The position numbers and the translations under genes are program-made. The notes under the pieces were generated by a model. That model ran no database searches, was not told the origin of the DNA, and saw only the letters and a list, made by a program, of their open reading frames with translations. From Selenomonas sp. F0473 (GTDB taxonomy: Bacteria > Bacillota > Negativicutes > Selenomonadales > Selenomonadaceae), in assembly GCF_000315545.1 (NCBI RefSeq), contig NZ_JH992902.1, positions 35,280-99,279 of the forward strand: a stretch of DNA of 64,000 bases, read 5' to 3'. Below are positions 1 to 64,000 of the stretch, in pieces (position 1 is the stretch's first letter; each line of letters begins with the position of its first letter).

Positions 1-93
1 TCCACCTGTTCCCATTCCGAACACAGCAGTTAAGCGTCCGAAGGCCGAGGGTACTTCGTTGGAGACGACGCGGGAGTGTAGGTAGTTGCCGCA
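1..93 (+). rRNA. rrf: 5S ribosomal RNA, 3' portion
   Basis: The first ~90 bases match the conserved 3' two thirds of bacterial 5S rRNA, including the CCATTCCGAACACAG segment at about 13-27 and the following AGTTAAGC. The 5' end lies outside the window, so the molecule is partial. It is followed by an intrinsic terminator and two tRNA genes, as expected for the end of an rRNA operon. The exact 3' boundary is approximate because the pairing 5' strand is not visible. Confidence 0.95.
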
Positions 94-99
94 AAAGGG

Positions 100-131
100 A
101 CTCGTGAATCGCGTGGTTCACGAGTTCTTTT
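100..131 (+). terminator. Intrinsic terminator after 5S rRNA
   Basis: A 9-bp perfect stem (ACTCGTGAA at 100-108 pairing with TTCACGAGT at 117-125) is followed by a T-rich tract. It sits directly after the 5S gene and probably ends the rRNA transcript, although the tRNAs lie only 16 nt further on. Confidence 0.8.
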
Positions 132-146
132 ACAAAATATGATAAC

Positions 147-223
147 GGCGGCTTTGGTGAAGCGGTTAACACACTGGATTGTGGCTCCAGCATGCATGGG
201 TTCGATCCCCATAAGTCGCCCCA
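147..223 (+). tRNA. tRNA-His (GTG)
   Basis: A cloverleaf folds with anticodon GTG at 181-183. The acceptor stem is 8 bp: G147 pairs with C220, giving the extra G-1:C73 pair diagnostic of tRNA-His. CCA is encoded at 221-223. It follows the 5S gene and is only 1 nt from tRNA-Trp, so the two are co-transcribed. Confidence 0.96.
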
Positions 224-224
224 T

Positions 225-300
<76 letters not shown>

Positions 301-311
301 TTGAGATCAAC

Positions 312-340
312 CCGTATCGTGCAAACGATACGGTATTTTT
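312..340 (+). terminator. Intrinsic terminator after tRNA-Trp
   Basis: CCGTATCGT (312-320) and ACGATACGG (325-333) form a 9-bp perfect stem with a GCAA tetraloop, followed by TATTTTT. It ends the rRNA/tRNA transcript. Confidence 0.9.
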
Positions 341-361
341 ATGCCTTCTACGTTCTTTTTC

Positions 362-390
362 TTGTCAAAGATTCAATAATAGTGTAAAAT
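362..390 (+). promoter_or_regulatory. Sigma-70 promoter for the 447 gene
   Basis: TTGTCA at 362-367, a 17-bp spacer and TAAAAT at 385-390 resemble a sigma-70 promoter. It lies between the tRNA terminator and the gene starting at 447, giving a leader of about 50 nt. Confidence 0.7.
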
Positions 391-446
391 GACACATGTG
401 CAAAACGGCATATAATTTCCCGGGAATTTAAGGAGGAGATATACTC

Positions 447-1004
447 ATGAAGAGATTCGTTCAGATGGCATTTGTGCTCTGCTTCACCTTGTTCGCTGTG
501 CAGGCAAGCGCATCGCCCTATTCTGATAAAGTGACGCTGCAGGAAGGTGCAGTCATTACAAATATCAATCGTTTGGCTGTCGGCGCTCCTCTTTATATAC
601 CGGTCGGAGATGCCGCGCCTTCCCTTGAGATCTTGACCCAGGTCGTTGCAGATGCAAGCCGTATCACTCATGCGAATATCATTCCTTACGATACGGTTGT
701 AAAGGGAATTCAGGAAGCGAAAGGCGTTGATATTAAGACCCTGCCACGCCGCGATGCTGCGAAGGAGTATAAGGACAATGTTGCAAACTTCGCAGATGCC
801 TACATCATCCTGACGGTTGCAAACAACAGCCGCACGATTTTCTTCTTTGACGTCTACCGTTCCGGTTCGAACGATCTCCTTTATACCTACGAGGTACGTG
901 CAAATAAATCCGACGGAGATACGGTGGCGACCTTTACGTCGCTCTCTGAGCAGTTCTATAAGAACTGGCAGCGGTCGGTCGAGGAACAGAATAAAGGTAA
1001 GTAA
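447..1004 (+). CDS. Secreted protein of unknown function
   Basis: A 185-residue protein with a clear N-terminal signal peptide: hydrophobic core MAFVLCFTLFAV and a cleavage-like ASA|S at about residues 20-25. There is no lipobox cysteine, so it is predicted to be a soluble periplasmic or secreted protein. Residues 40-170 are a mixed alpha/beta sequence; segments such as ADAYIILTVANNSRTIFFFDVY suggest alternating strands. I do not recognise a named family with certainty; a CsgG/LpoB-like periplasmic fold is one guess. The start is ATG 447 with an AGGAGGAG ribosome binding site at 431-438. It is monocistronic, with its own promoter and terminator. Confidence 0.75.
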   Translation: MKRFVQMAFVLCFTLFAVQASASPYSDKVTLQEGAVITNINRLAVGAPLYIPVGDAAPSLEILTQVVADASRITHANIIPYDTVVKGIQEAKGVDIKTLPRRDAAKEYKDNVANFADAYIILTVANNSRTIFFFDVYRSGSNDLLYTYEVRANKSDGDTVATFTSLSEQFYKNWQRSVEEQNKGK

Positions 1005-1032
1005 GATATCGTATTGGTAAGATATCGTATTG
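1001..1032 (+). repeat. Perfect 16-bp tandem repeat over the stop codon
   Basis: GTAAGATATCGTATTG occurs twice back to back (1001-1016 and 1017-1032). The first copy contains the TAA stop of the secreted-protein gene, so the duplication lengthens the 3' UTR without altering the protein. It looks like replication slippage. Confidence 0.9.
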
Positions 1033-1037
1033 TTTAG

Positions 1038-1064
1038 AGCCCTCACATACGTGAGGGCTTTTTT
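1038..1064 (+). terminator. Intrinsic terminator
   Basis: AGCCCTCAC (1038-1046) pairs with GTGAGGGCT (1051-1059) around a short loop and is followed by six T residues. It ends the 447-1004 transcript. Confidence 0.9.
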
Positions 1065-1106
1065 CTGTCTTGAGACGAGTTTTATTACCAGCTACTGATA
1101 AATTTA

Positions 1107-1135
1107 TTGACAAATGGGAAGTGCTGTAATAAGAT
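1107..1135 (+). promoter_or_regulatory. Sigma-70 promoter of typA
   Basis: A consensus TTGACA (1107-1112), 17-bp spacer and TAAGAT (1130-1135) lie about 50 nt before typA. Confidence 0.8.
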
Positions 1136-1184
1136 AGACACGCTATCTTTTTGAACGGGTACTTTTGGGAGGCAAATTTTTGAT

Positions 1185-3002
1185 ATGAGTATAAATGAGA
1201 AACTCCGTAATATTGCGATCATCGCACATGTCGACCACGGCAAGACGACCCTTGTGGACGCGATGCTGCGGCAAAGCCACGTGTTCCGCTCGAACGAGCA
1301 GGTAGGAGAGCGTGTGATGGACTCGGGCGATATTGAGCGTGAGCGCGGGATTACGATTCTCTCGAAAAATACTGCCATTCTTTATGACGGGATCAAAATT
1401 AATATCGTAGACACACCGGGGCATGCGGATTTCGGCGGCGAGGTGGAGCGCGTCCTGAACATGGTGGACGGCGTGCTGCTCTTGGTGGATGCGTTTGAGG
1501 GACCGATGCCGCAGACGAAATATGTGCTGCGCAAGGCGCTCGAGCAAAAACTCAAACCGATCGTCGTCATCAATAAGATTGATCGTCCGGATCAGCGCGT
1601 GGACGACGTATATGACGAAGTACTGGAGCTCTTTATGGAGCTGGACGCGGACGACGATCAGCTCGATTTCCCCGTGATCTACGCGACGGCGCGCGACGGT
1701 ATCGCAAAGTTCAACATGGAAGACGAGAGCGATAATCTCGAGCCGCTTATGCAGACGATTGTCAAGGAGATTCCCGCGCCGCAGGGCGATGCCGAAGGCC
1801 CTCTGCAGATGATGGTGACGACGCTCGAGGCAGACGATTATGTCGGCCGTGTCGCGATCGGCCGTATCATTCGGGGCTCTGTCCGTCCGAACCAGAATGT
1901 GGCGGTCATCAGCGGCGACCATGAGACGAAGGCCAAGATCGGCAAGGTCTATGTCTATCAGGGGCTCAAACGCGTCGATGTGGATGAGGCGGGGATGGGC
2001 GAGATTGTCGCGCTCACGGGACTCGGTGATGTGAGCATCGGTTATACGGTGGCGGATGTAGAGAATCCTGAGGCTCTGCCGACGATCAATATCGACGAAC
2101 CCACACTCTCTATGACGTTCGGCGTCAATACGAGTCCGTTCGCAGGACGTGAGGGACAGTTCGTGACATCACGTCATCTGCGCGACCGTCTCTTTAAGGA
2201 GATCGAGACGAACGTCGCCATGCACGTCGAGGAGACGGATTCGGCAGATGTGTTCAAGGTCTCGGGACGCGGCGAACTGCATCTCTCCATTTTGATCGAG
2301 CAGATGCGCCGCGAGGGCTATGAACTCCAGGTCGGCAAGCCGGAGGTGGTCTATAAGACGATCAACGGGCAGCGCTGCGAACCGATGGAGAACCTGACGG
2401 TCGAGGTGCCGCAGGAATATATGGGCGCCGTCATGGAGGCACTCGGCACGCGCAAGGCGGAGCTGTCGAACATGACGGAACTCTCGGGCTATATCCGCAT
2501 GGAGTTTTTCATCCCCGCGCGCGGCCTGATCGGCTTCCGTTCGGAACTCCTCACGAATACGAAGGGCAACGGCATTATGAATCACGTCTTCCACGGTTAC
2601 GTCCCCTACAAGGGGGATATGAACGGGCGATCGCACGGATCTCTGGTGGCGTTCGAACAGGGGGAGACGACGGGCTACGGGATTTTCTCTCTGCAGGACC
2701 GCGGCACGATGTTCATTTCGCCGGGGCAGCAGGTTTACGAGGGCATGATCGTCGGCGAGAATTCGCGCGACATTGATATGGACATCAACCCGTGTAAGAA
2801 GAAGAACGTCACGAATCTGCGCACGTCGGCATCGGACGAGGCGATCCGACTCACACCGCCCCGTATTCTAAGCCTTGAACAGGCGCTCGAGTACATCAAC
2901 GACGACGAGCTTGTCGAGGTGACGCCGGAAAATATTCGTTTGCGAAAGGCGATTCTCGATCGTACGGCACGCGGACGCGCTGCGAAAAATGCAAGGAAAT
3001 AA
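1185..3002 (+). CDS. typA: Ribosome-associated GTPase TypA/BipA
   Basis: A translational GTPase related to EF-G that binds the ribosome and helps 50S assembly and growth under stress and cold. The 605-residue length is normal. The N-terminus carries [15 protein letters not shown] (G1), ERERGITI (switch I, G2), [12 protein letters not shown] (G3) and NKIDRPDQR (G4). Domain II follows, and the C-terminus has the TypA-specific region with [22 protein letters not shown] 1185 is used, with GGGAGG at 1167-1172; the 12-nt spacing is on the long side. It is a single-gene unit behind a good promoter. Identification is secure. Confidence 0.97.
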
Positions 3003-3164
3003 GCGGCTATAGACCCTCAAAGAAAAATGTCAAGAAGAAAAAATATTTTTTAGCATGATTTTCTTGCATTTCTGAAAGAAATATGATAACATGTCTCCGT
3101 CAATAGGATTGAGACCTGTCACTAAATTTAGCGACAGAATATTTACTGAGGAAGGAAGATATAA

Positions 3165-3695
3165 ATGGGTGCAAATTCATTCTTTGCCCGTGTGAAAGAC
3201 ATGCTTTCGCGTGTGGTGGACTCATTTATGCCAATGGCCGAAGAGGAGGAGTTCGAGGAGGAAGCCCGGCAGATCGGCGCACGTCAGGAGACGACCGCGT
3301 TGCGGGAGCGTCGTGTCGCCAACGGCGGGACGGTTTCGTATGCGGCTCCTTCCTACGGTACGGCTGCGCCGTACGCGGCAGGACGTACGTCCTCAACGGG
3401 GGATTCCGGCACGCAGTTTACCGTACATACGACGAAGGTAGCGGAACTCAAGGTTCGGATTCACCGCCCGCGGCGCTATGACGATGCGGCACCGGCCGTC
3501 GTTCAGCTCAAGCAGGGCATTGCGATTGCCGTCAATTTTGACTGCATGAACGAGCCCGAGCGCCGCCGTGTCTGCGACTTCCTCAACGGCGCCTGCTATG
3601 TGCTGCACGGTTCGGCGCGCGTCGTTTCAAGCACGATCATTTTTTACGCGCCGAAGGGTGTGGATGTGACCGAAGCGTTGATCATGACGAACTAA
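3165..3695 (+). CDS. sepF: Cell division protein SepF
   Basis: SepF is a membrane-binding FtsZ partner that bundles and anchors FtsZ filaments in Gram-positive-type bacteria and in Negativicutes. This 176-residue protein has an N-terminal amphipathic stretch (FFARVKDMLSRVVDSF, the likely membrane anchor), an acidic, variable linker rich in E, A, G and Y, and a C-terminal SepF domain from about residue 90. Segments RPRRYDDAAPAVVQLKQG and ERRRVCDFLNGACYVLHGS match the family core. It stands alone between typA and rpsB instead of in a dcw/ylm cluster. ATG 3165 follows GAGGAAGGA. Confidence 0.9.
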   Translation: MGANSFFARVKDMLSRVVDSFMPMAEEEEFEEEARQIGARQETTALRERRVANGGTVSYAAPSYGTAAPYAAGRTSSTGDSGTQFTVHTTKVAELKVRIHRPRRYDDAAPAVVQLKQGIAIAVNFDCMNEPERRRVCDFLNGACYVLHGSARVVSSTIIFYAPKGVDVTEALIMTN

Positions 3696-3718
3696 TTGAA
3701 TCGATATTACCGATCCGA

Positions 3719-3751
3719 CATGGAAAGATCATTTTCTTTCCATGTTTTTTA
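3719..3751 (+). terminator. Intrinsic terminator after sepF
   Basis: CATGGAAAGA (3719-3728) pairs with TCTTTCCATG (3735-3744) and is followed by six T residues. Confidence 0.9.
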
Positions 3752-3782
3752 TTGGGGAATATGAAAAAATTCCTACGGAACA

Positions 3783-3811
3783 TTGTTTTGTTTGTATTCT
3801 TATGCTATAAT
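3783..3811 (+). promoter_or_regulatory. Extended -10 promoter of rpsB
   Basis: TTGTTT at 3783-3788, a 17-bp spacer and TATAAT at 3806-3811, with the extended -10 dinucleotide TG at 3803-3804. This is a strong promoter, as expected for a ribosomal protein gene. Confidence 0.85.
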
Positions 3812-3852
3812 ACACCGCAGTGTGAAAAAGCACGCGTTCCCGATAGCCAACC

Positions 3853-3878
3853 TGTGCCGCAGCTGCGGTGGTCCGGCA
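3853..3878 (+). promoter_or_regulatory. GC-rich hairpin in the rpsB leader
   Basis: The ~95-nt leader contains GTGCCG (3853-3858) complementary to CGGCAC (3873-3878), enclosing a self-complementary CAGCTG-rich segment. Leaders of rpsB are autoregulated by S2 in some bacteria, so this may be a protein-binding structure. That role is inference; only the pairing is seen. Confidence 0.35.
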
Positions 3879-3914
3879 CGTGAGGGACGCGGAAGAACAA
3901 CAGGAGGTATTCTC

Positions 3915-4625
3915 ATGGCAGTTATTTCAATGAAACAGCTTCTGGAGGCGGGCGTTCACTTCGGACACCAGACCCGCCGCTGGAACCCGAAGATGGCGCG
4001 TTACATCTTCACGGAGCGCAACGGCATCTACATCATCGATCTGCAAAAGACGGTGCGCAAAGTGGACGAAGCGTACAATTTCCTGCGCAGCGTCGCGCAG
4101 GAAGGAAAGTCCGTGCTCTTCATCGGTACGAAGAAGCAGGCGCAGGAGGCCATCCGCGAGGAGGCGCTGCGTGCGAATATGTTCTATGTCAACGAGCGCT
4201 GGCTCGGCGGCATGATGACGAACTTCCAGACGATTCAGCGCCGCATTCACCGGCTCAAGGAGCTTGAGGCGATGGAGGAGAACGGAACCTTCGAAGTTCT
4301 CACGAAAAAGGAAGTGCAGGGACTGCGCCATGAGATGGAAAAGCTCGAGCGCTATCTCGGCGGGATCAAGGATATGAACCGCCTGCCGGGCGCTCTCTTT
4401 GTCGTCGATCCGCGCAAAGAACGTATTGCCGTCGCCGAGGCGCGCAAGCTGAACATCCCTATCGTGGCGATCGTCGATACGAACTGCGATCCGGATGAAA
4501 TCGACTATGTCATTCCGGGCAACGACGACGCAATCCGTGCGGTGAAACTCCTGACGGGCTGTATGGCGGACGCCGTGCTCGAGGGCAGTCAGGGCGGCGC
4601 GACGGAAGAAGCCGCGGCTGAATAA
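3915..4625 (+). CDS. rpsB: 30S ribosomal protein S2
   Basis: S2 of the small ribosomal subunit, 236 residues. It opens [20 protein letters not shown], and [12 protein letters not shown] and [15 protein letters not shown] are family hallmarks. The C-terminus is short and acidic/alanine-rich. The open frame extends upstream to 3783, but ATG 3915 is the start: it matches the conserved S2 N-terminus and has AGGAGG 8 nt upstream, while the upstream part overlaps the promoter. It is paired with tsf downstream, the near-universal rpsB-tsf arrangement. Confidence 0.98.
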
Positions 4626-4634
4626 GGAATGAAC

Positions 4635-4671
4635 AAGGGGGTAAGGGAGTATTATCCCTTGCCCTTTTTTT
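4635..4671 (+). terminator. Terminator/attenuator between rpsB and tsf
   Basis: AAGGGGGTAAGGGA pairs with TCCCTTGCCCTT around a short loop and is followed by seven T residues. Placed between two normally co-transcribed genes, it probably sets the S2 to EF-Ts ratio by partial readthrough. Confidence 0.85.
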
Positions 4672-4701
4672 GATGAGGAGATCAAAATAGGAGGAATATA
4701 T

Positions 4702-5571
4702 ATGGCAACGATCAGTGCCGCAATGGTAAAGGAACTGCGCGAGCGTACGGGGGCAGGCATCATGGACTGCAAAAAGGCGCTTGCAGAGACCGACGGCGAC
4801 ATGCAGAAGGCGATCGACTATCTGCGTGAGAAGGGCATCGCGAAGGCGGAGAAGAAGGCCGGCCGCGTTGCCGCCGAAGGCGCCGTGACGGCGTATCTCT
4901 CGCATGACGCAAAGGTCGGCGCAATTGTTGAAATCAACTGCGAGACGGACTTTGCGGCGGGCAACGAGCAGTTCCGCGCGCTCAGCGCGAAGGTGGCAAA
5001 GCATATCGCAGACACGAATCCCGGGGATATCGATGCGCTCAACGCGAGCCGGCTGGACGGTAAGGATGTGGCGTCCCTTATCACCGAGGCGACGGCGACG
5101 ATTGGCGAGAAGATTTCATTGCGCCGCTTTGCGCGGTATGAGAGCACGGGCCGCGTTGCGACCTATATTCACATGGGCGGCAAGATCGGTGTGCTCGTGG
5201 AACTCTCCGGCGGCGACGAGCAGCTCGGCAAGGATATCGCGATGCAGATTGCCGCGGCGATGCCGCTGGCAGTCGACCGCTCCGGCGTGACGGCGGAGCA
5301 CATCGAGCATGAGAAGGAAGTGCTCCGCAAGCAGGCCCTCGAAGAGGGAAAGCCCGAGAAAATCATCGAGAAGATGGTCGAAGGGCGCATCAATAAGTTC
5401 TACGAGGAAGTCTGTCTGCTCGAGCAGAAGTTTGTGAAGGACCCCGAAAAGAAGATCTCGGAGGTGCTCGGCACCGTTCAGATCAAGGCGTTCACACGGT
5501 TCCAGCTGGGCGAGGGCATCGAGAAGAAGCAGGAAGATTTCGCTGCTGAAGTCGCCGCACAGATGCAGTAA
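4702..5571 (+). CDS. tsf: Elongation factor Ts
   Basis: Nucleotide exchange factor for EF-Tu; 289 residues, full length. The N-terminal UBA-like region contains [16 protein letters not shown], the classic EF-Ts signature, and [15 protein letters not shown] is the second. Two dimerisation-type core repeats follow, and the C-terminus is the usual helical tail. ATG 4702 has TAGGAGGA 6-8 nt upstream. It lies downstream of rpsB across an attenuator-like hairpin. Confidence 0.98.
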
Positions 5572-5584
5572 TAGCGCGTGAAGG

Positions 5585-5611
5585 AGAGCTGCCCGTCGGC
5601 AGCTCTTTTTT
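5585..5611 (+). terminator. Intrinsic terminator after tsf
   Basis: AGAGCTGCC (5585-5593) and GGCAGCTCT (5598-5606) form a 9-bp stem with a CGTC loop, followed by six T residues. Confidence 0.92.
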
Positions 5612-5643
5612 GCAGAGACAAAGCGGATTTTTTTGCAAAACTA

Positions 5644-5652
5644 TGCTATAAT
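5644..5652 (+). promoter_or_regulatory. Extended -10 promoter of pyrH
   Basis: TGC followed by TATAAT (5647-5652) is an extended -10. No good -35 is visible 17 bp upstream (CGGATT), so the TGn element probably carries recognition. It drives the pyrH-frr-uppS-cdsA-rseP-ispG-proS run. Confidence 0.65.
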
Positions 5653-5687
5653 ATCGCAGAGTAGAGAGCGTGACAGGAGGAATCATC

Positions 5688-6413
5688 TTGGCAGCGAAAT
5701 ATCACCGCGTCGTTTTGAAACTCAGCGGAGAGGCTCTCGCGGGAGAGCAGGGCTTCGGCATCAACCCTTCTGTGGTCGAAGAGATCGCCGCACAGATTAA
5801 GAAGGTGCGGGATCACGGCATTGACATGGCGATCGTTGTGGGCGGCGGCAATATCTGGCGCGGGCTCTCGGGCAGCGCCAAGGGCATGGACCGTGCAACG
5901 GCAGATTACATGGGCATGATGGCGACGGTGATGAACGCTCTTGCGCTGCAGGATGCGCTCGAAAAACAGGAGGTCGATACGCGCGTGCAGAGCGCGATCG
6001 AAATGCGCCAGATCGCGGAGCCTTACATTCGACGCCGCGCGATTCGTCATATGGAGAAGGGGCGCGTCGTGATTTTCGGCGCGGGGACGGGCAATCCGTA
6101 TTTCTCGACGGATACGACGGCGGCGCTCCGTGCCGCGGAGATCGAAGCCGACGTCATCCTCATGGCGAAGAAGGGGACGGACGGCATCTATGATTCCGAC
6201 CCGAACAAGAATCCGGAGGCGAAGCGTTTTGAGGCGCTGGCCTATATCGATATTCTTCAAAAGGGGCTTGCCGTTATGGACGCGACGGCGACGAGCCTCT
6301 GTATGGACAATAAGATTCCCATCGTCGTGTTCAGTATCGACCGGTATGAAAATATTGCGCGCGCCTCGTTTGGGGAGGCGATTGGAACGACCGTAGGAGG
6401 CGAAGCCGTATGA
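5688..6413 (+). CDS. pyrH: UMP kinase
   Basis: Phosphorylates UMP to UDP with ATP, the second-last step to pyrimidine triphosphates; a hexameric amino-acid-kinase-fold enzyme of 241 residues. Visible motifs are [22 protein letters not shown] and [17 protein letters not shown], all typical. The frame opens at GTG 5670, but AGGAGG at 5675-5680 lies inside that extension, so the real start is TTG 5688, giving [11 protein letters not shown]. It overlaps frr by 4 nt (ATGA), so the two are translationally coupled. Confidence 0.96.
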
Positions 6414-6967
6414 TCAAGGAGATCCTTTCCAAGCATGAGACGACTATGAATAAGGCGATCGAGGCGCTTCGCCGCGAGTTCTCGTCCCTGCGCGCGGGGC
6501 GCGCGACGCCGAATCTGCTCGATAAGGTGATGGTGCCGTATTACGGTACGCCGACGTCGGTCAACCAGCTCGCAAAGGTGACGGTGCCGGAGCCGCATAT
6601 GATCGTCATTACACCGTGGGAAAAGTCCGTACTGCACGATATCGAGATTGCAATCTCAAAGTCCGATCTCGGTCTTTCGCCGAACTCGGACGGCAACGTG
6701 ATCCGTCTCGCCATCCCGCAGCCGACGCAGGAGCGCCGCAAGGAACTGCTCAAGACGGTCGGCAAGAAAACGGAGGACGCGAAGGTCGCGCTCCGCAATA
6801 TCCGCCGCGACGCGAACGAGGCGATCAAAAAACTCGAGAAAGATAAGGAAATCAACGAGGATGAATCCAAGCGCGGACAGGAATCCGTACAGAAGCTCAT
6901 GGATAAATTCGTCAAGCAAATGGAAGAGATGCGCACGGCGAAGGAAAAAGAGGTTATGGAGATCTGA
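6410..6967 (+). CDS. frr: Ribosome recycling factor
   Basis: Releases the post-termination ribosome together with EF-G; 185 residues, the standard length. The core motifs [20 protein letters not shown] and VRNIRRD-like [17 protein letters not shown] are present. It overlaps pyrH by 4 nt and the next small gene by 1 nt. Confidence 0.98.
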
Positions 6968-7200
6968 TGCGGGAACTCTATACGGCGCGGCCTTGGCCGG
7001 CTGTTCGGAGAGAATTCGAGGCGGCGGGCATATCCTATACGGTGCGGCAGACGCGGTCGCCCCGTGATTTTTTTAAGGTAGACGAGCAGCGTCTCTATGT
7101 GGTTCGCACGAGGGAATCGGCGGGCGGCCTTGCGGTTATGATTGCGCCGGCACCCGGACGCAGCGCCTCTCTTGCCGCATATGACGCGGCCTGTCGCTGA
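6967..7200 (+). CDS. Small conserved-looking hypothetical protein
   Basis: A 77-residue protein whose ATG overlaps the frr stop by one base (TGATG). No membrane segment and no cysteines; Arg/Ala-rich with a central FFKVDEQRLYVVRTRE segment that looks like two beta strands. It ends 82 nt before uppS. The tight coupling and codon use like its neighbours argue that it is real. I do not recognise the family. The uppS frame also reads through this region, but without a ribosome binding site. Confidence 0.6.
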   Translation: MRELYTARPWPAVRREFEAAGISYTVRQTRSPRDFFKVDEQRLYVVRTRESAGGLAVMIAPAPGRSASLAAYDAACR

Positions 7201-7282
7201 GCGGAAAGAATTGCCCCTTCCGGCACTGCCGGAGGGGGATTTTGGCAGTAGGATCGTCGATCGGGGGCGGTGGGAAAAAGTT

Positions 7283-8074
7283 ATGTGGAAACATATTTTT
7301 GGCGGCGGAAAATCGACTGCCAATCCACAGGAGCAGCCTTCGGCGATCGACTCGATTGATCGTACCAATATACCGCGTCATGTTGCTGTCGTTATGGACG
7401 GCAACGGCCGCTGGGCAAAGGCGCGAGGCCTTTCTCGTTCGGCGGGGCACGAGGCCGGGGCACGCACCTTAAAACGCATCGTACGCGCGGCCTCCGATAT
7501 GGGCATCGAGGTGCTCACCGTATACGCCTTTTCGACGGAGAATTGGAAACGGCCGCCGATGGAGGTCGATTTCTTAATGCGCCTCTTCGATTCGTTCCTG
7601 CAGAGGGAGATTGAGGAACTGCATGCGGAGCATGTGCGGCTGCGCTTCATTGGGCGACGGGACCGATTCGGCGATCGGTTTTTACGCCGGATGCGGGAAG
7701 CGGAAGACCTCATGGCCGGCAATACGGGCATGAGGTTCAATGTGGCGGCAAACTACGGCGGTCAGGACGAGATCCTGCGTGCGGCGCGCAGCCTTGCGGC
7801 ACGCGCGGCCGCAGGCGAACTCTCGCCTGAGGAGATCGATGAAGAATGTTTTTCAAATGCGCTCGATACGGCGGGAGATCCGCCGGTCGATCTCTTCATC
7901 CGCACGAGCGGGGATCTTAGGCTTAGTAATTTCCTGCTCTGGCAGTCCGCTTATGCGGAACTCTTTTTTACCGATACACACTGGCCGGATTTTACGCCGG
8001 AAGAGCTTGCCTCCGCTGTGAACGACTTCGCAGGACGGAATCGTCGGTTCGGCGGGCTCTCTGCGGATGATTAA
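7283..8074 (+). CDS. uppS: Isoprenyl transferase (undecaprenyl diphosphate synthase)
   Basis: Makes the C55 cis-prenyl diphosphate used as lipid carrier for peptidoglycan and O-antigen synthesis. The 263-residue protein contains VAVVMDGNGRWAKARG (substrate-binding and catalytic Asp), STENWKRP, and RTSGDLRLSNFLLWQSAY with the C-terminal ELFFTDTHWPDF. The frame extends upstream to 7142, but the family N-terminus and length support ATG 7283, preceded by a weak GGTGGGA. It is part of the pyrH-to-proS run. Confidence 0.94.
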   Translation: MWKHIFGGGKSTANPQEQPSAIDSIDRTNIPRHVAVVMDGNGRWAKARGLSRSAGHEAGARTLKRIVRAASDMGIEVLTVYAFSTENWKRPPMEVDFLMRLFDSFLQREIEELHAEHVRLRFIGRRDRFGDRFLRRMREAEDLMAGNTGMRFNVAANYGGQDEILRAARSLAARAAAGELSPEEIDEECFSNALDTAGDPPVDLFIRTSGDLRLSNFLLWQSAYAELFFTDTHWPDFTPEELASAVNDFAGRNRRFGGLSADD

Positions 8075-8089
8075 CATAGGAGGCTGTCT

Positions 8090-8908
8090 TTGATTACGCG
8101 TATGATTTCGGGGATTGTCGGCATAGGTCTTTCTGCTTACGTGATTCAGGAAGGCGGGCGAATGTTTGCGATCGCCGCGGCGGTGCTTGCCTTGCTTGCG
8201 TGGATTGAGTTCACGCGGGCATTTTCCCATCGCGGGGGGAATCCGACGCTCTTTACGGGCGTGCTCGGTATCGGAGGGATCCTTTACGGTGCTTTTTACG
8301 GAGCGCTTGACGTTATCCTGCTCTCCGTCACAGGCGCGACTCTCCTTGCCGTATTGAGCTGCGTGCTCCTCCGCGGGGATGTGTCGGTGCTCGATGTGGG
8401 CGTCTCCATTGCGGGGATCTGCTACATCGGTCTGCCGTTCGCACATCTCGTCATGCTGCGGCAGCTTTCGGGCGGGATATACACGACGCCTGTCGGAACG
8501 TTCGATCTAGGAACGGCGATGGTCTGGATCATGTTCATCGGCACATGGGCGAGCGACAGTTTCGCTTACTTTGCGGGGAATGCGTTTGGCTCGCATCGGC
8601 TGGCTCCGGCAATTAGCCCGAACAAGACGGTGGAAGGCTTTTTGGGGGGGCTTGTCGGGACGATTGCGGTTATGGTCGGCCTCGGATATGCGCTCCATTT
8701 TCCGCTCGAATATATGGCGGGACTTGGCGCCGCTATCGCTGTGCTCGCTACGTTGGGCGATCTCGTGGAGTCTATGATGAAACGCTATACGGGCATCAAG
8801 GATTCGGGTGCCGTTATCCCCGGGCACGGAGGCGTATGGGATCGCTTTGACAGCGTGCTCTTTACGGCGCCGCTCGTCTACTACTATACGATTTACTTTG
8901 TACTTTGA
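8090..8908 (+). CDS. cdsA: Phosphatidate cytidylyltransferase
   Basis: Integral membrane enzyme converting phosphatidic acid and CTP to CDP-diacylglycerol, the branch point of phospholipid synthesis. It has 272 residues with about seven to eight hydrophobic segments. The family signature at the C-terminus is complete: SMMKRYTGIKDSGAVIPGHG then GVWDRFDS. GDLVES and SPNKTVEG are also present. The start is TTG 8090, with AGGAGG 8 nt upstream. In related genomes dxr would follow; here rseP follows after 27 nt. Confidence 0.95.
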   Translation: MITRMISGIVGIGLSAYVIQEGGRMFAIAAAVLALLAWIEFTRAFSHRGGNPTLFTGVLGIGGILYGAFYGALDVILLSVTGATLLAVLSCVLLRGDVSVLDVGVSIAGICYIGLPFAHLVMLRQLSGGIYTTPVGTFDLGTAMVWIMFIGTWASDSFAYFAGNAFGSHRLAPAISPNKTVEGFLGGLVGTIAVMVGLGYALHFPLEYMAGLGAAIAVLATLGDLVESMMKRYTGIKDSGAVIPGHGGVWDRFDSVLFTAPLVYYYTIYFVL

Positions 8909-8935
8909 TCATCGTGCAGTCATAAAGGAGACCCG

Positions 8936-9976
8936 ATGTTAGAGAAGATTGTCGCGACCATTTTTGTATTTGGTCTGTTGGTCTTTGTCCATGAACTCGG
9001 CCACTTCATTACCGCCAAGCTGACGGGCATGCGTGTGGACGAGTTCGCGATCGGTTTCGGTCCGCGTCTCGTAAGTTTTCGCCGGGGAGAAACGCTCTAT
9101 TCCATCCGTATCATACCGCTCGGCGGTTTCAACGATATCGCGGGCATGAATCCGGACGACAACGATGCGGGGGACCGCGGCTATTGCCGCAAACCGATCC
9201 TTTCGCGCATGTTTGTGATTCTTGCGGGTTCCGCGATGAATCTGATTCTGCCCGTCGCACTCTTCTTCGGCATCTTTTTCTTTGCCGGTGTGCAAACGCC
9301 GAACCCTGCGCCCGTGCTCGGCACTGTGCTTGCGGATCAGCCCGCGGCGCAGGCCGGGCTGCGGGCGCAGGACCGCATCCTCACGATCGACGGCCGACCG
9401 GTGGAGACATGGCAGTCCATGGTGGAGATGATCCGTGCCAATCAAGGGACGGTACCGCTGACAATGCAGGTCGAGCGTGAGGGGCAGGAATTGACGGTTA
9501 GCGTTATGCCGCGCTACGATACGGCACAAAAACGCGGCTATATCGGCATTGTCAACGATTTCGAGAGCACCTATCCGGGGTTCGTACAGTCCCTAACGAT
9601 GGCGTTTGAGCGCACGGGCATGATCATCGTGATGATGCTGGATGCCCTGTACCGCATCATCCTCGAACTTTCCGGTTCAGAGCTTGCGGGGCCGATCGGT
9701 GTGGCACAGATGGCGGGCGAGGTTGCCGAGATGGGGATTGTGCCGCTGCTGAACTTTGCCGCACTCCTCAGCCTCAATCTCGGCATCATCAATTTGCTGC
9801 CGGTCCCCGCGCTGGACGGCGGACATTTCCTGACGCTCTGCGTCGAAGCCGTGCGCGGCAAACCGCTCAGCCCGAAGGTGATGCGCTACATTCAGAATGC
9901 GGGCGTGGGACTCATCATACTGCTCATGCTGCTCGCAATGAAGAACGATGTCGTCCGCATATTTGCAGGAGGCTGA
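8936..9976 (+). CDS. rseP: RIP metalloprotease RseP (site-2 protease)
   Basis: A zinc intramembrane protease that cleaves transmembrane substrates such as anti-sigma factors. The 346-residue protein has the HExxH motif in FVHELGHFITAKLTG at about residues 17-31, a PDZ domain at about 125-195 (PAAQAGLRAQDRILTIDGRP) and the second catalytic motif LLPVPALDGGHFL near 285-297. Four membrane segments are visible. ATG 8936 follows AAAGGAG. It sits directly after cdsA and 8 nt before ispG. Confidence 0.96.
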   Translation: MLEKIVATIFVFGLLVFVHELGHFITAKLTGMRVDEFAIGFGPRLVSFRRGETLYSIRIIPLGGFNDIAGMNPDDNDAGDRGYCRKPILSRMFVILAGSAMNLILPVALFFGIFFFAGVQTPNPAPVLGTVLADQPAAQAGLRAQDRILTIDGRPVETWQSMVEMIRANQGTVPLTMQVEREGQELTVSVMPRYDTAQKRGYIGIVNDFESTYPGFVQSLTMAFERTGMIIVMMLDALYRIILELSGSELAGPIGVAQMAGEVAEMGIVPLLNFAALLSLNLGIINLLPVPALDGGHFLTLCVEAVRGKPLSPKVMRYIQNAGVGLIILLMLLAMKNDVVRIFAGG

Positions 9977-9984
9977 CTCAGGTT

Positions 9985-11064
9985 ATGCCCACATATGAAC
10001 GCCGCAAGACGCGGCAAATCCATATCGGCAATATTCCCGTCGGAGGGGGCGCCCCCATCTCCGTACAGTCGATGTGCAATACGAAGACGACGGATACGGA
10101 GGCGACCGTCCGACAGATCCGGGAACTCGCCGCGGCAGGATGCAATATTGTGCGGGTTGCCGTGCCCGATATGGCGGCGGCACAAAATCTCGGCAATATC
10201 ATACGAGAAGTCAAGACGCCCCTCGTCGCCGATATTCACTTTGACTACAAATTGGCACTTGAGGCGATGAATCAGGGCATCTCGGCGCTGCGCATCAACC
10301 CGGGCAATATCGGCGGTACGGAGCGTGTGAAGAAAGTGGTAGCCGCGGCGCGTGCGGGCGGTATCCCGATCCGCATCGGCGTCAACGCCGGATCGCTCGA
10401 CCACAAGATGCTGAAGAAGTACGGCGGGATCACCGCAGAGGCTCTTGTCGCGTCCGCGATGGAGCATGTGCGTGTCCTCGAAGAACTTAACTTTTACGAT
10501 ATGAAGATCTCGCTCAAGGCGCACGATGTGCCGCTGACTCTCGCGGCGTATCGTCTGATGAGCGAGCGCGTGGACTATCCGCTGCATCTCGGCATTACGG
10601 AGGCGGGGACGGCGGGCACGGGGATTATTAAATCCTCGGTCGGCGTCGGCGCGCTTCTTGCGGAGGGAATCGGCGATACGATCCGCATCTCTCTCACGGG
10701 GGATCCCGTCGTCGAGGTACGCACGGCAAATGAAATTTTGAAAGCCCTCGGGCTCAAAGAATACGGTCCCACTCTCGTCGCCTGCCCCACCTGCGGGCGC
10801 ACGAGCATCAATCTCGTGGAGATTGCGGAGAAGGTGGAAGAGCGTCTGCGCGATATGGAGGATCCCATCGAGGTCGCCGTCATGGGATGCGTCGTCAACG
10901 GTCCGGGGGAAGCGCGCGGCGCGGACGTCGGCATCGCGGGGGGGAACGGCGAGGGGCTCATCTTCCGCAAGGGAGAGGTCGTACGAAAGGTGAAGGAAGA
11001 AGAACTGCTGTCCGAGCTATTCAAAGAAATCGATGCGATATTGGAGGAACGCAAGCAATCATGA
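9985..11064 (+). CDS. ispG: 4-hydroxy-3-methylbut-2-enyl diphosphate synthase (IspG/GcpE)
   Basis: Iron-sulfur enzyme of the MEP isoprenoid pathway, converting MEcPP to HMBPP. The 359-residue protein has the TIM-barrel start (NIPVGGGAPISVQSMCNTKT) and the C-terminal [4Fe-4S] ligands: CPTCGR near residues 264-269 and CVVNGPGEA near 299. It is the short bacterial form. The proS start overlaps its stop by 4 nt. Its presence, with ispE at 22 kb, shows that the MEP pathway is used even though dxr is not in its usual position here. Confidence 0.97.
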   Translation: MPTYERRKTRQIHIGNIPVGGGAPISVQSMCNTKTTDTEATVRQIRELAAAGCNIVRVAVPDMAAAQNLGNIIREVKTPLVADIHFDYKLALEAMNQGISALRINPGNIGGTERVKKVVAAARAGGIPIRIGVNAGSLDHKMLKKYGGITAEALVASAMEHVRVLEELNFYDMKISLKAHDVPLTLAAYRLMSERVDYPLHLGITEAGTAGTGIIKSSVGVGALLAEGIGDTIRISLTGDPVVEVRTANEILKALGLKEYGPTLVACPTCGRTSINLVEIAEKVEERLRDMEDPIEVAVMGCVVNGPGEARGADVGIAGGNGEGLIFRKGEVVRKVKEEELLSELFKEIDAILEERKQS

Positions 11065-12773
11065 GAGCGACGAATCTTTATGCGCCCACCCTTAGAAATA
11101 CGCCTGCCGAAGCGGAGATCGCAAGCCACCGGCTCATGTATCGCGCGGGCCTCATCCGCAAATCCGCCGGCGGTATGTATACCTATCTGCCGCTGGCATG
11201 GCGCACGATCCGCAAGATCGAGCGGATCATCCGCGAGGAGATGGACGCCGCGGGCGGACAGGAGATCATGATGCCGATCCTCCAGCCGGCTGAACTCTGG
11301 GAGGAGAGCGGCCGCTGGGGGGCCTACGGCGCGGAGATGATGCGCGTCAAGGATCGCCATGAGCGCTCGTTCTGCCTCGGTCCCACGCACGAGGAGATGA
11401 TCACGGCGCTTGTCCGTGACGAGCTGCGCTCCTACAAGCAGCTTCCCATCATGCTCTATCAGATTCAGGACAAATTCCGCGACGAACGCCGCCCGCGCTT
11501 CGGCGTCATGCGCAGCCGCGAGTTCATTATGCAGGACCTTTACTCCTTTGACAAGGACGTCGAGGGTATGCACGCATCCTACCGCAAGATGTATGAAGCC
11601 TATTCAAACGTATTTAGACGCTGCGGGCTGAATTTCCGCGCGGTCGAGGCGGACGCCGGCGCGATCGGCGGCGGCCGCTCCGAGGAATTCACCGTGCTCG
11701 CGCCCGAAGGCGAGTCGCGCATCGCCTGCTGCGATGCGTGCGGCTATGCAGCGAGCGACGAGAAGGCCCGGCTGCGCCCGATCGAGGCGCTCGACGAGAC
11801 GGAACGCCCGCTTGAGAAAGTCGCGACTCCTCATACGAATACGATCGCGCTGCTGGCGGAATACCTCAAGATCCCCGTGGAAAAGACGATCAAGGCCGTC
11901 GCCTACCAGACGGAAGACGATACGCTCGTACTCGCCTTCCTGCGCGGCGATCACGAGGTCAACGAGGTCAAACTGGTCAATGCCGTCCCGGGGGCGCGCG
12001 AACTGCGTATGGCAGACGAGACAGCCATACGTGCGGCAGGGGGCTGTCCCGGCTTCATGAGCCCCATCGGCATCAAGGGGGGGACGCATATCGTTGTCGA
12101 CGAGACGGCGATGCGGATGAAGAACGCCGTTTCGGGTGCGAACGAACAGGATTATCACTATATGAATGTCAATCCCGCGCGCGATTTCGGCAGCGTTACG
12201 GTCGCCGATATCCGGCTTGTCGCCGAGGGCGACCTATGCCCAGCGTGCGGGGAGGGGCGCCTCCATATCAGCCGCGGCATTGAGGCGGGGCAGATCTTTG
12301 CGCTTGGGACGAAGTACAGCGAGGCGATGCAGGCAAACTTCCTCGATGCCGACGGAAAGTTAAAGCCCCTGCAGATGGGCTGCTACGGCATCGGCGTCGG
12401 ACGCACAATGGCGGCGGCGATCGAGCAGAACCGGGACGAGCACGGCATCATTTGGCCCCGCGCGATCGCCCCCTACGAAGTCGTCGTCGTTGCCGTCAAC
12501 GCGAAAGTCCCGGAGCAGCTCGCCTACGCCGAGGAGATCTATGAAGAACTGCGCGCGGCGGGCGTTGACGTTCTGCTGGACGACCGCAGGGAGCGCGCGG
12601 GCGTGAAGTTCAACGACTGCGATCTGATCGGCTATCCCGTGCGCATTGCCATCGGGCCGAAGACAATTGAAAACGGCACAATCGAGGTCAAGCTGCGTCG
12701 GACGGGGGAGCTCGTGAACTTCGCAAGGGATACCTATCTGAAGGGCGTGCGCGATATGCTTGCCGCGCTTTGA
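11061..12773 (+). CDS. proS: Prolyl-tRNA synthetase, bacterial type
   Basis: Class II aminoacyl-tRNA synthetase of 570 residues, charging tRNA-Pro. The N-terminal catalytic part shows GLIRKSAGGMYTYLPLAWR (motif 1 region) and FRDERRPRFGVMRSREF (motif 2), the middle holds the INS editing domain (about 225-400, with LKIPVEKTIKAVAYQ), then motif 3 GCYGIGVGRTMAAAIEQ and the anticodon-binding domain. The frame opens at 10887, but the start is ATG 11061, which overlaps the ispG stop by 4 nt and gives the standard MRATNLYAPT N-terminus. Confidence 0.97.
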   Translation: MRATNLYAPTLRNTPAEAEIASHRLMYRAGLIRKSAGGMYTYLPLAWRTIRKIERIIREEMDAAGGQEIMMPILQPAELWEESGRWGAYGAEMMRVKDRHERSFCLGPTHEEMITALVRDELRSYKQLPIMLYQIQDKFRDERRPRFGVMRSREFIMQDLYSFDKDVEGMHASYRKMYEAYSNVFRRCGLNFRAVEADAGAIGGGRSEEFTVLAPEGESRIACCDACGYAASDEKARLRPIEALDETERPLEKVATPHTNTIALLAEYLKIPVEKTIKAVAYQTEDDTLVLAFLRGDHEVNEVKLVNAVPGARELRMADETAIRAAGGCPGFMSPIGIKGGTHIVVDETAMRMKNAVSGANEQDYHYMNVNPARDFGSVTVADIRLVAEGDLCPACGEGRLHISRGIEAGQIFALGTKYSEAMQANFLDADGKLKPLQMGCYGIGVGRTMAAAIEQNRDEHGIIWPRAIAPYEVVVVAVNAKVPEQLAYAEEIYEELRAAGVDVLLDDRRERAGVKFNDCDLIGYPVRIAIGPKTIENGTIEVKLRRTGELVNFARDTYLKGVRDMLAAL

Positions 12774-12781
12774 ATTTGAAT

Positions 12782-12828
12782 AAGTGACGCGACGGTTTTA
12801 TTTTAGATCCCGCGGCGCTTATTTTTAT
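12782..12828 (+). terminator. Probable terminator after proS
   Basis: AAGTGACGCG (12782-12791) can pair with CGCGGCGCTT (12811-12820), with one mismatch and one wobble, around a 19-nt loop, followed by ATTTTTATT. It is weaker than other terminators here. Confidence 0.5.
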
Positions 12829-12904
12829 TACGGGATGCGGTATACGAAACGAAGGCTGTAGGGGCTAGGGTCCAAATAGATCGGAGACGATTTTTTTCGG
12901 CGTA

Positions 12905-12933
12905 TTGAAAAGACGGTTTGTTATTGCTATAAT
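12905..12933 (+). promoter_or_regulatory. Promoter of the Hsp20 gene
   Basis: TTGAAA (12905-12910), a 17-bp spacer and TATAAT (12928-12933) with an extended TG at 12925-12926. A 14-bp palindrome starts 3 nt after the -10. Confidence 0.85.
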
Positions 12934-12936
12934 GGT

Positions 12937-12950
12937 TCTATTCGAATAGA
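12937..12950. promoter_or_regulatory. 14-bp perfect palindrome at the Hsp20 start site
   Basis: TCTATTCGAATAGA is a perfect palindrome at the expected transcription start of the Hsp20 gene. It is positioned like a repressor operator. It does not match the CIRCE element bound by HrcA. The regulator is unknown. Confidence 0.5.
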
Positions 12951-12972
12951 TCCGATATGGGAGGTGGCTGTT

Positions 12973-13419
12973 GTGTTTCGTCCATTACCGTTCAACTTGA
13001 AAGAAAATGCCGAAAAGGGGCAGGAAATGCTCGGCAAGGTGCTTGAAACCGTTGTGGAGCATTCGTTTAACCCGCTGGACAAGGTCGGGGGGATGCTCTT
13101 CCCGTTCCGCGTCGATGTGATCGACTGTGAAAATCGCTACGAGCTGTTCGCGGAACTGCCCGGATTTTCCAAGGAGAGCATCGAGGTATCCTATCATGAG
13201 GACAGCAGACTGAAAATCAAGGCGGCGCGCGATGCGTCGGATTTCGCAGAGGCGAAGTTTCTCTGCCGCGAGCGTAAGACGGGCACATTCGAGCGCGATT
13301 TCCTCATTGACGACGTCGATGCGGCGGGCGTGTCCGTTTCCTACGAGGCGGGCGTTCTGCACGTTGTCCTGCCGAAACTTGAGGTTCAGACCTCTTGCCG
13401 TGTCTTTACGATTCAGTAA
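12973..13419 (+). CDS. Hsp20/alpha-crystallin small heat shock protein
   Basis: An ATP-independent holdase chaperone of 148 residues. The alpha-crystallin domain spans about residues 40-145: FRVDVIDCENRYELFAELPG opens it (typical NRYEL.AELPGF), FERDFLIDD is in the middle, and SYEAGVLHVVLPK is the conserved beta8-beta9 segment. The C-terminal I-x-I/V tail is not obvious. The frame opens at GTG 12964, but that codon overlaps GGGAGGT, so GTG 12973, 7 nt after it, is taken as the start. It has its own promoter with a palindromic operator candidate. Confidence 0.88.
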   Translation: MFRPLPFNLKENAEKGQEMLGKVLETVVEHSFNPLDKVGGMLFPFRVDVIDCENRYELFAELPGFSKESIEVSYHEDSRLKIKAARDASDFAEAKFLCRERKTGTFERDFLIDDVDAAGVSVSYEAGVLHVVLPKLEVQTSCRVFTIQ

Positions 13420-13460
13420 ATTTTTTGAAGTAGGGAAAGAATTGTCGGGGAGGGCCGTTT

Positions 13461-14249
13461 ATGGCAGAAGATCGGGATTGGGAGCTTTTTAAACAGAAAT
13501 TGAAGGCGAAGACGGAAATCGATCTCGACCTTTATAAAGAGCCGCAGATGAAGCGGCGCATCAATAATCTGATCATGCGCGCGGGATACAAATCCTGCAC
13601 GGAGTACTTTGACCATGTGTGCGGGAATAAGGACGACTTTGCGGCGTTCATCGAGTATCTCACCATCAATGTGTCGGAGTTCTTCCGCACGCCGGAGAAA
13701 TTCAGCAAGCTTGAGACCGATGTCATTCCGGATCTCTTGAAACGATCGCCGAAACTCAATATTTGGAGTGCGGGCTGTTCGATCGGAGCGGAGCCGTATT
13801 CTCTTGCGATTATCATGAAGGAAATGACGCCGGGGACAAAGCACCGCATCCTCGCATCGGATCTCGATGTGGAGATTCTCGCGAAGGCTAAGCGCGGCGT
13901 CTATACGGCCGACGAGATCAAAAGCATGGCGCCGGAGCGCCGCCGCAAGTACTTCGACAAGGAGGGCGACAACTTTGCGGTCAAACAGGAGATCAAGAGC
14001 CTGATCGAGTTCAAGCGCCACAATCTCCTGCAGGATAAGTTCGAGACGGGGTTTGATCTGATCCTCTGCCGCAATGTTGTGATCTACTTTACCGATGAGG
14101 CGAAAGATCAGCTCTATCGGCATTTCTTTGAGGCACTGAAACCGGGCGGGATCCTCTTTGTCGGCGCGACGGAGTCGATCCTGAACTTCCGCAAGATGGG
14201 CTATACGAGTTTCCAGCCGTTCTTTTATCAACGGCCGCTCGAATCTTGA
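13461..14249 (+). CDS. cheR: CheR-type chemoreceptor glutamate methyltransferase
   Basis: Methylates glutamates on methyl-accepting chemotaxis proteins with S-adenosylmethionine, setting receptor sensitivity. It has 262 residues: an N-terminal helical CheR_N domain (to about 75) with FIEYLTINVSEFFRTPEKF, then the SAM domain with IWSAGCSIGAEPYSLAI near 102-118 and DLILCRNVVIYFTDEAK near 194. No other che gene lies in the window, so it is an isolated copy. ATG 13461 is supported by GGGGAGGG upstream. The next gene overlaps its stop by 4 nt. Confidence 0.93.
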   Translation: MAEDRDWELFKQKLKAKTEIDLDLYKEPQMKRRINNLIMRAGYKSCTEYFDHVCGNKDDFAAFIEYLTINVSEFFRTPEKFSKLETDVIPDLLKRSPKLNIWSAGCSIGAEPYSLAIIMKEMTPGTKHRILASDLDVEILAKAKRGVYTADEIKSMAPERRRKYFDKEGDNFAVKQEIKSLIEFKRHNLLQDKFETGFDLILCRNVVIYFTDEAKDQLYRHFFEALKPGGILFVGATESILNFRKMGYTSFQPFFYQRPLES

Positions 14250-15178
14250 CGGCGCGGCCGGTCGAGGCGCAGCGGCTGGCACTGCTGCGGCGTCAGATTG
14301 CGTGGGCCGAGGAAAAGACGTCGTTTTATCGCGAAGCGTTCGCGCGCACGGGCGTCGGTCCGGCCGATATCCGGTCTTTCGCCGATATGGATCGCCTGCC
14401 GCTTTTAGAGTGTGCAGCACAGGAAGGGGCGTCCGCCCCTTTTTTCATGCTTGCGCTTCCTCTTTCGGGACTTCTGCGTATGAGCGTGCTGCACGATGCG
14501 GCGGGGGATCCGGGCAGACCGCATTTTTACACGCGGGGCGACGTTGCGCGGCAGGTGCGGACGGCGGCGGAACTATTTACGGCATGCGGCGTCAACCGTG
14601 CGAGTACGGTGCTTCTTGCGGGGGATTTTGCCGACGGCAGGATGCTGGATCTTCAGTATGCGTTGGATATGATCGGGGCGCTGACGCTGCCGCTCGGTAT
14701 CTCTCCCGACACGGAGAGGATGACGGCCGCACTGCGTGGCGCTGTGCCGGATACCCTCGTCGTCTGGGAGGAGGCACTGCCCGGACTGGCGGCCGCGCTG
14801 CGGGCCCGGGGGATTGTCGCGCAGCGCCTCGTTACGGTCGGGACGCGCATTGCGCCGACAAAGGAGTCGCGCAGCCTCTCTGCTGAGATCGCGGCGCAGC
14901 ATATGCATATTTTGAGCAATGCCGCGCTTGGCGCGACGGTCGGATATTCCCGTGCGGGAGAAAACGGCATCCGGCTGGAGGAACGCCTTTTCTTTGCCGA
15001 AGTCCTCGATGCGGCGGGAAGAAGTCATATCGAAGACGGTGCGGCGGGAGAACTTGTACTCTCGACGCTTACGGCGGAGGCAATGCCGGTACTGCGCTAT
15101 CGTACGGGACTAAAGGCGCGGTTGGAGCGGCGCGTACGCGACGCCGCAGAGATCGGTTTGTATATCATGGAGGTATGA
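14246..15178 (+). CDS. Shortened PaaK-like adenylate-forming protein
   Basis: A 310-residue protein that follows the N-terminal pattern of phenylacetate-CoA ligases: LLRRQIAWAEEKTSFYREAF and DIRSFADMDRLPL are typical of that family, and the middle segment GRPHFYTRGDVARQVRTAAE aligns with the region after the ATP-binding loop. The loop itself is degenerate (DAAGDPGRP where SSGTTGKP is expected), and the protein is over 100 residues shorter than the usual ~430, lacking the C-terminal AMP-binding subdomain. It may be non-catalytic. TTG 14246 overlaps the cheR stop by 4 nt; pyrF follows after 3 nt. Confidence 0.65.
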   Translation: MTARPVEAQRLALLRRQIAWAEEKTSFYREAFARTGVGPADIRSFADMDRLPLLECAAQEGASAPFFMLALPLSGLLRMSVLHDAAGDPGRPHFYTRGDVARQVRTAAELFTACGVNRASTVLLAGDFADGRMLDLQYALDMIGALTLPLGISPDTERMTAALRGAVPDTLVVWEEALPGLAAALRARGIVAQRLVTVGTRIAPTKESRSLSAEIAAQHMHILSNAALGATVGYSRAGENGIRLEERLFFAEVLDAAGRSHIEDGAAGELVLSTLTAEAMPVLRYRTGLKARLERRVRDAAEIGLYIMEV

Positions 15179-15181
15179 AGA

Positions 15182-15895
15182 GTGGCGGATGATCGGCTGA
15201 TTGCGGCGCTCGATGTGCCCACTCGCGGGGAAGCGGAAGCGCTCGTTGCGCGTCTTGGAGACAGCGTCGCTTACTATAAGGTCGGCATGGAGCTGTTTTA
15301 TGCGTGCGGCGGCGATATCGTCATGTGGCTGAAGGAACAAGGGAAAAAAGTTTTTCTTGACCTTAAACTCCATGATATTCCGAACACGACCGCGCAGGGG
15401 CTGTGCTCGCTTTTGCGTCTCCGTCCCGATATCCTGAACGTGCACACGGCGGGCGGCCTGCGGATGATGCGCGCGGCGGCGGATGCCCTGCATGCGGCGG
15501 CGGAGGAACGGGGCGCCGCGTGTCCGAAGCTGATCGGGGTTACGGTTCTGACAAGCATGGATACGGGCGACTGGGCGGGACTCGGCCATGCGGGAACGAT
15601 CGAGGATGCCGTTCTCCGGCGCGCGCGGCTTGCCCGAGAGGCGGGACTCGACGGCGTGGTGGCATCGCCGCAGGAGACGGCGCTCATACGGCGCACATGC
15701 GGTGCGGATTTTCTCGTCGTGACGCCGGGAATCCGTCCCGCGGGGGCGTCACGCGACGATCAGCGCCGCGTGACGACGCCGGCGGAGGCGGTTCGCGCAG
15801 GCGCGTCGCACATCGTCGTGGGGCGTGCGATTTATGCGGCGGAGGATCCGCGCGCAGCGGCGGAACAAGTGCTGCGGGAGATGGAGGAGATCTGA
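15182..15895 (+). CDS. pyrF: Orotidine 5'-phosphate decarboxylase
   Basis: Last step of de novo UMP synthesis (OMP to UMP). The 237-residue TIM barrel shows IAALDVPT, KVGMELF and the catalytic FLDLKLHDIPNTT (residues about 58-70), then VVTPGIRPAG and VVGRAIYAA for phosphate binding. The start is GTG 15182. Its stop overlaps the pyrE start by one base, so the two are coupled. Confidence 0.97.
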   Translation: MADDRLIAALDVPTRGEAEALVARLGDSVAYYKVGMELFYACGGDIVMWLKEQGKKVFLDLKLHDIPNTTAQGLCSLLRLRPDILNVHTAGGLRMMRAAADALHAAAEERGAACPKLIGVTVLTSMDTGDWAGLGHAGTIEDAVLRRARLAREAGLDGVVASPQETALIRRTCGADFLVVTPGIRPAGASRDDQRRVTTPAEAVRAGASHIVVGRAIYAAEDPRAAAEQVLREMEEI

Positions 15896-16470
15896 TGACG
15901 GAAGAGGAAGTACGCGATCTGTTGGTGGAAACGGGCGCGATTATGGACGGTCATTTTTTGCTGACCTCGGGGCGGCACAGTTCGCAGTATGTGGAGAAAT
16001 TTAACGTCCTGCAGCATCCGAAATATACGCAGCGGCTCTGCGAGGCGATGGCGGAGAAGTTCAAAGACGCGGGCATTGAGACGGTGGTCGGCCCCATGAC
16101 GGGCGGTATCCTGCTCGCGCATGAGACGGGTAAGGCGCTCGGCACGCGCGCAATCTTTACGGAGCGTGTCGCGGGGAAGATGACGTTCCGCCGCGGTTTT
16201 ACGCTGCGCAAAGGGGAGCGCGTCCTCATCGTCGAGGATATCGTGACGACGGGCGGCTCCATTAAAGAAGTCGTCGAGGTCGTGAAATCTGCGGGCGCCG
16301 TTCCGGCCGCGGTCTCGATGATCGTGGACCGCAGCGGCGGCAAGGCCGCGTTCGGCGATGTGCCGAAGTCCGTGCTCCTCACAATGGATGTGCGGAGCTA
16401 CACGCCGGAGGAATGCCCCCTTTGTGCAGAAGGAATCCCGATGACCAAACGCGGGCGGACGGGTAAATAG
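15895..16470 (+). CDS. pyrE: Orotate phosphoribosyltransferase
   Basis: Converts orotate and PRPP to OMP, the step before PyrF. It has 191 residues with the PRPP loop VLIVEDIVTTGGSIKEVVEV near residues 110-129 and GPMTGGILLAHETGKALG near 62-79. The C-terminal CPLCAEG segment is an extra seen in some short PyrE proteins. ATG 15895 overlaps the pyrF stop. The same frame stays open far upstream to 15403, but that part runs inside pyrF in another frame and is a shadow. Confidence 0.97.
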   Translation: MTEEEVRDLLVETGAIMDGHFLLTSGRHSSQYVEKFNVLQHPKYTQRLCEAMAEKFKDAGIETVVGPMTGGILLAHETGKALGTRAIFTERVAGKMTFRRGFTLRKGERVLIVEDIVTTGGSIKEVVEVVKSAGAVPAAVSMIVDRSGGKAAFGDVPKSVLLTMDVRSYTPEECPLCAEGIPMTKRGRTGK

Positions 16471-16482
16471 GGAAACGGGCGA

Positions 16483-17175
16483 ATGGCGGATTCATATACG
16501 GAGAAGATTGACGCCGCCCTTGCGGATTGGCGGAAGCTGGAGGAACTTCCGGAAGAGATCGTCGGCTTTCGGCGCACATATGAGCGCCAGCAGACGGAAG
16601 AGCGCTATGAGTTCTTTCGCTATGAGCATACGGAACTTCATCGCGCGGTGATCGGCTTTTATGACGCGGCGACGGATTCGTACAAGCTGCGCGTGCGGAT
16701 CGGGGTCGTGAGTTATGCGTTGCCGGCTTTTATCCGTCAGGATCTCGAGAGTTTCGGCCGGGCGCTTGATATGTATCTGTCGCGCGTGATGGAGGAACTG
16801 ACGGCCGAGACGCTGCATACGCAGGAGCTGGCGCCCGTGCGCGATGTGATCCTCGCGTGGCGGTACGGCGCGGCGCTGCCGAAGGAGTGTGAAGGATTCG
16901 CGCTCTTTGTGCGGCCGTCCTCTCCGGCCGCGCTGACGAACGGCTCCTATCTCGTCGTCGACTACGTGGATTTTGCCCGGGAAAGCGACGTCGGGATCTA
17001 TTATAATTTTTACCGCAATGAGTTTTTTTGCGAGTACCACGTATGGGGCATGCCCTACGTCAGCTACGACTTCGACGCGGCGGATCTCGAGGAACTCGAG
17101 CGGCGCTTAGAACTGCATCTCGTGCAGTACCTCCGGATGGTGGCGGAAAAAGCGGATGCGGGGAGACCCGTGTGA
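16483..17175 (+). CDS. Hypothetical protein
   Basis: A 230-residue soluble acidic protein, 12 nt after pyrE and overlapping the start region of the next gene. It has no signal peptide or membrane segment. The N-terminal third is helical and charged (TYERQQTEERYEFFRYEH), the middle carries a possible substrate- or partner-binding beta region (YKLRVRIGVVSYALPAF), and the C-terminal part is strand-rich and ends in an acidic helix (ADLEELERRLELHLVQYL). I do not recognise the family. Position in the pyrF-pyrE run says nothing firm about function. Confidence 0.7.
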   Translation: MADSYTEKIDAALADWRKLEELPEEIVGFRRTYERQQTEERYEFFRYEHTELHRAVIGFYDAATDSYKLRVRIGVVSYALPAFIRQDLESFGRALDMYLSRVMEELTAETLHTQELAPVRDVILAWRYGAALPKECEGFALFVRPSSPAALTNGSYLVVDYVDFARESDVGIYYNFYRNEFFCEYHVWGMPYVSYDFDAADLEELERRLELHLVQYLRMVAEKADAGRPV

Positions 17176-17203
17176 TATGTTTCGGTGTGAAAGAGAGGGA
17201 AAC

Positions 17204-18457
17204 GTGCAGGGAGAGCGTTTGCAGGCGCTGCGCGGCGAGGTGCTCGCGCGGGCGGCGGGGCAGTTTCGCCGTATCGACGAGATCGCCGAGCACAATACGA
17301 AAAAAGTGCTCGATGCAATGCGCGCGTGCCGCGTGTCCGACGCGCACTTCGGCGTGAGCTTCGGCTATGCGTACAGCGATCTCGGGCGGGAAAAACTCGA
17401 CGAACTCTATGCGCGCGTGTTCGGGGCCGAACGTGCGCTCGTGCGGACGCAGTTTGTCTCAGGGACGCATGCGCTTGCGACGGTATTATTCGGTATTCTG
17501 CGTCCGGGGGACGGTCTTGTCTCTGTGACGGGAAAGCCCTACGACACGATGCAGACGGTCATCGGTTACGATCACGGGAGTTCGGGTTCGTTGAAGGAGT
17601 TCGGCATCCGTTACGACGAATTGCCGCTGCGGGACGGTGCCGTCGACCTTGACGGCATCGCGCGCGTTATTGACGCGCAGACGAAGGTCGCCCTCATTCA
17701 ACGGTCGCGCGGCTACAGCGAGCGGCGGCCGCTCAGCATCGAAGACATCCGTGAGATCGGCGCGCGCGTCAAGGCGGCGAATCCCGACTGCGTCTGTTTT
17801 GTAGACAACTGCTACGGGGAGTTTGTCGATACGCGCGAGCCGACCGATGTGGAGACGGTCGATATTACGGCGGGGTCGCTCATCAAGAATCCGGGCGGCG
17901 GGCTTGCGCCGACAGGCGGCTATATTGCGGGGCGCGGCGATTTGGTCAAAGCCACCTCTTACCGCCTCACGGCGCCGGGTATGGGGGATGAGCTCGGCGC
18001 GAGCCTTGCCTCCAATCGTCTGCTCTTTCAAGGGCTTTTTCTCGCCCCGCATGTTGTGGCACAGGCGCTCAAGGGGGCAATTTTTGCCGCGGGGGTCTTC
18101 GAGGGACTCGGTTATCGGACGTTCCCGCGCTTTACGGAAACACGCAGCGACATCATCCAGGCGGTTATCCTAGGGAATGCGGACCGCATGAAGGCGTTTG
18201 CCCGCGCGATCCAGGCGATGTCGCCCGTGGATTCGTTCGCCGCGCCCGAGCCGTGGGATATGCCGGGCTATGCGGATCAAATCATCATGGCGGCGGGGAC
18301 CTTCGTGCAGGGGGCGTCTATCGAGCTGAGCGCAGACGGCCCGATGCGGGAGCCGTACTGCATCTATATGCAGGGCGGGCTTACGTTTGAACATGCGGCG
18401 CTCGCCGTGACGGCGGCGGCAGAGGCGATTGGGACGGGGCGAGATTTTGGCGCCTAG
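17204..18457 (+). CDS. Methionine gamma-lyase-like PLP enzyme (aluminium-resistance protein family)
   Basis: A PLP-dependent fold-type-I protein of 417 residues, of the family annotated as methionine gamma-lyase-like or aluminium-resistance protein. Family features are KVLDAMRACRVSDAHFGVSF near the N-terminus, QFVSGTHALATVLFGILRPG, CVCFVDNCYGEFVD (PLP-ring aspartate) and the lysine motif ITAGSLIKNPGGGLAPTGGY. The exact reaction is not established for the family. GTG 17204 is preferred because AGAGAGGGA lies just upstream; ATG 17177 would add nine residues and overlaps nothing useful. It is convergent with the minus-strand cupin. Confidence 0.8.
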   Translation: MQGERLQALRGEVLARAAGQFRRIDEIAEHNTKKVLDAMRACRVSDAHFGVSFGYAYSDLGREKLDELYARVFGAERALVRTQFVSGTHALATVLFGILRPGDGLVSVTGKPYDTMQTVIGYDHGSSGSLKEFGIRYDELPLRDGAVDLDGIARVIDAQTKVALIQRSRGYSERRPLSIEDIREIGARVKAANPDCVCFVDNCYGEFVDTREPTDVETVDITAGSLIKNPGGGLAPTGGYIAGRGDLVKATSYRLTAPGMGDELGASLASNRLLFQGLFLAPHVVAQALKGAIFAAGVFEGLGYRTFPRFTETRSDIIQAVILGNADRMKAFARAIQAMSPVDSFAAPEPWDMPGYADQIIMAAGTFVQGASIELSADGPMREPYCIYMQGGLTFEHAALAVTAAAEAIGTGRDFGA

Positions 18458-18471
18458 CGTCGTCATACGAA

Positions 18472-18508
18472 AAAATCCCCCGCGTGCGGACGGGCGCGCG
18501 GGGGATTT
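18472..18508 (-). terminator. Terminator of the cupin gene
   Basis: A 12-bp stem (AAATCCCCCGCG at 18473-18484 with CGCGGGGGATTT at 18497-18508) is followed on the minus strand by six T residues. It ends the cupin transcript and may also stop the convergent plus-strand gene. Confidence 0.85.
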
Positions 18509-18521
18509 GCAGCGTATATAC

Positions 18522-18866
18522 TTAGGCTTCGGGGAATGCGACGACGAGGAGCATCTTAAATCCCTTGTCCTTTGCCGCGTAAACCGAATGCGGATGCCGC
18601 GCGGGCATAACGATGCTCTCGCCTTCTTTGAGGTTGTAAACCGTGTCGTCGATCGTAATCACGCCCGCACCCTCGAGCGCGGTGACGAGCGCGTCTCCCT
18701 TCGACTCGTGCGTGCTGACGCCTTCGCCTTTGGCAAAGGCAAAGAGGGTGATCCCAAGCCCATTATTCTGAACGAGCGTCTTGCTGACGACCTGCCCCTC
18801 CACATATGCGACCTGTTCTTTGAGTAGAAGGGCCTGCTTGTGATCGATGTTATTTAAGATGGACAT
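18522..18866 (-). CDS. Small single-domain cupin protein
   Basis: A 114-residue cupin (small beta-barrel, usually metal-binding). Cupin motif 1 is reduced: the segment after GEGVSTHESKGDALVTALEG has one His followed by a Glu. Motif 2 is MPARHPHSVYA. Such small cupins often bind a metal or small ligand and accompany redox or detoxification genes; no substrate can be assigned. The open frame reaches 18950, but ATG 18866, with GGAGGAGGA 6 nt upstream on the minus strand, is the start. It is divergent from the 19085 gene. Confidence 0.85.
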   Translation of the reverse strand: MSILNNIDHKQALLLKEQVAYVEGQVVSKTLVQNNGLGITLFAFAKGEGVSTHESKGDALVTALEGAGVITIDDTVYNLKEGESIVMPARHPHSVYAAKDKGFKMLLVVAFPEA

Positions 18867-18951
18867 GATATTCCTCCTCCATGTATCGGTTGATTTGTTA
18901 TGTGTCCAGCATACAATGAAGCGTGCCCGCAGGGCTGTGACTGAAACCACA

Positions 18952-18974
18952 ATTCCGATGAAAATACTCGGAAT
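18952..18974. promoter_or_regulatory. Inverted repeat upstream of the cupin gene
   Basis: ATTCCGA (18952-18958) and TCGGAAT (18968-18974) are perfect inverted 7-mers separated by 9 nt, in the divergent intergenic region. It could be an operator for the cupin gene or a transcript hairpin; the regulator is unknown. Confidence 0.4.
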
Positions 18975-19001
18975 GAAAGAAAAGCGAAGCTTTTTTTCTT
19001 A

Positions 19002-19030
19002 TTGTCAAATGTCGGATGTTGTCCTATAAT
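19002..19030 (+). promoter_or_regulatory. Promoter of the 19085 gene
   Basis: TTGTCA (19002-19007), 17-bp spacer and TATAAT (19025-19030). Confidence 0.85.
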
Positions 19031-19084
19031 ACGGATAGATTATTTTTATAAATCAGACAATCGTTCAAAAAGGAGGCTGAGACG

Positions 19085-19441
19085 ATGGCATTGGATCGCA
19101 ATGAGGTGATCGAACAAGTTCGTAAACTGAGCGCGGCGCCCTCCGTCTATGGAGGACTGAAGGAAAAGGCGGACGCATTCCTTGGCGCCGTGGATACGGC
19201 GCGGGAAAAACCGGCGTACGAGGCTTTGATTGAAGAGATCAAGAGCGACGTGCTGACGATCGATCAGCTCATCGGATTTACGGACTCCCCCGAGGGGATC
19301 GCCGCGTTTGGCGAGAAAAAGGCGAGCGGCCTGACGATTGCCGCGAAGAAAGCAAAATCGCAAGGAGAGACGACCTGTATTTGCCCCGCGTGTCAGGCGG
19401 GCAAGGTCATCCTAGAGAATAGGGCCGCAATTGCCTCATAA
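19085..19441 (+). CDS. Small protein with C-terminal CxCxxC motif
   Basis: A 118-residue, mostly helical acidic protein ending with TCICPACQAGKVILENR, a CxCxxC cluster that could bind zinc or iron-sulfur. It has no signal peptide. The N-terminal 90 residues look like a helical bundle (EVIEQVRKLSAAPSVYGGLK and so on). It is a single-gene unit with a strong promoter and a strong terminator, which suggests good expression. I do not assign a function. Confidence 0.75.
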   Translation: MALDRNEVIEQVRKLSAAPSVYGGLKEKADAFLGAVDTAREKPAYEALIEEIKSDVLTIDQLIGFTDSPEGIAAFGEKKASGLTIAAKKAKSQGETTCICPACQAGKVILENRAAIAS

Positions 19442-19459
19442 GAACGACGGAAGGAAAGG

Positions 19460-19497
19460 AGCTGCTGCACGAATCATTTCGTGTAACAGCTTTTTTA
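19460..19497 (+). terminator. Intrinsic terminator
   Basis: An AGCTGCTGCACGAA / TTCGTGTAACAGCT stem with one bulge or mismatch, a TCAT loop and a run of six T residues. Confidence 0.88.
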
Positions 19498-19528
19498 TTG
19501 AGTCTCAAAGAGACCGGAGGGGGAAGAT

Positions 19529-21949
19529 ATGACAGTCGCCGACGTCTATATCAATATCCCCGTCAAGAGCATTGCGCGCGCATTTACCTATACCGTTCCC
19601 CCGGAGCTCCCGCAGATCGGCGCGGGGTGGCGCGTCTTCGTCCCCTTCGGCAATATGCGCGTGGAGGGATTCGTCGTCGATGTGCGGCCCCTGGATGAGA
19701 CGCGGGACGGGGCGCATAAACTGCGCGCCGTGCTCGACGCGGTGGACGAAGAAGCGTGGTTCACACCGGAGCTTCTCGCGGCCGCGCGGGAACTATCGGA
19801 CTTTTATCTTTGCTCCGCCGCAGAAATCATGCGTCTCTTCATGCCGGGCAAGAGCGGCCTGCGGATCTTTCCCGTCTATGAGGCGGCGGAAGACGCGGAC
19901 CCCGCGCATCCTCTGTTGGCGGACGTCCGTGCGCGCGCCGTCTATGACTTTCTCCTGCAGAGCGGCGGGCATCGCATGGCGGAACTGCGCCGCGCGCTGC
20001 CCGACATGCCGGCGGAAGAGACGGTCGAGAAACTCCTGCGCTATCGCCTCGTGCACAAGAGATATCATGCCGACCGGCGGGATAAGGCGCGTTATGAAAA
20101 ATATTATGCGGCTGCGGCAGAGATCACGGACGAGCGCCTTGCGGCATTTGCACGGAAACCCGCGCAGCTGCGTGCCCTGCGGATTTTCCAAGATCGGGAG
20201 GAACATGCGCTCCCTGCGCTGAAGCAGGCGGGGATCTCGCCCGCGACGGTGAAACGCCTTTGTGCGGAGCGGCTCGTCAAAGAGCATCTGCGCCGCAAGA
20301 CGCGGGACAGCTACGGCGACCGCCGTGCGGCTGCCGTACGGGAGGCGCCGCTGACAGAGGCGCAGGCGCATGCGGTGAACGCTCTTCGCGAGGGACTTGC
20401 CGCCGATGCGTACCGCGGTTATCTCCTGCACGGCGTCACAGGCAGCGGCAAAACGCGCGTTTACATCGAAATCGCGCGTGCCGTGCGCGCCCGCGGGCGG
20501 CAGGTGGTTGTGCTCGTGCCGGAAATCGCGCTCACGGGGCAGCTCATCACCGCGTTTCGGGAAGTGTTTGCGGACGATATCGTCGTCATGCACAGCCGCC
20601 TTTCGCTCGCGGAGCGCAACGATGCGATCTTCCGCGTGCGGCGCCGGGAGGCCGGCATCATCATCGGGGCCCGCTCGGCACTCTTCACCCCCGCGGACAA
20701 CGTCGGCTGCATCATCCTCGACGAAGAGCAGGACATGTCGTACAAGCAGGACGAATCCCCGCGCTATCATGCGCGTGCCGTCGCAGAGATCCTCGCGCGG
20801 CGCCACGGCGCGCTCCTCCTGCTGGGCAGCGCGACGCCCGCGCTCGAGACCTATGCGCGGGCGCGCGGGGGCGCGCTGACCCTCCTCACGATGCCGGAGC
20901 GCATCGGCAGTCAACCGCTCCCGCATGTGCGCGCCGTGGATATGCGGGAGGAACTCCGCCGGGGCCGGCGTACGATTATCTCGCAGACCCTGCGCGATCT
21001 CCTCACGGAGACCCTGGCGCGGCGCGAGCAGGCGATTATCATGCTCAATCGGCGCGGGTATTCGACTTTCGTCATGTGCCGCGCCTGCGGTGCGGTCGTC
21101 ACCTGCAAGGACTGCGGGCTCCCGCTCGTCTATCATACGAACGGAACGCTCGTCTGCCATCACTGCGATCGGCGGGCCGCCGTACCGGAGACCTGTCCCG
21201 CCTGCGGCAGCCGTTATATCAAATATTTCGGCTCCGGCACGGAGAAACTCGAGGAGGAGCTCCTTCAGCTGCTGCCCACGGCGCGTGTCCTGCGTATGGA
21301 CCGCGACACGACGGGGCGGAAACTCGCCCATGACGAGATCCTGGCGCAGTTTCGCAGCCGCGGCTATGACATCCTGCTCGGCACGCAGATGGTGGCAAAG
21401 GGGCACGACCTTCCCGGCGTACAGACCGTCGGCATCATCAGTGCGGATGCGAGTCTCAATCTGCCGGATTTCCGCGCGGCCGAACGCTGCTTTATGCTCA
21501 TCACGCAGACGGCGGGGCGCGCGGGGCGTCACGGCGCGCGGGGCGAGGTCGTCGTGCAGACCTACAACCCCGAGCACTATGCCGTCCGCTGTGCCATGCG
21601 GCAGGACTATCGAGCCTTTTACGAGCGGGAAATTGTCTTGCGGCGCGAGCTCTTCTACCCGCCGTTCAGCCGCCTTGTGAAACTTCTCTTCCACGCGCCG
21701 CGCCGCGACGAAGCGTGGGAGACGGCGGAGAATTTTGCCTCCGCATGCCGCCGGCAGTTCGGAGCGGCGAAGGGGCGCGCCGTCATCGGACCGTCGCCCG
21801 CGCTCATAGAGAAAGAGCGCAGCGCGTATCGGTTCATCGTATTGATCAAGACGGATGAGCTTGCGCCCGTCCGGGAATTTTTACGTGAAAAAGAACTGCA
21901 TTTACGGAATGACGTAGCTATTGATATTGATCCGATGGCTATATTTTGA
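19529..21949 (+). CDS. priA: Primosomal helicase PriA
   Basis: A 3'-to-5' superfamily 2 helicase that restarts replication at stalled forks and D-loops. The 806-residue protein has the N-terminal 3'-DNA-binding domain (IPVKSIARAFTYTVP), Walker A GVTGSGKTRVYIE near residue 302, the DEEQ box in CIILDEEQDMSYKQ near 395, and the zinc-binding insertion with paired cysteines (CRACG, CKDCG, CHHCDR, CPACGS, about 517-560). QTAGRAGRHG is motif VI. Start ATG 19529 follows GGAGGGGGA. Length and motifs are complete. Confidence 0.97.
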   Translation: MTVADVYINIPVKSIARAFTYTVPPELPQIGAGWRVFVPFGNMRVEGFVVDVRPLDETRDGAHKLRAVLDAVDEEAWFTPELLAAARELSDFYLCSAAEIMRLFMPGKSGLRIFPVYEAAEDADPAHPLLADVRARAVYDFLLQSGGHRMAELRRALPDMPAEETVEKLLRYRLVHKRYHADRRDKARYEKYYAAAAEITDERLAAFARKPAQLRALRIFQDREEHALPALKQAGISPATVKRLCAERLVKEHLRRKTRDSYGDRRAAAVREAPLTEAQAHAVNALREGLAADAYRGYLLHGVTGSGKTRVYIEIARAVRARGRQVVVLVPEIALTGQLITAFREVFADDIVVMHSRLSLAERNDAIFRVRRREAGIIIGARSALFTPADNVGCIILDEEQDMSYKQDESPRYHARAVAEILARRHGALLLLGSATPALETYARARGGALTLLTMPERIGSQPLPHVRAVDMREELRRGRRTIISQTLRDLLTETLARREQAIIMLNRRGYSTFVMCRACGAVVTCKDCGLPLVYHTNGTLVCHHCDRRAAVPETCPACGSRYIKYFGSGTEKLEEELLQLLPTARVLRMDRDTTGRKLAHDEILAQFRSRGYDILLGTQMVAKGHDLPGVQTVGIISADASLNLPDFRAAERCFMLITQTAGRAGRHGARGEVVVQTYNPEHYAVRCAMRQDYRAFYEREIVLRRELFYPPFSRLVKLLFHAPRRDEAWETAENFASACRRQFGAAKGRAVIGPSPALIEKERSAYRFIVLIKTDELAPVREFLREKELHLRNDVAIDIDPMAIF

Positions 21950-22016
21950 AAAAGCCATTGTAAATAATTATAAATCATGGTAATCTTGACAAAGATAGGA
22001 CGATGAGGGAAGTCGA

Positions 22017-22889
22017 ATGGTGACGATTTTCGGATATGCGAAGATCAATTTGACGCTGGACATTTTGGGCGTACGGGATGACGGTTATCATGAGATTGCG
22101 ACGGTCATGCAGTCGTTGGCGCTCAGAGACGAACTGACGCTGCGTCAGCGGGCGGAGGGCATCAGCCTCCGCGTGGATGTGCCGGGACTGGAGACGGATG
22201 CGCGCAATCTCGCGTATCGTGCCGCGGCGCTCCTCATAGAGGAGTGCGGCATCCGCGGCGGCGTGCATATCGACATCGTGAAGCGCGTCCCCGTTGCGGC
22301 CGGCCTTGCCGGCGGCAGCGCGGATGCGGCGGCGGCGCTGCGCGGGATGAACGAACTGTACGGCCTCGGCCTGACGGATGAGGAACTCCGCGGATTCGGG
22401 GCGCGGATCGGCTCGGATATTCCCTTTTCCCTGACGGGCGGCACTGTGTTTGCCACAGGCCGCGGCGAGATCATGGAACGGCTCTCCGATTTCCCGGAGA
22501 CGGCTGTTCTGCTGGCGAAACCTCCCGTTGCGGTCTCGACGCCGTGGGCCTATCGTTCCTACGACGCGCATCCCCCGGAAAAGCACCCGGATAATGCGGC
22601 GTTCCTGCAGGCGCTTGCACACGGCGACGTCCATGCCTGTGCAAGACTTGCCGTCAACGTGCTCCAACCGGTCACGGAGGCGGCGCACCCGGTGATTGCC
22701 GATTACCGCGCGCGCATGCGCACGGGCGGCGCCGCGTGTGCGATGATGTCGGGCAGCGGGCCCACCGTATTCGGACTCTTTGCCGATGCGGCGGCCGCCG
22801 CACATACGGCCGAGGCGTTCCGCCGCGAGACGGACGCCGAAGTGCACCTGACACGGACAGCCAAGATGACGATGATAAAACGAACGTAA
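22017..22889 (+). CDS. ispE: 4-diphosphocytidyl-2-C-methyl-D-erythritol kinase
   Basis: GHMP kinase of the MEP pathway, phosphorylating CDP-ME at its 2-hydroxyl. It has 290 residues: AKINLTLDILGVRDDGYHEI at the start (catalytic Lys and His region), the ATP loop VPVAAGLAGGSADAAAALRG near 95-114, GSDIPFSLTGG, and MMSGSGPTVFGLF near the C-terminus. Start ATG 22017 follows GAGGGA. It is the second MEP-pathway gene in the window, with ispG. Confidence 0.97.
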   Translation: MVTIFGYAKINLTLDILGVRDDGYHEIATVMQSLALRDELTLRQRAEGISLRVDVPGLETDARNLAYRAAALLIEECGIRGGVHIDIVKRVPVAAGLAGGSADAAAALRGMNELYGLGLTDEELRGFGARIGSDIPFSLTGGTVFATGRGEIMERLSDFPETAVLLAKPPVAVSTPWAYRSYDAHPPEKHPDNAAFLQALAHGDVHACARLAVNVLQPVTEAAHPVIADYRARMRTGGAACAMMSGSGPTVFGLFADAAAAAHTAEAFRRETDAEVHLTRTAKMTMIKRT

Positions 22890-22920
22890 TACCGAATCTG
22901 CATTGAAGGGATTTTATTTT

Positions 22921-23658
22921 ATGAACGGAAAACTATCACCGGTTGTGGTCAACAGTTATCAGCCGCTGCGCGATATCGTCTGCGAGGTGTTGCGCGACGC
23001 GATTCGCAGCGGTGTGCTGAAACCCGGCGAATGGCTGAAGGAAAACGATCTCGCTGACGAACTGCTCGTCAGCCGCACACCCGTGCGCGAGGCGATCCGA
23101 AAACTGGAGCAGGAGGGTTATGTCGTTACGGTACCGCGGCGCGGCGCCTATGTCGCGAGCGTCTCTATCCGCGACATCAACGAGATCTTTGAGATTCGCG
23201 CGGCGCTTGAAGCGCTCGCGTGCGAACTCGCGGCCGAGCGCATTACGGAGGAGGAGCAGGAACGTCTGGAACGGCTGCTCGTCGCGATCGGGCGCGCCAT
23301 CGAGGAACACGATATGGACCGTATCGTGCAGACGGATATTGAGTTCCACGAACTCCTCTATCAGGCGGCGCGCAATCAGCGCCTGCTGCTCATCATCGGC
23401 AACCTGCGCGAACAGCTCACGCGGTTCCGTACGATTTCCATGTCGTATCCCGGACGCCTGAAGGCGACGCTGGAAGAACACCGCGCTATCGTCGACGCCA
23501 TCGGTTCCGGAGATGCGCGTCTTGCCCGCAAGGTCGGGGAAAAGCATATGGAAAATTCGGAGCAGACGCTGCTTTTCGCGATTGAAGATCAGGAGAAAAA
23601 GACGGGGACACCGCTCGTCAAGCGTAAAAGCAAGAAAAGCAAAGGGGCTGCCGAATAG
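22921..23658 (+). CDS. GntR-family regulator, FadR/FCD subfamily
   Basis: A transcription factor of 245 residues. The winged helix-turn-helix occupies the first ~80 residues (LKENDLADELLVSRTPVREA, then KLEQEGYVVTVPRRGAYVA), followed by an all-helical FCD ligand domain from about 95 with EIFEIRAALEALACELAAE and metal-ligand-type residues in DIEFHELLY and EEHRAIVDAI. FCD regulators usually sense organic acids or amino acids; the ligand here is unknown. The C-terminal tail is very lysine-rich. The frame opens at TTG 22903, but ATG 22921 with AAGGGA upstream is chosen. It lies between ispE and glmU. Confidence 0.9.
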   Translation: MNGKLSPVVVNSYQPLRDIVCEVLRDAIRSGVLKPGEWLKENDLADELLVSRTPVREAIRKLEQEGYVVTVPRRGAYVASVSIRDINEIFEIRAALEALACELAAERITEEEQERLERLLVAIGRAIEEHDMDRIVQTDIEFHELLYQAARNQRLLLIIGNLREQLTRFRTISMSYPGRLKATLEEHRAIVDAIGSGDARLARKVGEKHMENSEQTLLFAIEDQEKKTGTPLVKRKSKKSKGAAE

Positions 23659-23684
23659 CGTTACCCTGAGGATTGGAGGCATAT

Positions 23685-25049
23685 ATGTTGGACTTTATTA
23701 CGGTCATACTGGCGGCGGGTAAGGGTACGCGCATGAAGTCGAAGCTGCCGAAAGTACTGCACTGCGCGGCTGGGAAACCCATGCTGCAGCACGTGATCGA
23801 CGCTGCGGATACGGCGGGGGCGCGGCGCAATATTGTCGTCACAGGGTTTGGCGGCGAGACCGTGCGGAAAACCATCGGCGACAGCGCCGAATATGTCGAG
23901 CAGCGCGAGCAGCTCGGTACGGGACACGCGGTTCTGCAGACAAAAGAACTGCTGGCGGGAGAGCGCGGGACGATCATGGTGCTCTGCGGCGATACGCCCC
24001 TCCTCACGGCGGAACTCCTGGCGCGCTTCCATGAAGAGCATGTACAGGCGGGGGCAAAGGCCACCGTGCTCACGGCGATCATGCCGAATGCAAAGGGCTA
24101 CGGACGCGTTGTCCGCCGTGCAAGCGGCGAGGTGCTGAAGATCGTCGAGCACAAGGACGCGACCCCGGAAGAACTGGAGATCCGCGAGGTCAACGCGGGC
24201 ATTTACTGCTTTGACGCGGAGGCGCTCTTTTCGGCGCTCGAACGGGTGACGAACGACAACGCCCAAGGCGAGTATTATCTGCCCGATGTGCTCGGTATTC
24301 TGCGCGATACGGGGGAAAAGATCTGGGCGGTCGTCGCGGACAACTACGAGTGCACGCTCGGCATCAACTCGCGCAGCCAGCTCGCTGTGGCGGAGCGTAT
24401 TCTGCGCAAGCGCAAGGTCGAGGAACTCATGGCGGACGGAGTGACGATCATCGATCCCAAGACGACGTTCGTCGATGCGGATGTGCGTATCGGCATGGAT
24501 ACGACCATTTATCCCTTTACGCTGCTCGAGGGCGATACCGTGATCGGCGAGGACTGCTGCATCGGACCGCACGTGCGTTTCCGGAACGCGGTCGTCGGGG
24601 ACGGGGTCCGGGCGCATTACGCCTATGTGCACGACGCGGAGATCGACGGCGGGGCGGATCTCGGGCAGTTCACCCACATTCGCCCGGATACGCATATCGG
24701 GGAGAACGTCAAGATCGGCAATTTCGTCGAGGTCAAGAACTCCGAGATCGGCGCGGGCTCGAAGCTGCCGCATCTCTCCTACATCGGCGACTGCGACATG
24801 GGGACGGGGGTCAATATGGGCTGCGGGACGATTACCGTCAACTACGACGGCAAAACGAAGTTCCGCACAGTCATCGGCAATAACGCCTTCATCGGCTGCA
24901 ACTCCAACCTCGTCGCTCCCGTTGCGGTAGGGGACGGCGCCTACATCGGCGCGGGCTCGACCATTACGCGCGATGTCCCGCCCAATACGCTGTCCGTTGC
25001 GCGCGCGCGTCAAAAAGACATCGAAGGCTGGAAAGACAAGAGAAAATAA
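23685..25049 (+). CDS. glmU: Bifunctional GlmU (GlcNAc-1-P uridyltransferase / GlcN-1-P acetyltransferase)
   Basis: Makes UDP-GlcNAc for peptidoglycan and lipopolysaccharide. The 454 residues cover an N-terminal nucleotidyltransferase domain (VILAAGKGTRMKSKLPKVLH, GTGHAVLQT, VLCGDTPLL) and a C-terminal left-handed beta-helix acetyltransferase with hexapeptide repeats, including GADLGQFTHIRPDTHIGE and CGTITVNYDGKTKF. The frame opens at TTG 23673, but GGAGG sits inside that extension; ATG 23685, 5 nt after it, is the start. prs lies downstream with its own promoter. Confidence 0.97.
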   Translation: MLDFITVILAAGKGTRMKSKLPKVLHCAAGKPMLQHVIDAADTAGARRNIVVTGFGGETVRKTIGDSAEYVEQREQLGTGHAVLQTKELLAGERGTIMVLCGDTPLLTAELLARFHEEHVQAGAKATVLTAIMPNAKGYGRVVRRASGEVLKIVEHKDATPEELEIREVNAGIYCFDAEALFSALERVTNDNAQGEYYLPDVLGILRDTGEKIWAVVADNYECTLGINSRSQLAVAERILRKRKVEELMADGVTIIDPKTTFVDADVRIGMDTTIYPFTLLEGDTVIGEDCCIGPHVRFRNAVVGDGVRAHYAYVHDAEIDGGADLGQFTHIRPDTHIGENVKIGNFVEVKNSEIGAGSKLPHLSYIGDCDMGTGVNMGCGTITVNYDGKTKFRTVIGNNAFIGCNSNLVAPVAVGDGAYIGAGSTITRDVPPNTLSVARARQKDIEGWKDKRK

Positions 25050-25098
25050 TCGTCCGGACCCGTTTTGAGATTCGTATGAAAAAGACGAACGAATACAC

Positions 25099-25127
25099 TT
25101 CCAAAAGTATTCGGCGCGTGCTATACT
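25099..25127 (+). promoter_or_regulatory. Extended -10 promoter of prs
   Basis: TTCCAA (25099-25104), a 17-bp spacer, and TGC followed by TATACT (25122-25127). The -35 is poor, and the extended -10 is probably decisive. Confidence 0.65.
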
Positions 25128-25185
25128 GTAGTCGGTGTATGTATACAATCTAAGAAAACGCGCGCATTTTAGGAGGAATAGAAAG

Positions 25186-26139
25186 ATGAGTTTTGAAACC
25201 GACAACGTTTGCATCCTGACGGGAAATGCGAATCCGAAACTGGCAAAGGACATTGCCGCACGGATCGGCGTTCCCCTCTGCGAGGCCTTCGTCGGGCACT
25301 TCAATAACGGTGAAACACAGGTGATGATCGAAGAGAGCATACGCGGAAAGGATATTTTTATCATCCAATCGACGAGCTTTCCGGTCAACGATAATCTGAT
25401 GGAACTCCTCATCTTGACCGATGCGTGCAAGCGCGCCTCCGCGCACAGTATTACGGCCGTCGTTCCTTACTATGCCTATGCGCGGCAGGACCGCAAGACA
25501 CGCGGCAGAGAACCCATTTCGGCAAAACTCGTCGCCAATCTTATGACGACGGCGGGCGTGACGCGCGTTGTGACCGTCGATCTCCATGCGGGGCAGATCC
25601 AAGGATTCTTCGATATTCCCGTGGACCATCTGGCCGCCGCTCCCGTGCTTGCCGGCTATTTTCGCGATCAGGCGATCGAGGACATCATCGTCGTATCGCC
25701 GGATCTCGGCGGGGTCACGCGTGCGCGCATCATGGCGGACTTCCTCCATGCGCCGATCGCCATCATCGAGAAACGCCGTCCGGAACCTGGCCGCGCGGAG
25801 GTGATGAATCTCATCGGAGACGTACAGGGCAAGACCGCGCTGCTCATCGACGATATCGTCGATACGGCAGGATCCCTCTGCGAGGGGGCCAAGGCGCTCA
25901 TGGACCGCGGCGCAAAGAATGTGCTTGCAGCGTGTTCTCACGCGATCCTCAGCGATCCCGCAGTCGAGCGCATCGAAGCATCCCCTTTGGAGAAACTTGT
26001 CATCACGGACTCCATCCCGGTACCGCCGGAGAAGCAGTCCGACAAACTCGTTACGCTTTCCCTCGCACAGTCGCTTGCCGACGTTATTGTGCGCGTTCAA
26101 AGTCATCGATCGGTGAGCCTGCTGTTTAACCATCATTGA
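25186..26139 (+). CDS. prs: Ribose-phosphate pyrophosphokinase
   Basis: Makes PRPP from ribose 5-phosphate and ATP, feeding purine, pyrimidine (PyrE in this window), histidine and tryptophan synthesis. It has 317 residues with DIFIIQSTSFPVNDNLMEL, VVPYYAYARQDRKTRGREP (catalytic flexible loop), TVDLHAGQIQGFFDIPVDHL and the PRPP loop LLIDDIVDTAGSL near residue 217. The frame is open from 25135, but ATG 25186, with AGGAGGA at 25171-25177, gives the usual length. Confidence 0.97.
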   Translation: MSFETDNVCILTGNANPKLAKDIAARIGVPLCEAFVGHFNNGETQVMIEESIRGKDIFIIQSTSFPVNDNLMELLILTDACKRASAHSITAVVPYYAYARQDRKTRGREPISAKLVANLMTTAGVTRVVTVDLHAGQIQGFFDIPVDHLAAAPVLAGYFRDQAIEDIIVVSPDLGGVTRARIMADFLHAPIAIIEKRRPEPGRAEVMNLIGDVQGKTALLIDDIVDTAGSLCEGAKALMDRGAKNVLAACSHAILSDPAVERIEASPLEKLVITDSIPVPPEKQSDKLVTLSLAQSLADVIVRVQSHRSVSLLFNHH

Positions 26140-26161
26140 GCAAGTTCCCCGCGGCCGGATG

Positions 26162-26192
26162 AAGAGGCGTCTCAGGGGGCGTCTCTTTTTTC
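26162..26192 (+). terminator. Intrinsic terminator after prs
   Basis: AAGAGGCGT pairs with GCGTCTCTT (26179-26187), including G-U pairs, and is followed by six T residues. Confidence 0.75.
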
Positions 26193-26220
26193 ATCTACGC
26201 AGCTTTGCTAGGAGAGGTCC

Positions 26221-27078
26221 ATGCATGTACTCATCATAGGCGCGGGGCCGGCCGGCGTCTCGGCCGCACTCTATGCGCGGCGCGGCGGCGCCGACGTGAC
26301 AGTCGTTGCGAAAGGTGCCGGCGCGCTCCGTACGGCCACGTGCGTTGAGAATTATTACGGCATAGAAGATCCCGTCACGGGGGCGGAACTTGCGCGGCGC
26401 GGTATTGCGGGAGCGCGGCGCTTGGGCGTCGTATTCGTTACGGACGAGGTGCTCGGCGTCCGGGGCGATGAGGGCGGCTTTGCCGTCGACGGTAAAACGA
26501 CGCGGTATCGGTGCGATGCCGTCATCCTGGCAACGGGGGCCGTCCGCGGGACGCTCTCCGTGCCCGGCATACGGGAGTTCACAGGGCGCGGCGTCAGCTC
26601 CTGTGCCGTCTGCGACGCATTCTTTTACCGCGGCAAGACGGTTGCCGTCGTCGGCGCGGGGGCATATGCGCTCCATGAAATACGGGTTTTGCAGCCCCAT
26701 GCGGCACGCGTGATTCTGCTGACGAACGGCGCGGAGCCGACCGTCGGTATCCCGCCGGAGGTCGACGTCTATCCGGCGCAGATCGCACGGATCGAGGGAG
26801 AGCGGAGCGTTTCGCGCGTCGTCTTTGCGGACGGGACATCGGCGGATACGGCGGGCGTATTCCTGGCGATCGGCACGGCGGGCACCGCTGAACTCGCGGA
26901 AAAACTCGGCGTACTGATGGACGACGGCAAAGTTGTTGTACGCGCGCACATGGAGACCAACGTCCCGGGCGTCTATGCCGCGGGGGACTGTACGGGAGGC
27001 CTCCTGCAGATCGTTAAGGCCGCTTACGAGGGGGCGGAGGCGGGACTTGCCGTCGTACGGTATCTGCAAAAGAAGTGA
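26221..27078 (+). CDS. Thioredoxin-reductase-like FAD/NAD(P)-dependent oxidoreductase
   Basis: A 285-residue flavoprotein of the low-molecular-weight thioredoxin reductase fold. FAD binding is by VLIIGAGPAGVSAALYARRG at the N-terminus and the C-terminal GVYAAGDCTGG. The redox pair is in SSCAVCDAFFYRGK (CxxC near 123-126). The NADPH loop reads VVGAGAYA instead of the usual GGGDSA, so cofactor preference may differ. It is shorter than typical TrxB (~310). ATG 26221 follows AGGAGAG. A Crp/Fnr regulator lies immediately downstream. Confidence 0.85.
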   Translation: MHVLIIGAGPAGVSAALYARRGGADVTVVAKGAGALRTATCVENYYGIEDPVTGAELARRGIAGARRLGVVFVTDEVLGVRGDEGGFAVDGKTTRYRCDAVILATGAVRGTLSVPGIREFTGRGVSSCAVCDAFFYRGKTVAVVGAGAYALHEIRVLQPHAARVILLTNGAEPTVGIPPEVDVYPAQIARIEGERSVSRVVFADGTSADTAGVFLAIGTAGTAELAEKLGVLMDDGKVVVRAHMETNVPGVYAAGDCTGGLLQIVKAAYEGAEAGLAVVRYLQKK

Positions 27079-27128
27079 AAAATACGGGGACTGCAGGGAT
27101 TCCCCGTGAGAAAAGGGGAGGGATCGAT

Positions 27129-27821
27129 ATGCCGGCGCAAGCAAGGGAAGGCAGTCAATTCAGCGAACACATCGACGCGTTCAGCGTATGGGAGACGCTG
27201 ACGAAGGAGGAGCGGGAACTCCTGCTCGCACATACGCAGTATGTGCGCTATCCGAAGGGGGCGGTCGTTCATCGCGGCGGACTGGGCCATATTCCGACGA
27301 TGCATATCATGTCCGGCAGCCTGCGCGTCTATCTCCTCTCGGAGGAGGGACGCGAACTCACGCTGTATTTCATCCGGCAGGGCGAAATGGCGATCATTTC
27401 GAGCACCTGCGCGCTTGAAACCCTCAAGGGCGACGTCTATATCGACGCGAACGAGGATACGGAGGCGTTTGTCTCCGATACGACGGCTGTCCGCCGTATT
27501 CTGGACGCGAATATCAGCGCGCGTTTTAAAGCCTACGAGACTGCGGTGACACGGCTCTCGGAGACACTGTGGAAACTCCAGCAGATACTCTTTACGTCGG
27601 CGGACCGACGCCTTGCCAAATTCCTCATCGAGGAGTCCGAGCGCACCGCGCGCGATGAGGTGCGCTTTACCCATGAGCAGACGGCGCATTACCTTGGCAC
27701 CGCGCGCGAGGTTGTCAGCCGTCTCATACGGGAATATGGACACGAAGGCCTCGTCCAAGCGTCGCGCGGCCGTATTCGGATCCTCGATCGCGCGGCGCTC
27801 CAAAAACGTGCGGGCGCCTAA
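27129..27821 (+). CDS. Crp/Fnr-family transcriptional regulator
   Basis: A 230-residue regulator with an N-terminal cyclic-nucleotide-binding-type beta-barrel (LPAG-like KGAVVHRGG, then GSLRVYLLSEEGRELTLYFI), a dimerisation helix, and a C-terminal winged HTH (FTHEQTAHYLGTAREVVSRL then IREYGHEGLVQASRGRIRI). It has only one visible cysteine (SSTCALE), so an Fnr-type iron-sulfur cluster is unlikely; the cAMP-contacting Arg/Glu set is also not evident. The frame reads from 27075, but ATG 27129 follows GGGGAGG by 7 nt. It probably forms a unit with the flavoprotein gene and may respond to redox state (inference). Confidence 0.88.
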   Translation: MPAQAREGSQFSEHIDAFSVWETLTKEERELLLAHTQYVRYPKGAVVHRGGLGHIPTMHIMSGSLRVYLLSEEGRELTLYFIRQGEMAIISSTCALETLKGDVYIDANEDTEAFVSDTTAVRRILDANISARFKAYETAVTRLSETLWKLQQILFTSADRRLAKFLIEESERTARDEVRFTHEQTAHYLGTAREVVSRLIREYGHEGLVQASRGRIRILDRAALQKRAGA

Positions 27822-27849
27822 CTTCCCCGATCCTATAGCGGAGGTTTCT

Positions 27850-28542
27850 ATGCTGCATTATCTGCCGGCAGGTATCGCCCTGCTGCTGCTCGTCATCTTG
27901 TTTCGATATCTGCCGCGGCGTGTTTTTTTCATCTTTGCGCTCTTGGTCGTTATTTTGGGCGGCGTACTCGTTCATATGCAGACGGCAAAACGTGCGGAGG
28001 CCCCCCTAACGAAGGAGCGGATCGAGACGATGAACCGGGACCAGGAGCTCTTCGTTCCATGGTGGGGGAGTTATCAAAAGAGCATCGGCGAGCTTGACCG
28101 CTGCTGGACGAGGTATCATCAGATTTTGGCGGATGCGAAGAAAGGGGAGAGCGATCTCGAGACCACCTATGCGCGTCTTGCGGATCTCGAGCGGGATATG
28201 CAGGAACTGCGCGCGCGCATGGATAAGAATGCGCCGTCCCTGGAACTCTCGGATGAGATATACAACCCGATTGCGAGCATCGTGAATAAGACGGGCGACT
28301 ATGCCGCTGCGGAGCAGAAGGCTGTGACCCTTACGCGCGCGGCTGCGGATCCGGAGGCGATGAAGCAGCGGGATCCTGCGGAACAGGCGCGGCTCCTCGA
28401 ACTCGTTATGCTTCGCGAGTCGCCCGTCGCACTCTTCATCGAAGACGAGATCGGTGCGATCCGCAGGTACCTTGCGCCCGTTTCCGCCGCGCATCGCGAA
28501 AATGCCGCGCATGCGGAGGAGCAGCCGCGGGAGAAAACTTGA
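27850..28542 (+). CDS. Membrane-anchored protein of unknown function
   Basis: A 230-residue protein with two adjacent hydrophobic N-terminal segments (LPAGIALLLLVILFRYL and VFFIFALLVVILGGVLV) and then a long hydrophilic, largely helical domain (residues 45-230) rich in charged residues and probably coiled-coil (ETTYARLADLERDMQELRAR). The domain most likely faces the periplasm or cytoplasm as a scaffold. I recognise no family. ATG 27850 has AGCGGAGG upstream; the open frame extends back into the Crp gene as a shadow. The promoter of tRNA-Arg overlaps its stop codon. Confidence 0.7.
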   Translation: MLHYLPAGIALLLLVILFRYLPRRVFFIFALLVVILGGVLVHMQTAKRAEAPLTKERIETMNRDQELFVPWWGSYQKSIGELDRCWTRYHQILADAKKGESDLETTYARLADLERDMQELRARMDKNAPSLELSDEIYNPIASIVNKTGDYAAAEQKAVTLTRAAADPEAMKQRDPAEQARLLELVMLRESPVALFIEDEIGAIRRYLAPVSAAHRENAAHAEEQPREKT

Positions 28543-28567
28543 CGAACACGGCGTGTTCGGCTATAAT
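28539..28567 (+). promoter_or_regulatory. Promoter of tRNA-Arg
   Basis: TTGACG (28539-28544), a 17-bp spacer and TATAAT (28562-28567). The -35 includes the stop codon of the preceding gene. Confidence 0.88.
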
Positions 28568-28588
28568 ACCCCTTGTGATTTAAGCAGC

Positions 28589-28663
28589 GCGCTCGTAGTC
28601 CAGTGGATAGGACGTTAGCCTCCGGAGCTGAAAGCGTGGGTTCGACTCCCGCCGAGCGCACCA
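28589..28663 (+). tRNA. tRNA-Arg (CCG)
   Basis: A 75-nt cloverleaf with acceptor GCGCTCG/CGAGCGC, anticodon stem TTAGC/GCTGA and loop CTCCGGA, giving anticodon CCG at 28622-28624. CCA is encoded at 28661-28663. It reads the CGG codon, which is used in this GC-rich genome. Confidence 0.96.
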
Positions 28664-28676
28664 CTTTTGATCTTTT

Positions 28677-28707
28677 GCCCTGCAAATTTGACGCGGGGCT
28701 TTTTTTG
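28677..28707 (+). terminator. Terminator of tRNA-Arg
   Basis: GCCCTGC (28677-28683) pairs with GCGGGGC (28693-28699) and is followed by eight T residues. Confidence 0.88.
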
Positions 28708-28784
28708 TCTGAAAAAGGATTTTGACTGAATGCGAAGAATATTTACACCGAGAGTTTTTTTGTTTTTCGTTAGGAGATGAATGC

Positions 28785-31454
28785 ATGGCCCGAAAAGAGG
28801 CGCAGGGACCGGCGATGCGTCCGATGCTCATGCGGACGCTGTACCTAAAAAAGAACGTCTTTCGGCAGTTTTTCTATGAGAGTTCGCTTCGCTTTGGGCA
28901 GCAGATCGGCCGCGATATCGCGGCGCTCAAAGATGAGACGGCATCCATCGTCAACAAGAAGTATATGTTCTCGTTGGGCAGAGATCGCAGCGGTGCGCAC
29001 AGCTTTCTCAAATGGATCGCGGACGAGTTCAATGCGGAGGACGTATCGCATGAGCAGGAGGAACGCCTGCGCAGACTCGTCGCGGAGTATCCGAAGATCC
29101 GCACATATATCCGCATCGAGAGGGACCAGCTCGTCTTTGATCACGAGCGGTTCGCCGAGGATGTCGTGGCCGGCCGATTTAAGGAGAAGATTTTCGGCCT
29201 GACCTTTGATATTCAGAGCATCATCGAAACGGCCATCAATACGGGCTCCGTTCCGCTTGATTTCTCCATCGAGCCGTTCAAGAAGAAACTCCTGCAGTGC
29301 GACCATGTGCGGGCGAATATCCAGCCGTACGCGGAGCGTCTCCTTACAGATATGAGCCTCGGGCACTGGGACCTCTATGAAGAGCTGACTGCCGACGGGC
29401 GGGAGGACAGCGTCTGTCTGCGCCTGCCGCCGACGGATTTCCTCGTCGCACGGCCGCCGCAGCTCGACGTGATGATGAACGGTACCTGCGCCATTGATTT
29501 CGGCACGCGCAGCACCGTCGTCGTTTGCCGCGACCGGGAGGCGCGACTGCTGCGCATCGGCAAGGGGGACTACGCCAACGAGCCGACCATTCAGGACTAT
29601 GAGAACCCGACGGCAATCGAGCTGATCGACATCGAGGCGTTCAAGCATCTTTACCGTGCGCGCGAGGGCCGTCCCTATACGGAGTGGGCGCAGGTTACGG
29701 CGTCGCATCAGGCGGCGGACGCGATCTTCAAGCGGCAGTCGGCGGAGGGGATTGCGGTCTATTACTCGGTGTTCAGCGAGTTGAAACGCTGGACGCGCGA
29801 CACGGCGAACTCTCCGATCCTCAAAGACCGGCGCGGCTACATCCAAGAGGTCAAGCCCTATGCGGAGACGCTGCCGCTGGATGCGGGCGGATTCGATCCC
29901 ATTGAGATCTACGCCTACTACCTCGGGCTTTACATCAACAATATGCACCGCAATATCTATCTCGATTACATCCTCTCGTTCCCCGTCGGTTATGAAAAGG
30001 ATGTGCGGGAGCACATCCGCATGAGTTTTGAGCGCGGTCTCAAAAAGACCCTGCCGAAGGCGCTCCTCGACGATCCGGAGATGATGCGCCGCTTCCGCGT
30101 CTACGACGGGGCGAACGAGCCGGCCGCATATGCCGTCAGCGCGCTCGAGGCCTACGGACTCGAGCCGAGACATCCGGGTGAGGAGGTCGCCTACGGCGTG
30201 TTCGACTTCGGCGGCGGCACGACGGATTTCGACTTCGGCGTGGAGTATGTGCCGGAGAACCGCCGGCGTAAATTCATCATCGAGCAGTTCGGTTTCGGCA
30301 GCGATATGTATCTCGGCGGCGAGAATATCCTCGAGCTCCTCGCTTACGAGGTGTTTAAGGACAACCTCGCGGAGATGCGAAAGCACAAGATCACGTTTGC
30401 CCTGCCGCCCGAATGCGAGACGTTTGCCGGGGCGGAGGCGCTTGTACGCGAGACGCGCGATGCGGCCTCGCATCTCAACAATAAAATCCTCGCCGAGCGC
30501 CTGCGGCCCTTCTGGGAGCGGGGCGTGGGCTACGACGAGTTTGCGACGGGCGACGGGTTCCAGACGACGCTCACACTCTTTTCCTCGGAAAAGACGGGCA
30601 ACGCCGGCAATCGCGCGCAGGTGTACCTCAACATCGACGTACGAAAACTCGAGCGCACGCTCGAGGGGCGCATTCGGCGCGGCGTGGAGAATTTCTTCCA
30701 AGCGATGGCGACGGCATTCAAGGGACGTACGGTGCGGCAGGTGCATATCTTCCTCGCGGGGAACTCCTGCAAGGCGCCGATCGTGCGTAAGCTGTTCGAA
30801 GAGTATATCGCCCGTCAGGTGGGCGGCGGAGCGCGCATCCAACAGAACTTCAAGAACGGCGGCCCCATGCAGAAAGGAAAGCCGCAGGCGGATCCCGCGA
30901 AGGCCGCCGCACCGCGTAAGGACGATCCGTTTCTGCTCTATCTACCGCTCGGTATGGAGGATGAGAAGAGCGGGAAGGGAAAGAAGATTTACGACGATTT
31001 CGACCGGCTCCGCACGGGCAAGACAGGGGTCGCATTCGGCCTTCTCCGCTGCCGTAAGGGAGGCAAGGATGTCAAGATCATCAACAAGAATGTGGATGAA
31101 CACGACGAACTGCTCTTTCCTTACTTCCTCGGGAGCCTCAATGAGCGCGGCCGGTTCCGGGTGGATATCGACGCGCGCGTCGAGTACGGAACGTGGTCGT
31201 ATTTCACCTATGCGGATGAAGATGAATTCGAGCTCTATTATACGCAGGAGCCGCGTGCGATGCAGGGACGCATGAAGGCCGCGGAGGTGCGTATGGTGCG
31301 CTGCATTATCGACGACGACGATGTGAGCGACGACGATGCGGTCGGGGTCTATATCCGCAAGAAGTCGCCGAATACGATCGAGTACACCGTAGCGTCGGAG
31401 AGAAGTTTGGAGACGAAGCCCTATGAGGGGAAAATATATACCGTTCGTCTGTGA
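28785..31454 (+). CDS. Non-canonical Hsp70/actin-fold ATPase with N-terminal extension
   Basis: An 889-residue protein of the Hsp70/actin ATPase superfamily. Three superfamily motifs are readable: phosphate-1 CAIDFGTRSTVVVCRD near residue 236, phosphate-2 GVFDFGGGTTDFDFGVE near 471 and adenosine HIFLAGNSCKAPIVRKLF near 653. Unlike DnaK, about 230 residues precede the ATPase and there is no recognisable substrate-binding domain; the last ~200 residues are a different, charged region with an acidic DDDDVSDDDA stretch. The partner and substrate are unknown. The start is ATG 28785 (TAGGAG upstream); the frame is open from 28722. comFB follows after 29 nt, probably in the same transcript. Confidence 0.8.
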   Translation: MARKEAQGPAMRPMLMRTLYLKKNVFRQFFYESSLRFGQQIGRDIAALKDETASIVNKKYMFSLGRDRSGAHSFLKWIADEFNAEDVSHEQEERLRRLVAEYPKIRTYIRIERDQLVFDHERFAEDVVAGRFKEKIFGLTFDIQSIIETAINTGSVPLDFSIEPFKKKLLQCDHVRANIQPYAERLLTDMSLGHWDLYEELTADGREDSVCLRLPPTDFLVARPPQLDVMMNGTCAIDFGTRSTVVVCRDREARLLRIGKGDYANEPTIQDYENPTAIELIDIEAFKHLYRAREGRPYTEWAQVTASHQAADAIFKRQSAEGIAVYYSVFSELKRWTRDTANSPILKDRRGYIQEVKPYAETLPLDAGGFDPIEIYAYYLGLYINNMHRNIYLDYILSFPVGYEKDVREHIRMSFERGLKKTLPKALLDDPEMMRRFRVYDGANEPAAYAVSALEAYGLEPRHPGEEVAYGVFDFGGGTTDFDFGVEYVPENRRRKFIIEQFGFGSDMYLGGENILELLAYEVFKDNLAEMRKHKITFALPPECETFAGAEALVRETRDAASHLNNKILAERLRPFWERGVGYDEFATGDGFQTTLTLFSSEKTGNAGNRAQVYLNIDVRKLERTLEGRIRRGVENFFQAMATAFKGRTVRQVHIFLAGNSCKAPIVRKLFEEYIARQVGGGARIQQNFKNGGPMQKGKPQADPAKAAAPRKDDPFLLYLPLGMEDEKSGKGKKIYDDFDRLRTGKTGVAFGLLRCRKGGKDVKIINKNVDEHDELLFPYFLGSLNERGRFRVDIDARVEYGTWSYFTYADEDEFELYYTQEPRAMQGRMKAAEVRMVRCIIDDDDVSDDDAVGVYIRKKSPNTIEYTVASERSLETKPYEGKIYTVRL

Positions 31455-31483
31455 TCGTTTTGCGTGCAGAGAGGAGTACTGCG

Positions 31484-31777
31484 ATGCGCCATTTGCCGTT
31501 TAAAAATTATATGGAGGACGCCGTCGATCACATGCTGGATCGGCTGGCGCCGCAGTATCCCCATATCTGCATGTGCGAGCGCTGCCGTACGGATATGATG
31601 ATGATTGCGCTCAACAATCTTCCGCCGCGCTACGTCTCCACGCATAAAGGGGCCGTCATGCGCCGTGTGGAGGGCATGGAGATGTCCTATGATGTGGAGG
31701 TCCTGACAGAGACGCTGCGCGCGATGCAGATTGTCGGCGGGCAGCCGCATCACGGCCGCAACGAGGAAGGGATTTGA
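31484..31777 (+). CDS. ComFB-family protein
   Basis: A 97-residue protein of the ComFB (late competence) family: HLPFKNYMEDAVDHMLD is the usual start, followed by HICMCERCRTDMMMIALNNL with C29, C31 and C34, and PPRYVSTHKGAVMRRV. The cysteines suggest zinc binding. ComFB lies in the comF operon of Bacillus without a clear role, and cyanobacterial relatives have been reported to bind cyclic di-GMP. Here it follows the Hsp70-like gene instead of comFA/comFC. ATG 31484 has GAGGAG upstream; the frame extends to 31451. Confidence 0.85.
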   Translation: MRHLPFKNYMEDAVDHMLDRLAPQYPHICMCERCRTDMMMIALNNLPPRYVSTHKGAVMRRVEGMEMSYDVEVLTETLRAMQIVGGQPHHGRNEEGI

Positions 31778-31796
31778 CCGCTATTCGGAAACGATG

Positions 31797-31836
31797 ACAC
31801 CCGCTGATAAATATTTGTCAAGCGGGTGTTTTTTTG
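31797..31836 (+). terminator. Terminator after the ComFB gene
   Basis: ACACCCGCT (31797-31805) and AGCGGGTGT (31821-31829) form a perfect 9-bp stem with a 15-nt loop, then seven T residues. The loop contains the -35 of the next promoter. Confidence 0.88.
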
Positions 31837-31843
31837 GTAGAAT
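31815..31843 (+). promoter_or_regulatory. Promoter of the cysE operon, embedded in a terminator
   Basis: TTGTCA (31815-31820) sits in the loop of the preceding terminator hairpin; after 17 bp, which include its 3' arm and T-run, comes TAGAAT (31838-31843). Transcription should start near 31850, about 90 nt before cysE. Confidence 0.75.
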
Positions 31844-31941
31844 AGGAAAGACTGCAAAGGAATCTGCGCGTCGGCGTCTCTTCGGAGGTGCGGGCGCGTT
31901 TCTTTTGCGAGACGCTCGTCACTGAGAGAGAGGATGCTGCT

Positions 31942-32664
31942 ATGTTCGCAAGGATCAGGCGCGATATCCGCGTTGTCTTTGAGCGCGATCCCGCCGCGCA
32001 GAGTACGCTCGAGGTTGTGCTCTGTTATGCGGGGCTCCATGCGATCTGGGCGCATCGCCTCGCGCATGCGCTCTATCTGCGCGGCTGGGTGCTCGTGCCG
32101 CGGCTCATCTCGAATTTTGCGCGTCTTTTAACGGGCATTGAGATTCATCCGGGCGCGACGATCGGCGAGGGCCTCTTCATCGACCACGGCACGGGTATCG
32201 TCATCGGCGAGACGGCGGAGATCGGCAGAAATGTCACGCTCTATCAGGGGGTGACGCTCGGCGGAACAGGAAAGGAGAAGGGCAAGCGCCACCCGACCCT
32301 CGGCAACAACGTTGTCGTCGCCTCGGGGGCAAAGGTGCTCGGCTCGTTCACCGTCGGGGATCACGCGAAGATCGGCGCGGGCTCCGTTGTGCTGCGCCCC
32401 GTGCCCGCCCACGCGACGGTCGTCGGCATTCCCGGACGCATCGTCGTCATGAAGGGCCGTCGCGTCCGCACGGAGACCGAACTTCTTCGTGCGCGCGCGC
32501 TTTCTATCGAGGAGGGGGAGAGCGTCGATGCGATTGCGGACGAACTGGACGTCGATCTCGATCACGATATGCTGCCGGATCCCGTGGCGGAGATGATCGA
32601 CCAGATGCACGGAGAGATCGAGGCGCTCAAAGAACGCCTGAATACGCTTGAAACAAAATCATAG
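31942..32664 (+). CDS. cysE: Serine O-acetyltransferase
   Basis: Acetylates serine with acetyl-CoA, the first committed step to cysteine. The 240-residue protein has the N-terminal helical cap and a left-handed beta-helix with [40 protein letters not shown] (catalytic His region) and [20 protein letters not shown]. The C-terminus carries a long acidic helical tail (about 195-240) beyond the minimal enzyme. The frame opens at 31888; ATG 31942 with GAGAGAGGA upstream is the start. It lies 11 nt before cysS. Confidence 0.95.
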
Positions 32665-32675
32665 AGGTGTATGGA

Positions 32676-34103
32676 GTGCTTACTGTTTACAATACGATGA
32701 CACGCAGGAAAGAGGAATTCCGGCCGCTCAAAGAGGGGGAAGTCAGCATTTACTGCTGCGGCGTGACGCCGTATAACGATCCGCATATCGGGAACGCCCG
32801 CCCCTTTGTCACGTGGGACGTCATTCGGCGCTATCTCGCGCGCAAGGGCTATCGTGTGCGCTACATTCAGAACTTTACGGATGTAGACGATAAAATCATC
32901 AACGCGGCGAACCGTGAGGGCGTGACGTGGAAGGAGATCGCCGATCGCTATATCGCCGCGTATTTCCGGGCGATGGATGCGCTCAATGTGCGCCGTGCCG
33001 ATGTGTTCCCGCGCGTCTCCGAGACGATGGAGGACATCGTCCGCATGATTGAGACCCTGATCGCGCGCGGTTATGCCTATGCGACGCCGGAGGGCGACGT
33101 CTATTACAGCGTGGAGAAGTTCGCGCGTTACGGCAAGCTGAGCGGACGCAGCCTGGACGATATGGAGGCGGGGGCGCGGGTCGAAATCAACGAGACGAAA
33201 CGGCACCCGATGGATTTTGCCCTGTGGAAGGCGGCAAAACCCAAGGAACCCGCATGGGAGAGCCCGTGGGGCCCGGGGCGCCCCGGTTGGCACATCGAAT
33301 GCTCTGCGATGTCGGTGAAGTATCTCGGCACGGCGTTCGACTTCCATGGCGGCGGCAGCGACCTCATCTTCCCGCATCATGAGAACGAGATCGCGCAGGC
33401 GGAGCCGTGCATCGACGGACATGAGAAATTTGCACGCTATTGGCTGCACAATGGGTTCATTACGATTGACAACGAAAAGATGTCGAAGTCAAAGAACAAC
33501 TTCTTTACAGTGAAGGACATCCTCAAGGAGTTCCCGGGAGAAGTGATTCGCTTCTTCATTCTCCAGACGCACTACCGCAGTCCGCTCGACTTCAGCGACG
33601 AGCGCCTGAGCGAGGCACAGGCGGCGCTCGCGCGCCTTTCTCATACGAAAGAGGTCATCGACGAGCTCTCGGGATGCGAGGGGACGGCGGACACTGCCGC
33701 CGTACTTGCCGTGCAGGCAAAGGAGTTCCTCGCGGCGTTCGATGCGGCGATGGACGACGACTTTAACACGGCGCTCGCACTCAGTCAGATGTTCGGGTTG
33801 TCCAAGGAAATTAACCGATACCGGCAGGAGCTCGAGCACGGCGCGGCGTTCGATGCAGCGCATTTTGCGGAGGCGGCGGATGCCTACCGTACGATGGCGG
33901 AGATCATCGGCATTTTTGAGCAGGAAACCGCGGCGGCGAGTGACGGGCTCGCGGACGGTCTCATGGAGATCATCATCGGTCTCAGGCAAGACGCACGCGC
34001 ACAGAAGAACTGGGCGCTCGCCGACCGCATCCGCAACGAACTCAAAGAGCACGGCGTTGTCCTCGAGGATACCCCGACCGGCGTGCGCTGGAAGAGGGCA
34101 TAA
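32676..34103 (+). CDS. cysS: Cysteinyl-tRNA synthetase
   Basis: Class I synthetase of 475 residues charging tRNA-Cys. YCCGVTPYNDPHIGNARPF contains the HIGH-type motif near residues 36-39 and the first zinc cysteine; ECSAMSVKYLG and FPHHENEIAQAE supply further zinc ligands; EKMSKSKNN is the KMSKS loop near 268. The frame opens at GTG 32667, but GTG 32676 gives the conserved VYNTMTRRKEEF start with AGAGGTG 6 nt before it. It is coupled with cysE, as in many Firmicutes. Confidence 0.96.
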   Translation: MLTVYNTMTRRKEEFRPLKEGEVSIYCCGVTPYNDPHIGNARPFVTWDVIRRYLARKGYRVRYIQNFTDVDDKIINAANREGVTWKEIADRYIAAYFRAMDALNVRRADVFPRVSETMEDIVRMIETLIARGYAYATPEGDVYYSVEKFARYGKLSGRSLDDMEAGARVEINETKRHPMDFALWKAAKPKEPAWESPWGPGRPGWHIECSAMSVKYLGTAFDFHGGGSDLIFPHHENEIAQAEPCIDGHEKFARYWLHNGFITIDNEKMSKSKNNFFTVKDILKEFPGEVIRFFILQTHYRSPLDFSDERLSEAQAALARLSHTKEVIDELSGCEGTADTAAVLAVQAKEFLAAFDAAMDDDFNTALALSQMFGLSKEINRYRQELEHGAAFDAAHFAEAADAYRTMAEIIGIFEQETAAASDGLADGLMEIIIGLRQDARAQKNWALADRIRNELKEHGVVLEDTPTGVRWKRA

Positions 34104-34110
34104 CGGCGGC

Positions 34111-34608
34111 ATGAAATTTGAACGCTTTCAAGAGCTTGTGCGGATGATGTTTGCGCCGGATGCCGCGGGGAACATCATCACACGCTATGAGAAAGTCGAT
34201 GCGCGGGATGTGCATCCGCTCGTACTCGCTTACGTGGGGGACGCGTATTTCCATCTCTATGTGCGGATGCGGCTGCTCGCTTACGAGCAGTCAAAGGTGC
34301 GGCTTCTCGACACGTTCAGTGCGCAGATCGTCTCGGCGGTCTGGCAGGCAAAGGCGTATCGCGGCATTGAGCCGATACTCTTGGAGGAGGAGCGCACGAT
34401 TTACCGCCGGGCGCGCAATACGAAGAGTCATGCGCCGCGCAGCGCAACGGTCGCGGAGTACCATGTGAGCACGGGCTTTGAGGCGCTGCTCGGGTCGCTC
34501 TATATGCGTGGAGAGACAGCGCGGCTCGAAGAGATCGCGGAAGCGGCGTTTCAAATCATCGCCAAAGAGATGATGGAACAGATAAGGAACAATCACAATG
34601 GAAATTAA
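34111..34608 (+). CDS. mrnC: Mini-ribonuclease III
   Basis: A dsRNA-specific endonuclease made of the RNase III catalytic domain alone; in Bacillus it matures 23S rRNA ends. The 165-residue protein shows HPLVLAYVGDAYFHLYVR near residues 35-52 (catalytic Asp in YVGDA) and ARNTKSHAPRSATVAEYHVS then TGFEALLGSLYM (second acidic motif). No dsRNA-binding domain follows, as expected. It overlaps thyX by 11 nt and continues the cysS operon order known from Bacillus. Confidence 0.93.
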   Translation: MKFERFQELVRMMFAPDAAGNIITRYEKVDARDVHPLVLAYVGDAYFHLYVRMRLLAYEQSKVRLLDTFSAQIVSAVWQAKAYRGIEPILLEEERTIYRRARNTKSHAPRSATVAEYHVSTGFEALLGSLYMRGETARLEEIAEAAFQIIAKEMMEQIRNNHNGN

Positions 34609-35236
34609 ACTCATATCAAAGACGCCGAACTACCTCAGAACCTGCTGGACGGCGGCGCGTACCTGTTACAGCGCGGACTCGCCCATCGAGCTCCTCACGC
34701 AGGAAAAGACGGACGAAGAAATGCTGCGTCTGCTCGATCGCATCATGAAGAGCAAGCACCTGAGCGTGGTCGAGCACTGCGCCATGACGTTTGCCGTCAA
34801 GGACGTCTCGCGTACACTCCTCGCGCAGTACAGCCGCCACCGCATCGGTGTCTCGCTGAGTGTGCAGAGCCAGCGCTACGTCTCCGAGCAGTCATCGAAG
34901 CAGGCGGGCGGACTCTTTGGTCATGTCGTTCCTCAGACCATCATGGAGAACGGCGAAGCACATGTGCGCTATATGGACTGCATGAAGGCGATTCAGGCGG
35001 CGTATGACGAACTGCTCGCCCTCGGCGTCGCGAAGCAGGACGCGCGTTTCGTCCTGCCGGGCGGCGCATGTACGAATTTTGTCACGACGCTCAATCTGCG
35101 CTCCTTTATGGACGTCTATGAGAAACGCGTCACGACCCCGGGCGCACAGTGGGAGATCAAGGAGATGATGTGCCGTATGCGCGACCTCATTGTCGCGGAG
35201 GAGCCGTGGCTCGAGCAGTATATTCCGCGAAGCTGA
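34598..35236 (+). CDS. thyX: Flavin-dependent thymidylate synthase ThyX
   Basis: Makes dTMP from dUMP with FAD and methylene-tetrahydrofolate, distinct from ThyA. The 212-residue protein has SVVEHCAMTFAVKDVSRTLL, the signature region SRHRIGVSLSVQSQRYVSEQ (about 69-88) and ARFVLPGGACTNFVTTLNLR. The ThyX motif is usually RHR-X7-S; here eight residues separate RHR from the Ser before QRY. Its ATG lies inside mrnC (11-nt overlap). It is inserted into an operon that in Bacillus runs directly from mrnC to rlmB. Confidence 0.94.
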   Translation: MEIKLISKTPNYLRTCWTAARTCYSADSPIELLTQEKTDEEMLRLLDRIMKSKHLSVVEHCAMTFAVKDVSRTLLAQYSRHRIGVSLSVQSQRYVSEQSSKQAGGLFGHVVPQTIMENGEAHVRYMDCMKAIQAAYDELLALGVAKQDARFVLPGGACTNFVTTLNLRSFMDVYEKRVTTPGAQWEIKEMMCRMRDLIVAEEPWLEQYIPRS

Positions 35237-35281
35237 TTCGATGCGCGGAACGTTGAGGACGTCTGTGAGAGGAGCGCGTGC

Positions 35282-36082
35282 ATGAAACAGGAGAAACGGC
35301 ATCCGGAGGAACGTCCCGCGGATCCTCCCGCCGGCATGCTGGTCGGGCGCCACGCGATCACAGAGGCGGTGAAGGCCGGACGCGGCGTCAACCGCATCCT
35401 GCTTGCGGACGGCATGCACGGCAACGGCATGCGGGAGCTGCGCGACCTTGCCCGTACCCATGATATCGCGGTGGATATCGTATCGCGGGCAAAGCTCGAC
35501 GCCGCGGCGCAGGGGGCGCGGCACCAAGGCGCGCTTGCCTATGTCGCGCCCGTTTCCTATGTGCCTGTGGAGGAGATCGTCGCGGGCGCGCGGGCGCGCG
35601 GAGAGGAGCCGCTGCTGCTGCTGCTCGACGGCATCGAGGATCCCCATAACCTCGGCGCGCTGCTGCGCACCGCGGATGCGGCGGGGGTGCACGGCATTCT
35701 TCTGCCGCGTCGCCGCAGCGTGCCGCTCACGGAGACGGTGGCGCGCGTTTCGGCGGGCGCGCTCGCTTATGTTCCCGTCGCGCACATCGGCAACGTCGCG
35801 CAGACCATACGCGCACTGAAGAAAGAGGGCTTTTGGATCGCGGGTGCGGACATGGCGGGCAGCGACACCTACGACAAGGCAAATCTCACGGGGACGCTCG
35901 TCCTCGTCATCGGCAGCGAGGGACGCGGCATGAGCCGCCTCACGCGCGAGCTCTGCGACTTCACCGTGCGCCTGCCCATGCGCGGGAAGATGAACTCGCT
36001 CAACGCGTCCGCGGCAGGGGCCGTTCTCATGTACGAGGCGATGCGCCAACGTGCGGCGAAGGAGGCCGCGCATCATGGATAG
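35282..36082 (+). CDS. rlmB: 23S rRNA 2'-O-methyltransferase, RlmB/TrmH (SpoU) family
   Basis: A SPOUT-class methyltransferase of 266 residues. The N-terminal substrate-binding domain starts LVGRHAITEAVKAGRGVNRI; the knot domain carries motif 1 LLDGIEDPHNLGALLRTAD (about 118-136), motif 2 LVIGSEGRGMSRL and motif 3 LPMRGKMNSLNASAAGAVLM. RlmB modifies a conserved guanosine in 23S rRNA; paralogues with other targets exist, so the symbol rests partly on operon position between mrnC and rae1. ATG 35282 follows GAGAGGAG. Confidence 0.92.
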   Translation: MKQEKRHPEERPADPPAGMLVGRHAITEAVKAGRGVNRILLADGMHGNGMRELRDLARTHDIAVDIVSRAKLDAAAQGARHQGALAYVAPVSYVPVEEIVAGARARGEEPLLLLLDGIEDPHNLGALLRTADAAGVHGILLPRRRSVPLTETVARVSAGALAYVPVAHIGNVAQTIRALKKEGFWIAGADMAGSDTYDKANLTGTLVLVIGSEGRGMSRLTRELCDFTVRLPMRGKMNSLNASAAGAVLMYEAMRQRAAKEAAHHG

Positions 36083-36608
36083 CGGGCGGGAGCGCGCATA
36101 CTATCTCGTTGATGGCTATAACGTCATCAACGCGTGGCCGGAGCTGATCCGTCTGCGCGGCAACCTCGACGAGGCGCGCGACGTGCTCGTTCGTATCCTC
36201 GCCGAATACGGCGCGTTCGAGAACTACGAGATGACGGTCGTCTTCGACGCGCTCTTTACCGAGGATGAGGAGCGCATTCTGCATCTCAGCAACCGCCTGC
36301 GCGTCATCTATACGGGGGCGGGGGAGACGGCGGACAGCTGCATCGAGCGGCTCGCCTATAGAGCGGTGCGCGCCGGACGGGAAGTCCACGTCGTCACCTC
36401 CGACGGCGCAGAGCAAAGCCTCATTCTGGGAGCGGGCGCCTACCGCATCCCCTCGCCGGAACTCCGCCGCGCCGTCAAGAAGGCGAAGAAACTGATGAAG
36501 GCGGAATACATTGCCGCGCATACGCAGCCCGTCGGGCGGATCGAGGTGCACGAACGTCTCGACCCCGCCACCGCCGCGCGGCTCGAGGAACTGCGGCGAA
36601 AGAAGTAA
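36075..36608 (+). CDS. rae1: NYN-domain ribonuclease Rae1/YacP
   Basis: A PIN-like NYN nuclease; the Bacillus member cleaves mRNA in the ribosomal A site. The 177-residue protein begins YYLVDGYNVINAWPEL (first catalytic Asp and the DGYN hallmark), then VVFDALFT, GAGETADSCIERLAY and VVTSDGAEQSLILG with further acidic residues, and a basic C-terminal region. ATG 36075 overlaps the rlmB stop by 8 nt; the frame opens at 36051. It closes the cysE-cysS-mrnC-thyX-rlmB-rae1 run; sigH, which often follows, is absent. Confidence 0.93.
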   Translation: MDSGRERAYYLVDGYNVINAWPELIRLRGNLDEARDVLVRILAEYGAFENYEMTVVFDALFTEDEERILHLSNRLRVIYTGAGETADSCIERLAYRAVRAGREVHVVTSDGAEQSLILGAGAYRIPSPELRRAVKKAKKLMKAEYIAAHTQPVGRIEVHERLDPATAARLEELRRKK

Positions 36609-36719
36609 ATCTCCCGCAGACCTTCGGTAGGAAAAGATAGAAGATATATTTACGAAAAGATGAGTTGCAGCCTTTTTCCATCCACTCTGACAAACAACCG
36701 AGTATTATGAGGAAAGCGC

Positions 36720-37619
36720 ATGGAACTCAAAATCCTGATTACGTTCAAGACGATTATCCGTACGGGCAGCTTCTCCAAGGCCGCACAGCGCCTCAACTAC
36801 ACGCCGTCCACGATCACGTTCCACGTCGCGCAACTCGAGGAAGCGGCGGGGGTGCAGATCTTCGAAAAGAGCGGCCGGCGCATGATCTTGACGCAGGCGG
36901 GCGAGGCGCTCGTCCCTTACGTCGACGAGGTGCTCGAAGCCGCGCGTAAAATCCAAAATTTTCAATACGACATCTCGGGCTGTCACGGGACCCTTACGAT
37001 CGGCGCGCCCGAATCCATGCTGTGCTTTCGCCTGCCGGCACTCCTCAAACGCCTGCACCGACACGCGCCGCATGTGGATCTCCGGCTGCGCTCGCTCTCG
37101 AGCCGCAGCGTGATTGAGGCGCTGCATGAAGACACCGTCGATATCGGCTTTGCCTACGGCGTGCACGATAAAGATCGGGAGCAGATCGATTTCCGGGTAT
37201 TCGAGAACAGTCCGGCTCATTTTTACACATCGCCGTCGGTCGCCGCGCGCTGCCCGGATATGAAGACGAGCGGGCAGACGGTGGCGGAGGTAACGCGCAT
37301 CTCCATGCCTCGGCCGGGGGAGATACGCGCGCTCCTGGACGAGTATCTGAGAAAGAAAGAGATTTCTTTTACGAATACCATCGAACTGCTCAGCACACAG
37401 ACCATCATCAACCTCGTCGAAAACGATATGGGCATCGCGCTCCTGCCGGATTTCTCCGTGCAGGAGCGGGTGGCGCGCAAGACGCTCGCCATTGTGCCGT
37501 CCGAAAAGATCCACGTCCGCTCTTTCTGCGGAACGCGGAAAAATAAATGGCATAGCCCCGCGATGAATCTCTTTTTCGATATCCTGTCAGAGTATAAGGA
37601 TGCGGCCGATGCGCCGTAA
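36720..37619 (+). CDS. LysR-family transcriptional regulator
   Basis: A 299-residue LysR protein: N-terminal winged HTH (TGSFSKAAQRLNYTPSTITF then HVAQLEEAAGVQIFEKSGRR) and a C-terminal periplasmic-binding-like effector domain from about residue 90, with DIGFAYGVHD and NDMGIALLPDFSV as standard landmarks. It points the same way as, and lies just upstream of, the nitrogenase-like gene and the TonB receptor locus, which makes it the best candidate for their regulator. The effector is unknown. ATG 36720 follows GAGGAAAG. Confidence 0.9.
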   Translation: MELKILITFKTIIRTGSFSKAAQRLNYTPSTITFHVAQLEEAAGVQIFEKSGRRMILTQAGEALVPYVDEVLEAARKIQNFQYDISGCHGTLTIGAPESMLCFRLPALLKRLHRHAPHVDLRLRSLSSRSVIEALHEDTVDIGFAYGVHDKDREQIDFRVFENSPAHFYTSPSVAARCPDMKTSGQTVAEVTRISMPRPGEIRALLDEYLRKKEISFTNTIELLSTQTIINLVENDMGIALLPDFSVQERVARKTLAIVPSEKIHVRSFCGTRKNKWHSPAMNLFFDILSEYKDAADAP

Positions 37620-37687
37620 TCGTTTGCCGGCCTTTTCGCCGCCGTATGAATGGTGAGGGGCGGCCTTTCTATTTGGGAGAGAAACAC

Positions 37688-39289
37688 ATGGAGCGGATCA
37701 TTGCCGAAGAGATCAAGTCCTTCGATACGAGTATGGATGCGTTATGGAGCCGGCATGATCTCGTTCTGCTTGCTTCGGGATCCCTCATCTGCCTCCGTGC
37801 CGTATACCAAAGGGCGGCCTTGCGCGGCGTCCTTTCACAGCTGCGCTATGCTATTCTCCGCGAGGAGGACTACGCGATCGGCATGGCGGAGGAGAAGATC
37901 CGCGATGCGGTGCGGCGGGCGGCGATGCTCCAAGGGGCGCGCGTAATCGTCATTTATCTCTCCTGTCTCGACATCTTGATACGTCTCGACTTCTCCGATA
38001 TCGAAGCGTGCCTTTCGGCAGAGACGGGGCGTATCGTGCGCTGTTTCTTTCGCGGCCCCCTTGCAAAGGCGGATGCAATCCCGCACGAGACGGCCAAGGA
38101 ACTTCTGCGTCGTCTGCCGCCGGAGAAAACGCGCGTCGCTGCGCCTGCACCGCTGCCGCCGCCCATGAGCGACATTGCGGGCGTGAACGATCTGCTGCGC
38201 GGTTCGGATGCCGTAAACGTCCTTGTCACACCGTCGGGCTGCCGCAGCCCGCTGGCCCGCACGGACATGATGCGGGAACGCCGCGATGTATACGCCGCGC
38301 TGCCGGAGGCGGAGGATTATATCTTTGGCATGGAAGAGACGGTGCGCGCGCAGGTCGATACGCTTGCGGAAAGAGAGCGCTGCCGAACGCTGAATATTTT
38401 GAGCTCGCCCGTACCTGCATTCATGGGGCTGCAGGAAGAGTTCGTGATGGAGAATCTCCCCGCACAGAACTGTTATGGACGGTTTTTTGAAACGAACGGA
38501 TTCCGAGATGCCGTCGCGGGGATTGCGGCGGCGACACTATTCCTTGTGCGGGAGGCTGCGGATGCGTGGGCGACGGTCTCCCGCGGCGTATACGTGCTCG
38601 GTTGGAGTGCGATCCTCGGCGGTGAGCGCGCACAATTTGAGACGGCGGAGCGGCTCTTTGCCGCGTACGGTTATACGATGCATATGGTCGGGGCGGACGA
38701 ATTGCCGGAGTATCCCGCGCTCGTATGGGCGGTTTCCGCCGCGGGGGTGCCCGCGGCGGAGTGGATACGCGCGAACAGGGACATCCCTATGCTGCGGACG
38801 CTGCCCCTCTCCGCGGTTGGAACGGCGGTGTGGGAACGCGATGTGTGCGCGGCGCTCGGCGTACAGTATAAAGAAAGAATGTCGTTGAACGACGAGACAA
38901 TATGCCCCCGCGAGGCATGCGGAGGGGAACGCGTTCTGCTGATCGGCGATCCGATCGCGTCGGAGGCGATTGCCAATGTCCTGCGCAGATACGGCCGGCA
39001 TAACTTGCAGTTTGCGGCATATGCGTGGACGTCCGAGACGGCCGAACTCTATCGTCATGCGGCGGAGGGAGGGGAAATCTTTTGTTTTTGCACACGCGAG
39101 GAGCTGCAGCCCGTGTGGGATGCGGCGGATATCGTGGTTGCCGATCCCGTATATTGCGCTGTCCTCGGAGAAAAACGAATCGTCCCGCTCCCGTCCGGAC
39201 TTCTGTCCGGCAGGAATGCCGCGCTGCCGGGCGGGGGCGTTTTAGGCGATGTGTTTTATAAGGAATTGATGAAATTTCTCGGACAATAA
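37688..39289 (+). CDS. Nitrogenase component-1-like protein with duplicated N-terminal subdomain
   Basis: A 533-residue protein resembling NifD/NifK/NifE-type subunits. Residues 28-125 follow the component-1 pattern: LLASGSLICLR with C35, LREEDYAIGMAEEKIRDAV (like the FGGEEKL motif), VIYLSCLDILI with C93, then RCFFRGPL. Residues 178-275 repeat it: VTPSGCRSPL with C185, AEDYIFGMEETVRAQV, NILSSPVPAFMG with Ser in place of the second Cys, then NCYGRFFETNGF. The rest (about 290-533) matches the remaining Rossmann-like part with ERVLLIGDPIASEAIANVL and ADIVVADPVYC. There is no NifH-like reductase or second subunit in the window. The start is ATG 37688 (GGGAGA). It sits between LysR and a TonB receptor. 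Function is unknown; a metal- or tetrapyrrole-related redox or binding role is inference. Confidence 0.75.
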   Translation: MERIIAEEIKSFDTSMDALWSRHDLVLLASGSLICLRAVYQRAALRGVLSQLRYAILREEDYAIGMAEEKIRDAVRRAAMLQGARVIVIYLSCLDILIRLDFSDIEACLSAETGRIVRCFFRGPLAKADAIPHETAKELLRRLPPEKTRVAAPAPLPPPMSDIAGVNDLLRGSDAVNVLVTPSGCRSPLARTDMMRERRDVYAALPEAEDYIFGMEETVRAQVDTLAERERCRTLNILSSPVPAFMGLQEEFVMENLPAQNCYGRFFETNGFRDAVAGIAAATLFLVREAADAWATVSRGVYVLGWSAILGGERAQFETAERLFAAYGYTMHMVGADELPEYPALVWAVSAAGVPAAEWIRANRDIPMLRTLPLSAVGTAVWERDVCAALGVQYKERMSLNDETICPREACGGERVLLIGDPIASEAIANVLRRYGRHNLQFAAYAWTSETAELYRHAAEGGEIFCFCTREELQPVWDAADIVVADPVYCAVLGEKRIVPLPSGLLSGRNAALPGGGVLGDVFYKELMKFLGQ

Positions 39290-39310
39290 CGCGCGTATCG
39301 AATAAAAAAG

Positions 39311-39390
39311 TTCAAAAAAATTGAATTCATCCTTTGAATCCTTTCAATTGTTCTGCGTCGTTCATTATGATAAAGTCAAAAACAATTCAA
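39311..39390 (+). promoter_or_regulatory. Operator-rich promoter of the TonB receptor gene
   Basis: An AT-rich region with repeated TTGAA/TTCAA motifs: TTCAA-N5-TTGAA (39311-39325), TTGAA-N4-TTCAA (39334-39347) and a further AATTCAA (39384-39390) that mirrors TTGAATT at 39321-39327. A plausible promoter is TTCAAT (39343-39348), 17 bp, TATGAT (39366-39371), so the second repeat covers the -35. This layout suggests tight regulation, perhaps by the adjacent LysR protein or by an iron regulator; only a partial Fur-box resemblance (TCATTATGATAAAG) is seen. Confidence 0.6.
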
Positions 39391-39419
39391 CTTAACGGCG
39401 TATAAAAGGGGATTAGAAC

Positions 39420-41627
39420 ATGACAAAGAAAAAGATTGCGTCATTTCTTACGTTATGGCTGGCGGGCAGCGGCATCGCAAATGCCGCGCAGCCGGAGGTG
39501 CTCAGCGATACGGCAAGGGCGACGGAGGATACCTACGAACTCCCCGCAGTGACGGTCACAGGCGCGCGCACACTGACGGATACGGACGGGCGGCTCATGC
39601 TGCCGGGCGGCTTTCAAGCGCAGGAGACGAATTTCGGCCTGCTGGGCGATCGGGACGTAATGCAGGTGCCGTATACGGCGCAGAGCCTCACAACGAAGAA
39701 TTTCGATACGTTTTCTGCGCCGTCGGGCGACGTGAATCAGGTTCTCGCGAATGTGCCGTCGCTGCGCGTGGGCACCTCGCTCATCAAGACGGACTTCTCC
39801 GCGCGCGGGATGCTTGCGAACGGTTCGGCGATGTATCTCAACAATGTGCCGGGCTTCTTCATCATGGCAGCTGGTCCGGTGACGAATACGATTGGACGTG
39901 CCGATGTTATGGTCGGGCCTGCGGCAACGCTTTCCGGCTCGGTGCAGTCCTACAACGGCCCCGACGGCGGACAGCCGGTCTCCGTCTACCTCTATACGAA
40001 GCGCCCGGAGAAGGGCGATTTCACGCGCTACCGGCAGACGATGGGCGGCTACGGCCACTACGGCAGCTATATCGACGTGAACCGCAGCGGTCTCGGCGAC
40101 GGGACATTCGGCGTGCGCGTCTACGGCGAGCACAGCGAGGGGAATTTTGCCGTGAGCGGTGCGGGACGGCAAAAGACGAACCTCTTTGTCGATGTCAGCC
40201 GCGAGACACCGAAGAGCACGACGAATCTCTTCGGCGGATACTACAGGGACCGCCTGCGCGGAACGGAGCGGCGCTTCCAGATTCAGCGCACGGCGCGGCA
40301 GGTGCCGGGTGCACCCGATGCGAGCCGCAGCTACGATGATCCGAACCTCATGCACAGCGACTGGGACGGCTATCAGATCACGCTCAACCACGAGCAGAAG
40401 ATCAATCCGCATACGAAGTGGTTCCTGAACGCCGGCACGAACGACATGACGAACCGCCGCTTCATCTATTGGTCGCAGGTGACGATTGATGGAGACGGCA
40501 ACCTGCGCGGCAACCGCGTCTGGTCGCAGTATTTCTATCTCAAGAGCCGCTACGGACAGATCGGGGTAAACCATAAATTCCGCACGGGAGCAGCGGAGCA
40601 TGACGTGACGCTCGCCGTGGACCGCTCGTGGCGCGTCCAGTACAACAATACGCGGCGCGATGGGGCGGGGGCGCAGGTGTCGGGCAATATCTACTCCGGC
40701 ATCATCTATCGGCCCTCGATCTACAGCTACGACATCTCCGACAGTCTCGGGCAGAAGTTCCAGTATCAGGAAATGGATACGAGCATCAACCTGATGGACA
40801 ATGTAAAGATCGGGAAATGGAATCTTCTCGCCGCCGTGACGCGCCGCCACGGGAACTATCGCGGCAGTGCGGCGGGCAGTCAGATCTCCGATACGCAGTA
40901 TGCGCCGACGTTCGGTGTGACCTATGCGCCGACGGAGCGCCTCTCGGTCTATGGGGCATATGCGCGCTCCACGACGCGCGGGCAGGTCGTCCCCGGCGGC
41001 TATGACAACGAGGGGACGATCCTCCCCTCTGTGAAGGTGACGCAGAAGGAACTCGGCGTCAAGTACAAGTTCGGCAATATGTACGCCGCGCTCGCGTATT
41101 TCGACGTGAACCAGCCGAACTATATCGATGTTGCGACGGGGGCGTCGACGAAGGCATATCGCCTCGACGGCGAGAACCGCTATCGCGGCGTGGATCTCAG
41201 CATTACGGGCGCAGCCGCGCCGAAGTGGAACGTATTCGGCGGGATTCAGTACCTCCATGCGCGCCAGCAGCGGACGCAGGGCGGCGTAAACGACGGCCTG
41301 CCGACGGACAGCTCGGCGCCGTGGAGCGCCGTTGCGGGGGTTGAGTATATGCCGAATGCGGACTGGACCATCACGGGGCGTCTGAACTACGTCTCGCGCG
41401 GCACGATCATCGGCACCGGCCGCCGCGAACTCTCCGTACCGTCATCGGCAGTATTTGATCTCTTTGCGAACTATCGAACGAAGATCGGAACGACGCCCGT
41501 GTCTCTGCAGGCGTCCATCTACAACGTATTCGACCGCAGTTACTGGATTTTGCAGCCGGGTCAGGGGAGCAAGCTGCTGCTCTCGATGCCGCGGACGTTC
41601 ATGCTCTCCGCGACGTTTGATCTCTGA
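39420..41627 (+). CDS. TonB-dependent outer-membrane receptor
   Basis: A 735-residue ligand-gated outer-membrane channel. It has a signal peptide (IASFLTLWLAGSGIANA|A), a TonB-box-like segment YELPAVTVTG near residues 40-49, a plug domain (about 70-200, with VMQVPYTAQSLTTKNFDTFS and TDFSARGMLANGSAMYLNNV) and a 22-strand-type barrel with alternating aromatic strands, ending ASIYNVFDRSYW then MLSATFDL with the terminal aromatic-x-aromatic-like signature. Family layout fits siderophore, haem or cobalamin receptors; the ligand is not readable. It shows the organism has an outer membrane. The ABC importer genes follow. Confidence 0.93.
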   Translation: MTKKKIASFLTLWLAGSGIANAAQPEVLSDTARATEDTYELPAVTVTGARTLTDTDGRLMLPGGFQAQETNFGLLGDRDVMQVPYTAQSLTTKNFDTFSAPSGDVNQVLANVPSLRVGTSLIKTDFSARGMLANGSAMYLNNVPGFFIMAAGPVTNTIGRADVMVGPAATLSGSVQSYNGPDGGQPVSVYLYTKRPEKGDFTRYRQTMGGYGHYGSYIDVNRSGLGDGTFGVRVYGEHSEGNFAVSGAGRQKTNLFVDVSRETPKSTTNLFGGYYRDRLRGTERRFQIQRTARQVPGAPDASRSYDDPNLMHSDWDGYQITLNHEQKINPHTKWFLNAGTNDMTNRRFIYWSQVTIDGDGNLRGNRVWSQYFYLKSRYGQIGVNHKFRTGAAEHDVTLAVDRSWRVQYNNTRRDGAGAQVSGNIYSGIIYRPSIYSYDISDSLGQKFQYQEMDTSINLMDNVKIGKWNLLAAVTRRHGNYRGSAAGSQISDTQYAPTFGVTYAPTERLSVYGAYARSTTRGQVVPGGYDNEGTILPSVKVTQKELGVKYKFGNMYAALAYFDVNQPNYIDVATGASTKAYRLDGENRYRGVDLSITGAAAPKWNVFGGIQYLHARQQRTQGGVNDGLPTDSSAPWSAVAGVEYMPNADWTITGRLNYVSRGTIIGTGRRELSVPSSAVFDLFANYRTKIGTTPVSLQASIYNVFDRSYWILQPGQGSKLLLSMPRTFMLSATFDL

Positions 41628-41706
41628 CTGCACTGCGGATAGACATGCAGGAGGGGCCGCTCCAGGACTTTTACAAGCCTTTGGGGTGTGCCCCGTATTG
41701 TATTTA

Positions 41707-41715
41707 TGCTATAAT
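41707..41715 (+). promoter_or_regulatory. Extended -10 promoter before the ABC importer genes
   Basis: TGC followed by TATAAT (41710-41715). No clear -35 is visible. The importer genes may therefore be transcribed separately from the receptor. Confidence 0.55.
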
Positions 41716-41749
41716 TTCAGATGGAAGTTTTGGGAATAGGAGGATGATC

Positions 41750-42814
41750 ATGAAACATCGTTTGTCATTTGGTTTTCTTGCGACTCTGATGCTCCTCTGC
41801 ATCGTGCTCGCAGGATGCGGAGCGCAGCAGGCGTCCGCCCCTAAGGAGGAGCGTGTCGTGACGGATACGACCGGGCGTGAGGTACATTTGCCGGGAGAGA
41901 TCAAGAGCCTCGCTATCGTGCCGATCCCGTGGGCGTCCATTGTCTACGCGGTAGACGGCACGGGGCAGCGCATCGCGGGGATGCATCCCTCGGCAAAGGC
42001 ATCTTATGAGAAGTCCATGCTGAAGACGTTGGCGCCCGAACTGGCAGGAGCTTCGACGGATTTTGTCGGGCAGGATTTTTCCATTCACATGGAAGAGCTC
42101 GGCAAGTTGAACCCGAGCGCCATCGTCGTTTGGAATTATCAAGAGGAGGAAATCAAACAGCTGGAGGCGCTTAAGGTTCCGACCATCGCGTTGAAATACG
42201 GCACGATGGAGGACTTGCAGAACGGCATCCGCGTCATCGGAAAAGTGCTCGGCAAAGAGGACCGTGCCGAGGAAATCATTGAGTTCCAAAAGGACACAAT
42301 GGCCTATTTCGACGGGAAAAAGGCGGCACTCGCGGACAAACCAAAGCCGAAGGTCCTTTATTTATACGATGAGAATCTCAAGGTTGCGGGCGGCAACGCC
42401 GTCAATACCATGATGATTGAGACGGCAGGCGGCGCGAATGCGGCGAAGGAAGTCGACGGAACATGGGTCAATGTCACGATGGAGCAGGTCGCCGCGTGGA
42501 ATCCCGATGTCGTGATCGTCAGCAATTTCTCGCAGGTTCAGCCAAGCGATCTGTTCGAAAACAAGCTCGAAGGCCAGAACTGGAGCAATATTGCCGCCGT
42601 TCGTGAGGGTCGTGTGTGGAAAGCGCCCATCGGCCTCTACCGTTGGGATGCGCCGTGTGTCGAGACGCCGCTGATGATCAAGTGGCTCGGACAGAAGCTG
42701 CATCCGGACGTCTTTAACGACTATGTGCTTGCCGACGATATGCGCAGCTTCTATGAGAAATTCTTCGGTTATCAGCTGACCGACGAAGATTTGAAGTTCA
42801 TTTTCCATGAGTGA
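41750..42814 (+). CDS. ABC importer substrate-binding lipoprotein (FecB/BtuF type)
   Basis: A periplasmic binding lipoprotein of 354 residues. The lipobox is IVLAGCG, with the modified Cys near residue 24. The class III binding-protein fold shows RVVTDTTGREVHLPGEIKSL near the start and the conserved MEQVAAWNPDVVIVSNFSQV. This family delivers iron-siderophores, haem or cobalamin to FecCD permeases. Two ATGs lie close together; ATG 41750 is 6 nt after AGGAGG and is preferred over 41744. It is first in an SBP-permease-ATPase operon. Confidence 0.92.
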   Translation: MKHRLSFGFLATLMLLCIVLAGCGAQQASAPKEERVVTDTTGREVHLPGEIKSLAIVPIPWASIVYAVDGTGQRIAGMHPSAKASYEKSMLKTLAPELAGASTDFVGQDFSIHMEELGKLNPSAIVVWNYQEEEIKQLEALKVPTIALKYGTMEDLQNGIRVIGKVLGKEDRAEEIIEFQKDTMAYFDGKKAALADKPKPKVLYLYDENLKVAGGNAVNTMMIETAGGANAAKEVDGTWVNVTMEQVAAWNPDVVIVSNFSQVQPSDLFENKLEGQNWSNIAAVREGRVWKAPIGLYRWDAPCVETPLMIKWLGQKLHPDVFNDYVLADDMRSFYEKFFGYQLTDEDLKFIFHE

Positions 42815-42823
42815 GGCCGGGTT

Positions 42824-43837
42824 ATGCAAAAGAGTAACCGATTGCTGTGGCTGAGCCTGACCGGCGGCCTGATCGCCGTGTTTTTCCTCTCCCTGGCGGC
42901 GGGGCGTTACCCGCTGTGGCCGGACGAGGTCGCTGAGATTCTGATGAATGCCCTCGGCGGTGCGCCCGGTGAAGATATGGCATCGACCGTTGTACTGGAA
43001 CTGCGCCTGCCGCGTACTCTGCTCGCGATGCTGGTCGGCGCGGGACTCTCGCTCTCGGGGGCGGTATACCAAGGCATCTTCCGCAATCCGCTCGTCAGTC
43101 CCGACGTGCTCGGCGTCAGCAGCGGTGCGGGTTTCGGTGCGGTGCTCGGCATCCTGCTCTGGGGAACGGGCGGCGGCACGTCCTTGCTCGCATTTTTATG
43201 CGGTGCGGCTAGTGTGTGGCTCGCGTACTATTTCTCCAAGAGTCGCGGATCGGTGTCGATGATGTCACTCGTCCTTTCGGGCATCATCATCTCGTCCATC
43301 TTCTCCGCGCTCATTTCACTGGTCAAATATGCCGCCGATCCCTATGACAAACTGCCAGCCATCACCTATTGGCTGATGGGGAGCTTTTCCAAGGCGGACT
43401 TTGACAAGCTCGAAATCATCGGGCTCCCGATGATCGCGGCGGGGGCGCTCCTTCTCGCAATGCGCTGGCGGATCAACATTCTCTCGCTCGGCGAGGAGGA
43501 GGCGCGTTCGCTCGGAATCGATCCCGCGCGGCTGCGCAATATCGCCATCGTTGCGGCGACCGTTATCACGGCGCTCTCCGTGACCAGCTGCGGCATCGTC
43601 GGCTGGGTCGGACTCGTCATTCCGCATATGTGCCGCCGGATGGTCGGCGTCGATCATCAGCGGCTGCTGCCGGCAACCTGCTTCGTGGGCGCGATCTTTC
43701 TTGCACTCGTCGACATCTGTGCGCGCAGCCTGCTCGCAGCGGAGCTGCCGATCGGCATCCTCACCGCACTGCTCGGCGCACCTTTCTTTGCCGTACTCCT
43801 CAAGCGTACGCGGGAAAAAATGGGGGATTGGTCATGA
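42824..43837 (+). CDS. ABC importer permease, FecCD family
   Basis: A 337-residue inner-membrane permease with about nine to ten membrane segments. Landmarks are LRLPRTLLAMLVGAGLSLSG, GIFRNPLVSPDVLGVSSGAG near residues 85-104, EEARSLGIDPARLRN (ATPase-coupling loop) and GWVGLVIPHMCRRMVGVDHQ. It forms the homodimeric channel of a metal-chelate or cobalamin importer. It lies 9 nt after the binding protein and overlaps the ATPase start by 4 nt. Confidence 0.95.
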   Translation: MQKSNRLLWLSLTGGLIAVFFLSLAAGRYPLWPDEVAEILMNALGGAPGEDMASTVVLELRLPRTLLAMLVGAGLSLSGAVYQGIFRNPLVSPDVLGVSSGAGFGAVLGILLWGTGGGTSLLAFLCGAASVWLAYYFSKSRGSVSMMSLVLSGIIISSIFSALISLVKYAADPYDKLPAITYWLMGSFSKADFDKLEIIGLPMIAAGALLLAMRWRINILSLGEEEARSLGIDPARLRNIAIVAATVITALSVTSCGIVGWVGLVIPHMCRRMVGVDHQRLLPATCFVGAIFLALVDICARSLLAAELPIGILTALLGAPFFAVLLKRTREKMGDWS

Positions 43838-44601
43838 TCGAGGTGAAGGACGCCGCATTTTCTTACGACGGCAAAACAGAAATCTTTTCGGGGCTGAACT
43901 TCTCCCTCCGTGCGGGCGAGATATTGACGATCCTCGGACGCAACGGCATCGGCAAGACCACATTCCTCCGCTGTCTGCTCGGCATCCTGCCGTGGACGCG
44001 CGGCGGCTGTTTGGTGGCCGGGGAACCTCCCGTACCCGACGCCGTCAGCGACAAGATCGGGTATGTGCCGCAGAGTCATGCCCCCGCGTTTCCCTATACC
44101 GTCTTTGAGATGGTCATGATGGGGCGGGCGCGGCGCATCGGCCTCTTTCGAACGCCGAGCGATGAGGATCGCCGCCGTGTGGCGGAGCTGCTCGAACTCG
44201 TCGGCGTTGCGCCGCTCGCGGATCGACGCGCGACGGAACTCAGCGGCGGCCAGCTGCAGATGGTCTACATCGGGCGCGCGCTTGCGACCGAACCGAAGAT
44301 CATGATCCTCGACGAGCCGGAAGCGCATCTCGACTTCCACAATCAGCTCATCGTACTGCGCCTGCTCAAAAAACTGGCAAGCGAGCGGAACATGACGATT
44401 GTTATGAATACGCATTCCCCCGAGAATGCGCTGAAAATATCCGACAAGAGCCTCATGATGCGCCGCGGCGAATACGTCTTCGGCGATACGCAGAACGTCC
44501 TCACCGAGGAGAATCTGCGCCGTTACTTCGATATTGACTGCCGCGTACTTGAGACACAAGTAGGCGGCGAAACCCATCGGGGGTTGCTGACGCTGCTCTA
44601 G
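43834..44601 (+). CDS. ABC importer ATPase, FecE/BtuD type
   Basis: A 255-residue ATPase that powers the preceding permease. Walker A is GRNGIGKTTFL (about 36-46), the Q-loop is GYVPQSHA, the signature is LSGGQLQ near 136 and Walker B is IMILDEPEAHLD with the His switch MNTHSPEN. ATG 43834 overlaps the permease stop (ATGA); the same frame is open from 43630 as a shadow within the permease gene. Confidence 0.95.
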   Translation: MIEVKDAAFSYDGKTEIFSGLNFSLRAGEILTILGRNGIGKTTFLRCLLGILPWTRGGCLVAGEPPVPDAVSDKIGYVPQSHAPAFPYTVFEMVMMGRARRIGLFRTPSDEDRRRVAELLELVGVAPLADRRATELSGGQLQMVYIGRALATEPKIMILDEPEAHLDFHNQLIVLRLLKKLASERNMTIVMNTHSPENALKISDKSLMMRRGEYVFGDTQNVLTEENLRRYFDIDCRVLETQVGGETHRGLLTLL

Positions 44602-44680
44602 CGATGAACAAAAACTGTTTGTATCCGTAGTTGGTGCAGATAGTTTTTTGATGCGCGGTTTTTGGTACAACATATCGGAT

Positions 44681-44710
44681 ATTCCCTCAATAAGGGATTT
44701 GTATTATAAT
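44681..44710 (+). promoter_or_regulatory. Promoter with overlapping inverted repeat before the CMD-cupin gene
   Basis: TATAAT at 44705-44710 is preceded by ATTCCCT-N5-AGGGATT (44681-44699), an interrupted inverted repeat covering the -35 position (TTCCCT at 44682-44687). It is positioned like a repressor or activator site; the regulator is unknown. Confidence 0.55.
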
Positions 44711-44749
44711 AAATGCAGATATCATTTCGCAGCGATGGGGGGCTTAACG

Positions 44750-45508
44750 ATGGCAGTCAAACAGACGGCGGGCAGAGATGTTTTAGGCGCGTTTGCGCCG
44801 ACATTTGCTGCGTTGAACGACGACGTATTGTTCGGCGAGGTGTGGAGCAGGGAGGATGCACTTTCCCTGCGGGACCGCAGCCTCGTGACGGTGACTGCGC
44901 TCATGGCGCAGGGGCTCGTGGATGCGTCGTTCCGCTATCATCTCGAAAGTGCGAAGGCGAATGGCATCACGCGGACGGAGATCGCGGAGATCCTCACGCA
45001 CGCCGCGTTCTATGCGGGATGGCCGAAGGCGTGGGCGGCGTTTCGCATGGCAAAAGACGTGTGGGCGGAGGAGACGAACGATGCCGACGACGCGATGGCG
45101 CGGCATGCGCGCCGGATGGTCTTTCCCATCGGCGCGCCGAACGATGCCTACGCGCAGTATTTCAGCGGAAAGAGCTACCTCGCGCCCATCTCGACGGCGC
45201 AGCTCGGCATTTACAATGTGACGTTTGAGCCGGGCTGTCGCAACAACTGGCACATCCATCATGCGGCGACGGGCGGCGGTCAGATTCTCGTCTGCGTCGC
45301 GGGACGCGGTTACTATCAGGAGGATGGGAAAGAGGCGCGGGAACTCCGGCCGGGCGATGTGGTCAATATCCCGCCGAACGTGAAGCATTGGCACGGCGCG
45401 GCAAAGGACAGTTGGTTTTCGCATCTCGCCGTCGAAGTCCCGGGCGAGCATACGAGCAACGAGTGGTGCGCGCCGGTGTCCGCCGAAGCGTATGGGAAAC
45501 TAAAATAA
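44750..45508 (+). CDS. Carboxymuconolactone decarboxylase-like / cupin fusion protein
   Basis: A 252-residue two-domain protein. Residues 1-115 match carboxymuconolactone-decarboxylase/AhpD-like helical proteins (SLRDRSLVTVTALMAQGLVD, TRTEIAEILTHAAFYAGWP), though no CxxC pair is seen, so peroxidase activity of the AhpD type is unlikely. Residues 140-250 form a cupin with metal-ligand motifs NNWHIHHAATGGGQ and PPNVKHWHGA. Such fusions occur widely in anaerobes, often near reductases; the substrate is unknown. ATG 44750 follows GGGGGGC. It has its own promoter after the importer genes. Confidence 0.88.
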   Translation: MAVKQTAGRDVLGAFAPTFAALNDDVLFGEVWSREDALSLRDRSLVTVTALMAQGLVDASFRYHLESAKANGITRTEIAEILTHAAFYAGWPKAWAAFRMAKDVWAEETNDADDAMARHARRMVFPIGAPNDAYAQYFSGKSYLAPISTAQLGIYNVTFEPGCRNNWHIHHAATGGGQILVCVAGRGYYQEDGKEARELRPGDVVNIPPNVKHWHGAAKDSWFSHLAVEVPGEHTSNEWCAPVSAEAYGKLK

Positions 45509-45518
45509 TAGCAAGCGC

Positions 45519-45557
45519 ATAAAAGCAGCCTGTATCTCGAAAACACAGGCTGTTTTT
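45519..45557 (+). terminator. Terminator after the CMD-cupin gene (hairpin copy 1)
   Basis: CAGCCTGT (45524-45531) pairs with ACAGGCTG (45543-45550) and is followed by seven T residues. The 32-nt block 45519-45550 is repeated with two differences at 47064-47095. It may also act for the convergent NmrA gene. Confidence 0.88.
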
Positions 45558-45589
45558 TTGCCACGACGCACGAACGGAGATCCGCGCGG

Positions 45590-46543
45590 TTAAAATGAAA
45601 TCTTCTCGCCCTGCCAGCCCGTTGTGCGGAGAAAATCCTTCCAGCGCAGCGCGTGCGGGTTGATGTTTCGATACCATGACAGATCGCGCGTCTTTTGATA
45701 ATAGCCGTATTCAACCGCGTAGCGTGTCATGCCGCAGAGTTCCTCGACGAGCGGCTCGTTCGCGGCAAAAGCGGGGAAATGGGAGAGCAGCTCTTCGCGC
45801 GTATACGCGGAGCTATATACCGCCTGCTTGCCGGTGACCTCGACGAAGGTCTCGACAATTTCCCGCGGCGAGAGAACGTCTCCGATCACGGGCAGGGAGG
45901 CGCCCGCATACTGCTCCGGATGGGAGAAGATTTCGAGAACGGCCGGTCCCGTGGCGCTTGTCGGGTCGACGAACGGCGCTTTGAAATCCTCCGGCAGATA
46001 AATCGGAAAGACGAGCGTGTCGCCGTCGTCTTTCCGGTACGGCGTATAGAATTCCATAAAATTCGTATAGAAGAACGCCGGGTAGATAAAGCTGCTCTGA
46101 ACGGGAAGGGTACGAATATATTCTTCGACGCGCGCCTTGTCAGTGAAATGCGGGGCGGAAAGCCTTCCGCCCGTAATCTGATCGACGTTCTCCAGACTGC
46201 TGTATACGATATGCGGCACGCCGGCCGCAGCGGCGGCGTCCGCGAGTTCTTTGCCAAGCGCCGTCTCATGCGTCGCAGGCGGCGGGAGATTGGGCGTCAT
46301 CAAGAAGACTCCGTAAGAGCCGCGAAAGGCGCTCTCGAACGCGTCTTTATGTCCGAGCGTCAGCGGAATATGGACGAGCTCCGCGCCGCGGCGGACGAGT
46401 TCCCGCGCTTCGGGCGTATCCGTGCGCCGCGTGATCCCGCGCACGGCGAATCGGCCGTCGGCAAGCAGCGTCTTGGCGACGCTCGACCCTTGTTTTCCCA
46501 AAACGCCCGCGATCGTAATCAGCGGTTTTTCCGAACGGTTCAT
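45590..46543 (-). CDS. NmrA/HSCARG-family NAD(P)-binding protein
   Basis: A 317-residue atypical short-chain dehydrogenase-like protein. The Rossmann loop is ITIAGVLGKQGSSVAKTLLA; VFLMTPNLPPPATHETALGK and YSSLENVDQ follow the NmrA pattern, while a catalytic YxxxK is not evident. Members act as NADP(H) redox sensors or quinone reductases. ATG at 46541-46543 has AAGGAGG upstream on the minus strand. It is divergent from an HxlR regulator, a common pairing for quinone- or electrophile-responsive genes. Confidence 0.9.
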   Translation of the reverse strand: MNRSEKPLITIAGVLGKQGSSVAKTLLADGRFAVRGITRRTDTPEARELVRRGAELVHIPLTLGHKDAFESAFRGSYGVFLMTPNLPPPATHETALGKELADAAAAAGVPHIVYSSLENVDQITGGRLSAPHFTDKARVEEYIRTLPVQSSFIYPAFFYTNFMEFYTPYRKDDGDTLVFPIYLPEDFKAPFVDPTSATGPAVLEIFSHPEQYAGASLPVIGDVLSPREIVETFVEVTGKQAVYSSAYTREELLSHFPAFAANEPLVEELCGMTRYAVEYGYYQKTRDLSWYRNINPHALRWKDFLRTTGWQGEKISF

Positions 46544-46580
46544 AACGCATCCTCCTTAAAACGTGTGCATTCTCACATGC

Positions 46581-46609
46581 ATCATAACGCGGCGAAAGAG
46601 AAACGTAAA
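46581..46609 (-). promoter_or_regulatory. Promoter of the NmrA-like gene
   Basis: On the minus strand, TTTACG (46604-46609), a 17-bp spacer and TATGAT (46581-46586) lie upstream of the NmrA-like gene. The inverted repeat at 46621-46640 is 11 bp upstream of the -35. Confidence 0.65.
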
Positions 46610-46620
46610 TACACACAATG

Positions 46621-46640
46621 AAGTAAGGAAACGCTTACTT
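46621..46640. promoter_or_regulatory. Candidate HxlR operator
   Basis: AAGTAAG-N6-CTTACTT is a perfect 7-bp inverted repeat between the two divergent promoters. HxlR/YodB-type regulators bind AGTA/TACT-type palindromes, so it is a good candidate operator for the adjacent HxlR protein. Confidence 0.65.
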
Positions 46641-46651
46641 TTTGGTAAGTA

Positions 46652-46680
46652 TTGCCGGGGCATGCGGCACAGGATATAAT
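46652..46680 (+). promoter_or_regulatory. Promoter of the HxlR gene
   Basis: TTGCCG (46652-46657), a 17-bp spacer and TATAAT (46675-46680). Confidence 0.75.
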
Positions 46681-46700
46681 AGACGGGGAGGCGCATCCTA

Positions 46701-47063
46701 TTGAAACAATATCGTCTGGGAATAGAAGCCACGCTGGAAATTCTCGGCGGCAAATGGAAAGCGCTGATCGTTTGCCTGCTCATGGCGGGGACGAAGCGCA
46801 CGGGGGAGCTGCGCCGCCGCATCCCCGGCGTGTCGGAAAAGGTCTTGATCCAGCAGCTGCGCGAGCTTGAGCGGGACGGGATCGTCAAGCGGACCGTATA
46901 CGAGCAGATGCCGCCCAAGGTGGAGTATTCGATCACGGAATACGGACGCACCGCCGATGCGATCGTCGACGTTATGTGCGCATGGGGGCGTGAAAATATC
47001 CGCAGGCGTCAAATGATGGGCGAGCACATTGTGCTGGACGGATGGAAGGATGGAGGATACTGA
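46701..47063 (+). CDS. HxlR-family winged-helix regulator
   Basis: A 120-residue MarR-like regulator. It shows the HxlR core: ATLEILGGKWKALIVCLLMA, FGELRRRI-like RTGELRRRIPGVSEKVLIQQ, LRELERDGIVKRTVYEQMPP and KVEYSITEYGR. C25 is in the position near the HTH where some family members carry a redox-sensing cysteine. The start is TTG 46701, 10 nt after GGGGAG. It probably controls itself and the divergent NmrA-like gene through the inverted repeat between them. Confidence 0.9.
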   Translation: MKQYRLGIEATLEILGGKWKALIVCLLMAGTKRTGELRRRIPGVSEKVLIQQLRELERDGIVKRTVYEQMPPKVEYSITEYGRTADAIVDVMCAWGRENIRRRQMMGEHIVLDGWKDGGY

Positions 47064-47100
47064 AAAAGCAGTCTGTATCTCGAAAATACAGGCTGCTTTT
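47064..47100 (+). terminator. Terminator after the HxlR gene (hairpin copy 2)
   Basis: AAAAGCAGTCTGTAT pairs with ATACAGGCTGCTTTT, one wobble, with a CTCGAAA loop. It begins directly after the HxlR stop. Its first 32 nt match 45519-45550 at 30 positions. Confidence 0.82.
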
Positions 47101-47198
47101 CGCATTTATCTCCTCAATCGCATCATTACCTCCTCATGTGATGCGAATAGGAGAAGTGAATCGTTTTATGTCGATGCGGGCGCTGCCCGCTTATTTTT

Positions 47199-48647
47199 TT
47201 ACCACCGCTTGGTCTTGCGCCAAAACGACGGGCGCAGGAGAATGAGGAGCGTAAAGATTTCGAGGCGGCCGAGGAGCATCGTGAGGCAGAGCACAGCCTT
47301 GACGAAATCTGAGAGCGGCGCATAGGTCGCGGTCGCGCTCACGATGCCGAACGCGGGGCCGATGTTGCCAAGCGTCGTGACGGCAACGGCGAGGGCGTCG
47401 AACGGGAGCAGGCCGTCCGCCGTGAGCAGCAGCGCGGTGATAAAAATAATGAGGAGATAAAGGAAAAAGAACGTACCCACGCGCAGCAGCGCGGCACTGT
47501 CCACACGCGAGCCGTTGAGCGAGACGTCAACGACGCGGTGCGGATTCAGTTTTTGCAGGATAATGGCGCGGGCGTTGCGAAAGAGGAGAACGACACGCGC
47601 GACCTTGATGCCGCTCGCCGTCGATCCCGCGCAGCCGCCGATGATCATGAGCGTCAGCAGCAGGAGCTTTGAGAAGGTCGGCCACACTTCAAAATCTGCG
47701 GATACGAATCCCGTCGTCGAGAGGGACGGCACTTGGAATACGGCGGCTCGCAGTGCGGTCGGCACATCCAGCCCCATCTCAAGCGTGAGGTTCAGCGTGA
47801 CGAGGAGGATCGCTCCCAGCACGATGAAGAGATACGTGCGAAACTCCGTATTGCGGCGGACGGCGGACGGCCCTTTGATCCAGACGCGGTAATAGAGCGA
47901 AAAGCTGCCGCCCGCGAGGAACATGAAGAAAGCGGTCCACAGCTCGAACGCAATGCTGTGAAAGTGCATCGCGCTGTCGTCATAGGTCGAGAACCCGCAG
48001 GTGCCGATCGTCGACATGGCATGGGTCACGGCAATGCCGGGTTCCACGCCGCAGAGCATATAGACGGCGGTTGCGGCCGCGGTAAAGACGAGATAGATCT
48101 TAAAGAGCGCCATCGTCATATCCCGCAGGCGCGGCATCACGCGGTCCATCGTCGGCCCCGCGCCCTCGGCGTTGTACATATAGATCGTACTCGCGCCCGA
48201 CTGCGGGAGGAGCGCGATGAAGATGACGATGATGCCGAGACCGCCGATCCACGCGGTCATCATGCGCCAAAAAAGGATGCTGTAGGGGAGCGGGGCCAAC
48301 GTTGCAAAGACCGTCGCCCCCGTCCCCGTAAACCCAGAGATGCTTTCAAAGAGCGCGTCGAGGAACCCGAGGTAGCCGCCGAGCAGATAGGGCAGCATCC
48401 CGAGGAATGTGCCCGTCATCCAGCCGAACGCCGTAATGGCGATGCCCTCGCGTGCCGTCAGTTCCTCGGCAGGTCGGCCGTAACGGCGGAACGTGAGGCC
48501 GAGAAACGCGCTGACAAGTGCGGACAGCATGAATGCCTCGCGGCTGCTTTCATGATAAACAATGGCCAAGACGAGCGGTATGACGAGCGACGCCGCGACG
48601 GCGAAGGCGAGGCGCGAGAGAATATAGTTGACGGTATAGATATTCAT
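47199..48647 (-). CDS. trkH: Trk/Ktr-type potassium channel subunit TrkH
   Basis: A 482-residue K+ translocating subunit with four M1-P-M2 repeats. All four selectivity-filter regions are recognisable: SISGFTGTGATVF, AMSTIGTCGFST, SLSTTGFVS and AVTTLGNIGPAFG, and the C-terminal GRLEIFTLLILLRPSFWR is typical of TrkH. It is the last gene of the minus-strand trkA-trkH-trkH operon, 6 nt after the other TrkH. Start ATG 48647. Confidence 0.94.
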   Translation of the reverse strand: MNIYTVNYILSRLAFAVAASLVIPLVLAIVYHESSREAFMLSALVSAFLGLTFRRYGRPAEELTAREGIAITAFGWMTGTFLGMLPYLLGGYLGFLDALFESISGFTGTGATVFATLAPLPYSILFWRMMTAWIGGLGIIVIFIALLPQSGASTIYMYNAEGAGPTMDRVMPRLRDMTMALFKIYLVFTAAATAVYMLCGVEPGIAVTHAMSTIGTCGFSTYDDSAMHFHSIAFELWTAFFMFLAGGSFSLYYRVWIKGPSAVRRNTEFRTYLFIVLGAILLVTLNLTLEMGLDVPTALRAAVFQVPSLSTTGFVSADFEVWPTFSKLLLLTLMIIGGCAGSTASGIKVARVVLLFRNARAIILQKLNPHRVVDVSLNGSRVDSAALLRVGTFFFLYLLIIFITALLLTADGLLPFDALAVAVTTLGNIGPAFGIVSATATYAPLSDFVKAVLCLTMLLGRLEIFTLLILLRPSFWRKTKRW

Positions 48648-48653
48648 AGCTTT

Positions 48654-50093
48654 TTACCACTTACGCCCCGTACCTTCGAAGACCGTACCGACGAATAGAA
48701 AGAACGAAAATATTTCAATCCTGCCGAGAATCATCAACAGGGCGCATAGGACTTTCGTCCATGCAGGCAGGTCGGCGAGGATATCGAGCCCCGCGAGTGA
48801 GGCGACGCCGCCCGTCGTCGTAAGGCAGGAGACCGCCAGCGAGATCGTCTCGATCGGGGGAAGTCCCGCGAGGGCGAGCAGAAGGCTGCCGGCGGTAAAT
48901 ACGACGGCAAAGAAAAATGCGAGCATGAGAATCCGTCCCGCGGCGTGCAGGGAAACGATCTCTCCGCCTTGCCGCACGGCGAACACCATATGCGGATGCA
49001 GGGTGCGCAGCAGTTCCGTCCACGCAAGCGAACACAGGACCAAGAGCCGCGATACGCGGAATCCGCCCGCTGCGGATCCCATGCAGCCGCCGACGACGGC
49101 GAGCAGGATGAGGAGCAGATGCGAGAATCCGTGAAACTCATCCGGCGGACGGAGGGTCAGACCGTTTGTGGATAAAAAGGAGACGGCATAGAAAAAACCG
49201 CGTTCGATCGATTCCGATATCGGATGGCCGCCGTCTAAAATCGGGGGGAGCGAGAGTAGGATGCCCGCAAGGGCCAAGAGCGCAAAAAAAGCCCGCAGCT
49301 CCATATGCCGCATGAGGGTTCCTCCGGAGCGGCGGCGCAGCGTCTGCCAAATCGTGAGGAGCGGCAGGGCGGAGAGCAGCGATACGAGTCCTCCCGCCAG
49401 CATGAGCCCGGGCGTTGGCGCGATGCCGCCCGCCATCGAACCGGCACCCGAGGAGACGGTAAAGAGTGCGAGCATGAGCGCGGGCAGCGCCGCGTCGCCC
49501 GCAGCGAGATAGATACCCGCCGCCGCAAAGGTCAGCCCGATATAGAGCAGCATCATCTCCCGCATCGGCCTTGTCATGCGGTTCCAGAGAGGGCTGAACA
49601 GCCGATCCTGCCGCACCGTGAAATCGAGACCGAAACACCCGCCGGTGACGGGCAGCACCGTGACGAGAATGACGACGAAGAGAAGCCCGCCGAACCAGCT
49701 CATCAGCGCCCGCCAGAGAAGCAGCATCGGCGGCAGCACGCCGCCGAGCACGGTTGTGCCCGTCGTCGTGAGCGCGGAGATACACTCGACAAAGGTATCG
49801 ACAGGGGAGAGCCGGAGGCCCGTCAGATGGAAGGGCAGCATTCCGAGCAGGCCCAGCATCGGCCAAACGATGAGGATAAACATCGTGCCCTCCAGTACGG
49901 AAAGCTGACGCATATGGCTGTGCCCCATATTTCCGAACACCATGCCGAGAATCGCCGTCAGCACGCTGAGCGCGAAAAATGCTCCCGCCCCTTTCTCGCC
50001 GTGTGCAAATCCATAGGCGAACGGGATCAGATAGAGCGGCGCGAAAACATACGCTGTGCGCCCCATCAGCACCCAGAATAAATCGAAACGCAT
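48654..50093 (-). CDS. Second, divergent TrkH-like potassium channel subunit
   Basis: A 479-residue membrane protein of the TrkH/KtrB family. Filter-like segments are ISALTTTGTTVLG, LFTVSSGAGSMAGG, SFLSTNGLTL and CLTTTGGVASLAG; the second is less canonical than in the neighbouring TrkH. The C-terminal GRIEIFSFFLFVGTVFEG matches the family. Its start codon overlaps the trkA stop by one base. Two different TrkH subunits sharing one TrkA suggest transporters with distinct affinity or ion preference (inference). Confidence 0.92.
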   Translation of the reverse strand: MRFDLFWVLMGRTAYVFAPLYLIPFAYGFAHGEKGAGAFFALSVLTAILGMVFGNMGHSHMRQLSVLEGTMFILIVWPMLGLLGMLPFHLTGLRLSPVDTFVECISALTTTGTTVLGGVLPPMLLLWRALMSWFGGLLFVVILVTVLPVTGGCFGLDFTVRQDRLFSPLWNRMTRPMREMMLLYIGLTFAAAGIYLAAGDAALPALMLALFTVSSGAGSMAGGIAPTPGLMLAGGLVSLLSALPLLTIWQTLRRRSGGTLMRHMELRAFFALLALAGILLSLPPILDGGHPISESIERGFFYAVSFLSTNGLTLRPPDEFHGFSHLLLILLAVVGGCMGSAAGGFRVSRLLVLCSLAWTELLRTLHPHMVFAVRQGGEIVSLHAAGRILMLAFFFAVVFTAGSLLLALAGLPPIETISLAVSCLTTTGGVASLAGLDILADLPAWTKVLCALLMILGRIEIFSFFLFVGTVFEGTGRKW

Positions 50094-51442
50094 CAGTCGT
50101 CTCCAAAATAAGACAGCGCCTTTTGGGCAAAACTTTTCAGCACAAAGAGGATCACACGGTCGCCCGGCAGCAGTTCCGTCGTGCCGTTCGGGATCGCGGC
50201 CTCCTCATTGCGCACGTAAGCGCAGACGAGACATTCGCGCGGGAGTTTTGCGTTCATGAGCTGCTTGCCCGCGACGGGCGCGCCGGGACTGACGATCACT
50301 TCGAGCGCTTCCGCGCGCGCTCCCTCGAGCAGGGTCACGCGCGCCACGTCGCCGCCGCGCGCGTAGGCGAGCACCTCGCTCGCGGAGAGCAGGCGCGCCG
50401 AGAGCGCGATGTTGACGCCGACCTTTTCCATGAGGTCGATGTATTCGTTGCGGTCGACGCGTACGACCGTCTTGATCCGATTGTCCGACAGATGGCGCGC
50501 GAGCAGCGCGAGCATGAGGTTCAGCTTGTCGTCCTCCGTGAGACAGACGATGGCGTCCGCTTCGGCGACCCCTTCCTCCGTGAGGAGATCCATGTCCGTA
50601 CCGTCTCCGCAGATCGCAAGCCCCGTGGTCAGTTTCTCGGCGAGCATTTCGCAGCGTTCGCGGCTGCGGTCGATGACTTTGACCTGCACGCCCTGCTGTT
50701 CCAGCATAACGGCGAGCGCGCGCCCCGTGCGTCCCGCGCCGATGATGGCGACGCGTTTCAGTTTGTGCGTATCGCTCTGCACGAGACTTTGGCTGAACTG
50801 CTCGATCTTGTCCGGCAGTCCGATGAAGTAGGCGTTGTCGCCCGGGAGGAACACGTCGTCGCCGTGCGGGATGATCATGCGGTGATCGCGGAATATGAGG
50901 CCCGCGAGCACGCCGGGCGGCAGCTTCAGAGACTTCAGCGGGGTGCGCGCGATGGCAGATTTGCGGCGAATGCGCGTCTCGAAAAGACGCACCTTCCCCT
51001 GTCCGAAATCCTCCACATTGAGCGCGGCGGGCGTCATGAGGATGCGGTTGATCTCGCGCGCGGTAATGAGCTCCGGATTGAGGGCGAGATCGATGTCGAA
51101 GTTTTCTTTGAGATAGGTGCTTGCCTCCACTGTGAAATTCATATCGCGGATGCGGGCGATCGTATGGGCGATCCCGTGCTTTTTGGCGAGAATACAGGCG
51201 ACCATATTCACCTCGTCGCTCTCCGTCACGGCGATGAGGATGTCCGCACTGGCGATGTCCGGGTCGTTCATCGTGAGCGGGCTCGCGATATTCGCCGCAA
51301 CGGTCAATACGTCGAGGGTCGCCTTCGCCGCCTCGAGCTGGCTCTCCTCGCCGTCCACGACGACGACGTCCATCCCCTCTTCGGAGAGCAGGGACGCAAT
51401 GCTGTACCCCAGCCTCCCCGCACCTGCAACAACGATACGCAA
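50093..51442 (-). CDS. trkA: Trk potassium uptake regulatory protein TrkA
   Basis: A cytoplasmic gating ring subunit that binds NAD(H)/ATP. The 449 residues hold two RCK units: the first starts MRIVVAGAGRLGYSIASLLS, the second RVAIIGAGRTGRALAVML near residue 228, each followed by a TrkA_C region. The start is TTG at 51440-51442 with GGGAGGA upstream on the minus strand. It is first in the potassium operon, with its own promoter, divergent from rpsF. Confidence 0.95.
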   Translation of the reverse strand: MRIVVAGAGRLGYSIASLLSEEGMDVVVVDGEESQLEAAKATLDVLTVAANIASPLTMNDPDIASADILIAVTESDEVNMVACILAKKHGIAHTIARIRDMNFTVEASTYLKENFDIDLALNPELITAREINRILMTPAALNVEDFGQGKVRLFETRIRRKSAIARTPLKSLKLPPGVLAGLIFRDHRMIIPHGDDVFLPGDNAYFIGLPDKIEQFSQSLVQSDTHKLKRVAIIGAGRTGRALAVMLEQQGVQVKVIDRSRERCEMLAEKLTTGLAICGDGTDMDLLTEEGVAEADAIVCLTEDDKLNLMLALLARHLSDNRIKTVVRVDRNEYIDLMEKVGVNIALSARLLSASEVLAYARGGDVARVTLLEGARAEALEVIVSPGAPVAGKQLMNAKLPRECLVCAYVRNEEAAIPNGTTELLPGDRVILFVLKSFAQKALSYFGDD

Positions 51443-51481
51443 AACGATTTCCTCCCGTCGGCACTGTCAAATGATATAAGA

Positions 51482-51509
51482 AGTATACCATAATTTTCGC
51501 CCAATTCAA
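51482..51509 (-). promoter_or_regulatory. Promoter of the trkA operon
   Basis: On the minus strand TTGAAT (51504-51509), a 16-bp spacer ending TGG, and TATACT (51482-51487). The extended TG strengthens it. Confidence 0.75.
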
Positions 51510-51559
51510 ACGCACATTGTTATTTGCGGGAGGAACGGAGAAAAATTACGCGGGGAATC

Positions 51560-51588
51560 TTGCGCAGGGCGTGCAAACATGTTATACT
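51560..51588 (+). promoter_or_regulatory. Promoter of rpsF-ssb-rpsR
   Basis: TTGCGC (51560-51565), a 17-bp spacer and TATACT (51583-51588). Confidence 0.75.
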
Positions 51589-51672
51589 AACACACGTCGC
51601 GGTCGCGTCTTTCGTGCGCGCTCGCGCGGAAATTTCTCTGCCGCCGCATGCCGCGGCGGCCACAGACCAAAG
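51589..51672 (+). promoter_or_regulatory. rpsF leader, probable S6:S18 autoregulatory structure
   Basis: The ~90-nt leader is GC-rich and contains GCCGCCGC (51640-51647) pairing with GCGGCGGC (51653-51660), with CCG triplets near the loop and a following CACAGACC. Leaders bound by the S6:S18 complex at a bulged or looped CCG are widespread before rpsF. The assignment rests on position and CCG-bearing hairpin, not on a full covariance match. Confidence 0.5.
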
Positions 51673-51685
51673 AGGAGGTGATTTC

Positions 51686-51994
51686 GTGAGAATGTACGAA
51701 GTCATATTTATCGTGAAGCCGATGGAGGAAGAGGCGACCAATGCCGTCATCGAGAAGTTCACGAAGCTCATTCAGGCAAACGGCGGTACGATTGAGAAAG
51801 AGGACCGCTGGGGCAAGAAGCGCCTCGCCTATGAGATCAATGACCACAGCGAAGGATACTATGTTCTGCTGTATGTGAACGCAGAGCCCGCCTGTGTCGC
51901 CGAGTGCGACCGCGTGATGAAGATCACCGACGATCTCTTAAAGCACATGATCGTCCGTGCGGAAAACGGCGTTCCGGAATCTGACAAAGAGTAA
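51686..51994 (+). CDS. rpsF: 30S ribosomal protein S6
   Basis: S6 of the small subunit platform, 102 residues, partner of S18. MRMYEVIFIVKPMEEEATN is the conserved start, RWGKKRLAYEINDHSEGYYV the core. The frame is open from 51524, but GTG 51686 has GAGGAGGTG 5-6 nt upstream and gives the standard M-R-x-YE start; ATG 51692 is a shorter alternative. It heads the rpsF-ssb-rpsR operon. Confidence 0.96.
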   Translation: MRMYEVIFIVKPMEEEATNAVIEKFTKLIQANGGTIEKEDRWGKKRLAYEINDHSEGYYVLLYVNAEPACVAECDRVMKITDDLLKHMIVRAENGVPESDKE

Positions 51995-52030
51995 ACAATC
52001 ATCCCATCGACATGCGGGAGAGAACAACCG

Positions 52031-52474
52031 ATGAACAGAGTCATACTGATCGGGCGCCTCACGCGCGACCCCGATATACGCTACACACAGAGCGGCAAGG
52101 CTTTCTGCCGCTTCACCGTCGCCGTTGACCGCCGCTTTTCGCGCGCGGCGCAGCAGGAAGGACAGCAGACGGCGGATTTTATCCCCGTCACCTGCTGGGA
52201 AAAGCTGGCCGAAATCTGCGGCAACAACCTCACGAAGGGGCGCCGCATCGGCGTCGAGGGGCGCATTCAGGTGCGCAGCTACGACGGCAATGACGGCCAG
52301 CGCAAATACGCGACGGACGTCGTGGCGGACAATGTGGAGTTCCTCGATTCGAAGAATGCCGGCGGCGCGGGCGGCTATGATGCCCCCGGCGGCTCCGGTC
52401 CTGCGCCCGCCGCGGGCGGCGCCGCACCCGACATGATGGGACCCGTGATTCCGGACGACGACATTCCATTCTGA
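52031..52474 (+). CDS. ssb: Single-stranded DNA-binding protein
   Basis: Coats single-stranded DNA during replication and repair. The 147-residue protein has the OB fold (MNRVILIGRLTRDPDIRYTQ, AFCRFTVAVDRRF, FIPVTCWEKLAEICGNNLTK), a Gly/Pro/Ala-rich linker and the C-terminal acidic tip DDDIPF that docks partner proteins such as PriA. It sits between rpsF and rpsR, the common arrangement. Confidence 0.97.
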   Translation: MNRVILIGRLTRDPDIRYTQSGKAFCRFTVAVDRRFSRAAQQEGQQTADFIPVTCWEKLAEICGNNLTKGRRIGVEGRIQVRSYDGNDGQRKYATDVVADNVEFLDSKNAGGAGGYDAPGGSGPAPAAGGAAPDMMGPVIPDDDIPF

Positions 52475-52520
52475 GCGCCGATACGCCCGGAACACCCCGT
52501 GACAAGGAGGGACAAATACA

Positions 52521-52754
52521 ATGATGAAACGAGATCGGGGCCGCAAGCCCCGTCGAAAGGTCTGCTCGTTCTGCGTGGATAAAGTAGATCATATCGATTA
52601 CAAGGATGCCGCGAAACTCCGCCGCTTCACGACGGAACGCGGAAAGATTCTTCCGCGCCGCATTTCCGGCAACTGCGCCAAACATCAAAGACAGGTTACG
52701 CTTGCCATCAAGCGCGCCCGTAATATCGCACTTCTTCCGTTTACCGCGGAATAA
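52521..52754 (+). CDS. rpsR: 30S ribosomal protein S18 (zinc-type)
   Basis: S18 of 77 residues. It is the C+ form: C15 and C18 (KVCSFCVDK) with C52 and H55 (NCAKH) can bind zinc. The core [20 protein letters not shown] is conserved. ATG 52521 follows GGAGGGA. It ends the operon, and a strong terminator follows. Confidence 0.97.
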
Positions 52755-52783
52755 GGGAGACACAAAGAATCAGAGATTCTTTC

Positions 52784-52816
52784 AGCGTCGCACCTTCACA
52801 GGTGCGGCGCTTTTTA
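52784..52816 (+). terminator. Terminator after rpsR
   Basis: AGCGTCGCACCT (52784-52795) pairs with AGGTGCGGCGCT (52800-52811), one G-U, TCAC loop, then five T residues. A smaller perfect hairpin (AAAGAATC/GATTCTTT) lies just before it. Confidence 0.9.
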
Positions 52817-52849
52817 AATAGAGTGAGAGGGAAAGAAAGGAGCGATTGT

Positions 52850-54032
52850 ATGGATCCGAAGAAAAAGGCCAAACGGGTCGGCATCGCATTTATCGTACTG
52901 TTTATCGTCGCCGGGATTGTCCTCATGTATACGGGGAACGATGCCGTGGTGCTCGCAACGCGGCAGAAAGAGGGCATCCTCACGGCGGAGCAGGTGAAGA
53001 TCGCATTCGACTCTGTCGGCGGGCGGCTCGTGCGGGAAGCCGTGCAGGAAGGGGATGAGGTCAAGGCGGGCGATATCATCATGGAGATCGATCCGACGGA
53101 TAACGCGCTTGCCCTTGCGCGCGTCGAGGCACAGCTTGCGCAGATCGAGGCGCAGATCGCGGGATCGCGCGCCTCGATGGGAATTTCGATGCAGCAGGTC
53201 GGAACGAACGAGACGCAGAGCTTCCGGTAGATTGATCAACAGCGCGCGGCGCTCCAGTCCGTGCGCGCAACGGAGGCGAACAGCGCGCGCGACTATGAGC
53301 GTATGGCTGCTCTCTTTGCCGAGGGGGCGGTCTCGAAGGAGGCGCTCGACAACGCCGAGATGCGCCTGTCCGTCGCGCGCGCCGCGACCCGCCGCGAGGA
53401 AGAGGGGCTCGCGCAGCTCCTCGGCGGTGCAGCGGATACGGGCAGCACCGATACGATCGCGCTGCCGACGATCGATCAGGCGCGGCAGCGTGCCGCCAAT
53501 ATGGCGAACGATGTCGCGGCGCTTGAGGCGCAGCGCGATGCGCTCCTCGTGCAGAAACGCGAACTGGAGGTGGCGCGCGACCGCCTCGTCCTGCGCGCGC
53601 CGGAGGATGGGAAGATTCTCAAAATCCTTGCGAAAAAAGGAGAAATGATCGCGCCGTCCGCGCCCGTAGTACTGCTCGAGAGCAAGCGCGGCTACTACGA
53701 CATTTATGTCAGCGAACGGCAGGTGGGCGGCGTCAAGGAGGGCAGCCGTATCACCGGACATACGGTTGCGGGGGCGCGCACCGATGCGAAACTACCATCA
53801 ACAAATACAAAATCCGTGTATCACCGGACATACGGTTGCGGGGGCGCGCACCGTCCCGGGGACGGTGCGGCTCGTCACGGAGGCCCCCGGATTTGCCGAT
53901 CTCAAGATGACGCGTGAGAAGAGCCAGGCGGACCTCTCGGCGTTCCAGATCCGCATCTATATCGACCCGACCGACGGGATCATCCCGGGGATGACGATTG
54001 GGGTGAACGATCGTGAATTCACTCAGAGCTGA
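52850..54032 (+). pseudogene. HlyD/EmrA-type membrane-fusion protein, broken by a nonsense codon and a frameshift
   Basis: The reading frame starts at ATG 52850 (AGAAAGGA upstream) with a membrane anchor (VGIAFIVLFIVAGIVLMY) and the first half of a biotinyl-lipoyl-like hairpin (VGGRLVREAVQEGDEVKAGD). TAG at 53228-53230 interrupts it in frame; the same frame then continues with the coiled-coil hairpin (ARDYERMAALFAEGAVSKEA) and second lipoyl half (LVLRAPEDGKILKILAKKGE). Near 53784-53817 a 70-bp insertion with a 36-bp duplication shifts the frame by +1; the true C-terminus continues in another frame to 54032 (ITGHTVAGARTVPGTVRLVT). Removing 70 bp restores the frame exactly. Its permease partner overlaps by 20 nt and is intact. 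Confidence 0.88.
53748..53853 (+). repeat. 36-bp direct repeat, 70-bp period
   Basis: The segment starting GTATCACCGGACATACGG is present at 53748-53783 and again, identical over 36 bp, at 53818-53853. The 34 bp between the copies (53784-53817) is more AT-rich than the flanks and has no counterpart in the gene. The 70-bp period is not a multiple of three and frameshifts the HlyD-like gene. Confidence 0.93.
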
Positions 54033-55185
54033 GCTGAAATATCTCTTTTCGGGACAGGGGATGCCCTATGAAAAGGTCAGCATCATGGTCGCGATGGTCA
54101 TATCGGTCGTCCTGTGCGTCATGCTGGGCGGAAATTTTTCCAAGGACGCTCCGGTCGTCGTCGTCGATCTCGACAACTCGGCCTATACGCGCGAACTCAC
54201 GAACCGTATCGATGCCTCCGAATACATGAAGGTCGCGGCCGTCGTCAATACGCCAGCGGATCCGCGTTCCTTCCTCTATCGGGACCGGGCGGTCGCCGTC
54301 GTTTATTTCCCCGCGGGGATCGAAAAGGACCGGTATACGGGCGTGGAGAACCGCATCGGTATTTTTTACGATAATACGAACGTTGCGCAGACCGCAGAGA
54401 TCAAAGAGGCGATGAACGAGCTTATCGCGCTCGACAACGCGGCCGCCGGCGGAGATCCGGGCAGTACGAACGACACGATTGCCGGAGGCATCCGCCTCGC
54501 GGACCGCAATCTGTTCAATCCGAACGCTTCTACGAGCAACGGCATGACGCTCGGATTTCTGTTCTTCTTCGGCTCGATGTTTTACACCTTTGCCACGATC
54601 GGTATGGTCCCGCGCCTGCGGCTCAGCGGCGAACTCGATGCGGTCCTGCGTGCGGGGACGCCGTGGGATATCATCGTGCGGACGCTGCCTTACGGCGGAC
54701 TCCTCATCGTCTCGTGGTGCGTCGGCATGGCGGTGCTGCGCGTCTGGGGCGATCTCATCTTTGCGGGGCATCTCGCGAACTTCGTCTTTGTGCAGATCTT
54801 CTATGTGTTCGTCCTCGGCATGGTGACGACGCTCACGGGCTGGACGGCGGCCAACCCGGGCATCGCGGCGAGCCGCATGATCCTCATCATCCCGGGCGGG
54901 TTCATCTTCGGCGGTCCCACGGGTCCGCTCACACATTTTGCCGATTGGGTCGTCGGTTTTTCCCATATATGGCCGCTCACGTGGGAGTTCCACTTCACGC
55001 GGGACATCATCACGCGCGGGGCGGATTTCATGAACTATGCCGCGACCTTCGGCGCCTTCCTCATCTACATTGCCGTCATCGGTATTCTCTACACACTGCG
55101 CTTCTATCGTGCAAAGAAGGAGCTGCTCGCGCGCGATGCCGAGGAGCATGCGCGCGCCGGAGCAAGGCTTACGGCGGAAAGCTAA
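54013..55185 (+). CDS. ABC-2 type permease (YhhJ/YbhR-like)
   Basis: A 390-residue membrane protein with an N-terminal transmembrane segment (VSIMVAMVISVVLCVMLG), a large extracytoplasmic domain (about 45-170) and five or so C-terminal membrane segments (GMTLGFLFFFGSMFYTFATI onward). This layout belongs to ABC-2 exporters that pair with HlyD-type adaptors. No ATPase gene is adjacent, so either it works with a distant one or the system is dead along with the adaptor. GTG 54013 lies inside the end of the HlyD-like frame. Confidence 0.85.
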   Translation: MNSLRAELKYLFSGQGMPYEKVSIMVAMVISVVLCVMLGGNFSKDAPVVVVDLDNSAYTRELTNRIDASEYMKVAAVVNTPADPRSFLYRDRAVAVVYFPAGIEKDRYTGVENRIGIFYDNTNVAQTAEIKEAMNELIALDNAAAGGDPGSTNDTIAGGIRLADRNLFNPNASTSNGMTLGFLFFFGSMFYTFATIGMVPRLRLSGELDAVLRAGTPWDIIVRTLPYGGLLIVSWCVGMAVLRVWGDLIFAGHLANFVFVQIFYVFVLGMVTTLTGWTAANPGIAASRMILIIPGGFIFGGPTGPLTHFADWVVGFSHIWPLTWEFHFTRDIITRGADFMNYAATFGAFLIYIAVIGILYTLRFYRAKKELLARDAEEHARAGARLTAES

Positions 55186-55199
55186 AGGAGGCGTTCACG

Positions 55200-55679
55200 A
55201 TGGATATGACATCTCTGATTGCGGAGATTGGAAGCCGACCGGCGCATGAGATATCGTGCAGGCGCATCCTCGTGCCCGTCGACGGTTCGCACGCGTCGAT
55301 GCACGCCGCCGGCTGGGCGATCGAATTGGCGCGAGTTGCGGAGGCGGAGCTGACGGTACTCATGGTCGTCGACTACGACGCGCATGTCTCGGCGCTGGAG
55401 CAGGTCAGTACGAGCGGCTACATGCCCGCGGAGCTAAAGATTTCGGCCTATCGTCTCCTCGCGGAGCTGATGCACGAGATTCCGCGGAGCATACGCGCGC
55501 ATCCGCGCGTCGAGGAGGGCAATCCCGGCGAAATGATCGTCGCGGTCGCGGCCGAAGAGGAAAGCAACCTCATCGTTATGGGCATGCGCGGCTTCGGTAC
55601 CTTTGAGCGGCTCGCGTTCGGCAGCGTGTCGTCGTACGTCAGCAAGCATGCACAATGTGCCGTATTGCTGAGCAAATAA
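55200..55679 (+). CDS. Universal stress protein, UspA family
   Basis: A 159-residue alpha/beta protein of the Usp family. RRILVPVDGSHASMHAAGWA opens the fold and the ATP-binding motif is GMRGFGTFERLAFGSVSS, fitting G-x2-G-x9-G-S/T, so it probably binds ATP. About 20 extra N-terminal residues precede the domain. ATG 55200 has AAAGGAGG 8 nt upstream; the frame is open far upstream as a shadow of the permease gene. Confidence 0.9.
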   Translation: MDMTSLIAEIGSRPAHEISCRRILVPVDGSHASMHAAGWAIELARVAEAELTVLMVVDYDAHVSALEQVSTSGYMPAELKISAYRLLAELMHEIPRSIRAHPRVEEGNPGEMIVAVAAEEESNLIVMGMRGFGTFERLAFGSVSSYVSKHAQCAVLLSK

Positions 55680-55776
55680 CTTCTAATGAACAGTTTACAT
55701 GTTCTTAAATGATATCCAAGGGAATTGCGGTAGAGTAACAATGTCCATGAATCATCCGTAAAGGAGAGTGGGGAAC

Positions 55777-56106
55777 ATGAAGAAAAAGACAAATCGTTAT
55801 TTTGCAGCCGCCCTTGCGGCGGCGATGGGGCTTGGTATTATGGCCTCGTCTGTCGGCACCGTCGAGGCGGCGCGCGGGGACCGTCCGCCCGCATATGAGA
55901 ACGGCACGTCGAACGAGTTCAGTTTCCGCATGCGGGAAGAGGACCGCGTCCACGAGCAGAATATGCGGAAGATCCGCTTTGAGTTCCGCCGCGACGGCGA
56001 TCAGGGCAAGTATCAGCGCGCCGTGCGCGAGGAACAGAAACGCCACGATCAGGTCGTGAACAAAATTATGCGGGACTATAAGAACAATAAGCCGTGGCAT
56101 CGTTAA
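55777..56106 (+). CDS. Small secreted basic protein
   Basis: A 109-residue protein with a signal peptide (FAAALAAAMGLGIMASSVGT then VEA|A) and a highly charged, helical mature part with many Arg/Lys and Glu (FSFRMREEDRVHEQNMRKIR and QRAVREEQKRHDQVVNKIMR). It is probably periplasmic. I recognise no family. ATG 55777 follows AAGGAGAG; a GTG at 55768 is too close to that site. It is a single-gene unit with its own terminator. Confidence 0.7.
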   Translation: MKKKTNRYFAAALAAAMGLGIMASSVGTVEAARGDRPPAYENGTSNEFSFRMREEDRVHEQNMRKIRFEFRRDGDQGKYQRAVREEQKRHDQVVNKIMRDYKNNKPWHR

Positions 56107-56139
56107 CGACGAAGCGCGGGGACAGCGGCATCCTCTTTG

Positions 56140-56174
56140 ATAAGACTTTCCGGTCGGAAGGTCTTATTTTTTTG
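56140..56174 (+). terminator. Intrinsic terminator
   Basis: ATAAGACTTTCC (56140-56151) and GGAAGGTCTTAT (56156-56167) form a 12-bp stem with one G-U, a GGTC loop and seven T residues. Confidence 0.92.
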
Positions 56175-56318
56175 TTCGTATACGGCGGGACCGTTTTTTA
56201 TTTGTAATTTCATGCAGGTGTTTTGAAATGAAAGAAGAATTTTATGGGATGAGAGCAAATATATGCGGCTCTCGCCTAGTTTGGCAGAGATTCGCGTGAA
56301 TGTTAAGGAGTGACGTCT

Positions 56319-57824
56319 ATGATGAGCAGAAAGAGCATGAGGGGAATACTCGCCGCGATGGTATGCGCAGCTGTGATGTGCATGGGGGCTGCGATACCGC
56401 CGGCAGAAGCCGCTCGTATGAGCGATATGGTGGACAGCGTCAGTATTATGCTGGATATTGACGAGACGCAGGTACCGTCGGAGCACCCGCTCGCGCGTGT
56501 GCGCATCGGCAAGAAGTGGGGCGCGGTCGATGCGCGCGGCGAAGTCGTCATCCCCGCAGAGTACGATGAGATTCTCCCCAGCAGCGAGGGGCGCTTTCTC
56601 TCCGTCCGCAAGGGGAAACTGCGCGGCGTATTCGACCGCAGCGGAAAGACAGTCGTTCCGGTCATGTATCAAAGTATCGATCCGTACCACGAGGGGCATT
56701 TTGTTGTGAAAGACGCCAAGGGGAAATACGGCGCTTATGATGAGAACGGCAAGGTTACCGTTTCCATAGAAAACCGCGATATGGTTCCCTATACCAATGG
56801 ACTTGCCGCTGTCCAGCGCAATGACAGAAAGTGGGTTTACTACCGTTTGGACGGCACATTGCTGAACGATAAGACATATACATGGGCGGGGGTATTCGCA
56901 GAGGAGATTGCCCCCGTACAGAACCCAAAGAAGCGGATTGGCTTTATCGACACATCGGGCAATGAGGTCGTTCCCTATGAGTATGAGGCGGCATTTCCCT
57001 GTCGGGAAGGTCTGATTGCCGTGCAGCAAAACGGAAAATGGGGGTTCATTGATAAGTCCGGCACAATGGTGGTAGCGCCGCAGTTCAAAGAGGTTGCGGG
57101 AGGTTTTAGCGAAGGTCTTGCGGGGGTCAAAGATGGTCAGGGATGGGGCTATATCGATCGAACGGGGACGAAACTCTTCCGCGCGGACTATGATTATGTG
57201 CTGCCGTTCAAAGACGGCATTGCAGAGGTGCGCCGCCGCGTCCACACGGTCAATCCGCTCCTCGGCGCGCTGGCAGGAGCGCTTGTGCTCGGAACCGGCT
57301 ACTATGGCGGCGAAAATATCATGGATGAGCACACGAAGCGCGGCTATATCGATCGTACGGGCAAGGAGATTGTCTCGACAAAGAACAACTTTACCGATGT
57401 GTATGAAAACGGTCTTGCGCGCGTCTCGGTAAAGGAGCGTTGGGGCGTTGTCGATAAACGGGGCGATTATGTCATAGAGCCAAAGTATGAGGAGATGAAA
57501 AACTTCACGGAAGGACTGGCCGCGGTCAAGGCGGGCGGCGTCTGGGGCTATGTGAATATGCAGGGCGTCGTCAGCATCATGGCAAAATACGATGAGGCGA
57601 ACGAGTTCCATGAGGGCGTCGCTTCTGTTCGTAAAGGAGAGATATGGCGCGTGATTGATACGAGCGGCATCTCGGCGTTCCGGCTTCCGGCGGGCGTCAC
57701 AGGGCTCGGTTCGTTCTCCGACGGCTTGATGCCGGTCAAGATCGGTGAGAAGTGGGGCTATATGGATCATCAGGGGACGATCGTCGTCACGCCGCAGTAC
57801 GACGAGGCATGGTCGTTCAGATGA
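56319..57824 (+). CDS. Secreted WG-repeat protein
   Basis: A 501-residue protein with a signal peptide (MVCAAVMCMGAAIPPAEA|A) and about twelve WG-type repeats of ~35-40 residues, each with a KWG(F/Y)ID-x-x-G core (for example QNGKWGFIDKSG, QGWGYIDRTG, EKWGYMDHQG). WG repeats form beta-propeller- or solenoid-like surfaces for binding. Between repeats 7 and 8 (about residues 305-335) there is a glycine/alanine-rich hydrophobic insertion, NPLLGALAGALVLGTGYYGG. The ligand is unknown. ATG 56319 is 8 nt after TAAGGAG; ATG 56322 is equally possible. Confidence 0.85.
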   Translation: MMSRKSMRGILAAMVCAAVMCMGAAIPPAEAARMSDMVDSVSIMLDIDETQVPSEHPLARVRIGKKWGAVDARGEVVIPAEYDEILPSSEGRFLSVRKGKLRGVFDRSGKTVVPVMYQSIDPYHEGHFVVKDAKGKYGAYDENGKVTVSIENRDMVPYTNGLAAVQRNDRKWVYYRLDGTLLNDKTYTWAGVFAEEIAPVQNPKKRIGFIDTSGNEVVPYEYEAAFPCREGLIAVQQNGKWGFIDKSGTMVVAPQFKEVAGGFSEGLAGVKDGQGWGYIDRTGTKLFRADYDYVLPFKDGIAEVRRRVHTVNPLLGALAGALVLGTGYYGGENIMDEHTKRGYIDRTGKEIVSTKNNFTDVYENGLARVSVKERWGVVDKRGDYVIEPKYEEMKNFTEGLAAVKAGGVWGYVNMQGVVSIMAKYDEANEFHEGVASVRKGEIWRVIDTSGISAFRLPAGVTGLGSFSDGLMPVKIGEKWGYMDHQGTIVVTPQYDEAWSFR

Positions 57825-57846
57825 TGCGGTAGGTTATTTGCTCATC

Positions 57847-57898
57847 AAAAGAGGGCTGTCGCACCGGCACTAAAAATGCCGGCACGACAGCCCTTTTG
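57847..57898. terminator. Bidirectional terminator
   Basis: A long stem (AAAAGAGGGCTGTCGCACCGGCA against TGCCGGCACGACAGCCCTTTT, with a small bulge and mismatches) separates the convergent WG-repeat gene and the minus-strand importer operon and has T-rich tails on both strands. Confidence 0.85.
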
Positions 57899-57914
57899 CT
57901 GTGCGTATATTTAT

Positions 57915-58925
57915 TTAGTCGATCTTCACATTGTGAATCTGCTCGGCGAGACGTTTCAGCGCGTCGACGCTGCGCACGCCCGGGGTGATCTCGGAGAGTT
58001 TCACGCGGACGAAGTGGTTCTCCTTGATTGCCGTGACGCCTTGGAGGCGCGGGTTTGCTTTCAGCTTCTCGACTTTTTGGTTGAAGTCATCCTCGTTACG
58101 GATGCTCGTGCCGTAGTCGGCGATAATGATGTATTCGGGATCAGCGGCGACGACGCTCTCCCAGCTCGTCTTGCTCCACGTCTTATCGACGCCCTGTCCG
58201 CTCATGACGTTGTCCGCGCCGATGAGACGCAGAAGGTTCGGCGTATAGCCCTCGAATACGGTGAACGGCTCGCCGTCCTCGGAATCAAAGACAAAGACGC
58301 GCTTATGCGGCAGTTTGTCGATTTTGTCCTGTACGGCGGCGAGCTGTTTCTTCTGCTCCGCGACCCACGCCTCGGCGCGGTCTTTGACGCCGAAGATTTC
58401 GCCGAGTTTGACCATATCGGCAAAGACCATGTCGAGATCTGCCTTTGTAGACTGCATGGAGTCGGGGATGAAGATGGGGATGTTCTGTGCGGTGATTTTA
58501 TCCGCCTCGATGCCGCGCTTGGTGAAGGGGACTTCCCAACCGGTTGCGAAGTCGGGCTTTGCCGCCATAAAGACTTCGTAGGACGGCCACTTCTCGGCGA
58601 GGACGGGGACTTTCTCATACGCCGCTTGGAGGGGCGGATAGATTTCCTCTTCCTTGAACGCGGTGCCCGCCATGTGGTCGCCGAGATCGAGGGCGAGGAG
58701 CATCTCCGTCGTCGCCTGCGACATGGAGACGGCGCGCGTCGGCGGGGCGGTCGCCTTCATGTCGAGCGTCTGACCGCCGATGTTTTCCGTCCAGGAGACG
58801 GGCGTGTAGGACGAGGATGCGGTCTCCGTCTTTGTCTCCGCCGCCTGCTGCTGACCGCAGCCGGCGCCGAGAAGCAGCACCGCTGCGCCGAGTCCCGCCA
58901 AAAGAGTTTTCTTTGTCTTGAACAT
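57915..58925 (-). CDS. ABC importer substrate-binding lipoprotein (second system)
   Basis: A 336-residue periplasmic binding lipoprotein with lipobox LLLGAGCG (Cys near residue 23) and the FecB/BtuF-type fold: RAVSMSQATTEMLLALDLGD near 60-79 and SWESVVAADPEYIIIADYGT near 250. It is the substrate receptor for the permease and ATPase upstream in the same minus-strand unit. The open frame reaches 58952, but ATG at 58923-58925 with AAGGAGG upstream is the start. Ligand unknown; iron-siderophore, haem or cobalamin are family options. Confidence 0.92.
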   Translation of the reverse strand: MFKTKKTLLAGLGAAVLLLGAGCGQQQAAETKTETASSSYTPVSWTENIGGQTLDMKATAPPTRAVSMSQATTEMLLALDLGDHMAGTAFKEEEIYPPLQAAYEKVPVLAEKWPSYEVFMAAKPDFATGWEVPFTKRGIEADKITAQNIPIFIPDSMQSTKADLDMVFADMVKLGEIFGVKDRAEAWVAEQKKQLAAVQDKIDKLPHKRVFVFDSEDGEPFTVFEGYTPNLLRLIGADNVMSGQGVDKTWSKTSWESVVAADPEYIIIADYGTSIRNEDDFNQKVEKLKANPRLQGVTAIKENHFVRVKLSEITPGVRSVDALKRLAEQIHNVKID

Positions 58926-58948
58926 AAATGTCCTCCTTATTATCGTGG

Positions 58949-59695
58949 TCAATAATACAAATAGCGTGTGCCCTGCTGTTCGCTTGTGTAAAACGGAACC
59001 TCGAACACGTCCTTGAGCAGCGCGGAAGTGAGCACGTCCTGGGCCGCGCCCTCGGCGACGGTTTCGCCCGCGCGCAGGACGGCGGCATGGTCGCAGTAGC
59101 GCGCCGCGAGTCCGAGGTCGTGCAGGACGATGACGACGGTGCCGTCAAAGCGCCGCAGTTCCTCCATAAGGGAAATCTTGTACTTTACGTCGAGGTGATT
59201 GGTCGGTTCGTCGAGGAGCAGCACCTCCGGCTCCTGTGCAAGCGCCTTTGCGACAAAGACGCGCTGGAGTTCGCCGCCCGAGAGCTGTCCAATCTTTTTC
59301 TCCGCCATGGGGAGAATGCGGAACCGGCGCATGACGTTCTCTGCGATTTCATGATCGTGGGCGCTGTACGATTGGAAGCGCTCCTTATACGGGTAGCGTC
59401 CCATGAGTACGACGTCGCGGACGGAGAGTTCCGCCGCCATCTGCAGGTGCCGCTGCGCGAGCACGGCGAGTTTGCGCGCATACTCCGCCGCGGGGATCGT
59501 CTCGATCGGTGTGCCGTTCATAAAGACGGCACACCGGCTCGGCCGCAGCCGCGCGATATGCGCGAGGAGCGTGGACTTGCCGCAGCCGTTCGGGCCAATG
59601 ATGCCCGTGATTCTGCCGCGCGGGAAGGTCAGCGAGATGTCCTTTAGGATCGGATTGCCGCGGATGGCATAGCTCAAATGTCGGATTTCAATCAT
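58949..59695 (-). CDS. ABC importer ATPase (second system)
   Basis: A 248-residue FecE/FhuC-type ATPase. Walker A GPNGCGKSTLLAHIA (about 34-48), signature LSGGELQRVFVA near 135-146, Walker B VLLLDEPTNHLD and His switch VLHDLGLAARY are complete. ATG at 59693-59695 overlaps the permease stop by 8 nt; a GTG at 59704 would add three residues. It lies 23 nt before the binding-protein gene. Confidence 0.94.
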   Translation of the reverse strand: MIEIRHLSYAIRGNPILKDISLTFPRGRITGIIGPNGCGKSTLLAHIARLRPSRCAVFMNGTPIETIPAAEYARKLAVLAQRHLQMAAELSVRDVVLMGRYPYKERFQSYSAHDHEIAENVMRRFRILPMAEKKIGQLSGGELQRVFVAKALAQEPEVLLLDEPTNHLDVKYKISLMEELRRFDGTVVIVLHDLGLAARYCDHAAVLRAGETVAEGAAQDVLTSALLKDVFEVPFYTSEQQGTRYLYY

Positions 59696-60698
59696 AGGCG
59701 TCACCGTACCGTCTGCAAATGATCCAAATGAAGAGCGGCGCGCCGAGATATGCGGTCAATACGCCGATCGGCAGTTCCTCGGGGCGAAAGAGCGTGCGCG
59801 AAAGCACGTCCGCCCACAGCAGAACGCAGCCGCCGAGCAAGGTGCAGACGACGGCCAATACGCCGTGCTTTGCTCCGATCAAGATGCGCGCGATATGCGG
59901 AACGATAAGGCCGACGAAGCCGATGATGCCCGCCTTCGCGACGAGCGCGGCGACGGTGAGCGAGGAGGCGGCGACGGCGGCGAGCTGGAGTTTTTTCACC
60001 GAGATGCCGAGCGCATGGGCTTCGCTCTCTCCGAGCAGGAGAATGTCGAGCTCGTGCCGCACGAACTGAAGGAAGGTGAAGATGCCGAGACAGACGATCG
60101 CGGCGAGCGGCAGATCTCCCCACTGGATGCCGGAGAGACTGCCGAGCAGCCAAAACATCGCACTGCGCACCTGTGCCTCGTGGTTCGCGCTGTAGATGAC
60201 GAGCATTGTCAGCGCAGAGAAGAGCGCCGACATGCCCATGCCGATAAGAACGAGCTTCGTCGGGTTGCTGCTTTTACCGACGAAGAAGACCGCCAGCACA
60301 GTGGCGACGGTCGCGCCGAGGAGAGCGCTGAACGGTACGGCGTACGCGCCGAGGAAGGCAAACGCTCCCCAAATGATCGCGCAGACCGCGCCCGTACTCG
60401 CGCCCGAGGAGACGCCGAGCACATACGGGTCGGCCAGTTCATTGCGCGTGATGGTCTGGAGCAGCAGCCCCGCAAGCGAGAGCCCCGCGCCCGCCAGCAC
60501 CGCGAATAGTGTGCGCGGCATACGGATCGTGTAGAGCACCATGCTCTCCGTTGTGCCTGTGTCCATGCCGCCGTTCATGAGCGTCTGCACGATGCGGTCG
60601 GGCGGGATCGGAACGGAGCCGAAGCCGAGCGACAGAATCATGCTGACGGCGAGCAGCAGGACGAGGACAAGGATTGTTTTCATACGGTTGGTATGCAT
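59688..60698 (-). CDS. ABC importer permease, FecCD family (second system)
   Basis: A ~336-residue permease with about ten membrane segments. Landmarks are IRMPRTLFAVLAGAGLSLAG, RNELADPYVLGVSSGASTGA, ESEAHALGISVKKLQ and GFVGLIVPHIARILIG. It is first in the permease-ATPase-binding protein order. The start is uncertain: frames open at ATG 60719, with ATGs at 60710, 60698 and 60683; 60698 is given as a compromise because GGAAAGGGG is close by. Confidence 0.92.
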   Translation of the reverse strand: MHTNRMKTILVLVLLLAVSMILSLGFGSVPIPPDRIVQTLMNGGMDTGTTESMVLYTIRMPRTLFAVLAGAGLSLAGLLLQTITRNELADPYVLGVSSGASTGAVCAIIWGAFAFLGAYAVPFSALLGATVATVLAVFFVGKSSNPTKLVLIGMGMSALFSALTMLVIYSANHEAQVRSAMFWLLGSLSGIQWGDLPLAAIVCLGIFTFLQFVRHELDILLLGESEAHALGISVKKLQLAAVAASSLTVAALVAKAGIIGFVGLIVPHIARILIGAKHGVLAVVCTLLGGCVLLWADVLSRTLFRPEELPIGVLTAYLGAPLFIWIICRRYGDAYD

Positions 60699-60734
60699 CC
60701 CCTTTCCCATAGTTCCCATAAATATCTAAACCCC

Positions 60735-60745
60735 ATTATAACACA
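60735..60745 (-). promoter_or_regulatory. Extended -10 promoter of the second importer operon
   Basis: On the minus strand TGT followed by TATAAT (60735-60740). No good -35 is seen. It lies about 40 nt before the permease start. Confidence 0.6.
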
Positions 60746-61014
60746 AGGGAGAGGGCTTGGAGAATATCGAAAAATATTGAAGCGTTTACTGTGTTAGGAG
60801 CAGACAGCTTCTCTTGGATAAATGTTTGCCGCTATGAGAGAACCATTGCGGGCGATATTCGCGGGGGCAGTATCATTCATAAAACAATATACGAATATGT
60901 CATGCATAGTTCAAGAAAATAGGGGAGTACGTGCATGCATGACGAACGGAGAACTTTCGTTTTGGGGGCCTTCGCTGCCTCGGTTCCATCAAAATAATCC
61001 AGGGGGAAGTAGAA
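60746..61014. other. Intergenic, AT-richer region without a supported gene
   Basis: Roughly 300 bases between the importer operon and the TrbL/VirB6-like gene. A 67-codon open frame on the plus strand (60822-61025) has no ribosome binding site of note and no recognisable product. I see no tRNA, repeat or clear terminator; only a short ACGAA/TTCGT stem near 60940. Confidence 0.5.
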
Positions 61015-61995
61015 TTACTTATTGAAAATTCCTTGTATACGTTCTGGAATTTTCTTGACGAGGAGATAGATCATGAGACTAATGAATACGATTTTGGTGA
61101 AGGCCGGGATCATAGCGTCGGCGTCTCTGACTTTAGCAATGTATACAAATTGCAGACAGAAGTAGGACAATGCACAGTTCACGATTTTTGTGACGAAGAG
61201 CATGACATAGACGTTCAGTGCGAGAGTGAACGTTTTGCAAAGTGCCCGCATCAAGATTTTTGTGCGTGAGGGGGCAAAGAATGGGATCAGCAGAATCGAG
61301 AACATCGCTACTATATGGAATATAAACTCGTCCAAAAGAATCTCGATCGCCGCAAAGAGGAGCAGGGCAGATGAAATAAGGAGACAAACGGCGGCAAATG
61401 TACCTGAGGAAGGCGTCTCCGCGGAAAATAACATCTCCGCTCGATCAAAACCGGCAGACAATATTGTGACGGCACTGTCGATCAGTGCGTCTGGGTGTCC
61501 TGTCCCTCCCATATGAGCCCCAAGCCGATGAGCGCCGTCATATAAATGTCCCATAAGATCGATTCCGCTCCCGTACCAGTTGAAAATAAGGAAAAGACAA
61601 AGAGCGGTTTCTATCCCTTTTTGAATAAAGAATATTTTAGCGTCACCGTTGATATCGTCAGTTATAAGGGCAATTGCCGTAAAGACGGCGAGAAGTTTTA
61701 CAGCGTACGGAATTAAGATGACCGCACCTCTTTTCGTATGTTCACGACAAGCCGATGAGAGCGTTTGTCCTACATTATTCCGCTGCATATGTTCATTTAC
61801 TTCGAGATGTATGTTGTAAACATCCGTTCTTTGATGAGGTGCCGGCGGAAAATATGGGGCATAGCCCGTCATGATGTTTTGATTGCTTTGGCACAGTGAG
61901 GATGCGTTGGGAAATGTGTGCGCAGGTGTAAGAATTCCCATTGCTAGGAAGAGAAACGCCGCGCAGACAACAGCGGTAAAAATTAAGATTTTCAT
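61015..61995 (-). CDS. Orphan TrbL/VirB6-like membrane protein
   Basis: A 326-residue protein with a signal-like N-terminal hydrophobic segment, about 70 hydrophilic residues and then six or so transmembrane helices, the layout of TrbL/VirB6 inner-membrane components of conjugative type IV secretion. Segments are GAVILIPYAVKLLAVFTAIA, ETALCLFLIFNWYGSGIDLM (aromatic-rich loop), FAAVCLLISSALLLFAAIEI and ALNVYVMLFVTKIVNCALSY. Base composition (about 43-45% GC) is far below the neighbourhood, suggesting transfer. No other type IV secretion gene is in the window. ATG 61995 has AGGAGT about 10 nt upstream. The family call is from layout only. Confidence 0.6.
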   Translation of the reverse strand: MKILIFTAVVCAAFLFLAMGILTPAHTFPNASSLCQSNQNIMTGYAPYFPPAPHQRTDVYNIHLEVNEHMQRNNVGQTLSSACREHTKRGAVILIPYAVKLLAVFTAIALITDDINGDAKIFFIQKGIETALCLFLIFNWYGSGIDLMGHLYDGAHRLGAHMGGTGHPDALIDSAVTILSAGFDRAEMLFSAETPSSGTFAAVCLLISSALLLFAAIEILLDEFIFHIVAMFSILLIPFFAPSRTKILMRALCKTFTLALNVYVMLFVTKIVNCALSYFCLQFVYIAKVRDADAMIPAFTKIVFISLMIYLLVKKIPERIQGIFNK

Positions 61996-62201
61996 GATAT
62001 GCACACTCCTTTTTATATATATTTCCTCTAGTATAGCGGAGAAATTATGTCAAAAATTCCTATCTTTTTGCAAATCCCCATGAATTTGGAAATTTTTTCA
62101 AAACGTTTTTCTGTAGCAAAGGTTACGGTCTTTTCCATAATTCCGCGCTATAATGTGCACATTGTTTTGAGAGATAGCGAAGTATGATATAAAGGAGTTT
62201 T

Positions 62202-63650
62202 ATGATGGAAAAGGTATTAGACCTTAAAAAGACGGTCGCCGAGCTCGTCGGCGAATACCCCGAGGTGCGGTCGATTATGGCGGAGGTCGGTTTTCGTGAG
62301 ATCACGAGCGATGTGGCGCTGAATGTGATGGGGCGCATCATGACGATCCCGCGCGGCGCGGCGGTGAAGGGGGTCGACCTCAATAAGGTCATCGCGGCGT
62401 TCGAGGAGCACGGGTTTACCGTTGTCGGCGATGACCGCGGGACACGGCAGGGACGGCTGCGCAGCTTCATCGAGCGGCTTTCGAGCGGCGAGGATTTAGA
62501 ATCCGTCCGCAAAGACTTCGTGCAGGAGTTCAGCCATGTCGAGGCACACGAGATCATGGATGCGGAGCAGACCCTCATCAAGGAGGGCATGCCGATCACG
62601 GAAGTCCAGCGCCTCTGCGACGTGCATTCCGCGCTGTTTCACGGAACGCCCTCCGCACCGCCTCCGGGGGCGCTCTCGCACGATGAGATTCACGCGCAGG
62701 CGGAATCTGTGAATCCGGATGATATCGACGCTTTGGCGGCGGGGCATCCGCTGTCTATCCTGCGCGCGGAGAATGCGGCGCTTGGAACCCTGCTTGATAC
62801 GATTGGGGCCGAACTCGACGGCGCAAAGCGTACGGATGTTATACTGGAGCAGGTTCTTGCGCTCGGCGATGTGCGCATGCACTATATCAAAAAAGAAGAG
62901 CTGCTGATGCCGGTTCTCTACGACTACGGCGTCACGGGACCCTCGCAGGTCATGTGGGGCATCGACGACGAGATGAAACGCGAGCTCAGCATGATCATCA
63001 AGGCGCTCAAAGAAGATCCGGAGAATCTGCCGATGTACGAGGCGCGTCTGCGCGCCCTCACGCAGCGCATCCGCGAGATGATCTTTAAGGAGGAGAAAAT
63101 TCTCTTCCCGCTCAGCCTCCGCTACTTTACGGAGATCGAGTGGTACCGTATGTACCATGACCTGCCGGATATGGGTGTCTCGTTCGGCGTGGCCATTCCG
63201 GCATGGCCGGCAGCGCAGCCGTGGCTTGATCGAGAGGCGGCGCGTCTCGCGGGCAGTACGACGGACGGCAAGCTCCAGTTCCCGACGGGCGAGCTCTCGA
63301 TGGATCAACTCGTCGCGATCTTCAAGATGCTTCCCGTAGACATCACCTTCATCGACAAGGACGATACGGTGCGCTTTTTCACGAACGAGGGGCAGGTGTT
63401 CACGCGCCCCATGTCGGCGCTCGGACGCGACGTCATGAACTGTCATCCGCCCGAGATCATCCCCGTCGTGCGCAACCTCCTCGCCGATTTTAAGGCGAAG
63501 AAACGCTCGCAGATGATCGTGCACCGCTATATCCGCGAACGACCCATCCGCGTCCATTATCAGGGGCTCTACGACGCGGCGGGCGACTATATGGGAACGG
63601 TTGAGTTCGTAACCGATCACGCCGAGCCGCTCGAAAAATTCCGTCGCTAA
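62202..63650 (+). CDS. DUF1858/DUF438/hemerythrin-like/PAS protein
   Basis: A 482-residue cytoplasmic protein of four parts: an N-terminal DUF1858 segment (LDLKKTVAELVGEYPEVRSI), a DUF438 region (LRSFIERLSSGEDLESVRKD), a hemerythrin-like HHE region with ligand-type residues (HPLSILRAENAAL, RMHYIKKEELLMPVLYDYG, IFKEEKILFPLSLRYF), and a C-terminal PAS-like domain (VDITFIDKDDTVRFFTNEGQ). The usual first HHE His is present (HPLS) but some ligands seem replaced by Asn/Glu, so iron binding is uncertain. Such proteins are thought to sense redox state, oxygen or nitric oxide. ATG 62202 and 62205 are both possible; AAGGAG lies at 62192-62197. Confidence 0.87.
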   Translation: MMEKVLDLKKTVAELVGEYPEVRSIMAEVGFREITSDVALNVMGRIMTIPRGAAVKGVDLNKVIAAFEEHGFTVVGDDRGTRQGRLRSFIERLSSGEDLESVRKDFVQEFSHVEAHEIMDAEQTLIKEGMPITEVQRLCDVHSALFHGTPSAPPPGALSHDEIHAQAESVNPDDIDALAAGHPLSILRAENAALGTLLDTIGAELDGAKRTDVILEQVLALGDVRMHYIKKEELLMPVLYDYGVTGPSQVMWGIDDEMKRELSMIIKALKEDPENLPMYEARLRALTQRIREMIFKEEKILFPLSLRYFTEIEWYRMYHDLPDMGVSFGVAIPAWPAAQPWLDREAARLAGSTTDGKLQFPTGELSMDQLVAIFKMLPVDITFIDKDDTVRFFTNEGQVFTRPMSALGRDVMNCHPPEIIPVVRNLLADFKAKKRSQMIVHRYIRERPIRVHYQGLYDAAGDYMGTVEFVTDHAEPLEKFRR

Positions 63651-63662
63651 ACATAAAAATAC

Positions 63663-63695
63663 AGTCTGTCAAGAAAAATACTTGACAGACTTTTC
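63663..63695 (+). terminator. Terminator overlapping the ylxM promoter
   Basis: AGTCTGTCAAG (63663-63673) and CTTGACAGACT (63681-63691) form an 11-bp perfect stem, then TTTT. Its 3' arm contains the TTGACA of the next promoter. Confidence 0.88.
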
Positions 63696-63710
63696 GTTTG
63701 TCGTTATACT
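63682..63710 (+). promoter_or_regulatory. Consensus promoter of ylxM, inside a terminator
   Basis: TTGACA (63682-63687), a 17-bp spacer and TATACT (63705-63710). The -35 is part of the preceding terminator stem. Confidence 0.88.
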
Positions 63711-63765
63711 GCGAGAAGCGATTGGGGAACACGACGGTTGTTTCCCTGAAACGGGGGATGTGCGC

Positions 63766-64000
63766 ATGGAGCGGCTCTATGATCTCGCGCAGTTATACGA
63801 TCTCTACGGCGCGCTGCTGACGGGAAAGCAGCGGGAATGTCTGCATCTCCACATTGCCGAGGACTTCTCGCTCACGGAGATCGGCGAGGCGCTAGGCATC
63901 ACGCGTCAGGCGGCGCATGAGAGCATCCGGCGCGCGGAGCGCTCCCTCGAGGAGATGGAAGAGCGGCTCGGTCTGCGCGCCTGCCGCTCGGAGGAAGAGC
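63766..64000 (+). CDS. ylxM: YlxM/p13-like DNA-binding protein, 5' portion
   Basis: The gene runs off the window; 78 residues are readable. It starts MERLYDLAQLYDLYGALLTG and has a sigma-70 region-4-like helix-turn-helix (FSLTEIGEALGITRQAAHES then IRRAERSLEEMEERLGL). YlxM is normally encoded just before ffh, the signal recognition particle GTPase, and influences SRP function; ffh is expected next. ATG 63766 is chosen by similarity of the N-terminus; GTG 63760 is an in-frame alternative. Confidence 0.88.
   Translation, partial: MERLYDLAQLYDLYGALLTGKQRECLHLHIAEDFSLTEIGEALGITRQAAHESIRRAERSLEEMEERLGLRACRSEEE

Follow-up and report, generated by a model that had tools for sequence, protein, structure and literature searches.

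A nitrogenase-like protein of Selenomonas combining a D-type domain I with a complete K-type subunit, and its possible role beside a putative importer of corrinoids or other metal chelates

A gene in the genome of Selenomonas sp. F0473 encodes a single chain in which motifs of the nitrogenase component-1 type occur twice in the same order, and it raises the questions of how this arrangement arose and what the protein might do beside a set of import genes. Nitrogenase relatives, CfbD apart, have been described as pairs of complete paralogous subunits, and they have been used to infer the evolution of the enzyme family and of its clusters. The locus was analysed in a stretch of 64,000 nucleotides, here called the window, whose positions are given throughout and in which all the features discussed lie on the forward (+) strand.

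The open reading frame and its two units

The gene (37688..39289) encodes 533 amino acids, and an in-frame ATG 14 codons upstream would yield an open reading frame at 37646-39289 of 547 amino acids. The whole protein matches PF00148 above the curated cut-off (E 3.9e-14; 52.8 bits against 28.6), the best stretch being residues 173-437, which correspond to profile positions 14-296, while residues 1-173 taken alone match profile positions 42-101 at E 7.7e-4, below that cut-off. Together these matches indicate that, within one chain, a component-1 subunit follows an additional copy of a subunit's opening part. Of the two three-domain subunits usual in the PF00148 family, D-type and K-type, the K-type part is complete and the D-type part comprises domain I only.

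The D-type domain I covers residues 1-150 (37688..38137) and is assigned from hidden Markov model (HMM) matches to D subunits and from a structure model of residues 1-160. The K-type domain I, residues 173-290 (38204..38557), is assigned from Smith-Waterman comparisons with K subunits and from a tree of domain-I sequences, and K-type domains II-III, residues 291-533 (38558..39286), from the full-length HMM match of the C part to the K subunits of loci L097 and L098, the start at residue 291 being an estimate. Domains II-III of K are the only complete cofactor or substrate cavity left in the fusion protein.

A sequence-only reading had recognised an ordered pattern occurring twice in the chain, and it had attributed this to internal duplication followed by a partial loss of cluster ligands. 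The repeated pattern is real and both units are domain-I-like, although its last aromatic element fits the second copy only, where it reads F-F-E-T-N-G and ends at G271; the first copy has F120-F121-R-G123. Both E-D-Y motifs are present, but the first, E60-D-Y-A-I-G-M-A-E68, lies one residue away from the numbering originally given; the second is E209-D-Y-I-F-G-M-E-E217. Cysteines C35, C93 and C185 stand where they had been placed, and the position of a second LSC reads L-S-S-P (S239-S240), such that the first unit alone retains both cysteines (C35 and C93, against C185 alone). The fused arrangement of two domain-I units was borne out by the domain-I tree, the HMMs and the Smith-Waterman comparisons, and no single N-terminal domain was found in its place. 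The proposed origin of the two units fared differently.

Origin of the fusion

Tandem duplication inside a single subunit, affecting its N-terminal subdomain, would account for the repetition of the motifs in order and for a local alignment of residues 20-130 with residues 170-280, the score of which (46) was equalled by just 6 of 2000 shuffles. In seven close homologues the same half-against-half score ranged from 32 (42/500 shuffles) up to 50 (1/500), and in the distant locus L028 it was at background (28; 117/500 shuffles). Profile comparison, by contrast, revealed no significant likeness between the halves: the N part against the C part gave E 0.87, the C part against the N part 0.061, and domain I of the C part against the N part 0.039, and on this self-comparison the duplication is refuted.

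The two halves have different affinities. The N-part profile matched the D1 and D2 subunits at E 3.8e-5 and 1e-5, respectively, against about 0.5 for whole K1 or K2, and the C-part profile matched K1 at 1.9e-29 and K2 at 2.5e-33, against 0.95 and 0.55 for the D subunits. The nearest unfused relatives, in which D and K lie side by side as separate genes, gave a sharper division. With the N-part HMM, E values lay between 6e-20 and 2e-21 for the D subunits of L097-L099 and between 0.6 and 1.3 for the K subunits of L097 and L098; with the C-part HMM these two K subunits gave 2e-42 and 3e-42, and the K of L099, which is truncated, 1e-22. Smith-Waterman scores of the N unit were 129-136 with the three D subunits (0/1000 shuffles) and 24-32, that is background, with the three K subunits; domain I of the C part scored 78-122 with these K subunits (0/1000 shuffles).

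In the domain-I tree, built from 36 rows that had been trimmed by hand or by a model to somewhat different lengths, D subunits and N units were separated from K subunits and C units with support of 100/100, and the link of the C units to the K subunits of L097 and L099 was supported only at 90/63. Among the rows were 8 of the 13 proteins that are fused or split, four sequences from each of D1, D2, K1 and K2, and L097 and L099 without the near-identical L098; alignments and trees excluded the decayed copies L029 and L031/L061.

Some cross-matches run the other way. In an early single-sequence comparison with six distant sequences the N part reached 4.3e-6 on the K2 of L033, against 0.011 and 0.89 on D2 proteins, and K2 domain I alone gave E 0.0068 with the N-part profile. 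Such weak matching to distant K-type proteins would favour duplication, but this K-leaning result was reversed by the nearer unfused relatives. Domain I of the C part, for its part, scored 47 with the D subunit of L099 (3/1000 shuffles), which the C-part HMM matched at E 5.6e-4. Cross-matches in both directions are consistent with the ancient paralogy of D and K.

Structure models were of unequal value. Residues 1-160 modelled alone gave a pLDDT of 74.8 and a pTM of 0.74, and the best VIA-align rows for this model were NifE (Z 12.5 and 12.4), BchN (11.9) and NifD (11.8); the Z values of alpha-type chains (9.2-12.5) overlap with those of beta-type chains, which are lower on the whole (8.8-11.0), and the allocation of chains to the two types is partly our own assumption. 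In a Foldseek search with the same model the second row was a beta-type chain. When D and K profiles were run against solved structures, NifE chains matched best, followed by alpha-type nitrogenase chains; phmmer searches of these structures with a single query, the fusion protein or the D of L098, yielded no match. A whole-chain AlphaFold2 model based on four sequences was poor (pLDDT 50.4; pTM 0.31) and a face formed by the two domains I was not seen in it; the 50 Foldseek matches listed for it were nitrogenase-family chains with TM 0.16-0.21, which carry no weight.

Taken together, the profile, HMM, Smith-Waterman and tree results and the N-part model lead to the conclusion, in which we place high confidence, that the protein is domain I of a D subunit joined to a complete K subunit. 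Internal duplication, which was rejected on the profile E value of 0.87, the 100/100 tree division and the Smith-Waterman scores, is accordingly very improbable. Nor was a ligand lost from a copied unit, as had been suggested, because separate K subunits already lack the second cysteine. An artefact (a frameshift, a chimeric assembly or a spurious frame) has a practically negligible chance and was rejected, nothing having been found in its favour, since L028, L095, L096 and the seven close homologues, at 51-65% identity, all have the frame uninterrupted from end to end, and its neighbourhood is conserved.

Relatives of the fusion show D subunits in several states. Loci L097 and L098 (genomes G303 and G281), from the class to which Selenomonas belongs, carry in order NifH, a D of 416 aa, a K of 399 aa, a substrate-binding protein (SBP), a FecCD permease and an ATPase, and L099 encodes an unfused full D of 424 aa on a contig that ends within K. 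The D of L135 (G463, from the same phylum) is reduced to 273 aa, matching PF00148 positions 10-244 of 399; domain III is missing and the D stop codon overlaps the start of K. The fused form occurs in the window, in L021-L028, L095 and L096 and in the interrupted L029 (the window and 11 other loci). Finally, L100 and L101 encode a protein of 277 or 291 aa that consists of the two domains I only; its gene overlaps NifH, and domains II-III of K are encoded elsewhere in the same neighbourhood.

In trees of K, a branch with support of 100/100 (100/99 in an earlier tree) set the fused and split rows apart from the others, and the split proteins lay among the fused ones with support of 100/99. Given this nesting, the proteins are most simply explained by a single fusion with fission at a later stage; the trees are unrooted, those of K being drawn with a midpoint root, and the order of events is therefore one of parsimony. 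The earlier K tree took 5 of 14 K1 and 5 of 16 K2 subunits and carries a long-branch warning; the later one covers nine of ten loci, L139, with a broken K frame, being omitted.

The full-length fusion is present in 7 of 14 genomes of the genus of the window and, among the 189 genomes of the family search, also in G140, of another genus, and G008, of a third. G019, from the genus of G008, carries a copy with an in-frame TAG, and G005, a relative of G008, a C-terminal fragment only. A search at order level comprised the same 189 genomes and added nothing, and at class level (380 genomes) fusions were found in other families, in G330 and G240. In a phylum sample of 398 genomes, single matches across both parts occurred only in the window genome (G000) and G008, and G039 matched both parts separately, inside a long D1-K1 frame.

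Cysteines, gene neighbourhood and possible function

Three cysteines are candidate ligands of a cluster: C35 (37790..37792) and C93 (37964..37966) in the D-type unit and C185 (38240..38242) in the K-type unit. All three are invariant in the window protein and its seven close homologues (8/8 rows) and in diverse fused proteins (6/6 rows, the window protein included). The counterparts of C35 and C93 are invariant in nine aligned D subunits, and that of C185 is the one cysteine invariant in eight separate K subunits. The D profile aligns the C93 position with ...NTC... of NifE, and the K profile places its cysteine on ...IAC... of NifE and, in a NifEN chain, on ...QGC... of the NifN half; we take C35, C93 and C185 to be equivalent to alpha-Cys88, alpha-Cys154 and beta-Cys95 of nitrogenase. 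The Mo, V and Fe nitrogenases have six P-cluster cysteines across D and K, and a search for these located three at corresponding places, not six. Another cysteine, C119 (38042..38044), is typical of D1 and D2 subunits without being universal, and it is replaced in L028 and L096 and in the unfused D subunits of L098, L099 and L135.

Asp193 (38264..38266), a possible fourth ligand, is kept in the window protein, in L095 and in the seven close homologues. A cysteine stands three residues beyond the C185 position in L028, in L096 and in both split proteins, and L095 has both the Asp and the Cys, a distribution which suggests that Asp193 and the nearby cysteine may be interchangeable as fourth ligand. 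Judged from conservation, C35, C93 and C185 could hold one Fe-S cluster.

The window and L021-L027 share the conserved gene order LysR - fusion - TonB receptor - SBP - FecCD - ATPase. The gene for a LysR-type regulator (36720..37619), the first of this neighbourhood, is present in all eight close loci, the window included, and that for a TonB-dependent outer-membrane receptor (39420..41627), nearest to the siderophore class by NCBIfam but below cut-off, in seven of these eight, the window again included; it was not found in L024. They are followed by genes for a periplasmic SBP (41645..42814; PF01497), a FecCD/BtuC-type permease (42824..43837; PF01032) and an ABC ATPase (43630..44601 as listed, the true start being probably near the end of the permease gene). 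The SBP-FecCD-ATPase set adjoins 11 of the 12 fused loci, L095 being the exception, both split loci and the unfused L097, L098 and L135. The SBP and permease of the window score 444 and 428 bits, respectively, with their counterparts in the L135 operon.

Cobalamin riboswitches head the operons of the unfused L097, L098 and L135 and those of one fused lineage, represented by G008 (L028) and G005 (L031). One riboswitch of L135 (51.1 bits) has its end 13 nt ahead of the NifH frame, and a stronger one lies further upstream. None was found at the Rfam gathering score between positions 30000 and 64000 of the window, none in L022 or L095 by Rfam search, and none in L096, L099, L100 and L101 even at a lax threshold. 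For the other Selenomonas loci the genome-wide riboswitch list shows none inside the fusion operon. Among the eight close-group genomes (G000, G024, G025, G027, G030, G033, G034 and G140) only G027 has a cobalamin riboswitch nearby, and it points away from the operon. Rfam offers no explanation for the regulation of the Selenomonas operon, which may fall to the LysR protein.

The fusion operon itself lacks NifH. The only strong NifH of the window genome (G000:C1:907869-908669; E 9.1e-109) lies 0.83 Mb from the fusion gene, in a cluster at C1:905-921k that also contains CobN, ChlI, ChlD and D/K-like genes and follows a cobalamin riboswitch, and this NifH has its own D/K pair. All eight close-group genomes, each with an intact fusion, encode a NifH (E 3e-107 to 8e-111), and in G240 NifH likewise adjoins a D/K pair. 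The NifH search of G008, whose fusion is intact, yielded nothing better than 4e-15; G330, a genome that is 75% complete, also has an intact fusion, and neither a NifH nor an adjoining importer was recognised in it. Of the three fusion copies in the genus that lacks NifH, two are decayed (G019 and G005) and that of G008 is intact.

The best explanation that we can offer for the whole, its chances falling only a little below even, is an eroded, NifH-fed, single-chain reductase for an imported corrinoid. Its ancestor would have been an operon of NifH, D, K, SBP, FecCD permease and ATPase, in which domain III of D disappeared first and domain II after it, and the remaining domain I became joined in frame to K. 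In nitrogenase relatives the paired domains I of D and K provide the NifH-facing surface around the electron-transfer cluster, and domains II-III of NifD hold the cofactor. The retention of this pair, the three conserved cysteines and, in L100 and L101, the encoding of the pair together with NifH argue that the function preserved is NifH-type electron transfer. The two domains I, now in one chain, would still form that face, with one [4Fe-4S] cluster held by C35, C93 and C185, perhaps together with Asp193, and a NifH-type ATPase would dock there and pass on ATP-gated, low-potential electrons. With D domains II-III lost, the cavity that holds the cofactor in NifD is gone and the substrate would sit in the intact K domains.

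That substrate would most likely be a corrinoid from the adjoining importer. The riboswitch-led homologous operons point to a corrinoid, and the NifH proteins of L098 and L135, which score best on CfbC, below cut-off, fit a tetrapyrrole. The cobalt would be reduced, either to Co(I) or in a step that removes the upper ligand, before adenosylation and use, and for either step an importing anaerobe would presumably need ATP-gated electrons. A NifH-fed reductase acting on corrinoids appears to us plausible, at somewhat less than an even chance. The broader idea of a nitrogenase fold cut down to a working minimum, with an electron-transfer face and one cavity in K domains II-III serving corrinoid reduction, is put forward tentatively and is clearly more likely to be wrong than right.

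The same fusion and NifH-fed module could instead act on a siderophore, a heme or another metal chelate and release or mobilise the metal, an alternative that we consider unlikely. The siderophore-class receptor and the lack of a riboswitch in the Selenomonas operon speak against a corrinoid reductase and keep another metal chelate in play, as does the preference of the SBP for the heme protein IsdE over BtuF (5e-16 against 4e-9, both far below cut-off, the best match being to another SBP model that is also below cut-off). Against this alternative, the two best NCBIfam matches of the permease are BtuC models, although below cut-off, and homologous importers with nitrogenase-like partners are riboswitch-led in L097, L098, L135, L028 and L031.

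It is quite unlikely that the fusion protein is no longer driven by NifH, being a cytosolic protein for binding or trafficking of corrinoids or other tetrapyrroles, or one served by another electron donor. The lack of NifH in the operon, in G008 and in the incomplete G330, together with the separate D/K pair that the NifH of the window genome already has and the presence of only three cluster cysteines, tells against a NifH-fed protein; the intact gene of G008 in particular gives a role independent of NifH its standing, and the domains that hold the cofactor in NifD are gone. On the other hand, the cluster cysteines have been kept, the split relatives overlap NifH in both of the genomes concerned, and copies have decayed in G019 and G005, where NifH is lacking.

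Significance and comparison with known systems

We know of no other nitrogenase relative without a complete D subunit and of none that has been assigned to vitamin-B12 reduction; if the corrinoid reading is true, the fusion protein would be the first in both respects. The stepwise loss of D, from three domains to two and to one that is fused and then split again, reveals which parts are dispensable and which are retained together, and the lineage constitutes a natural test of what the electron-transfer face requires. If the substrate is a corrinoid, the protein would also be a candidate source of the very low-potential electrons with which anaerobes could form Co(I) from imported cobamides. 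A literature search of partial coverage, with subscription papers mostly outside its scope, yielded no description of this fused architecture, and no nitrogenase-like gene in a cobalamin-riboswitch, TonB/FecCD or hyp operon; an earlier description of the fusion may exist.

Among known systems, nitrogenase component 1 (PF00148: NifD/NifK, NifE/NifN, BchN/BchB and MarDK) shares with the fusion protein the Pfam match and cysteine positions that are in register. Those systems have two complete paralogous subunits, whereas here D is reduced to domain I, and the protein is thus within the nitrogenase superfamily yet fails its usual two-subunit definition. It has no match to NifD, NifK, AnfD or VnfD above NCBIfam cut-offs, which sets it apart from the Mo, V and Fe nitrogenases, and its only nitrogenase-type matches in NCBIfam are two weak ones to BchN models (E up to 0.1).

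The dark-operative protochlorophyllide reductase BchL-BchN-BchB has a tetrapyrrole substrate, a NifH-like donor and just one [4Fe-4S] cluster, which lies where N and B meet and has one non-Cys ligand, and the K subunits of L097 and L098 weakly match BchB models. Its BchN is complete, in contrast to the D-type part of the fusion protein. The fusion protein as a whole reaches 17.8 bits on BchN models, for which the cut-offs are 324 and 419.95. CfbC/CfbD, the Ni-sirohydrochlorin reductive cyclase, to which the scores of the L098 and L135 NifH proteins on CfbC provide a likeness, also has a tetrapyrrole substrate; CfbD is homomeric (PMC12552129 on both points), whereas the fusion protein carries two different types of domain I in one chain. 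Operons for BtuFCD-type corrinoid import resemble the fusion locus in the SBP-FecCD-ATPase genes beside the fusion gene and in the riboswitches of its relatives, and they differ from it in that they stand under cobalamin riboswitches and the Selenomonas version does not.

Decaying copies of the fused gene and further genes of the window

Among relatives of the window genome, two carry copies of the fused gene (D-type domain I joined to a complete K-type subunit) that are decaying. The copy in genome G019 (locus L029, 17-1663) is interrupted by an in-frame TAG and that in genome G005 is reduced to a C-terminal fragment (locus L031, 8115-8825), lying directly 3' of a shortened permease gene. A search for NifH in these two genomes found it in neither. 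Either the TAG or the fragment may alternatively have arisen from assembly error.

In the window itself, a protein combining a carboxymuconolactone-decarboxylase domain with a cupin is encoded directly 3' of the importer genes (44648-45508). A putative second set of substrate-binding protein, ATPase and FecCD permease ORFs occurs on the reverse strand (57915-60719); its ATPase and permease ORFs matched importer genes of relatives and the set has no adjoining nitrogenase-like gene.

Riboswitch- and CobN-associated clusters

The window genome contains a second B12-linked nitrogenase-like system outside the window (L115, C1:904000-922000), where a cobalamin riboswitch is followed by CobN, ChlI, ChlD, NifH and a D/K-like pair and, as judged by eye, receptor-, SBP- and ATPase-like ORFs are interspersed among these genes. 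CobN-like and NifH-D-K-like genes are also found together at locus L121, and at L117 NifH-D-K-like genes follow the cut-off end of CobN. At another locus, L137, a molybdenum/tungsten (Moco) riboswitch (3709-3841) lies about 1.4 kb upstream of a NifH-D-K cluster, on the same strand, and FecCD importer genes accompany the cluster.

Hydrogenase maturation genes and other D/K architectures

In relatives' locus L033 (516-10962), the NiFe-hydrogenase maturation genes hypF, hypD and hypE are interleaved with NifH and nitrogenase-like D/K genes, an arrangement shared by L035-L040, L044, L045, L048, L049, L052-L054, L056 and L102-L109, usually with two D/K pairs per locus. The hyp genes were identified by NCBIfam equivalogs above cut-off in L033 and by similarity elsewhere. 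HypF or HypD occurs in 30 loci, including some short, partial or overlapping ones, and 23 of these carry HypF, HypD, HypE and NifH together. A literature search combining nitrogenase-like with hypF and hypD yielded nothing. We speculate that the interleaved nitrogenase-like genes have a part in CO ligand synthesis.

In locus L135 the D subunit (8747-9568) is only 273 aa long and has no domain III; its gene stands between those for NifH and a complete K, and a cobalamin riboswitch closely precedes this operon. Finally, D1 and K1 are joined end to end in single frames of 791-870 aa in L035 (5484-7991), L036 (10187-12799), L039 (5536-7911) and L056 (5238-7700); domain loss is not evident from their lengths, and this fusion differs from that of D domain I to K.
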